Virus record (IMG/VR): IMGVR_UViG_3300009703_004107
Location: 1 to 27,567 of that record
DNA length: 27,567 nucleotides
Origin: a virus
Strand: one strand, 5' to 3'
Under the pieces are notes generated by a model, which was not told the DNA's origin, searched no databases, and worked only from the letters and a program-made list of their open reading frames with translations. This document shows positions 1 through 27,567 of the stretch, piece by piece. Both the position numbers and the translations under genes were made by a program. Within the stretch, counting starts at the first letter, position 1. Each line of letters starts with the position of its first letter.

Positions 1-585
1 GTGACCACCGAGCGCTTCGCCCTCAAGGGCCCCTGCTCCTCGTGCCCCTTCCGAGGCGACGGTCAGGGTGTCGGCCACCTCCGGCCCGGCCGGATCACCG
101 AGATCCGGTACGCCAGCACCTTCTCGTGCCACGGCACAGTGGACTACTCCGGCGAGGACGGTGGCCCCGACGGATCCCCAGGCCCGATGGGGCCTGGGGA
201 GCAGGTCTGCGGGGGATGGCTGGCCATGCACTGGAAGACCGAGCGGGCGTTCTCAAAGCCCGTGGCGTTCGCGGCCGCCGTCGGCATGTTCGACCCGCAC
301 GCACTGGACACCGAGGCCGTGTGGCCGTCCTGGCGGGCGATGATCGCGCACAACACGGGCGAACCCCAGGGGACCGGTGAGCCATGCTCGGTTGCCAACC
401 AGGGCTGCGATGCCCCCGCGGGCTGGGGCGGGTCCGGGGGGCTGCGTCACAACGACGAGGCCAGCGCTGAGCACTGGTGCCAGTCCTGCGGCGACCCGGT
501 CTGCGAGTCCTGCTCCGGCCCGGCCCCGGGGGAGGCCGACGGGGTCCGGTGGTGCGCCTACTGTCTGGAGGACGACGAGGACTGA
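1..585 (+). CDS. DUF6283-like zinc-binding protein with C-terminal zinc finger
   Basis: The N-terminal half has the pattern of small DUF6283-type phage proteins: a CSSCPFR motif (Cys12, Cys15) followed by a Cys-His pair (43-44, FSCH). The family's biochemical role is not known to me. The last ~65 residues add a second cysteine-rich module with CQSC, PVCESC and WCAYC elements, resembling a RING or B-box-like zinc finger, so the protein probably binds two or more metal ions. The GTG at base 1 gives a sensible start, but it coincides with the window edge and the gene could begin further upstream. It is transcribed rightward and its 3' end faces regulatory cassette 1. Confidence 0.75.
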   Translation: MTTERFALKGPCSSCPFRGDGQGVGHLRPGRITEIRYASTFSCHGTVDYSGEDGGPDGSPGPMGPGEQVCGGWLAMHWKTERAFSKPVAFAAAVGMFDPHALDTEAVWPSWRAMIAHNTGEPQGTGEPCSVANQGCDAPAGWGGSGGLRHNDEASAEHWCQSCGDPVCESCSGPAPGEADGVRWCAYCLEDDED

Positions 586-671
586 CCCCCAGGTGGTCCT
601 CGACGACAGGCTCACCAGCCCTCGTTCTCCACGGGGCGCGAGAGGTGGGCCCCTGGATGCCCGTCAACGGG

Positions 672-693
672 ACCATGACACTCATGTCTTGGT
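672..693 (+). promoter_or_regulatory. 22-bp near-palindromic operator, cassette 1 distal
   Basis: Left arm ACCATGACA, centre CTCA, right arm TGTCTTGGT. One base breaks the symmetry. Its asymmetric centre points opposite to the copy at 849-870, the only visible flip within a cassette. Confidence 0.75.
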
Positions 694-752
694 CCGGGTT
701 CTGGACGGATCGGCCCACCGTGCGGGTCCGCGCTCGGAATGAGATCCGGAAT

Positions 753-800
753 AAAAAAACAACGACATCTGAGGCGCGGTCTGGCGCTGTGACGCAGACC
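753..800 (-). terminator. Possible leftward terminator: hairpin then T7 run
   Basis: Bases 778-800 can fold as GGTCT/AGACC plus GCG/CGC with a single bulged G. On the minus strand, 18 nt later, comes a run of seven T (A run at 753-759), conspicuous in such GC-rich DNA. A transcript from the leftward core at 843-828 would reach it after about 65 nt. The gap between stem and T run is longer than in a classical intrinsic terminator, so this is tentative. Confidence 0.3.
759..780 (-). promoter_or_regulatory. Degenerate operator, cassette 1 middle
   Basis: Left arm ACAACGACA matches the half-site variant ACCGCGACA at 7 of 9 positions. Right arm AGGCGCGGT matches TGTCGCGGT at 7 of 9. It was found because the 90-bp spacing predicts a site here: it starts 90 bp before 849 and 87 bp after 672. 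On sequence alone it would not be convincing. Confidence 0.45.
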
Positions 801-827
801 GGCCAGTGGTCCGGATCTGGCTATCCC

Positions 828-843
828 AGCACGGCCTGTGCCA
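828..843 (-). promoter_or_regulatory. Promoter-like core, cassette 1, leftward (antisense-facing)
   Basis: Minus strand reads TGGCACAGGCCGTGCT. GG and GC are separated by 10 nt, as in sigma-54 -24/-12 elements. It sits 5 bp from the operator at 849-870, the same spacing as the outward cores of the other two cassettes. It points at the 3' end of the 1-585 gene, and no minus-strand gene lies ahead. It is the weakest of the six copies. Confidence 0.5.
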
Positions 844-848
844 ACGAA

Positions 849-870
849 ACCGCGACATGAGTGTCATGGT
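849..870 (-). promoter_or_regulatory. 22-bp near-palindromic operator, cassette 1 proximal
   Basis: Plus-strand arms ACCGCGACA and TGTCATGGT around the centre TGAG. Read on the minus strand it has the same arms and CTCA centre as the operator at 19202-19223. Confidence 0.8.
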
Positions 871-974
871 TTCATGCTCCGGCTCGCCCCACTCGGGCAC
901 CCGACACGGGGCTTCGTACAGGTCCGACTGACGGATCTCCACAGTGGGCGGGCTCGCGGCCGTCGCGCCATGGA

Positions 975-990
975 TGGCACGGTCCATGCA
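975..990 (+). promoter_or_regulatory. Promoter-like core, cassette 1, rightward (drives small genes)
   Basis: Reads TGGCACGGTCCATGCA. GTCGCG lies upstream at 962-967 with exactly 7 bp between, a spacing shared by all six cores. Downstream bases resemble those after the inward cores at 19096 and 22420. If used like a sigma-54 promoter, transcription would begin near 1001, giving a leader of about 37 nt before the ATG at 1038. Confidence 0.6.
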
Positions 991-1037
991 TTGATGTCAG
1001 GGCAAGCGAGCCGGACGGCCCGCCCCCCGGAGCCCAG

Positions 1038-1151
1038 ATGACCCGCCTCCTGACCGCCCTCCTGATCACGATGACCGTCGCCCACGGCGGAAGCCGACCG
1101 GTCACCGTCCCGACTGACGAGACCACCACCTCCTCCAGCATCGAGGCCTGA
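1038..1151 (+). CDS. Small hydrophobic peptide, 37 aa, unknown function
   Basis: The start is chosen because GGAG lies 6 nt upstream of the ATG and because this is the first ORF after the core at 975-990. The product begins MTRLLTALLITMTVAHGG, a short hydrophobic stretch followed by a Ser/Thr-rich tail. That could be a weak signal peptide or a membrane-associated micropeptide, but the hydrophobic run is only about 12 residues, short for a membrane span. The stop is 3 nt before the next ATG, so it looks like the first gene of a four-gene unit reaching 1898. I do not recognise a family. Confidence 0.5.
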   Translation: MTRLLTALLITMTVAHGGSRPVTVPTDETTTSSSIEA

Positions 1152-1154
1152 ACC

Positions 1155-1319
1155 ATGCGCCACAACGCCCACGTCATCGCCCTCTACGCCAAGGCCGCCG
1201 AGTCCGCATACGAGATGTACGAGGACTGCACCTTGGCCGACGACGATCTGACCGCCGAGTACCGCTACCGCAGCGACGGCTACCCCACCGACACCGACAC
1301 CGACACCGACGAGGCCTGA
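1155..1319 (+). CDS. Small acidic protein, 54 aa, unknown function
   Basis: An ORF with helix-friendly residues 1-35 (ALYAKAAESAYEMYEDC) and an acidic end containing four Thr-Asp dipeptides in tandem. It starts 3 nt after the previous stop, and its own stop lies 4 nt before the next ATG. That tight packing is the main evidence that it is translated. No obvious ribosome binding site stands alone, so translation may depend on the upstream gene. Strongly acidic small proteins of this kind are common in early regions of phages of high-GC hosts, but no specific role can be given. Confidence 0.55.
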   Translation: MRHNAHVIALYAKAAESAYEMYEDCTLADDDLTAEYRYRSDGYPTDTDTDTDEA

Positions 1320-1323
1320 GACC

Positions 1324-1635
1324 ATGACGACTACCACCACCCTGACCACCCGCGAGTCCATGATCCAGGTCGCCAGTGACACCTACAAGGACGCCCACGG
1401 CATCCGGCCCCGGTGGGTCAACTTCAGCGCCATGAGCGACGCCGAGATCCAGGCGTTCACCGACCGGCAGCAGGCCGAGGTCGAGGAGCAGCTGGCCGAG
1501 GACGACATGGGCGAGGACGCCTACGCCCTCAGCCTCCAGCCCGAGGCCCCGCGGTCCACCTATAGCGACACCCTGACCGACGAGGACAAGGGCCGGCTGG
1601 ACGCCTACTTCGCGGGCCTGGAGTGGCCGTCGTGA
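1324..1635 (+). CDS. Hypothetical acidic protein, 103 aa
   Basis: Third gene of the rightward unit driven from cassette 1. The N-terminus is threonine-rich (MTTTTTLTTRES). The middle (about residues 38-65) is predicted to be helical and rich in Asp, Glu and Gln, which would suit a short coiled coil or an acidic partner-binding protein. It overlaps the next gene by four bases (GTGA at 1632-1635), implying coupled translation. No conserved domain is recognised. Confidence 0.7.
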   Translation: MTTTTTLTTRESMIQVASDTYKDAHGIRPRWVNFSAMSDAEIQAFTDRQQAEVEEQLAEDDMGEDAYALSLQPEAPRSTYSDTLTDEDKGRLDAYFAGLEWPS

Positions 1636-1898
1636 GCGCCGGTTATCAGACCCACGTCCGAGGCCGGCGCTACGTCCGCCTGACGTTCCGGCCCGCCGGG
1701 GCCACCCGGCGCCGGACGATCTGGGCCCTCCAGGAGTCTGAGCGGTGCTACCGCCGAGTCAACCGGGACGGGAGCATCTGGCAACGCGAGACCTCCACCA
1801 CGGTTCAGGAGGAGGTGGTCCTGGTGACCCCCACCAAGGCGACCGTCCGGCCCGCGGGCGTCAGCCTCCAGTACGGGACCTTGGAGGTCCTGGACTAA
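1632..1898 (+). CDS. Hypothetical basic protein, 88 aa
   Basis: The GTG at 1632 is preferred over one at 1623 because it gives the GTGA stop-start overlap typical of this genome. The product begins with an Arg- and Tyr-rich segment (HVRGRRYVRLTFRPAG) and continues with alternating charged and hydrophobic residues that would suit a small beta-barrel, but no family is recognised. Its TAA overlaps the TAG of the convergent gene at 1895, leaving no room for a terminator between the two transcription units. Confidence 0.65.
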   Translation: MSAGYQTHVRGRRYVRLTFRPAGATRRRTIWALQESERCYRRVNRDGSIWQRETSTTVQEEVVLVTPTKATVRPAGVSLQYGTLEVLD

Positions 1899-2521
1899 GC
1901 CTCCGCCCGCCGGACGTTCAGCTCCCAGTGGTGCCGGACCCCCGCCCCGTCGAACGTCGGCACCCCGATCACGAGCCAGCGGGCGGCGCTCAGGTCGTCC
2001 ACGAACTCGTCCCCCTCCCGGGGGGTCCAGGTCGTCGTGTAGGCGGCGATCAGCCGGGTCGACTCGTGCTGGAACGAGCCGTCCCTGGGCGCGGGCCAGA
2101 CCGGGCGGGCCTGAGCGTGATCCAGGCGGCCGGGCCAGGAAGTCGCCACCGAGTACAGGAGCTTCCGCGGGGTTCCATCGGAGCCGACCGCCCGGGCTGC
2201 CAGGGTGAAGGTCCCCGAGAACCCACTGGTCGTGATCGTCACCGCCGTGGATGCGTCGAACTCCGCCGAGGTGGCCCGCCGGGTGTCCCGCGGCACCGAC
2301 AGGGCCTGAGACCCCGGCGATCCCCCGACGGTCCCGGAGACCACCACGGTGCCATAGGTCCCGGAGCCGGAGGAGACCTCGACCTCGACCCGGAAGGCCT
2401 CAGCCGGGTTCCGGTCTGCGGCGTGGGAGGTGCTGAGCGTCACCGGGTCCAGGACGTAGCCGGTCCTGCGCGAGACCGTGTACCGGCGTGGGAGCAGCGA
2501 GAGCGGGAGGACTCCAGACAT
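1895..2521 (-). CDS. Putative head-closure (stopper-like) protein with inserted beta-rich domain
   Basis: The first ~20 residues (LLPRRYTVSRRTG) and the last ~50 (a PREGDEF stretch, then WLVIGVP and HHWELNVRRAEA) read like the two ends of small phage head-closure proteins, which typically open with a valine/arginine strand and end with a GD...W.VVGVP...HHWE pattern. Between them are about 100 Ser/Thr/Gly-rich residues that look like an immunoglobulin-like or other beta domain, making it longer than usual. The assignment rests on pattern memory and gene context. It is the last gene of the leftward operon, starting with a TGATG one-base overlap with the upstream methyltransferase. Confidence 0.5.
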   Translation of the reverse strand: MSGVLPLSLLPRRYTVSRRTGYVLDPVTLSTSHAADRNPAEAFRVEVEVSSGSGTYGTVVVSGTVGGSPGSQALSVPRDTRRATSAEFDASTAVTITTSGFSGTFTLAARAVGSDGTPRKLLYSVATSWPGRLDHAQARPVWPAPRDGSFQHESTRLIAAYTTTWTPREGDEFVDDLSAARWLVIGVPTFDGAGVRHHWELNVRRAEA

Positions 2522-3039
2522 CAGGGCTCCAGAACGACGTAGCCCTGGAGGTCCACGCTGCGCTCAGGGCAGAGGCGGACCTCCTGCTGTGCGACCCGTC
2601 GTCCCAGGGCGCTCGCAGCGGCCCCCAGGGCGGCCTCCATCTCGCGCCTGCTCACGTTGCGGTAGTACCCTGGAACCGGGGACCCGGCGTGCTCTCCGCG
2701 CCCAGGGGCGGCACAGGTGAACACGAACAGCCCGCCCGGCGCGGTAACCTCCAGGGCCCGCCGCACAGTCCGGGGCCAGTGGGGGTCGTGTTCGAAGACC
2801 TCGGTGGAGACCACGACCTGCCAGCCCCCGTCTCGGGCTGGCGCCTCGTGGGCCATCGAGACAACGTCCACGCCGGGCCCAGCCTGGGCATCCACGCCCA
2901 CGTACTCATCCCCAGGTTCGAACAGGTCCCGGGCCGTCCCGTTCATGTTGAACGAGCCCAGCTCCAGGGTCGGACCCCGCCAGCGATGGCGGTGCCGCGC
3001 ACGGACGTGCCGGAGCCAGTCGATGACTGCGGCGTGCAT
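2521..3039 (-). CDS. Class I SAM-dependent methyltransferase
   Basis: A compact Methyltransf_11-like Rossmann fold: motif I LELGSFNMNG at residues 25-34, an acidic end of strand 2 at Asp50 (YVGVD), and the later motif VVVSTEVFEHD around 75-85, followed by the APGGLFVFTCA strand. Substrate is unknown; small-molecule and sugar methylation are common for this subfamily. The ATG at 3039 is preferred over the long upstream extension because it forms a TGATG overlap with the preceding stop. It lies a few genes from an epimerase and a TylF-type methyltransferase, suggesting a shared glycan pathway. Confidence 0.8.
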   Translation of the reverse strand: MHAAVIDWLRHVRARHRHRWRGPTLELGSFNMNGTARDLFEPGDEYVGVDAQAGPGVDVVSMAHEAPARDGGWQVVVSTEVFEHDPHWPRTVRRALEVTAPGGLFVFTCAAPGRGEHAGSPVPGYYRNVSRREMEAALGAAASALGRRVAQQEVRLCPERSVDLQGYVVLEP

Positions 3040-3446
3040 CAGCCCGCCAGGGCGGAGACGTCGAACTCGCGAACCTCGACCGTCCCGGTTCCGCCGTGGA
3101 CCTCCCAGCTGACCCCACCGCCTGGGGCCGGGGACCACCACCAGATCCGGTCCTGCGAGACAGGCCGGTCCGCGTCGAATGGCTGCGCGTCCGGAGAGAC
3201 GACGATCACCACCGGGTCCGGGCATTTCTTCAGTCGGGCTTCGACGTCGGCGAGCGACCCCCAGATCATGGCGACGCCGTCGGCCCGGGCGTGCCCGGGC
3301 CCCTCCGCCATCGAGGCCACCGGGGTCCCGTGCCACGTGTGGCGAGTGACGGGCTCGGCGACGACGTGCAGGGCGTGACCTCGCAGGGCTCCGCCGGCAT
3401 CATCGAGACCATGCGAGGCCCCCACGCGGACCAGGGTGCGAGACAC
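3039..3446 (-). CDS. Hypothetical protein, 135 aa
   Basis: The GTG start has GGGAGG six nt upstream. The product has a central predicted alpha/beta segment (WGSLADVEARLKKCPDPVVIVV) followed by a Trp-rich, beta-looking stretch (RIWWWSPAPGGGVSWEV). I do not recognise a family. It is separated from the upstream SGNH-like gene by about 50 bases and followed immediately by the methyltransferase, whose ATG shares a base with this stop, so the two are probably translated together. Confidence 0.65.
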   Translation of the reverse strand: MSRTLVRVGASHGLDDAGGALRGHALHVVAEPVTRHTWHGTPVASMAEGPGHARADGVAMIWGSLADVEARLKKCPDPVVIVVSPDAQPFDADRPVSQDRIWWWSPAPGGGVSWEVHGGTGTVEVREFDVSALAG

Positions 3447-3497
3447 TATGGACCTCCCGGATAGGGGCCCACGGTAGCACGTCCAGCCCCCCAGCGC

Positions 3498-4085
3498 TCA
3501 GGCCCCTCGGCGAGCGTCCTCGGACTCCAGGCCCCACCGCGCCGCCCCTAGAAGCTGGTGCAGCCCCGGGGTCCTCAAGGTCAACGAATCGATCCAGTCC
3601 TCGTCCGGCAACACCGCCGCCGAATGCGGGACCCCGGCCTCCATGAGGGCATCCACCAGGACTGGGAGCATCCGTCGCTGCCAGCGTCGAGCCCCCTTGG
3701 CGTAGCCCGGTAGACGGCCGGCGCTGGCCGGACAGGGCGTGGTCGTCACCACCGACGGGGGCAGTCCTGCCTGGACGCACAACGACGCCAGCCTGACGAC
3801 CTGGAAGGCGAAGTCCCTGGGCGGTGGCCCGCCCCCCTTGGCGTCGGTCATCCCGACCAGGATCAGGGCGTCCCCTCGGTCCGGCCGGCCAGGAGTCCCG
3901 GCGTCCATAAGTAGGACCGGGCCCAGGACTGCCTCAGCTGCCTCGTGGGCTCGCCGGATGCCTCCGTTGACCCCGTACCCCATGACGACCCTGCGCTGCG
4001 CCAGCTCAAGCCGTGCGGGCAGGCCCAGGGGGTCTCGGTCCTGCCGGGCGAGGTGATCGCCGAAGACCAGGATCGGGCGGGTCAT
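3498..4085 (-). CDS. SGNH/GDSL-hydrolase-like protein, degenerate active site
   Basis: The architecture suggests the SGNH fold: a block I-like strand near the N-terminus (ILVFGDHLA, residues 5-13), a block III-like segment (LILVGMTDAKGGG, about 75-87) and a C-terminal helix region with D...H spacing (DSLTLRTPGLHQLL). In active enzymes block I carries GDS with the nucleophilic Ser; here the equivalent reads GDH, and block III has GMTD where GxND is usual. It could be a catalytically dead, carbohydrate-binding or repurposed member. The 195-residue length fits the family. It is coupled to the upstream gene by an ATGA overlap. Confidence 0.45.
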   Translation of the reverse strand: MTRPILVFGDHLARQDRDPLGLPARLELAQRRVVMGYGVNGGIRRAHEAAEAVLGPVLLMDAGTPGRPDRGDALILVGMTDAKGGGPPPRDFAFQVVRLASLCVQAGLPPSVVTTTPCPASAGRLPGYAKGARRWQRRMLPVLVDALMEAGVPHSAAVLPDEDWIDSLTLRTPGLHQLLGAARWGLESEDARRGA

Positions 4086-4372
4086 CGAGGAGCCTCCATG
4101 ACGGTCGCGCTGTAGCCGTGCTCCTCGGAGCGGTGGATGGTGACGTCGATCAGCCCGTGCATCGTCCCGACGGCAGACTGGACGGCTTCCTGGATCGCGT
4201 CGGACTCGTCCTCATCGATGACGACGAGGGCCTCCTCGGAGAGGTCGAAGTGGAGCCCGGCCGGATGCAGGAATACGACTGTCCCGCGGCTGACGTCGAG
4301 GATCAGCCTCCAGGGCGGCCCGAACGCCAGCGCCATCGGGGACATCTGGCCCGGGGTGACGTCCCCGCTCAC
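4082..4372 (-). CDS. Hypothetical acidic protein, 96 aa
   Basis: The GTG at 4372 overlaps the epimerase stop (GTGA), and the stop overlaps the next ATG (ATGA), so the gene is locked between two neighbours by translational coupling. The protein is acidic in its middle (FDLSEEALVVIDEDESDAI) and probably alternates strands and helices, but no known domain is visible. An ORF extending upstream to 4453 exists but would overlap the epimerase heavily, so the short form is preferred. Confidence 0.7.
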   Translation of the reverse strand: MSGDVTPGQMSPMALAFGPPWRLILDVSRGTVVFLHPAGLHFDLSEEALVVIDEDESDAIQEAVQSAVGTMHGLIDVTIHRSEEHGYSATVMEAPR

Positions 4373-5619
4373 ACGCCACCCCGGAGCAGCCCGGCATCCG
4401 CCATCTCCGCGTGCGGATCCGCGTCGGTCGAGCAGTCCTGAGTCCTGGCCCAATGGACCAGGGAGTCAATCTGATCGGCGCCGAGGTACCTGGGTTCCCA
4501 TCGGGCCAGGACCTTCCGGAGCCGGGCGGGGGAGCCTATGCACGACCTGATGTCGCCCACCCGGTACTGGCCGGTGGTCCGGACTTCTCCGGGTCCGTCG
4601 GTGACCCCGAGAACCCGGTCGCTAAGCTGGACCGCGATCCGGATGGCTGTCGCCAGCTCACCGATCGAGGTCGGGACCCCGGTGCAGACGTTGACCGGAC
4701 CGTGATAGACCGTCTCGGTAGACAGGGCCACGACCGCGGCCGCCACGTCCTCGACGTGGACGAAGTCCCGAGTCTGGTGGCCGTCCTCGTAGACGATCGC
4801 GTCCTTGCCGCGGAGCAGGGCCGAGGCGAAGATCGCGGCCACCCCGGTGTACGGGTTGCGCGGGGACTGACGGGGCCCGTAGACGTTGAAAAACCGGCCG
4901 GCCGTGACCGGCACGTCCCGCTGGGCGCCCCACAGGAGTGCAAGCTCCTCGGTCCAGGCTTTGGACTGGGCGTAGATCGAGGTGGACCGGAACTCTCGGG
5001 TCTCTGGGATCGGATGCGGTACCAGCCTGGGCAGCGTCCCGTCGTGCCACGCTGGTGAACGGCCTCGCCGTGGGCGTGGTTCGAAGTCCCACTTGCCAGC
5101 GGCCATGTCCTCCGGGCTCCGGTCGGCTGGCCTGTACGGGGTACCCGTCGAGGCCTCCCGGTACAAGCCCTCGCCGTAGCAGGACATCGAGGACGCGACG
5201 AATAGCCGCCGGACGTCCTTCCCGTGGGCCTGGATCGCCTCCAGGAGCGCTGCGGTCCCGCGGACGTTCACGTCGACGTAGTGGGCCGGCTGGAGGGCAG
5301 ACTGACCGACGCCGACGGCAGCTGCGAGGTGGATCACCACCTCAACGCCCTCCAGGATCTTGTCGGACCGGAGCATCGTGGTCACCACCGCTCCGTCACC
5401 GCGGAGGCTATAGGGTGACCCTGGGGCGGACAGGTCCCGGACGTCACCGTGGATCAGGGTCAACCCCGGCCGGGGCGGAAGGTAGGCGGGCCAGTGGCCC
5501 GTCGGGTGGACCTGGGGATCCAGGTTGTCCAGGACGGTGACCCGGTGGTCCGCGGCCAGGAGCCGGTCGACGACGTGGGAGCCGATGAAGCCGGCACCCC
5601 CTGTGCAAAGGACGTGCAT
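4369..5619 (-). CDS. NAD-dependent nucleotide-sugar epimerase (dTDP-L-rhamnose 4-epimerase-like)
   Basis: An extended short-chain dehydrogenase: the NAD-binding GGAGFIG loop is at residues 7-13, the conserved Asp at the end of strand 2 at 31, HLAA at 97-100, the serine region SSMSCYG at 143-149, and the catalytic YxxxK pair is Tyr216-Lys220 (YAQSK), followed by RFFNVYGPRQ. The opening, with a NLDPQVH segment, resembles actinobacterial dTDP-rhamnose 4-epimerases and UDP-glucose 4-epimerases. At 416 residues it is about 80 longer than typical, with an Arg/Pro-rich insert around 180-200. The ATG follows GGAGGGACC. It heads the leftmost part of the minus operon and probably makes or interconverts an activated sugar. 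Confidence 0.88.
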   Translation of the reverse strand: MHVLCTGGAGFIGSHVVDRLLAADHRVTVLDNLDPQVHPTGHWPAYLPPRPGLTLIHGDVRDLSAPGSPYSLRGDGAVVTTMLRSDKILEGVEVVIHLAAAVGVGQSALQPAHYVDVNVRGTAALLEAIQAHGKDVRRLFVASSMSCYGEGLYREASTGTPYRPADRSPEDMAAGKWDFEPRPRRGRSPAWHDGTLPRLVPHPIPETREFRSTSIYAQSKAWTEELALLWGAQRDVPVTAGRFFNVYGPRQSPRNPYTGVAAIFASALLRGKDAIVYEDGHQTRDFVHVEDVAAAVVALSTETVYHGPVNVCTGVPTSIGELATAIRIAVQLSDRVLGVTDGPGEVRTTGQYRVGDIRSCIGSPARLRKVLARWEPRYLGADQIDSLVHWARTQDCSTDADPHAEMADAGLLRGGV

Positions 5620-5636
5620 GGTCCCTCCGGGTTGGA

Positions 5637-5657
5637 GGTAGCGCGACCGGCGCTACC
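5637..5657 (-). promoter_or_regulatory. Inverted repeat upstream of the epimerase
   Basis: GGTAGCG and CGCTACC arms of 7 bp separated by 7 bp, starting 17 bases upstream of the epimerase ATG and ending just before its ribosome binding site. It could be an operator, or a leader hairpin that limits access to the ribosome binding site. Confidence 0.4.
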
Positions 5658-5704
5658 CCGCGACCGGCCCCGAGGGCGACCTCCCGAGTTTCTCGCAGAT
5701 TCTC

Positions 5705-5743
5705 GTCTGTACCGGTAGACGGTAACCCTCTCGCGGTTACATA
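5705..5743. promoter_or_regulatory. Divergent promoter/operator region between 5619 and 5779
   Basis: The 159-bp gap separates divergent genes. It contains a TACCGGTA palindrome (5710-5717) and a dyad GTAACC/GGTTAC (5722-5727 and 5735-5740). A weak rightward promoter can be drawn as TAGACG (5716) and TACATA (5738) with 16 bp between, which would place the dyad in the spacer and across the -10. The boxes are poor matches, so only the dyads are solid. Confidence 0.35.
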
Positions 5744-5778
5744 GTGGGCGAGGGCGCGATGCCCCGACCGGAGCGAAG

Positions 5779-5988
5779 ATGACCCAGATGACCGTCAGCA
5801 ACCCCACCATCTACACCGACAGCAAGACCGCCGGCTGGGCGTCCGAGGCCGGCTACCGGCTGGGCCGCGGGTCCGGCGGGGACACCCGGCGCGAGGCCCG
5901 GACCGTCGCCTGGATGAAGCGGACAGTCCGCAAGGCCGAGCGCCGGGCCGCGAAGCGCGACCTCCGCGCCCAGATGGCGTCAGCCTGA
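5779..5988 (+). CDS. Small basic protein, 69 aa
   Basis: The first gene of a three-gene plus-strand island inserted in the otherwise leftward virion operon. The C-terminal half is strongly basic and predicted helical (TVRKAERRAAKRDLRAQM), suggesting nucleic-acid contact, but no domain is recognised. A GGAG-type site precedes the ATG, and the stop forms a TGATG overlap with the next gene. Confidence 0.65.
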   Translation: MTQMTVSNPTIYTDSKTAGWASEAGYRLGRGSGGDTRREARTVAWMKRTVRKAERRAAKRDLRAQMASA

Positions 5989-6404
5989 TGGCCCGCCGTC
6001 GAGTCAAGCCCGGGATCCCAGCCATGCCCACAAAGGCCATGCTGGAAGCCTACTATCGAGCCCACCCCCACATCAGCCCGGAAGCCGAGATGAGCGTCAA
6101 CACCGAGCCCACCCGGTACTGCCTCCAGCGGACCCCCGCCAGGACCAAGCAGGTCGAGCAGCAGAACTCAAGCGACGCCTGGGGCCGGTACGGGAGCGCC
6201 ATCTTCGAACCCTACGGGGCCAGCATGGTCCGGGTCCGCCTGATGGACGGCCACAACGCCTACCGCACCCACGACGTCGTCCGCGAGCAGGCCCGGAAGC
6301 TCTGGGCCGACGTAGTCGCCCACCTCGGCGGCCCGATGGGCCGGGACGGGGTCCGGGTCAGCCAGTGGGTCGACGGCGCCTGGGAGGCTACCAGGACCCC
6401 ATGA
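5988..6404 (+). CDS. Hypothetical protein, 138 aa
   Basis: The second gene of the plus-strand island, sharing a base with the upstream stop and overlapping the downstream gene by four bases (ATGA at 6401-6404). The N-terminus is basic (MARRRVKPG). The centre is polar with several Gln and Asn (KQVEQQNSSDAWGRYG), followed by a likely alpha/beta segment (VRVRLMDGHNAYRTHDVVREQARKLWADVVAHLGG). No family is recognised. Confidence 0.7.
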   Translation: MARRRVKPGIPAMPTKAMLEAYYRAHPHISPEAEMSVNTEPTRYCLQRTPARTKQVEQQNSSDAWGRYGSAIFEPYGASMVRVRLMDGHNAYRTHDVVREQARKLWADVVAHLGGPMGRDGVRVSQWVDGAWEATRTP

Positions 6405-6586
6405 ACGCGACCCTGCTCCATCGGTGCCCCCGTTGCCGGAGGCCGGGAGCCAAGACCCGAATCCGGGGAGGGCTCGCGGGCCCGTCCAGGTGCTACCGAC
6501 CGGGCTGCCGGTGGTCCCTCGGGATCCGGCCAGTCATGGATCCGCCAGTCCGAGTCTGGTGGATACCGCCGACCAGGGCTGAGTGA
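6401..6586 (+). CDS. Small zinc-ribbon-like protein, 61 aa
   Basis: Starts at the ATG within the ATGA overlap with the upstream stop. The product contains CPRC near the N-terminus (residues 9-12) and CYRPGC about 20 residues later, a four-cysteine arrangement compatible with a small zinc ribbon, in a basic background. It is likely a nucleic-acid or protein-binding accessory factor. Its stop lies 3 nt from the stop of the convergent gene at 6590. Confidence 0.65.
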   Translation: MNATLLHRCPRCRRPGAKTRIRGGLAGPSRCYRPGCRWSLGIRPVMDPPVRVWWIPPTRAE

Positions 6587-6589
6587 TGC

Positions 6590-7765
6590 TCAGGCGTGCT
6601 TGTAGCTGAAGACGGTACCGGCAGGCCACTTGACCTTGGACGTTGGCGCGGCGCCCTTCTGGCCCATGAACAGGATCCCGCGTGGATTCGTGAAGGTCCC
6701 GGTGGCCTGATTCGTATCCGCCAGTGACAAGGAGTCATCCGCCCCAGCGACCCGTCCGATCGCACCAAGCTCCTGGGTACCGTCAAACTCGGTCACCAGC
6801 TCCAAGGTGTACGGGCCCGCCCCGAGGTTCGGTGCGGTCGCGCTCCCCTCAGTCCCCCAGCGCTTACACGCTCCAAGACGCTGAGTGGGCGTCCCGGTCT
6901 GGGTCAGGCCGGTGTGGTGGCCCTCGTTGAGCGCGATGGTGTCGTTCGGGCTCATCCCAACCCCGATGACCGCGTAGCTACTTCCCGGGTCCTCCGGCGG
7001 GGCACTCGGGACGTACAGCCGGAGGATCGTCTTGTTCAGGTCCGCGGGCCGCGCCAGGAGCGTGGTCGCGTTCGTGTAGCAGTTGAGGTCCCCGTCCGGG
7101 AGCCCATGAGTGGCCTCCACTTCGTAGGTGCCCGCGACCCCCAGCGCGGTCGCGCTGCCCTTCATGGACACAGTGCCCTCGACGCCTGCCGATGTGTCGA
7201 TGTGGATGAAGCCGTCGTCGTCCCCAACCTGGACCTGCCGTGTGTAGGTGATCGGCCCGTTGCCATCGGCATCGTCAATCGTGCAGCGTTCCTCCCAGAC
7301 ACCCGGCCCGTCCGGGTTCCAGTCACCCGGATCCAGGTCGGTCAAGGTCCCGTCGTAGAGACTGGATCGGCTGTCCCCGTCCGGGTCGATCAGGTCCCAG
7401 GTGTGGGTGTAGGGTGCGGTCCCACCGGAAATGGTGATCGCAGCGGTGACGACGAGGTCAGAGGTGTTCTGCTGAGCCCGGGTACCATCGTTCACGGCAA
7501 GCTGAGTGCCCCCAGCACTGATCGACTGCAGCTTGGTCAGGACGTCATTGTTCCAGGATCCCACGATGGCCGCTCCCGTGATGTCAGCGAACGCCAGACG
7601 CACCCGCTCATTGTGGCTCCGGGTCGACCGGACAGTCCCGCCCCAGGCCTCCAGAATCCGGACCGCCTGATCGTTCACGTGTCGGCCAGCGATGACCGGA
7701 ACCGTGATCCCCTTGGCCTCCGCCGCAGCCTTCAGGTCGGCGATCATCCGAGAGTCGAAGCCCAT
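6590..7765 (-). CDS. Putative virion protein with Ig/PKD-like domain, 391 aa
   Basis: The ATG at 7765 is 17 bp after the stop of the methyltransferase gene, so the longer upstream extension is discarded. Residues ~103-180 look like a PKD or immunoglobulin-like module: ISGGTAPYTHTWDL, then IDPDGD, then CTIDDADGNG, ending VQVGD. Residues 1-80 are mixed alpha/beta and include GITVPVIAGRHVNDQAVRILEAWGG in two stretches. The C-terminal ~200 residues are Gly/Thr-rich and beta-looking. Such domains commonly decorate phage capsids or tails and bind carbohydrate weakly. Position downstream of the capsid and connector genes supports a structural or decoration role, but no specific family is recognised. 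Confidence 0.65.
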   Translation of the reverse strand: MGFDSRMIADLKAAAEAKGITVPVIAGRHVNDQAVRILEAWGGTVRSTRSHNERVRLAFADITGAAIVGSWNNDVLTKLQSISAGGTQLAVNDGTRAQQNTSDLVVTAAITISGGTAPYTHTWDLIDPDGDSRSSLYDGTLTDLDPGDWNPDGPGVWEERCTIDDADGNGPITYTRQVQVGDDDGFIHIDTSAGVEGTVSMKGSATALGVAGTYEVEATHGLPDGDLNCYTNATTLLARPADLNKTILRLYVPSAPPEDPGSSYAVIGVGMSPNDTIALNEGHHTGLTQTGTPTQRLGACKRWGTEGSATAPNLGAGPYTLELVTEFDGTQELGAIGRVAGADDSLSLADTNQATGTFTNPRGILFMGQKGAAPTSKVKWPAGTVFSYKHA

Positions 7766-7782
7766 GCTGGCAGTGTACCCCG

Positions 7783-8400
7783 TCAGGCGCCTCGGTGGGT
7801 CTCGTACCCGACCCGCCACCACGCCTGATGCCGGCCGCATCGCTCCAGCAGCGGCTCCGCACCCGTCTCCCTGCACCACTGGTAGAAGGCCCGTCGAGCG
7901 CCCTCCCACCAGCCGAAGTCATCCAGGACGATCACCCCGCCGTTCGGGACCGCGTCGGCCAGGAGTCGGAGCCCGGTCAGGACCGAGTCGTACCAGTCGC
8001 CGTCGATGTGGAGCAGGGCCACCTGACCGATCTCCTGGACCAGCGGTGGCAGGGTCTTGCGCCAGTCCCCTTGGATCATCCGGGGCCGGGAGCCCAACGC
8101 CCGGAGGGACTCCTCGCACTCGCCGAACGAAGCACTCATCGACCCGGTCAACCCTCCGGCAGCTGGCCCGTCCACCTCCGGCCGGGCGGCCGGAATACCG
8201 GCCCAGGTGTCGAACAGCCACAGCGGCCGGCCTGGGGTCGCCAGGAGCGCCGCGGACCCGCCCTTGTTCGTGCCCAGCTCGACGATCGCACCGGGCGGCA
8301 GCGGCCCGTTGGCCGAGGTGAACAGGTTGAACAGGGCCTCGTCGTCGGGGCACAGAGACCGGGACCGGGCGAAGGCCAGCGCCCGCGCTGAGTCGATCAC
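7783..8400 (-). CDS. TylF/MycF-family sugar O-methyltransferase
   Basis: A SAM-dependent methyltransferase resembling macrocin O-methyltransferase (TylF): glycine loop VELGTNKGGSA at 40-50, FDTWAG at 63-68, the HIDGDWYDS segment at 131-139 and LDDFGWWEGA at 159-168. The acidic residues in these last two motifs (Asp132, Asp134, Asp160, Asp161) correspond to the metal-binding and catalytic positions of the family, which methylates sugar hydroxyls. At 205 residues it is slightly shorter than typical. The GTG start overlaps the preceding stop by four bases. With the epimerase it suggests synthesis or tailoring of a deoxysugar. Confidence 0.85.
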   Translation of the reverse strand: MIDSARALAFARSRSLCPDDEALFNLFTSANGPLPPGAIVELGTNKGGSAALLATPGRPLWLFDTWAGIPAARPEVDGPAAGGLTGSMSASFGECEESLRALGSRPRMIQGDWRKTLPPLVQEIGQVALLHIDGDWYDSVLTGLRLLADAVPNGGVIVLDDFGWWEGARRAFYQWCRETGAEPLLERCGRHQAWWRVGYETHRGA

Positions 8401-8861
8401 GCCCCGTCGACGCCCAGCCGCCGGAGGATAGTCTTCCGGCCCTTCCCGGCCGTCTCGGCAGCGATCAGCTCGTCGACGACGGCGCCCTTCAGGATGCCGG
8501 CCCCCTCGATGTTGTCCAGGCGGTCCATGACGTCGCCGACCTTGCCCTCCAGGATCGCCAGGGGCCCGTCGTACACGACGGTCGACCCAGGAACGGGGTC
8601 CTCCGGGGCCGCAGGGGGGGCCTGGGGCCCTTCAGCGGCGCTGGGCGGGGCGGTAGCCGCCGAGGGCGCCGGAGCGCCCTGGTGCGCCCCAGGGCCGTCC
8701 AGCTTGAAGCCGTGGCGGACCGACAGCGCACGGGCCTGGATGCCGCTGCACTCGACCACCTCCCGGCCGTCCTGGGTCGTCACGTTGACCCATCCGGAGG
8801 GGGTGCTGATCCGGGTCTTGCGGGGCCGGTTCCGGGAGAGGGGGCGAGAGAGTCGAGGCAT
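8397..8861 (-). CDS. Hypothetical protein, 154 aa, with Ala/Pro linker
   Basis: Three parts are visible: a basic N-terminus (RLSRPLSRNRPRKTR) leading into a short beta segment, an Ala/Pro-rich low-complexity linker at about 60-92, and a C-terminal helical region (ILEGKVGDVMDRLDNIE, then VVDELIAAETAGKGRKTILRRLGV). It sits directly after the connector gene, where head-tail joining or capsid accessory proteins are often found, but the sequence itself does not identify it. GGAG precedes the ATG. Confidence 0.65.
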   Translation of the reverse strand: MPRLSRPLSRNRPRKTRISTPSGWVNVTTQDGREVVECSGIQARALSVRHGFKLDGPGAHQGAPAPSAATAPPSAAEGPQAPPAAPEDPVPGSTVVYDGPLAILEGKVGDVMDRLDNIEGAGILKGAVVDELIAAETAGKGRKTILRRLGVDGA

Positions 8862-8870
8862 GACGGGCTC

Positions 8871-9494
8871 CTATCCGGGCTGGGCAGGGTCGAAGGCGAA
8901 GGCAGACCGGTAGCGGTCGATGATCCTGGCGGCGATGATCGGGTAGACACTCTCGCCCCGGTCGGCCCGGCCGGCGAGGGTGTAGGCGTAGCCGCCGATG
9001 CGCTCAGACTTCTTACCCAGACCGGGGCTGGTGTTGAACAGCTCCGCGATCGTCAGGCGCTCGGCGAGGGTCAGGGACAGCTCGTCCTGGGACGAGGCCA
9101 CGATGCCGGCCGTCCAGACCACGGTGACGTTCTGGCGCCCCACCGGGAAGTAGGCCTTGGAGCCCTCCAGCCTCAGGTTGCCGGTCTCCGTGACGTAGTA
9201 CGAGTCCGAGTCCATGACGGTGCCGCTCGCACCACCCTGGGTGCCGGTGGTCACGCTGGTGATCGAAGCGACCGGCCACTTCGGCAGCCGGATCTCGTTC
9301 ATCCCGGTGCGCATCACGTCGAACGCCTGGGTGTAGGACGTGGTCGAGGCCTTGTTCGTGAGCCCCCCGCCGATGTCGGCCAGGATCAGGCCGTGGACCA
9401 CCGCCATCAGGTCGTCGATCAGGTCGTCGTGCTCCGTCACCGCGGCAGGGATCCGCAGCATGAGCTTGACCTCGGCCCTGGTGGTGAATGCCAC
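8871..9494 (-). CDS. Head-tail connector protein (HK97 gp6-like)
   Basis: The pattern is typical of HK97 gp6/SPP1 gp15-type connector proteins: an N-terminal helix pair opening FTTRAEVKLMLRI, then EHDDLIDDLMAVVHGLI, a central beta region (MNEIRLPKWPVASITSVT, DSDSYYV, LRLEGSKAYFP, NVTVVWTAG), and a C-terminal helical stretch (LSLTLAERLTIAELFNT) ending near ISAR-like arginines. These form a ring under the portal. The GTG start lies 6 bp after the upstream stop. Confidence 0.8.
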   Translation of the reverse strand: MAFTTRAEVKLMLRIPAAVTEHDDLIDDLMAVVHGLILADIGGGLTNKASTTSYTQAFDVMRTGMNEIRLPKWPVASITSVTTGTQGGASGTVMDSDSYYVTETGNLRLEGSKAYFPVGRQNVTVVWTAGIVASSQDELSLTLAERLTIAELFNTSPGLGKKSERIGGYAYTLAGRADRGESVYPIIAARIIDRYRSAFAFDPAQPG

Positions 9495-9500
9495 GGTGGA

Positions 9501-10019
9501 CTACCCCGCCGCTGCGGCGGTCGGTTCCGGCAGGCGACTGATCCGGCCGACCAGCATGGTGATCGCCCCCATCCGGGGCTCATCCTTGGAGCGCTCCCTG
9601 TCGAGCATCCCCCGCAGGACCACGAGGTCGTCGTACTCGCCCGCGTTCAGCCGGCGCCGGAGGATCTTGACGGGCTGCTCCAGCGGGTCTTCTACCGCCG
9701 CCACCGCGGGGTCCGGGTCCGGGGCCATGATCGGGGGCGGGGTCCGGGCCCAGGTGCCGTCCTCCAGCCGGGTCCACTCCGCCTTGAACACGGACGTCCG
9801 ATCGCGCCACCCGAGTCGGTTCTGCCGGTCCCGGGAGGTCTTGTGCGAGAGGAACACCAGCGGGCGGTCCTTGCCGAGAAGCTGGACCCGCCGCGTCTGC
9901 CGAGTCGGCTCCGCGTAGCAGACCACGATCTTCGGGATCTTGGGGTCCAGCGGGCCCACGTACTCCATGACGAACTGGAACCCGCGCTCCGGCGGACCGA
10001 CCTCCGCACGCATCCTCAT
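9501..10019 (-). CDS. Hypothetical protein, 172 aa, between capsid and connector genes
   Basis: GGAGGACACG precedes the ATG at 10019, which is preferred over a second ATG two codons later. The N-terminal half is beta-rich and basic (EPTRQTRRVQLLGKDRPLVFLSHK). The C-terminal half after a Pro-rich segment is helical (LEQPVKILRRRLNAGEYDDLVVLRGMLDRE in parts). No family is recognised. The position between the major capsid gene and the connector suggests a minor head protein. Confidence 0.65.
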   Translation of the reverse strand: MRMRAEVGPPERGFQFVMEYVGPLDPKIPKIVVCYAEPTRQTRRVQLLGKDRPLVFLSHKTSRDRQNRLGWRDRTSVFKAEWTRLEDGTWARTPPPIMAPDPDPAVAAVEDPLEQPVKILRRRLNAGEYDDLVVLRGMLDRERSKDEPRMGAITMLVGRISRLPEPTAAAAG

Positions 10020-10059
10020 CGTGTCCTCCGGGGACGTCCTGGTGAGAATAGCACGCGCT

Positions 10060-10115
10060 GGGCCTTCAGGCCCGAAGCAGCCGGGCCCCCCGTGTCTGGA
10101 GTCACGGAGGCCCGG
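10060..10115 (-). terminator. Hairpins after the major capsid gene (partial terminator)
   Basis: The first hairpin (10081-10115) pairs CCGGGCC with GGCCCGG and CCGTG with CACGG across an 8-nt loop, beginning about 20 nt after the capsid stop. A second is the 14-bp palindrome GGGCCTTCAGGCCC at 10060-10073. There is no T tract. In phages such a structure after the capsid gene commonly lowers expression of the genes beyond it or stabilises the capsid message. Confidence 0.6.
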
Positions 10116-10134
10116 TAGTCGCTTCAGCGACGGA

Positions 10135-11124
10135 TCAGGACGGGGTGATGCTCGTCAGCAGGGACGCACCCACGCTGTTGGCGAGGACCAGGGCCCCGTC
10201 CCAGAAGATGTCGAACAGGTCGTGCTGGGACGTGCTCTTGGCCAGGGGCATGACGGTCTGGGGGGTCAGCTCCTCCAGCCAGACATACCGCTTGTTCACG
10301 ACGCCGATGATGGTCGTCGAGCCGGCGGTGAAGGTCGCGATGGCACCGGCGGCGTCGACCACGACCGTGTCGGGCATCTCGGTGGACTTCACGATGGGCG
10401 AGCCATCGTAGGTCCGGACCCGGAAGCCGGCGGCGATCTCGACCACGTCGTTGAACTGCTGCTGGGCCTGGAGAACCGCGTTCAGGGCGCGGGCACCAGC
10501 CTTGGAACAGGTCAGGATCAGGTCGGCGGAGTTGGAGGACCCCTTGACCGCGTCGATGGCCTCGTCCAGCTTGCTGAGCGAAAGCGCGTCGCCGGCCGCC
10601 ACGGTGGTGTTCGCGATGACCTGACCGGAGACCGCATTCACCAGGGTGAGCAGCCCATTGATCTGGTTCGCGTCGGCACCGGTGTCGCCCTGGATGACGC
10701 CGTTCTCCAGCCGGTTGGCGAAGTCCTCGGCCTTGGCCGCCATCTCCATCCCGAGCACGTCGCCGTAGCTGCGGCCGGTGGCCTGCAGCTTCCGGGTGAC
10801 CTTGCCCTGGGTGAGCAGGGTGCGGTAGGTGAACGACACCTGGGCCGGCGTGCCGGTCTCCTCGGTGGCGGTGTCCGTGTCCGCGACCCACTCGCCGCCG
10901 GTGGTCCCCGCCGTGCGGCGGTTGATGTAGGCGGCGTCGCCCGACCCGGGCTTGCGGTCCAGGGCGGCCTGGAGACCCAGCTCGCGGACGGTCAGCTGCT
11001 GGACCACCCGGTTGATGAAGGTCTGGAGCAGGACGGAACCCGCACCGGAGACGTTCAGGGCGCGCTGGACCAGCTCGCTGCGTGCGGGATCGGGAACACC
11101 GATCCAGTTGCTTGAGGTCGTCAT
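10135..11124 (-). CDS. Major capsid protein, HK97 fold
   Basis: 329 residues from the ATG at 11124, chosen over an upstream ATG because GGAGGGAC lies just before it. Features of the family are visible: an N-terminal helical segment (SELVQRALNVSGAGSVLLQTF), the E-loop-like region with GEWVADTDTATEE followed by SFTYRTLLTQGKVTRKLQATGRS, a long spine-helix-like segment (LGMEMAAKAEDFANRLENGVI), and the late beta sheet ending in KRYVWLEELTPQTV and TSQHDLFDIFWDGALV. Such proteins form the icosahedral shell after cleavage by the adjacent protease. Conventional order with protease and portal upstream supports the call. Confidence 0.85.
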   Translation of the reverse strand: MTTSSNWIGVPDPARSELVQRALNVSGAGSVLLQTFINRVVQQLTVRELGLQAALDRKPGSGDAAYINRRTAGTTGGEWVADTDTATEETGTPAQVSFTYRTLLTQGKVTRKLQATGRSYGDVLGMEMAAKAEDFANRLENGVIQGDTGADANQINGLLTLVNAVSGQVIANTTVAAGDALSLSKLDEAIDAVKGSSNSADLILTCSKAGARALNAVLQAQQQFNDVVEIAAGFRVRTYDGSPIVKSTEMPDTVVVDAAGAIATFTAGSTTIIGVVNKRYVWLEELTPQTVMPLAKSTSQHDLFDIFWDGALVLANSVGASLLTSITPS

Positions 11125-11187
11125 GGGGGTCCCTCCAGGGGAGCTGCGATCAGGGCGCCGGGTCAACCCCGGCTGGGGTTGATGGGG

Positions 11188-12759
11188 TCAGGACCAGTTG
11201 GCCGCGAAGCTCGGGGCGCTGATCAGGCCATCGGCCTGGGCGGCGCGGAGGCCGGCGCAGAGGATCCGCTGCAGGTTCCGGATGGAGCCGGCGCCGTTGA
11301 CGTTGGCCGGGCCGTCCTCCTCGGCGAGGACGGTCACGTGACGCTCGACCAGGGCGGCGAGGGCGGTGCCCTGGCCCTGCTCCTGGCACTCGCTCACGAG
11401 GGACCGGAAGGAGGCCTCGGCACCGGCGCCGGAGTCGACGACGGGCACGCGGGTGGCGCTGTGCAGGCCGCGGCGCTGGGGGGCCTCGGCGAGCCGGGCG
11501 ATCGCGGCGTTCTGCCGCTCGATCTGGGCGCGGAGCGCGACGATCTCGGGGGAGACCTCGGGCTCGGGCTCGGGGGCCGGCTCGGAGGCGGGAGTGGCGG
11601 CCCGCAGGGACCGGACCTCTTCCTGGAGCGGGGCCACGGCACCCTCGATCGCGCCCGGCAGGGCGGCGGTCAGGGCGTCGGTGACGGAGCGGGCGACCAG
11701 CGCTGCGATCTCTTCGGGGGTCATCTCGGGCTCCTCCACGTCGGGGGGGCTGGGGTGTTCGTCGATGGACAGGGCCACCTGGGGAGCATCCTCACCGGGC
11801 GGCACCTCGCTGTCAAGGTCTTCCAGCGATTCCGTTCCAGGACTAACGCCGGAGCGGTTGTCCTTGGAATCGGGGTCCGGTTCGGGGTGGTCGTCGCAGT
11901 CCGGCTCGGCTGCTCGGGCCTCAGGGGTCTGGACCGTCGCCGGCTCGGTGTCGACGTCCACCGCGGGCTCGGCCGCAGGCTCCTCGGCCGGCACCGGGAG
12001 GTGCATGGAGCGGGCGATGCCCTGGCAGGCAGACCGCAGGTTGACCAGACCGTCGCAGTCCGGGTTGGCGGGAGCACGGGTCACCGCGAGGTGATCCAGC
12101 TCGACGTCGAGGACCAGGACGCGATCCAGCTCGTCTTCGTCGTCGTAGATCAGCTGCAATGCGGTGAACCAGCCACCGATGGACTGGCCGATCGGCTGCT
12201 TCGCCCCCAGGCGGTCCCGCAGCTCGCGGGCCTTGTCGACCCCGTACAGGGCAGACACCACGGTCAGCAGGTACCCTTGCTCGGCCGGGTCGGCAGGCCG
12301 CTCGACGTCCGCCCTCTCGACGGTGGCATCCACCGACTGACCGATCACCGAGTCCCACTCGTGGACCGAGAGCCAGGACCCATGGCCGGGGAGCAGGGGC
12401 ACGCCCGGGTCGCCCCGGAACTGATCGGCCATCGACTCCAGGGCGTCCCGGGTCATCTCCGTGCCGTACCAGTCCTTGGACGTCGACGACGCAACCCCCT
12501 CCACGGAACCGATGGTCTCAAAGCCGACATCAGCCGACTCGGTCGCCTCGTCGTCGCCCTCGGCCCGAGCCTCCGGCGCCGGCTGGAGCCGGACCTCGCA
12601 GGGCATGGAGAAGCGGGTGGCGTCCCGCCGGACGAGACCGCGGGCGGTGATCACGGTGCCGTGCGCGGCGTCACCCCGGGAGCATTCGACCCGGTCGTCC
12701 GTGGGGTCCAGGGCCCGCCGGGTCAGCTCTTCGACCAGCGCCTTCAGGTCCTCGTGCAT
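11188..12759 (-). CDS. Prohead maturation protease fused to scaffold-like C-terminus
   Basis: The N-terminal ~210 residues resemble HK97-type prohead proteases: EGVASSTSKDWYGTEM, the histidine site in LLPGHG (His126), and the serine motif PIGQSIGGWF (Ser193) corresponding to the conserved SiGf element. After residue ~225 the protein becomes Pro/Glu/Asp-rich and then helical (VARSVTDALTAALPGAIEGAV; VALRAQIERQNAAIARLAE), as expected for a scaffold domain that directs capsid assembly and is later digested. At 523 residues it is much longer than a lone protease. A promoter candidate precedes it at 12809-12838. Confidence 0.82.
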   Translation of the reverse strand: MHEDLKALVEELTRRALDPTDDRVECSRGDAAHGTVITARGLVRRDATRFSMPCEVRLQPAPEARAEGDDEATESADVGFETIGSVEGVASSTSKDWYGTEMTRDALESMADQFRGDPGVPLLPGHGSWLSVHEWDSVIGQSVDATVERADVERPADPAEQGYLLTVVSALYGVDKARELRDRLGAKQPIGQSIGGWFTALQLIYDDEDELDRVLVLDVELDHLAVTRAPANPDCDGLVNLRSACQGIARSMHLPVPAEEPAAEPAVDVDTEPATVQTPEARAAEPDCDDHPEPDPDSKDNRSGVSPGTESLEDLDSEVPPGEDAPQVALSIDEHPSPPDVEEPEMTPEEIAALVARSVTDALTAALPGAIEGAVAPLQEEVRSLRAATPASEPAPEPEPEVSPEIVALRAQIERQNAAIARLAEAPQRRGLHSATRVPVVDSGAGAEASFRSLVSECQEQGQGTALAALVERHVTVLAEEDGPANVNGAGSIRNLQRILCAGLRAAQADGLISAPSFAANWS

Positions 12760-12808
12760 CTGGGTAACCTCGTCGGCGTTACACGCGGAGCGCGTGGCGG
12801 TTCAATGC

Positions 12809-12838
12809 ACGGTAGCCCGCCGACCAGTGGTCGGTCAA
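12809..12838 (-). promoter_or_regulatory. Leftward promoter with palindromic operator in its spacer
   Basis: On the minus strand TTGACC (12838-12833) and TACCGT (12814-12809) are separated by 18 bp, a fair housekeeping-type promoter. The palindrome CCGACCAGTGGTCGG (12820-12834) overlaps the -35 by two bases and fills most of the spacer, the classical place for a repressor operator. It lies about 50 bp upstream of the protease/scaffold start. Confidence 0.5.
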
Positions 12839-12846
12839 GCTGTGGG

Positions 12847-15480
12847 TCACAGGCCTGGGTGATCGACCACCGGACCCAGCCTGACCGCCGCACCGGTGTC
12901 CACCTCGGACCGGGTCCAGATGACCAGCACGCACCGGCAGTTGCCCCGGCACTGAGTGTCACCACCGGGCTGCACCGAGAGGGTCGAGAGCGGCCGGAAC
13001 CCCTCCAGGCCTTCCCGTTCGCAGTCCACGCAGGTCCGGTTGTCCCCGACCACGACCCACTCGACGTACCACTCGACCTCGCCCTCGACCCCCTCAGCCC
13101 GCTCGACCTCTCGCAGCCCTTCCAGCAGGACGGTGTTCGACAGGTCGTTCAGCTTGCCGGACCAGTTGTAGATCCGGTGGGCCTGGGAGTCGAAGGCCGC
13201 AGCGGAGGTCCCCAGCAAGGCTGCCTCGTGCTCGTCCTCAGCATCGATGGCACGGGCCGCCGAGCGGGTCGCCTGCCGAAGCGACTCGGCGACCCGGCGC
13301 CGGACGGTCTGGAACGGTCCGTCCTGGGCGGTCAGCCAGCCCATCGCGAGACCGAAGTACTGCTCCGCCCGGTCCCCGTGGTCCGCGACTACCTCCGCCA
13401 CACCGGTGAAGTCCGAGGCCGCATCGCGGCCGATCTCTGCAGCCCGCTCGTACAGCGGCCCGGTCGCCGCTCGCCAGCGGACCTCCAGCTTGTCGAACGT
13501 GTCCGCCAGCGCGTTGAGGGCGACCTGTGCGGCCTCCTCGGTGACACCTCCGCGGTCCCGCTCATAGGCGCGGCCTACGATGGCCAGGACCTCGTCTCGG
13601 GCCTCCTCCCAGAGCGGCCGGACATCGATCGCGTAGCGCGAGATGACGTCGCCCAGGGCCGGGAGATCCAGCGTGCGGTAGCCCTTGAATCGGCCATGCG
13701 GCTGCCAGTCAGACGGCAGGTCCCGGGCCCGCCGGTAGGTCAACTCGCCGGCCAGCGCCAGGGCGGCAGGCCGGGGCAGGAGCCCGGCGCCAACGAGGCC
13801 CATGAGTCCAGCGTCCGGCTCCTCCGAGCCGCAGTCGCAGTCGTTGTCGTGGACGTGCCCCCGGACCCGGCCACGACGGGCGCTCCCGGTCAGGGCGATG
13901 TCCAGCGCCAAGGACAGGGCTCGGGGGTCGACGATGTCGGCGACATGCCCCACGATCCGGTTGTGCTCGGCCCAGGTCCGCTCCGCCCAGGTTGCTTCCA
14001 CAGCGGCGGCCACCTCTTCAGGCTCCTCGGGCCCCCCCTCGCCAGCGTCATCGGGCTCGCCCGGGGGCGCCGCGTCATCGGGATCACCCCCGGAGCCACC
14101 ATCAGGATCGGGGTCCGGGTCGTCGTCGCCAGACAGCGCGTCCTCCAGGATGACCGGGGCTGCGGAGACCGTGATCACGTCTCCGCTATCGACCGGATCG
14201 TGACCCAGGATCTTGCGCCCCTCGTTCCGGCTCAGGACTCCCTCCTGGATCAGCCCGGTGATCGTCTTGCCCTGGCGCTCCTGGTCCTCAGGAGACAGCT
14301 TCACGTCCCGGTCGAACCGGAAGCGGGTCAGGCCCACGCGGTCCGGGGAGGTCGCCAGCAAGGGCAGGATTCGGGCCGTGACCTTGGCCTCGATGATCTC
14401 CAGGATCGGGACGATCAGGTGGCTCGCGCCGACGTCCACCTGGGCCTGCATGTTGGCCCGGTTGGCGTCGGCCACCTCGCCCATCTCCGCCGGGGTCACC
14501 CCGAACGATCGCCAGATCACCCGCCTGATGTCCTGCACGATGTCGCGCATCGACAGGTCCTTGGGGGTGTGTCGCAGCTCGACCCAGGAGGCGCCAGCCC
14601 CGGTCGGGTCTGGATTCGTCAGGACCCGGATCTTGTGATCCTGCCCACGCATGGACTGAAGGTCCGCCTTGGCCCGGTCAGCGGCCTTCCCGCTGATGCC
14701 GGTCAGGACGATGATCCCCGGAGGGATCTCGTCGGCGTCGTAGGCGAGCATGACGTGGTTCGCAGATCGGAGCAAGGTGATCACCTGATCCACGATGGAC
14801 TCGATGATCGGGTTCCCCTCCGGGCCTGCGGTCGTCGGGAACAGGCGGAAGAACACGATCTCGTCGGCCTCAAACGGGACCGCCTTCCCGGTCGGGAGCC
14901 CGTCGTCGGACTCGTAGGCCTGCAGGTACCCGGTGAGACGCCCGTGATCGTCGGTCTGGGGCTTCATCGTGGACCCGCGGAGCGCGACCAGCTCCGACAA
15001 CGCCTTGGCCCGGTTCCGGACCAGCTCAAGGGCGCCCTGGTCGAACACCAGCAGGTCCGTGAGCATCTTCGTCATCAGTTCCTGCCACGTGTCGCCGTCC
15101 TCGTTCGGCGCCGACAGGAAGCGGGACTGAGTGTCGGACTCTTCCCGGGCCGCATCCCACTGATCGTCGTCGGGCTCCACCGTCGGCTCGACGGCGTGGT
15201 CCCAGGTCGCGATCCGCCTGACGATCGAGTCGATCGCTGCACGGACGTCCGGGGTCCGGCGGTACACCGTCCACATCTCGCCCTGGGTCAGCCAGCGCCC
15301 CAGGGACGAGTCGACCTTGTACTTGACTCCTGCGACCTCGACCGTGCCGCCCAGCGGCTTCCCCTTCCGAGCCCGGGTATCCGTCGTCAGCCAGCCCCCA
15401 GGCTGGTGAGTGGGGTGCCGCGCACGGCCGATGGGAACAACGGGGGGGCCAGCGTGAAGCAGGACGGCGTTCGACATCAT
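12847..15480 (-). CDS. Portal protein fused to MuF-like head morphogenesis domain
   Basis: The 877-residue product has two parts. Residues 1-445 read as a portal: VYRRTPDVRAAIDSIVRRIA, LLVFDQGALELVRN, EIVFFRLFP, the EIPPGIIVL strand and the WRSFGVTPAEMGEV segment typical of HK97/SPP1-type portals. A highly acidic, Gly/Pro-rich linker (about 450-490) follows. The rest resembles the SPP1 gp7/Mu F family, ending in DNRTCVDC and QCRGNCRCVLV, the conserved cysteine signature. The portal ring is the DNA entry gate; MuF-type proteins are minor head proteins, some injected with the DNA. A GGGTGAG site precedes the ATG; a second ATG follows immediately. Confidence 0.88.
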   Translation of the reverse strand: MMSNAVLLHAGPPVVPIGRARHPTHQPGGWLTTDTRARKGKPLGGTVEVAGVKYKVDSSLGRWLTQGEMWTVYRRTPDVRAAIDSIVRRIATWDHAVEPTVEPDDDQWDAAREESDTQSRFLSAPNEDGDTWQELMTKMLTDLLVFDQGALELVRNRAKALSELVALRGSTMKPQTDDHGRLTGYLQAYESDDGLPTGKAVPFEADEIVFFRLFPTTAGPEGNPIIESIVDQVITLLRSANHVMLAYDADEIPPGIIVLTGISGKAADRAKADLQSMRGQDHKIRVLTNPDPTGAGASWVELRHTPKDLSMRDIVQDIRRVIWRSFGVTPAEMGEVADANRANMQAQVDVGASHLIVPILEIIEAKVTARILPLLATSPDRVGLTRFRFDRDVKLSPEDQERQGKTITGLIQEGVLSRNEGRKILGHDPVDSGDVITVSAAPVILEDALSGDDDPDPDPDGGSGGDPDDAAPPGEPDDAGEGGPEEPEEVAAAVEATWAERTWAEHNRIVGHVADIVDPRALSLALDIALTGSARRGRVRGHVHDNDCDCGSEEPDAGLMGLVGAGLLPRPAALALAGELTYRRARDLPSDWQPHGRFKGYRTLDLPALGDVISRYAIDVRPLWEEARDEVLAIVGRAYERDRGGVTEEAAQVALNALADTFDKLEVRWRAATGPLYERAAEIGRDAASDFTGVAEVVADHGDRAEQYFGLAMGWLTAQDGPFQTVRRRVAESLRQATRSAARAIDAEDEHEAALLGTSAAAFDSQAHRIYNWSGKLNDLSNTVLLEGLREVERAEGVEGEVEWYVEWVVVGDNRTCVDCEREGLEGFRPLSTLSVQPGGDTQCRGNCRCVLVIWTRSEVDTGAAVRLGPVVDHPGL

Positions 15481-15575
15481 CTCACCCGGGTGACAGGCGC
15501 CATCGTAGCGCGTCGCCTTGCGGCTCGTCGCGACCTCCCTGGGCTCGGGCTACGAGTGGAACACGGAGGCCATCC

Positions 15576-16337
15576 ATGACCCAGCCCGCCCAGGCGCTTG
15601 TGCCTGACACCCCGCCCGCTTTCAGCCCGGCCATCCAGCCGACCACCCGGTACCTCGGGTTCGTCCTCGACCGAGCCACACCCGGTTGGGGCGCGGCCTC
15701 GATCATGCTCCAGGACGACGACTTCGACGATCTCCTGGCAGCGATCCCGATGGACTGCGCGGCGTGGCACATCGTCGACCGCGCAGCGGGCCGGATCATG
15801 GCCGGCTCGGACCCGAACACCGACAAGCTCCACAAGCCCTTCCCGAGGCTGGCCCGCAACCACCTCGGCGACGTCATCGAGACCCACGACCGCGACGCCT
15901 CCGAGGCTGCCCGGCTGGGCGCCGGCCCCGACTGGACCCACCGCTACTGGACCTTCGTGGCCCGGAAGGGGGTGTGGGGAGCCTGGACCGCATCCGGCAC
16001 CTCCGAGGACGTCTTGACCGCCATCCGGGCCGGGCGGGCGTCAGGGGCCGACTGGCACGTCCTGGACACCGAGACCTCCACCGTTGGCGCCACCCACGAG
16101 GGCCCCGGGATCCGGCACGTCATCCCGTCGATCGTCCAGGTCCTCGCCTACGAACAGGAGGTGGCGGCATGGCGCATCGCCCGCATCGCCGAGACCGGTG
16201 GGCCTGTGATCACCGAGGACGACGCGCTCACCCTGGAGTGGGCCCAGTCTGGCACGCTGCCGGAGGGGTGGCAGGACCTCCCGACCGACGAACTCCGCGC
16301 CCTGGTCGAGAAGCACGAGGCAGCCGCTCAGTCCTGA
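15576..16337 (+). CDS. Hypothetical protein, 253 aa, opposite strand to the virion operon
   Basis: A clear GGAGG precedes the ATG, and residue usage looks like real coding sequence. The protein has a Pro-rich N-terminus, then alpha/beta segments (TRYLGFVLDRATPGWG; MDCAAWHIVDRAAGRIM; THRYWTFVARKGVWGAW) and an acidic helical end. No domain is recognised. It stands alone on the plus strand between divergent portal (15480) and convergent 16328-17287, with the 3' ends of the latter pair overlapping by 10 bases. A lone reversed gene in a late operon often marks a separately expressed accessory gene (moron). Confidence 0.75.
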   Translation: MTQPAQALVPDTPPAFSPAIQPTTRYLGFVLDRATPGWGAASIMLQDDDFDDLLAAIPMDCAAWHIVDRAAGRIMAGSDPNTDKLHKPFPRLARNHLGDVIETHDRDASEAARLGAGPDWTHRYWTFVARKGVWGAWTASGTSEDVLTAIRAGRASGADWHVLDTETSTVGATHEGPGIRHVIPSIVQVLAYEQEVAAWRIARIAETGGPVITEDDALTLEWAQSGTLPEGWQDLPTDELRALVEKHEAAAQS

Positions 16338-17287
16338 GGGACCCCGGGGCAGCCAGCCTTGACCCATGCCCAGACCGCGACGTCCAGAGGGCTAAGGTCG
16401 TCGGCGGGATCGATGTTGTAGACCGTGTTGAGGGCGGTCTCACGCTCCGGGCCGTCAGTCCCCAGCTCCCGCAGGACCCGGAGCATCGCCCTGGTCGTCG
16501 GGTGATGCTCGGGCCCCGTCGGTGGGCTCACAGAACCAGCACCGGGCAGGATCCCCACCCGGACGTGGTCGGGGTACCGGATCGCGTAGACCTCCTCGTA
16601 GTGGAGAGCCCAGTCGGAGCCCGGGAACCAGCGCGGGTCCAGCGGCTTGGGGTCGGTCAGGCCGCGGTCCGCGGCCCAGAGGACGAAGTCCCCAGCGGGC
16701 AACACCCGGAAACCTGACCGCTGGCGGGCCAGGGCTGCCTCCAGGGGCTCCGGAGGCCCTCCGGGGGACCCCGGGGCCGGGGAGAGGGCGTCGACGGCCC
16801 TGGCCGCCAGTGCGGCGGCATCCTGAGCCAGTGCCCAGAGGTCTGGATCGATGGGCGGCAGGTCCGCGTCAGGCGATGCGGCGGCCAGCGTCGAGGACGA
16901 CGGGGCCCCAGCTCCGGCCAGGGTCTGGATCGCCACGTCCAGGGACAACTGGTAGGCATGGTCCACCTTGCAGCCGACCCGGACCTGGACCCGGCCGGCC
17001 CGGACATCGCTCGCCGGGGTCGGGTCTGGGTCGAACCCCAGGGACAGGCCCGTCGCCAGGATGATCGCGAACCGGTCAGCGCCGTCCCAGAAGCCCACTG
17101 ACCACTGGCCGGGAGGGGGTGTCAGCATGGTCGGGCCCTTCTGGGTCGGGGCAACGCCGGCCGGCGTTCCGGACAGCCGGATCCCGGTTCCCGGCTCCCG
17201 GGGTTCGAAGTGGCTTGCATCCGGGGCCAGCCCGGTTCCGGACAAGATCCTGGACATGGCGCCGGCCAGCTTCGTGTCATCGCTCAT
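16328..17287 (-). CDS. Hypothetical protein, 319 aa
   Basis: Coupled to the upstream gene by an ATGA overlap. The product has a Gly/Pro-rich N-terminal third, a helical middle (WALAQDAAALAARAVDAL) flanked by Pro-rich linkers, and a C-terminal part (WALHYEEVYAIRYPDHVRVGILPG, in two pieces) that ends in a helical segment with conserved-looking Trp residues (LDVAVWAWVKAGCPG). No family is recognised. It lies between the SprT-like gene block and the portal. Confidence 0.7.
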   Translation of the reverse strand: MSDDTKLAGAMSRILSGTGLAPDASHFEPREPGTGIRLSGTPAGVAPTQKGPTMLTPPPGQWSVGFWDGADRFAIILATGLSLGFDPDPTPASDVRAGRVQVRVGCKVDHAYQLSLDVAIQTLAGAGAPSSSTLAAASPDADLPPIDPDLWALAQDAAALAARAVDALSPAPGSPGGPPEPLEAALARQRSGFRVLPAGDFVLWAADRGLTDPKPLDPRWFPGSDWALHYEEVYAIRYPDHVRVGILPGAGSVSPPTGPEHHPTTRAMLRVLRELGTDGPERETALNTVYNIDPADDLSPLDVAVWAWVKAGCPGVPQD

Positions 17288-17577
17288 AGGTCAGCCCGCA
17301 GGAAGCAGGGCAACCTGCAAGCTGGGACCGCAGCCCGGATCTCGGCCTGGGAGCCCCGCAGAAAGACGCCACTGACGTACCTGAGGGAGACCTCGTGGTC
17401 TACGGGGGCCACGTCCGGGTCGAGGTGCTCGCCGACGGACGCGCCGCCCAGGACGGCGGCACCCTCCAGGTCCTCCCGGACCCTGTCGATCCGCCCCGCA
17501 AGGGCGTCGTGGCCGCCAAGGGACAGGGCGTCCTGGGCGTCGCTGAGCAGGTCGCGCAGCTCGGAAAGGGTGGTCAT
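17284..17577 (-). CDS. Hypothetical helical protein, 97 aa
   Basis: GGAGGA precedes the ATG. The first ~45 residues form a predicted amphipathic helical region (LSELRDLLSDAQDALSL; LAGRIDRVREDLEGA). The second half is beta-like and carries two cysteines (VPACRLPC). No domain is recognised. The stop overlaps the next start (ATGA). Confidence 0.65.
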   Translation of the reverse strand: MTTLSELRDLLSDAQDALSLGGHDALAGRIDRVREDLEGAAVLGGASVGEHLDPDVAPVDHEVSLRYVSGVFLRGSQAEIRAAVPACRLPCFLRADL

Positions 17578-17607
17578 CTCGTCCTCCTGGTCAAGTAGCT
17601 GGGTGGG

Positions 17608-18567
17608 TCATCGGTCGCGACCAGCTGCCCGGCGCGTGCCGGTGTTCCGCCAGTCCCGGTAGTGGATGACCGACTGCTTCGGTGCCGTCGTCGGGCCCCG
17701 CACCTTGCGGCTCGCGTACTCGACCTCCGGCTGACCGTGGGCGACCCGCAGCTGGGCCATCATGTACCAGTCCTTGGGGTACCCGCCGCGGACCTTCCAG
17801 ACGCCGCTGATGTCGACCCCTGGGAATGCCTCCTGAACCGCGGCGACACAGACCTTGTAGAACGCCCGGCCGTGCATGTTCCGGCGGCCCCGGGCGGAGT
17901 AGGTGGTGGTCTTGGGCACCTGATGGGACAGCTCGTGGATCAGGAGTTGGGCCAGGGTCCACTGGTCGATGTCAACCGGGATCCGCATCAGGATCCTCCG
18001 GTCCATCGACCGCGACCACCCTGAGCACTTCGCTCCGGCAGGCTTGACCTTGACCTCCAGGGTGGGGGCGCCCCCATTCCGGAAGCAGGCCTTCCGGAGG
18101 GTTGGAAGCTGGGCCAGCCGCCAGAACAGGCCGTCGACGTCGATCCCGTTGACCACCCGGCGCTCGGAGACCGGGACCGGACAGGGGACCGTCTCCTGGG
18201 CATCGGTGGCGGCCTGCTGTGCCGGCGGGGAATCGGGAACGACCCGGACCCGGGAGGGGCAGCCGTCGCAGTCCTCGGCGGCGTGCATGGCGGCCAGGGC
18301 GCGGGCCCTGGTCGGGTATCCGGTGACCCGGCCGTGGGTCTCACAGGCGTTGACCCAGGCATCGTTCTCGGTCCCCAGGAACCGGGAATCACAGACCCGG
18401 TAGACCCCGAACAGGCACCCGGTCTCGGCCCGGCGGTACTGGACGGCCCCAGGGGTCCCGTCGATCAGGGCTCGACGCGCGGCCCGGTTCAGGTACCTGC
18501 CGGGGTCCAGGGAGCCGGTGACCGGCGTGGGGTAGGCGTCCAGGACGGGGTAGGGGGCGCGGGCCAT
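17608..18567 (-). CDS. SprT-like zinc metalloprotease
   Basis: The C-terminal half carries the SprT-type metal site: HELSH (His211, Glu212, His215) and a third histidine in MHGRAF (His232), the HExxH...HGxxF arrangement of the family. SprT/Spartan relatives cleave DNA-bound proteins in cells; the role in a phage is unknown. The N-terminal part contains a cysteine module (NACETHG ... AEDCDGC, about 74-103) that may bind zinc. The ATG at 18567 is 1 nt after the preceding stop; a longer ORF upstream overlaps the 80-aa gene and is discarded. Confidence 0.8.
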   Translation of the reverse strand: MARAPYPVLDAYPTPVTGSLDPGRYLNRAARRALIDGTPGAVQYRRAETGCLFGVYRVCDSRFLGTENDAWVNACETHGRVTGYPTRARALAAMHAAEDCDGCPSRVRVVPDSPPAQQAATDAQETVPCPVPVSERRVVNGIDVDGLFWRLAQLPTLRKACFRNGGAPTLEVKVKPAGAKCSGWSRSMDRRILMRIPVDIDQWTLAQLLIHELSHQVPKTTTYSARGRRNMHGRAFYKVCVAAVQEAFPGVDISGVWKVRGGYPKDWYMMAQLRVAHGQPEVEYASRKVRGPTTAPKQSVIHYRDWRNTGTRRAAGRDR

Positions 18568-18568
18568 A

Positions 18569-18811
18569 TCAGGCTCCCATCCACTGGCCGGTCTGGTCGT
18601 ACAGCTCCTGGATCTCGGGGGTCCAGCCATCGTCCCGGGAGGTGGCGACCCGCAGGCCCCGGGCCCGGGCTTCCACCAGGGTCGCGGGGAGCAGCTGGCC
18701 CTGGATGACCCAGGCGCGGCCGGCGGCATCCCAGCGGGCGCCCTTGCTCTTGAGCCACTGACGGTTGGGATAGGTGCGGCCGGTGAACGTGTAGGTGGTG
18801 CTGTAGGTCAT
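18569..18811 (-). CDS. Small protein with K-GARWD...W motif (DUF5710-like)
   Basis: 80 residues. The N-terminal part TFTGRTYPNRQWLKSKGARWD followed by RAWVI has the pattern of small phage and plasmid domains (DUF5710-like) in which a Lys-x-x-Gly-Ala-x-Trp-Asp turn precedes a tryptophan strand; their function is unclear. The C-terminal end is helical. GGAG precedes the ATG. It is the second gene after the leftward core of cassette 2. Confidence 0.6.
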   Translation of the reverse strand: MTYSTTYTFTGRTYPNRQWLKSKGARWDAAGRAWVIQGQLLPATLVEARARGLRVATSRDDGWTPEIQELYDQTGQWMGA

Positions 18812-18876
18812 CTCGGGCTCCGGTGTCCCGGCATCTCGCCGGGGTTGGATGGGGTGGGGTGGAGTGCCGATCGCGC

Positions 18877-19053
18877 CTAGGACCGGACGCCGCTGTAGGC
18901 CTGGGCGTAGACCTCGCACCAACGCATGTTGTCGCCGCGGGTCCTGTCGTTCTCCAGGCGCTCCTTGCGGGCCTGCTTCGCCTCGGCGTTCAGCCTGTGG
19001 AGCTTGGCGATGTTGGCGTCGTAGGCGGCCTGCTCGGTAGCGGTGCGGGTCAT
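18877..19053 (-). CDS. Small helical protein, 58 aa, first gene after cassette 2
   Basis: A GGAGAG site is 3 nt from the ATG. Residues 8-40 are a charged helix rich in Ala, Lys, Glu and Arg (AAYDANIAKLHRLNAEAKQ; ARKERLENDRTRG). The end has one Cys and two Tyr. No family is recognised. The promoter-like core at 19096-19081 would start transcription near 19070, placing the ribosome binding site at a natural distance. An upstream-extended start within the core itself is rejected. Confidence 0.65.
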   Translation of the reverse strand: MTRTATEQAAYDANIAKLHRLNAEAKQARKERLENDRTRGDNMRWCEVYAQAYSGVRS

Positions 19054-19080
19054 GTTCTCTCCGGGGTTGCTGGACATAGA

Positions 19081-19096
19081 TGCACGACTCGTGCCA
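19081..19096 (-). promoter_or_regulatory. Promoter-like core, cassette 2, leftward
   Basis: Minus strand TGGCACGAGTCGTGCA, preceded by T and, 7 bp further up, by GTCGAG (19109-19104). Drives the 18877-19053 gene and probably the 80-aa and SprT-like genes beyond. Confidence 0.65.
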
Positions 19097-19201
19097 ATAT
19101 TGGCTCGACGGGTGCAGCCCCGCCCACTGCAACGACTCGCGCACTGCCCCATCCCGAACAGCCGACGTACCCCCCGCCAGCATGCGCACTTTCAGCCCCA
19201 A

Positions 19202-19223
19202 ACCATGACACTCATGTCGCGGT
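19202..19223 (+). promoter_or_regulatory. 22-bp operator, cassette 2 proximal
   Basis: Left arm ACCATGACA, centre CTCA, right arm TGTCGCGGT. Ends 5 bp before the rightward core. Confidence 0.85.
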
Positions 19224-19228
19224 TTGTA

Positions 19229-19244
19229 TGGCACGCATGTTGCT
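19229..19244 (+). promoter_or_regulatory. Promoter-like core, cassette 2, rightward
   Basis: TGGCACGCATGTTGCT matches the sigma-54 consensus TGGCACG-N4-TTGCW exactly in the specified bases. GTCGCG, part of the operator, is 7 bp upstream. Predicted start near 19255. Nothing codes on the plus strand ahead, so the RNA would run antisense to the 19671-19321 gene. Confidence 0.6.
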
Positions 19245-19291
19245 CGCCGACGCGCTTGCGCCCACTGTCTACAATGACTACGACGACGAAA

Positions 19292-19313
19292 ACCAAGACA
19301 CTCATGTCATGGT
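19292..19313 (+). promoter_or_regulatory. 22-bp operator, cassette 2 middle
   Basis: Left arm ACCAAGACA, centre CTCA, right arm TGTCATGGT. Lies just beyond the stop of the 19321 gene. Confidence 0.8.
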
Positions 19314-19320
19314 TCAATGG

Positions 19321-19671
19321 CTATCTGGACGACACCGCGTCGTAGAACCGCGCCCAGGGCGTTCTGGTGTACCAGTCCGAGACCGCGACACTCACGTCAT
19401 GGTCCTGGATCGCCCATGCCAGAAGCTGGCCCACGGCGTCCTCGATGTCCTCGACGTAGGCAGTCTCCAGGGACCGGCACCGAGAGGTCGACGCTGCCAC
19501 GACCTTCTCGCCGTCAGCGTTGCCGTCGCCCAACCCCATCAGGTCGACCGTGCCAAGCTCCAGGACCTCCTCCCCCGGGACCAGGAGGTAGAGGATCCAC
19601 ATCTGGTCCATGCAAGGCTCCCAGGCCAGCCGGAACGGTGGCTCCCGGTCCGGGACCACGCGCAGGTTCAC
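19321..19671 (-). CDS. Hypothetical protein, 116 aa
   Basis: The GTG start overlaps the upstream stop by four bases. The product begins with a beta-like segment (MNLRVVPDREPPFRLAWEP), continues with hydrophobic MDQMWILYLLVPGEEVLELG and ends in a helical and Trp-containing tail. The third operator of cassette 2 lies inside its coding sequence (around codons 90-97), so that site must be compatible with protein coding. No family is recognised. Confidence 0.65.
   Translation of the reverse strand: MNLRVVPDREPPFRLAWEPCMDQMWILYLLVPGEEVLELGTVDLMGLGDGNADGEKVVAASTSRCRSLETAYVEDIEDAVGQLLAWAIQDHDVSVAVSDWYTRTPWARFYDAVSSR
19382..19403 (+). promoter_or_regulatory. 22-bp operator, cassette 2 distal, inside a gene
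   Basis: Left arm ACCGCGACA, centre CTCA, right arm CGTCATGGT. It is kept at the 90-bp spacing despite falling inside the 19321-19671 gene. Confidence 0.75.
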
Positions 19672-20129
19672 CCCTTCCTCCGGAGCCGTCTGGCGCGGGC
19701 TCGTCGCTGGTGCCTATTCAGCGCCTTCACACCATGGTCTGGGACCAGATCGCGAGCCATCTTCACGACCTCCTCTCGCATCGCGTCCTCGTCGAACACC
19801 GGCGCGATCACCCGCGATGCATCCAAGGTCGGGCTGGGCTGAAGGCCGGGGGTGATCCCTACACCCTGAGCCTTCCGGACTCCGTCCGCCGCCAGCCGCA
19901 CCGCGGCCTGGGTGATCAACTTCCCGTCCGAGGGCAGGCCGGCCTTGGCCAGCACGGCGGTCATCTCCTCGTCGTGGATCTCCGCACTGTACCCGGGGCC
20001 CCCGGGCCTCATCCCAAGCTCGGCAGCGCTGGCGACCACGCGGTCAACGCCGGTGGCGTCCCGGAGGATGACCACCCCAGACGGCACCCTGGGGTCCCGC
20101 TTGACCGGGAAGGTGAGGTCCAGGCTCAC
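19668..20129 (-). CDS. Hypothetical protein, 153 aa
   Basis: The GTG at 20129 overlaps the upstream stop (GTGA). The N-terminus is beta-like (MSLDLTFPVKRDPRVPSGVVILRD, in parts). The middle is alpha/beta and acidic. The last 25 residues are strongly basic (ALNRHQRRARARRLRRKG), a likely nucleic-acid contact. The ORF could be opened further upstream but would overlap the neighbour. No family is recognised. Confidence 0.65.
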   Translation of the reverse strand: MSLDLTFPVKRDPRVPSGVVILRDATGVDRVVASAAELGMRPGGPGYSAEIHDEEMTAVLAKAGLPSDGKLITQAAVRLAADGVRKAQGVGITPGLQPSPTLDASRVIAPVFDEDAMREEVVKMARDLVPDHGVKALNRHQRRARARRLRRKG

Positions 20130-20431
20130 GGCAGCAAAACCCAGAGGCCCAGGCCACGAGCGCGGCCCCAAGCGCGCCGCCACCAAGGCATCCGGGCCCA
20201 TGCCCGTTCAGCCCAACCCCAGCGCCACTCTTCCCGGACTCGGAGGAGTCGCTCCGTGGCCGTGAAGCTGTTGAGGTTGAGTGCCCGCTCAGCCTCCTCC
20301 ATCGTCAGCCCTGTCTGGTCCGGGAGGGTCTTCCACCCATCCCGGAGGCGTTCACCCCAGGGGCTCAGGCCCGGCCCGGTCTCGTCAGGGGCGAGCACCG
20401 GGTACAGGGTCTGGCGGATCTCGCGGCTCAC
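20126..20431 (-). CDS. Hypothetical Trp/Arg-rich protein, 101 aa
   Basis: Held between two GTGA overlaps. The last third is unusually rich in Trp and Arg (EEWRWGWAERAWARMPWWRR) and ends in a short hydrophobic stretch (GLGLWVLLP), so a membrane-surface or membrane-inserted role is conceivable. The N-terminal part appears helical with a possible HTH-like segment (TGLTMEEAERALNLNSFTA). Neither assignment is secure. Confidence 0.6.
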   Translation of the reverse strand: MSREIRQTLYPVLAPDETGPGLSPWGERLRDGWKTLPDQTGLTMEEAERALNLNSFTATERLLRVREEWRWGWAERAWARMPWWRRAWGRARGLGLWVLLP

Positions 20432-20778
20432 CCGGCGATCCCGTCGCCTGCGTTGGCGCCCAGCTTGACCCCAACCACTTCGGGCTCGGGCGGGAGCGGG
20501 GACGCCAGGGACAGGGTCTCGTAGCGGTGGTCACCATCCTGCCACAGCCGCACCTGGATCGTCGCACGGTGGATGATGACCCTCCCGGTCGGGGACCGTT
20601 CAGCGACGGCCAGGAGGCGCACCAGGGCTTCCCTGTCGATGATCCAGCGGACGTCCCGGACATGGCCCTCCGGGGGGATGGCCGTCTCCCGAATGAGCGT
20701 CGGAGCCCCGGCCCGCTGAAGGGGGCGGAAGGTCTCCCGGATCAGGTCCGGGTCGAAGATGGGTCCGTGGTCGCTCAT
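20428..20778 (-). CDS. Hypothetical protein, 116 aa
   Basis: ATG start in an ATGA overlap with the upstream gene and a GTGA overlap with the downstream one. The centre alternates charged and hydrophobic residues (VRWIIDREALVRLLAVAE; GRVIIHRATIQVRLWQDGDHRYETL), which suggests a small alpha/beta fold. No family is recognised. It is part of a run of six short genes between cassette 3 and cassette 2. Confidence 0.65.
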   Translation of the reverse strand: MSDHGPIFDPDLIRETFRPLQRAGAPTLIRETAIPPEGHVRDVRWIIDREALVRLLAVAERSPTGRVIIHRATIQVRLWQDGDHRYETLSLASPLPPEPEVVGVKLGANAGDGIAG

Positions 20779-21041
20779 GTCGGTGGAGCCTCGTGGTCTG
20801 CGGCGGCATCCGCACCAGCCTGGAGGGCTTCAGCAACCTGTCGCTCAAAGTCGATCCGCTCGACAAGCGGCGCCTCAAACGGCCGGACGCGGCCCTGGGC
20901 CGTGGACTGCTCGGCGTGGGCCTCGCACCGGTCCCCGGTTGGGGTCGTGCAGACCGCCCTGGCTCCGCAGTCCACTGGCTGCTCCTCGTCCCAGACGATC
21001 GCGGTGCAGGTCGGATGCCTCGGGGTACCGTTGTGCGCCAT
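20775..21041 (-). CDS. Small Cys/His protein, 88 aa
   Basis: Cysteines at TCTAIV, VDCGA, AVCTT and RCEAHA give a C...C...C...CxxH-type arrangement compatible with one zinc-binding site in the first 45 residues, followed by an amphipathic helix (DFERQVAEALQAGADAAAD). The ATG at 21041 has a weak GGTGG upstream. The 75 bases before it, up to 21117, hold no gene and no clear promoter. Confidence 0.6.
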   Translation of the reverse strand: MAHNGTPRHPTCTAIVWDEEQPVDCGARAVCTTPTGDRCEAHAEQSTAQGRVRPFEAPLVERIDFERQVAEALQAGADAAADHEAPPT

Positions 21042-21116
21042 CGGACCACCGTAGCCTGGGCGGACACCGGCCGCGACGAGGACCCTCCAGGGCGCCCGGG
21101 ACCGGAGGGGCGGGCC

Positions 21117-21425
21117 CTACGTCCCGGTGTCGCCCTCGACAGCCTCACAGGCCACCATGCGGGTCAAGAGGACCGCCCGGACCTGGGCCCGGTTGCCTTC
21201 CCAGGCCTTGGGGCAGCGCCCGTACAGGGCCCGGATCGCCCGGAGCTGGAACGCCAGGGACAACTCGCGCAGGTCCCCCCTGCGGAGGTCATCGCACTGG
21301 TCCGCGATGACCCGGAGGGCCTGCAGATCCTGGTAGTCGGTCCCCGGCCGGACCCGGAGGTAGCCCCCGGTCTTGGGGAGGTGGAGCAGGTCGGCCTCGG
21401 CCTTCCAGTCGGTTGCGGGATTCAT
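21117..21425 (-). CDS. Hypothetical helical protein, 102 aa
   Basis: ATGA overlap with the upstream stop. After a short N-terminus with YLRVRPG, the rest looks all-helical (DYQDLQALRVIADQCDDL; LRELSLAFQLRAIRALYG; NRAQVRAVLLTRMVA). No family is recognised. Confidence 0.65.
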   Translation of the reverse strand: MNPATDWKAEADLLHLPKTGGYLRVRPGTDYQDLQALRVIADQCDDLRRGDLRELSLAFQLRAIRALYGRCPKAWEGNRAQVRAVLLTRMVACEAVEGDTGT

Positions 21426-21658
21426 GCAGCACCTCGGACTGCCCAGGAGTGGGCGATGGTCAGGAGCCAGCCCGGCATCGGGATCGGGCTGGACAGGATG
21501 GACTCGGCAAGCAGGATCAGGCCGTCCTCGGATCGGGCCCCGGACTGCAGGGCCTCCAAGACCTGCTTGGAGGCCTGGATGGCGGCCGTCTCGTCACCGT
21601 CCTCCAGCGCCATCGCGGCCTCGATGCACAGGTCCTCAACCGTGGGGGTGGGGGTCAT
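21422..21658 (-). CDS. Hypothetical acidic helical protein, 78 aa
   Basis: GGAGGAG precedes the ATG at 21658, a strong site that fixes the start. The sequence is acidic and helical with TPR-like spacing of small and large residues (DLCIEAAMALEDGDETAAIQ; ASKQVLEALQSGA; GLILLAESILSS). A single TPR-like helical pair is possible, but the length is short. The stop overlaps the next start (ATGA). Confidence 0.65.
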   Translation of the reverse strand: MTPTPTVEDLCIEAAMALEDGDETAAIQASKQVLEALQSGARSEDGLILLAESILSSPIPMPGWLLTIAHSWAVRGAA

Positions 21659-21683
21659 CGTCTCCTCCGTGGGGGGTAGCATC

Positions 21684-22202
21684 TCAGGCCGCCTGGGCGA
21701 ACCGGTCGGCCCGATCAGCGGCGTAGGCGCGGGCCTCGTCGGCCGTCCAGCCCTCGCTCGCAGCGGCCTTGAGGAATGCCTGCTCGACGCCCCAGATAGT
21801 GACGTTGAGGAACTGGAGGGTGTTGTCCGGGCCGGTCCAGACGCCCCGGCTCCAGCCCGCGCTCTTGCGGGACCGGAGCAGGGCCAGGGCCCGCCCGGTC
21901 TCTTTGGCGCCGTAGTAGGGCAGGGCCATGAAGTAGGTGGCCCAGGTCTGGCGGTCCGCGGTCCGCTTCCCGCCGATCGCGGTGAAGTCCCACATCGACT
22001 CGGCGGCATCGACCAGGGTGTAGGCGTCGCCGTACTCCAGGCCGTTCAGCGGGTGGCTGGGGAGGCAGGCCCGGAGGCCCTTGCGCTCGATGAGGCGGGT
22101 CGCCACGTTGCGGCCGGCGGTGCGCTCGCCCTCGGTGGAGCCGCGCTCGACGCGGGCCCAAACTTTGGCGAACTTGCGGGCGGTGGCGTTGGTAGTCGTC
22201 AT
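21684..22202 (-). CDS. Hypothetical protein, 172 aa
   Basis: Second gene of the block behind cassette 3; starts 4 nt after the stop of the 61-aa gene. The protein has a basic N-terminal helix (ARKFAKVWARVERG), a middle with aromatic residues (YGDAYTLVDAAESMWDFTAIGG; TWATYFMALPYYGAKE, given in parts) and a C-terminal helix (GVEQAFLKAAASEGW; DEARAYAADRADRFAQ). No family is recognised. Confidence 0.7.
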   Translation of the reverse strand: MTTTNATARKFAKVWARVERGSTEGERTAGRNVATRLIERKGLRACLPSHPLNGLEYGDAYTLVDAAESMWDFTAIGGKRTADRQTWATYFMALPYYGAKETGRALALLRSRKSAGWSRGVWTGPDNTLQFLNVTIWGVEQAFLKAAASEGWTADEARAYAADRADRFAQAA

Positions 22203-22206
22203 CGGT

Positions 22207-22392
22207 TTAGGCCTCGTAGACGTAGACGGTGGCGCCATCGATCCGGGCGTAGACGCCCAGGCCGCGGACGTAACGGTAGAACGACCGCGCCTGAGCGGCG
22301 GTATCGAAACCGAACATGGTGGACTTGTCGGTCAGGTCGATCGTCGCGCCCTGGGCCGCGGTGATGATTGCGTTGTAGGTCTCGTCGGTCAT
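22207..22392 (-). CDS. Small protein, 61 aa, first gene after cassette 3, probably leaderless
   Basis: The ATG at 22392 lacks any ribosome binding site, and the predicted start of transcription from the core at 22420-22405 is about 22394, so the mRNA may begin essentially at the start codon. The product ends in a beta-alpha pattern (FDTAAQARSFYRYVRGLGVYAR, then DGATVYVYE) compatible with a small ferredoxin-like or RRM-like half. No family is recognised. An alternative ATG at 22425 lies inside the core and is rejected. Confidence 0.6.
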   Translation of the reverse strand: MTDETYNAIITAAQGATIDLTDKSTMFGFDTAAQARSFYRYVRGLGVYARIDGATVYVYEA

Positions 22393-22404
22393 GCTCGGCT
22401 TAGA

Positions 22405-22420
22405 TGCATGACCCGTGCCA
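22405..22420 (-). promoter_or_regulatory. Promoter-like core, cassette 3, leftward
   Basis: Minus strand TGGCACGGGTCATGCA, preceded by T and by GTCGCG 7 bp upstream (22433-22428). Drives the 61-aa and 172-aa genes and probably the run of small genes down to 19321. Confidence 0.65.
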
Positions 22421-22524
22421 ACCATGGCGCGACATCTGCCATCCGGCTACCTGGGCGGTCTCGCAGATCCCCGGACTGAGACCTCCAGCGCGCCTGGACT
22501 CAGTGACCCGAAGCGGCCGCCCAA

Positions 22525-22546
22525 ACCATGACACTCATGTCATGGT
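22525..22546 (+). promoter_or_regulatory. 22-bp operator, cassette 3 proximal (perfect arms)
   Basis: Left arm ACCATGACA, centre CTCA, right arm TGTCATGGT: the two 9-bp arms are exact inverted repeats. The best copy in the window. Confidence 0.88.
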
Positions 22547-22551
22547 CAGGA

Positions 22552-22567
22552 TGGTACGCATGTTGCT
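22552..22567 (+). promoter_or_regulatory. Promoter-like core, cassette 3, rightward (antisense to terminase)
   Basis: TGGTACGCATGTTGCT, one base from the sigma-54 consensus in the -24 box. 5 bp from the operator upstream. Predicted start near 22578; the RNA would enter the large terminase gene antisense from its 3' end. Confidence 0.6.
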
Positions 22568-22614
22568 CAAGGATCCGCTTCCGCACAGTGTCTACGCTCG
22601 CGAGGACTGCGAAT

Positions 22615-22636
22615 ATCGCGACACTCACGTCATGGC
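22615..22636 (+). promoter_or_regulatory. 22-bp operator, cassette 3 middle
   Basis: Left arm ATCGCGACA, centre CTCA, right arm CGTCATGGC. Both outer positions deviate; the GACA and GTCA inner bases are kept. Confidence 0.7.
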
Positions 22637-22702
22637 CTGGAGCCCTCAGGCGGCCCTTGCGGTACAAGCCCGCAACAGGTCCCAACTCACAGCCACTCCC
22701 AG

Positions 22703-22724
22703 ACCGCGACACTCGTGTCATGGT
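22703..22724 (+). promoter_or_regulatory. 22-bp operator, cassette 3 distal
   Basis: Left arm ACCGCGACA, centre CTCG, right arm TGTCATGGT. Ends 5 bp from the terminase stop codon. Confidence 0.78.
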
Positions 22725-22729
22725 CATCC

Positions 22730-24475
22730 TCAGGAGGCGTCGTAGGAGCCCCCTGACTGCGCCAGCATGGCGGCCACCGCCGCGTAGGCGTCCGAGAACC
22801 GGAAGTGGTCCGCGGCGGAGCCCTCGGTCCAGATCACCCGGCCCTTCTTCTCGTCCAGGACCCGGACCGGGGCTCGCATCTGGTCCGACCACCCCAGGAC
22901 CGAGAACGAGTCCGAGGGGAAGGTCCGTCGGTCGAACCGGATCTCGTCCAGGGTCGAGTCGAGCAGTTGCGTGCGGTCGACGGTGACCACCCGGGTCTTC
23001 CAGTTGAGGCGCCGACCGAAGCGGTCTCGGCCGATCCGGTCGGTCGGGTGGAACCGGCACAGCCAGACGTCGCAGTCCGAGCCCCACCATCGATCCCGGA
23101 TCTCCTGGGCCTTCCGTGCCTCTGGCTGAGCGTCGATCACGCAGACGTCGACGTGAAACCGCTCGATCAGGTCGTCCAGCTCTTCGAACCGAACGACCGT
23201 CCCAACGAACACCCCCTCGCGCATCGTCACCGGGCCCACGTCTTCCTCGTCGTCCTCGTCCGCAGGCCTCGTCGCCAGCCGGATCCGGTCGATGTTCACG
23301 TTCAGCAGGGACCCCACGTCCACGCCCATCACGACGAGGTCGTCCTCGTAACTGGGCCCACCCACGTAGTCGTTCTCGTCGGCCTGGGCCGACGTCCTCA
23401 GGTCCTCGACCGAGACCCGGGCTCCGGCCTGTTCGAAAGCGGTCCCGAGGTTCGACGTGTAGAACGTCGCCAGAGCCACGCTGTCACCTTGCGCCAGGAT
23501 CCACTCGGCGAATAGCTCGTGAATGGACTGACTGAGCACGTCCAGCCGTGTCATCCGGTAGCCGTGTCGGAGCACCATCGATCGCTCCGCCACCCAAGCC
23601 CACCAGCACTCGGCCCGCTCAAAGGGCTGCTCGCACCGTCGGCACAGGGGCCTCGCATCGCCCTTCACGACCCCGCCACCGGCGCCCAGCGGGGTAGCCC
23701 CGGCGCCGGGCGGGGGAGTCTGCCGCTCGCGGTCACGGAGGGCCCAGCGGCCGTCGTCCTCCTTCCGGATGAAGTTGACGAACCAGTCCAACGGCTGAGC
23801 CTCTCCACAGTGGGAGCACCGGTAGTGCCAGCGCCGTCCGTCAGACCTCTGGAAGACCGAGTCGATCCCCATCTTGGGGTAGGTCGGGTTCCCCAACCGG
23901 AACAGCTGCGGGTAGGGCGAGGCCCGGAGTCGGTCCCGCGCCTTGGCGAGGTTCACCGGGTCACACTGGTCGTACTCATCCACGAAGAAGGCATCGCAGG
24001 AGAACTCCAAGAAGTCGCTCGGGGTGTTGGCCCCGAGGAACATCAGCGCTCCGCGGCCGAAGCGCTTGAGCGACTGCGAGCCGGTCGCTGCACCGGACTG
24101 GCGGAGGGCGCCCTCGTCCTCGCCTGGGAGCCTGCGCCGGTAGGCTGGATTCTCGTTCAGCATCGGGTCGATCCGCTTCCTGACGAACCGACCCCGGACC
24201 GCGTAGGTGGGGAGGCAGTAGCCGCAGACCCGGCCCTTCCAGCCGGCCAGCCTGAGCATCAGGGCGATGAACAGCTCGCTCTTGCCGGTCTGGACCGCTG
24301 AGATGATGTCCGCGCCGTCCATGTCCTCAAAGATGGCGTACAGCGGAGCGAGGTAGGGCATGGTCCCGAAGGACATCGGGAGCCCGCGGCCGGAGCGGTG
24401 ATCGATGAGCGCCATCGCTAGGAGGGGATGCTCCTGGCGCAAGGTGGACATCGCCGAGTGGTAGGCCTCGATCAC
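22730..24475 (-). CDS. terL: Terminase large subunit (ATPase and nuclease)
   Basis: Packaging motor. The N-terminal ATPase has a Walker A-like AVQTGKSE at 60-67 and Walker B DAFFVDEYDQ with acidic pair Asp166/Glu167. Between ATPase and nuclease lie two CxxC pairs (Cys220/223 and Cys278/281), a zinc module known from lambda GpA-type terminases. The RNase H-like nuclease has Asp386 (VVMGVDVG), Asp448 (VCVIDAQPE) and Asp562 (FRFSDAYAA). The 581-residue length suits the family. The GTG start lies 4 nt after the preceding stop. The putative small subunit is encoded at 27078, with five small genes between, an unusual separation. Confidence 0.9.
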   Translation of the reverse strand: MIEAYHSAMSTLRQEHPLLAMALIDHRSGRGLPMSFGTMPYLAPLYAIFEDMDGADIISAVQTGKSELFIALMLRLAGWKGRVCGYCLPTYAVRGRFVRKRIDPMLNENPAYRRRLPGEDEGALRQSGAATGSQSLKRFGRGALMFLGANTPSDFLEFSCDAFFVDEYDQCDPVNLAKARDRLRASPYPQLFRLGNPTYPKMGIDSVFQRSDGRRWHYRCSHCGEAQPLDWFVNFIRKEDDGRWALRDRERQTPPPGAGATPLGAGGGVVKGDARPLCRRCEQPFERAECWWAWVAERSMVLRHGYRMTRLDVLSQSIHELFAEWILAQGDSVALATFYTSNLGTAFEQAGARVSVEDLRTSAQADENDYVGGPSYEDDLVVMGVDVGSLLNVNIDRIRLATRPADEDDEEDVGPVTMREGVFVGTVVRFEELDDLIERFHVDVCVIDAQPEARKAQEIRDRWWGSDCDVWLCRFHPTDRIGRDRFGRRLNWKTRVVTVDRTQLLDSTLDEIRFDRRTFPSDSFSVLGWSDQMRAPVRVLDEKKGRVIWTEGSAADHFRFSDAYAAVAAMLAQSGGSYDAS

Positions 24476-24479
24476 CGGA

Positions 24480-24992
24480 TCAGTCTATCCGCTCCTTCAG
24501 GACGGCCAGGGCCAGCGCCTGCAAGGCGCCCGGATCACCCCTTCCGGAAGACAGATCTCGCGGTCGCTGCGTCCACCCCTGGTCGTCGCAGCTCCCGCAC
24601 CTGAACTGGTCGTACCACCCACGCCCCTTGCAGGCGGAACACCGCTCACCGTACCTGCCCCACCGGATCACCCGGTCCCGGGCCTCCGGTCGCTTCAGGT
24701 CGAGGACGACCTCGTTGGCCGCGAGCCAACAGGTGGTCCACAGGGGCATCTCGTGTTCGGGTCCGAGGTCTCCAGCCTCGATCGCCGCGAGGATCTTCTC
24801 CTGGTAGCCGCTCTCGGGACCGATGGTGACCAGGACGTGCCTGCCGGTGTAGCCGGTCCAGTCCGGGGCAAGGTCCGAGGCCCGGATGATGCGGACAGGC
24901 CGCACGGTACCTGAGGGGCTGACGAACAGGGCCGGGCCCTCGTAGTCGTCGAGGAGCCCTGGCGTGGAGCCTGGAAGGGTGTACTCAGGCAT
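24480..24992 (-). CDS. Protein with four-cysteine zinc finger, 170 aa
   Basis: The ATG at 24992 gives an 8-base overlap with the preceding gene; a longer ORF would overlap it much more. The N-terminal half is beta-rich (YEGPALFVSPSGTVRPVRII). Near the C-terminus CSACKGRGWYDQFRCGSC places cysteines at 118, 121, 132 and 135 in the CxxCxGxG style of DnaJ-type zinc fingers. Directly upstream of the large terminase, it could be a packaging accessory protein, but that is only context. Confidence 0.65.
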   Translation of the reverse strand: MPEYTLPGSTPGLLDDYEGPALFVSPSGTVRPVRIIRASDLAPDWTGYTGRHVLVTIGPESGYQEKILAAIEAGDLGPEHEMPLWTTCWLAANEVVLDLKRPEARDRVIRWGRYGERCSACKGRGWYDQFRCGSCDDQGWTQRPRDLSSGRGDPGALQALALAVLKERID

Positions 24993-25416
24993 CAGGACAC
25001 CCGGAAACATGATCGTCTTTGTCCCCACCGCACTCGCCGCAGTAACGACCGACGGACTCCCAGACGGCCAACGGCGACTTGGGTGGAGGATCCTCCCCAG
25101 CCAGTACCCGAAGCCGATCCAGGTCATCCAGGAGCAACCGGACCCGTCCGTACAGGAACGAGCGCTCTCCGTCGGGGACCTTGAGCGAGGCCCCGCGAGC
25201 GGTCATCATTCGGTGGACCTTCTCGACCCGGTCAACCCAGGTCGTGTCGGCCTGAGTGACCTCGTCACCCTCGTACCAGGACCCCACCACCGCCCGAACG
25301 AGGTCCCCGTCAGTGGCCCCATGGGCTTTGGCCGTCGCCGCAGCCGCCGAAAGGCCTTCCAGGGCATTCAGGCGGTGACGCAGGGCGCGGGCCTCGTCGG
25401 TTTCACCCGGGGTCAT
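24985..25416 (-). CDS. Helical protein with C-terminal zinc-knuckle-like motif, 143 aa
   Basis: Mostly helical (ARALRHRLNALEGLSAAAA; DRVEKVHRMMTARG; YGRVRLLLDDLDRLRVLAGE) with a CxxC-x6-HxxxC tail (Cys126, Cys129, His136, Cys140) resembling a CCHC zinc knuckle. This suggests nucleic-acid binding. No family is recognised. The start is supported only by a weak AAGTGA site. Confidence 0.65.
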   Translation of the reverse strand: MTPGETDEARALRHRLNALEGLSAAAATAKAHGATDGDLVRAVVGSWYEGDEVTQADTTWVDRVEKVHRMMTARGASLKVPDGERSFLYGRVRLLLDDLDRLRVLAGEDPPPKSPLAVWESVGRYCGECGGDKDDHVSGCPDA

Positions 25417-25440
25417 CGGTTCACTTGTGCCAGCGACGCC

Positions 25441-25644
25441 TCAGTGGGCATCCGTGTCTCCCGGGGACGGCTTCCAGCCCTCAGCGTGGAGGGCCTTCGC
25501 TCGGGTCATGTCCAGGACGGCCTTCGTCCGGAAGTTGAGCACGATCAGGGTCAAGAGCCAGCCCGCGAGCAGGTCCAGGTAGCTGATCGAGAACGCCCCC
25601 CAGGGCGTCGACAGGGTCCAGGTGATCAGGGTCTCGACCGTCAC
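25441..25644 (-). CDS. Small membrane protein, 67 aa
   Basis: One clear transmembrane segment around residues 20-38 (SISYLDLLAGWLLTLIVL), preceded by a hydrophobic N-terminus with Trp residues, and a polar basic tail. This could be a holin-like or other membrane protein; one span and no second helix make the holin call weak. The GTG start is in a GTGA overlap with the upstream gene. Confidence 0.6.
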   Translation of the reverse strand: MTVETLITWTLSTPWGAFSISYLDLLAGWLLTLIVLNFRTKAVLDMTRAKALHAEGWKPSPGDTDAH

Positions 25645-25904
25645 GAATCGTCCGGGTCGTCATGGTCTGTCGGGTTCTCCAGCCGGCGCATCGCCTCGTG
25701 GATCGGGAGGTCGTCTTCGCCGTCGTGGTAGACGAGGGCGTCCTGGTGCCAGGACACACCCTGGCCGGGCTTCACCTCGTCGGCCCAGCAAGAGCCAGGG
25801 TCCTCGGTGGTCACGATCTCGTGGGCGAAGTCTCGGGCCTCGGCCTCGTTCTCGGCGTAGGCGTATGCTTCGAACTCAATCGCGACGCGAAACAGGCGCT
25901 TCAT
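25641..25904 (-). CDS. Hypothetical acidic protein, 87 aa
   Basis: The N-terminus KRLFRVAIEFEAYAYAENE is a beta strand followed by a helix (AEARDFAHEIV), a pattern common in small phage proteins of the DUF-type ferredoxin fold. The C-terminal half is acidic and ends in repeated Asp. The ATG shares a base with the upstream stop (TGATG). Confidence 0.65.
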   Translation of the reverse strand: MKRLFRVAIEFEAYAYAENEAEARDFAHEIVTTEDPGSCWADEVKPGQGVSWHQDALVYHDGEDDLPIHEAMRRLENPTDHDDPDDS

Positions 25905-26173
25905 CAGTCCTCCGCCCCCTGGTAGCCGTCACCGTCCAGGTCCGCGACCGGCTCAGGCCACGGCCTGAGCCCGCCCAGGCAGTCCCAGCAGTCCTGCGCC
26001 GTCATCCGACCCAGGTGCCGCCCCTCGGGGTCGTAGACCTCCCGGCCCTGGCCTCGCTCGTCCGCCCGGGGCCGGGAGGTGTAGCCGGCGGACGCCAAGG
26101 CCTCGTGCAGGGTCATGTTGCGGTCCATCAGCCGGCGGTGGAGGGCGGTCAGGTGGGGCTGGGTCTCGTCCAT
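25904..26173 (-). CDS. Hypothetical protein, 89 aa
   Basis: Helical N-terminus (PHLTALHRRLMDRNMTLHEAL), a short basic middle, and an acidic C-terminus with DLDGDGYQG, which resembles a single EF-hand-type or dockerin-like calcium loop by its DxDGDG spacing, although one loop without a flanking motif is weak evidence. The ATG shares its sequence with an upstream GAGGC site. Confidence 0.6.
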   Translation of the reverse strand: MDETQPHLTALHRRLMDRNMTLHEALASAGYTSRPRADERGQGREVYDPEGRHLGRMTAQDCWDCLGGLRPWPEPVADLDGDGYQGAED

Positions 26174-26199
26174 GCCTCAGGTAGCGTCCAGGCCCCCGG

Positions 26200-27078
26200 C
26201 TACCCGCCGGGGGTCTCCGCTGTCTGCTCAGGGGCCCGGTTCACCGAGACCTCCGCGGCTCGCTGGTTGACGATGGCCTGGAGGGTGATGTTCAGGTCAG
26301 CGACGTCGTCCGCCAGGGCGCCCATGACGTCGCCGCCGGTCACCCTGGCGGACCGGACCCGGTAGGACTCCGGGACCGCCACCGTGCGCCCGGCAGCGGC
26401 TTCCTCAGGGGACTCCAGGCGCATCCGGTCCCGCTCCAAGCGGCGCCGGGCGCTGATCAGTCCAGGGATGTCCTTGGCGGTCACCCGCATCTTCCGGATC
26501 GCGTCCGCCGAGACGAGGTCCTTGGCCGCGAGCGCGATCGCTGCGTCGATCAGGGTTGCGCCCTTACGGACGATGGCCAGCTCCGGGTTCGCCCTCGGCC
26601 TGTTCTTGGCGCCGGGCTTGCGTCCAGGGGACCTGAGCGGGGCCGGAGGGGGCTCCAGGGCCGTCGCAGGGTCTGCGTTGGATGTCCCGCGGTTCACGAC
26701 ACCGTCGGGCAGCACGGGGGCCCTGAGGCGGTCTTCGATGCAGGCAAGCTCCACCCGGCCCTGGTCGGGCATGTACAGGTGTTCGTAGATCGCCAGCGCC
26801 CGGCTTGGGCCTGCGGTCCCCGAGTCCCTGATCCGCTGGTCCCACTCGAACTTCTTGGCCCACTTGCGGACCCAGCTCTCGCTCCGGTTCACCGCCCGGG
26901 CCGTCGCTGTCTTGGCCCGACGCTCAGGGTGCTGGGCGACGAACAGCAACAGGGCCCGGTGCAGGACCGGCGGTTCGCCCGTGCGACGAGCAAGGGGGTG
27001 CCGCTCGTCCGGGTCGTACGCCGGGACGTCCTCGGTGTCCGATGGCGCGTCCGGCGGGGTCGACGAGGGCTCGCTCAT
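26200..27078 (-). CDS. terS: Putative terminase small subunit (HTH DNA-binding)
   Basis: The first ~45 residues are acidic and Pro-rich. Residues ~55-80 read as a helix-turn-helix (TATARAVNRSESWVRKWAKKF), a pattern common in phage small terminases, followed by a helix, a Pro/Arg-rich linker with RKPGAKNRPRANPE, and a C-terminal helical region ending in LADDVADLNITLQAIVNQRA, suitable for oligomerisation. The small subunit recognises packaging sites; direct repeats lie just upstream (27107-27202). A GGTGGAGG site precedes the ATG. Position ahead of the large terminase supports the call, though five genes intervene, so another DNA-binding role is possible. Confidence 0.55.
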   Translation of the reverse strand: MSEPSSTPPDAPSDTEDVPAYDPDERHPLARRTGEPPVLHRALLLFVAQHPERRAKTATARAVNRSESWVRKWAKKFEWDQRIRDSGTAGPSRALAIYEHLYMPDQGRVELACIEDRLRAPVLPDGVVNRGTSNADPATALEPPPAPLRSPGRKPGAKNRPRANPELAIVRKGATLIDAAIALAAKDLVSADAIRKMRVTAKDIPGLISARRRLERDRMRLESPEEAAAGRTVAVPESYRVRSARVTGGDVMGALADDVADLNITLQAIVNQRAAEVSVNRAPEQTAETPGG

Positions 27079-27392
27079 GCCTCCACCCTACCCCAGGGTG
27101 GCCAAGCGTGCGAGTCGTGCGAGTCGCTCAGTTCCGCCCCGGGGGCCGTTCGGACGTCCAGGACCCGCACTGGGTCCCTTTCAGCGTGCGAATCGTGCGA
27201 CCGGCTGGGTCCCAGCGGTGCAGCGAGCATAGTCACCCCCCTCCACGTTCTGCACCATCCAGGGAGGTCAGGGTCCCAGTGCCTCCGGTGGCAATCATGC
27301 CAAGGGGATGTGCGCCGTTGCTTGGGTTCACTGAGGGCGGTCTGGGTCAGGCCAGCGGCCTTGCGGCGGTCTCGGAGATCAGCGGGGGTCAT
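27075..27392 (-). CDS. Small protein with XRE-like start, 105 aa
   Basis: The N-terminus (MTPADLRDRRKAAGLTQTAL) matches the first two helices of a Cro/CI-type HTH, but the recognition helix that should follow is not recognisable; the sequence turns into a His/Trp/Arg-rich stretch (WHDCHRRHWDPDLPGW). The second half contains two copies of SHDSHA encoded by the tandem repeats at 27107 and 27185. Both ends have ATGA overlaps with neighbours, which is the main support. It may be a diverged or damaged regulator. Confidence 0.45.
   Translation of the reverse strand: MTPADLRDRRKAAGLTQTALSEPKQRRTSPWHDCHRRHWDPDLPGWCRTWRGVTMLAAPLGPSRSHDSHAERDPVRVLDVRTAPGAELSDSHDSHAWPPWGRVEA
27107..27202 (-). repeat. 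Two tandem direct-repeat pairs upstream of the putative terS
   Basis: CGTGCGAGT is repeated head-to-tail at 27107-27115 and 27116-27124; CGTGCGAAT and CGTGCGACC follow at 27185-27193 and 27194-27202. The pairs start 78 bp apart, and the nearer lies about 30 bases upstream of the terS start. Small terminases bind iterated repeats near their own gene, so a packaging-site role is possible. Because the 27075-27392 gene also reads through here, the repeats may instead reflect coding. Confidence 0.5.
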
Positions 27393-27463
27393 CGCCTCCA
27401 CCACAGGACCCCGGCGACACCGAAGATCAGCGCCAGGTCGATGACCAGGACCTCAGATATCAC
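27389..27463 (-). CDS. Micro-membrane protein, 24 aa
   Basis: Reads MISEVLVIDLALIFGV followed by AGVLWWRR: one hydrophobic span capped by Trp-Trp-Arg-Arg, a typical positive-inside membrane anchor. It is too short for automatic gene calling, but its GTG overlaps the upstream stop (GTGA) and its TGA overlaps the next ATG (ATGA), so it sits exactly in a coupled series. The function is unknown; regulatory or lysis-associated micropeptides have this shape. Confidence 0.45.
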   Translation of the reverse strand: MISEVLVIDLALIFGVAGVLWWRR

Positions 27464-27567
27464 AGGCCCTCGAACGGGTCGCCCATGTCTACGTCGGGCT
27501 CGGGGGTGAGCATCAGCTGCTCGGCCTGCTCGTGCGTCAGCAGGAACCGGGCATGGCCCGGGGGGCA
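27460..27567 (-). CDS. C-terminal end of a gene cut by the window edge
   Basis: An open frame of 35 codons runs in from the right edge to a TGA at 27462-27460. The visible end includes ARFLLTHEQAEQLML and an acidic tail (PEPDVDMGDPFEGL). The helical segment followed by an acidic end does not identify a family. The coupled GTG of the next ORF at its stop supports it being real. Confidence 0.5.
   Translation of the reverse strand, partial: CPPGHARFLLTHEQAEQLMLTPEPDVDMGDPFEGL

Follow-up and report, generated by a model that had tools for sequence, protein, structure and literature searches.

Sigma-54 promoters open only once an ATP-driven activator has relayed a specific signal, and transcription from them starts about 12 nt past the C of the -12 element. 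Among phages, actinophage stoperators and the phiC31 CIRs are repressor operators dispersed at several transcription units. Activator sites of the bEBP type located about 100-150 bp upstream of sigma-54 promoters work via DNA looping (PMC7057263), and in E. coli norVW three essential NorR sites, upstream of the sigma-54 promoter, serve as a scaffold for the hexamer (PMC2941729).

The viral DNA analyzed in this study (27,567 nucleotides, IMG/VR record IMGVR_UViG_3300009703_004107, hereafter the window) contains three cassettes, c1, c2 and c3, of three dyads each, which we interpret, with a probability of roughly 0.6, as enhancer arrays with sigma-54-type promoters, each switching on one phage gene block. 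Like the NorR enhancer, the cassettes place three short dyads upstream of a sigma-54-type promoter, but the sites for NorR in E. coli follow one another at 21 and 24 bp whereas those of the cassettes are separated by 87-90 bp, making the cassette pitch a variant and counting against the sigma-54 array reading. The dyads also differ in sequence (GTCA-N3-TGAC-like for NorR, CCATGAC-N6-GTCATGG in the cassettes), and norVW is a host gene, not a phage one. With the classical bEBP UAS of the NtrC, NifA and XylR type the cassettes share dyads placed some 100-150 bp ahead of a promoter of the -24/-12 class (PMC7057263), but they reach 310 bp upstream, consist of three evenly spread sites and are borne by a phage. 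As in the actinophage operators, one near-identical site is repeated at several phage transcription units; unlike them, the sites of the window are grouped in threes and keep a constant distance from a -24/-12 element without overlapping it, and no repressor was recognized.

Eight strong 22-bp dyads were found in the window, comprising the six listed in an earlier note on this DNA, whose coordinates were all correct, and two more at 672(+) and 849(-). Allowing up to three mismatches, ACCRYGACACTCRYGTCRYGGT gave 12 matches at 8 places in the whole window, against 0.01 expected from shuffles, and the leave-one-out PWM scores of the dyad sites were 24-38 bits. A matrix built from the eight strong sites and then used to scan the window revealed a ninth, degenerate dyad at 759(-), which ranked first among 27,138 non-site positions and lies exactly 90 bp from 849. 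Numbering the sites outward from the promoter, c1 is inverted and comprises S1 (ACCATGACACTCATGTCGCGGT; 849-870, minus strand), the degenerate S2 (759-780, minus) and, 87 bp from S2 and in opposite orientation, S3 (672-693, plus). All sites of the other two cassettes are on the plus strand: S1, S2 and S3 of c2 occupy 19202-19223, 19292-19313 and 19382-19403, and those of c3 22525-22546 (with perfect 9-bp arms), 22615-22636 and 22703-22724, the last directly beyond the terminase stop codon. The earlier note had also placed the third site of c2 within a gene, and this site indeed falls in the 3' part of a 116-aa ORF (19321-19671, minus), whose GC3 of 0.89 looks coding. No fourth site was found one unit beyond either end of any cassette. 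A central CTC is invariant across the eight strong dyads, which would be unusual for the symmetric site of a dimer and counts against reading them as bEBP dyads; the dyads of the two other phages described below do not keep it.

Oriented alignment of the cassettes showed that one more block, TGGCACG-N4-RTGCA, is conserved some 100 bp downstream of S1; we take it to be the -24/-12 element of sigma-54 promoters. The motif TGGCAC-N6-TGC occurs six times in the window, five of them within cassettes, against 0.28 expected. Each cassette has one such element before the downstream gene (element B): B1 (TGGCACGGTCCATGC; 975-989, plus), B2 (TGGCACGAGTCGTGC; 19082-19096, minus) and B3 (TGGCACGGGTCATGC; 22406-22420, minus). 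A second one (element A) lies between S1 and S2 in the opposite direction, facing away from the gene: A1 (TGGCACAGGCCGTGC; 829-843, minus), A2 (TGGCACGCATGTTGC; 19229-19243, plus) and A3 (TGGTACGCATGTTGC; 22552-22566, plus). Each of these six B and A elements carries a GG-N10-GC core in a TGGCAC-N5-TTGC-like context. Scored with a matrix derived from 42 E. coli sigma-54 ChIP-seq sites (PMC4591121), the six elements are among the top seven matches of the window, with 13.5-17.7 bits compared with a training median of 15.0; A2 is the best match (17.7 bits), and B3 and A3 score 16.1 and 14.3 bits. Window matches of at least 13 bits are concentrated near the dyads (P 3e-5), and no sigma-70-like promoter was found in any of the three cassettes.

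The geometry of the cassettes is constant to within a few bp. Measured from the -12 C of element B, the dyad centers in c1, c2 and c3 lie 129.5, 130.5 and 129.5 bp upstream for S1, 219.5, 220.5 and 219.5 bp for S2, and 306.5, 310.5 and 307.5 bp for S3. The S1-B and S1-S2 distances are thus held within 1 bp, and the position of S3 within about 4 bp. Element A is always 30.5 bp from the S1 center (three of three cassettes) and is directed against the upstream genes; our guess is that it might provide convergent transcription that halts read-through. Element B, for its part, forms the right half of a larger palindrome (957-989 in c1; 19081-19116, GCCAATATTGGC, in c2; 22405-22440 in c3) that carries a weaker GG-N10-GC on the opposite strand, so B could also represent a divergent promoter pair or the site of another protein.

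Each promoter element precedes a small gene or ORF. The first ORF downstream of B1 encodes 37 aa (1038-1151, plus), with GGAG ahead of its ATG, and the first gene downstream of B2 (18877-19053, minus; 58 aa) has a GGAGAG Shine-Dalgarno sequence and heads the block toward the structural genes. Downstream of B3, the start codon of the first gene (22207-22392, minus) is located only 14 nt past the -12 C, which would make the mRNA nearly leaderless; the start codon is at C+29 in c2 and further still in c1, positions that are compatible with transcription beginning about 12 nt beyond the -12 C. The upstream neighbor of c3 is the terminase large subunit gene (22730-24475, minus; phrog_675, PF05876). 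Between the terminase and portal genes, the window holds about 7 kb of small uncharacterized genes (15480-22730), with c2 and c3 inside this insert; the corresponding interval is 0.1-0.9 kb in most related phages and about 4.4 kb in one of them (L030). A nucleotide-sugar epimerase gene and two methyltransferase-like genes were also observed amid the structural genes (2521-3039, 4369-5619 and 7783-8400).

Neither the site, nor the sigma-54 motif, nor a comparable cassette was found in the compared stretches of the capsid/terminase relatives (L010-L030), which speaks against the sigma-54 array reading; Tunturiibacter phages 2-5 have no array, and no close relative of the window was found by its other proteins or by DNA. 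The dyad is present in two other phages, G311 (111,732 bp) and G313 (162,811 bp), both with tail-sheath genes, in neither of which homologs of window proteins were detected. Both came from a looser dyad-pair pattern run over IMG/VR, which required one pair 87-93 bp apart, so the pairs found by it are not independent evidence on spacing. In the two phages the dyads are 87-105 bp apart and lie upstream of GG-N10-GC promoters. G311 has six dyads at 12/14 or better, against 0.3 expected, in two clusters, the second of which the search had not selected (108955, 109047, 109138 and 109242; spacings 92, 91 and 104 bp); nor had it selected a second group in G313 (147668, 147773 and 147874; spacings 105 and 101 bp) or the promoters. 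The best sigma-54 match in the 163 kb of G313 is placed exactly 129.5 bp from the S1 dyad and 216.5 bp from the one after it, so that S1 at about -130 in this phage and in c1-c3 fits the 100-150 bp range of proximal bEBP sites. At the two rightward promoters that leave the arrays of G311, the nearest dyad is 75.5 bp away in both cases, and at a third, leftward one, 87.5 bp.

Clustering of strong sigma-54 matches near the dyads was not significant in G311 or G313 (P 0.08 each), so that the case in these phages rests on the exact distances and on a start-codon rule. In G311, TGGYAY-N7-GC is followed by a start codon at gap 13 in five instances, compared with a single one across the other gaps from 6 to 24. 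At the five promoters (2244, 6236, 108892, 109314 and 109689) the distance from the -12 C to the start codon is exactly 14 nt without exception; the same C+14 position is seen in c3, and C+15 in G313. Such a rule is what is predicted for a -12 element at nearly leaderless genes, and it speaks for GG-N10-GC being a promoter rather than just an arm of an operator. The five G311 promoters make up a set of nearly leaderless sigma-54-type genes, and TAGC or TCGC is commoner than TTGC at the -12 element of this phage, a point against the sigma-54 reading. Also in G311, the -24 element coincides with the right arm of a weak dyad of 22 bp whose outer arms match those of the other dyads (ACCAT...ATGGT; 9138-9340 and 9676-9697 of locus L084, 6223-6244 of L079), as if the same protein might also sit on the promoter. 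The G313 array (L092, 7660-7960) appears more complex, since besides three dyads about 101-105 bp apart it contains partner half-dyads ending in CATACC shortly downstream.

By analogy with known sigma-54 systems, a dimeric activator of the bEBP class (AAA+) would bind the three 22-bp dyads, whose centers lie about 130, 220 and 308 bp ahead of the -12 C, and three dimers would suffice for one hexameric ring. The loaded array would loop to a sigma-54 RNA polymerase waiting in the closed state at element B, and ATP hydrolysis would then open the promoter, the sites thereby acting in activation. Looping to the promoter is the default reading because activator sites of such promoters work in this way. 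The preference of the earlier note for wrapping or filament-like assembly is unsupported, as the sigma-54-type promoter at a fixed distance had been missed. Wrapping of the array round the activator ring is nevertheless possible on arithmetic grounds, given that 90 bp correspond to about one turn about a ring of some 10 nm. Against this reading, neither a bEBP domain (PF00158) nor sigma-54 (PF04552) was detected in the three records (window, G311 and G313), which are linear and possibly incomplete, nor was there a credible match to the GAFTGA motif. As the dyad is in addition common to phages with no detectable protein homology to the window, a host activator is the simplest source, and the protein acting on the arrays is probably a host-encoded bEBP. 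In a host without rpoN the sigma-54 reading would fail; Actinobacteria are an example of such bacteria (PMC3162934).

The main rival reading is that the dyads serve as operators, three per control region, for a repressor or silencer encoded by a phage or prophage; this protein would loop or oligomerize to shut promoters, and the -24/-12-like element would then be either the promoter itself or an extra weak operator. Near-identical dyads dispersed over several transcription units, as seen here, are typical of phage repressors, and immunity repressors shut promoters by looping or oligomerizing. The weaker dyads of G311 with the same outer arms, which overlap the promoter -24 element, would also suit a repressor, as would the position of S1 directly next to element A, whose -12 C is 30.5 bp away and which a protein on S1 could block. 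Nevertheless, element B is free of overlap with any of the nine sites, the closest lying about 130 bp upstream in each of the three cassettes as well as in G313. Among the window proteins scanned, no repressor or integrase was recognized (although the record may be incomplete), and the sharing of the dyad by phages with no detectable protein homology to the window fits a host protein better than a phage immunity repressor. We consider repression an unlikely role for the arrays.

A non-transcriptional function, in which the arrays would serve partition (as centromere-like sites), replication or packaging by wrapping or bridging DNA and the promoters would be coincidental neighbors, is considerably more improbable. 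Evenly spaced repeated dyads do recall centromere or iteron arrays in form, and G313 encodes a ParB-like protein. In contrast, no ParB was recognized among the window proteins scanned, each of the three arrays sits at the start of a different transcription unit and has a promoter element whose distance and orientation are constant, and the combination of array and promoter recurs in G313 and G311.

The exact 90-bp phasing claimed in the earlier note holds for S1-S2, which is 90 bp in all three cassettes, but not for S2-S3 (87, 90 and 88 bp in c1, c2 and c3), and the other phages show spacings that differ by as much as 18 bp. At 10.5 bp per turn, 90 bp are 8.57 turns, in agreement with the 8.6 calculated before, and 88 and 87 bp are 8.38 and 8.29 turns; thus S3 does not keep to one helical face relative to S2, and the 3-bp variation of this interval, about 100 degrees of helix, suggests that it is under looser control. 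The spacers between S1 and S2 in c2 and c3 are 69% identical, and these two cassettes show 77% identity across 116 nt, so that their common spacing is in part inherited. The S1-S2 spacer of c1, however, has only 34-35% identity to its c2 and c3 counterparts, a value that shuffles also reach. The other spacer pairs, including those within a cassette, show 25-40% ungapped identity (z at most 2.1; 0.6-2.1 within cassettes), much like shuffled sequence, and the inter-site DNA is therefore not repeated along with the sites. It is the spacing that is kept, not the sequence, as a comparison of inter-site DNA with spacing bears out for c1 against c2/c3 and within cassettes. Thus, regular spacing as an unconstrained leftover of tandem duplication, as the earlier note had suggested, or of recent copying of the cassettes, to which the kinship of c2 and c3 lends something, is largely refuted by the unrelated spacers, by S1-S2 and S1-B distances that differ by at most 1 bp over the three cassettes, and by similar spacings in unrelated phages. 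The array spacing looks like a real control device common to phages rather than an accident of duplication.

Several further candidates were discarded. A search of viral contigs for GACACTC pairs gave a single match (L009), an unrelated short tandem repeat, and in an Acidobacteria MAG (L038) the GACACTC core recurs in longer palindromes (CCTCGACACTCGTGTCGAGG). The Acidobacteria MAG G001 contains a repeated palindrome, CCTCGACACTCNTGTCGAGG, with the GACACTC core of the phage dyad (L042, L044 and L048), which looks like a dispersed genomic repeat. A link to an Acidobacteria host was dropped, with 0 of 297 and 0 of 396 Acidobacteriota genomes. A match to the combined S1 and A pattern (L054) lies within an ORF with no repeats and was judged a chance occurrence. 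Among the five loci with loose pairs, L058 lies within an AAA+ coding sequence, and at L060 and L061 the dyads are weak and a sigma-54 motif is lacking. A role of the dyads as RNA hairpins was rejected, their arms being often unpaired as judged from the sequence and no Rfam match being found, and a peptide coded across S1-S2 was rejected since substitutions are equal over all codon positions.

In the open-access literature covered, no report of phage promoters of this kind was found. A bolder and rather improbable reading is that a host sigma-54 activator acting on three dimer sites about 90 bp apart times the expression of phage gene blocks, that phages with no detectable protein homology converged on this module or exchanged it, that they read a physiological signal of the host through it, and that the pitch of about 90 bp is one turn of DNA round the ring. 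Phage gene blocks under sigma-54 promoters would, if this is true, tie the phage program to a host signal. The dyad ACCATGAC-N6-GTCATGGT offers a concrete handle on the host protein that would bind it, and the wide, even spacing of the sites provides a natural variant for studying the assembly of three dimers into one activator ring.
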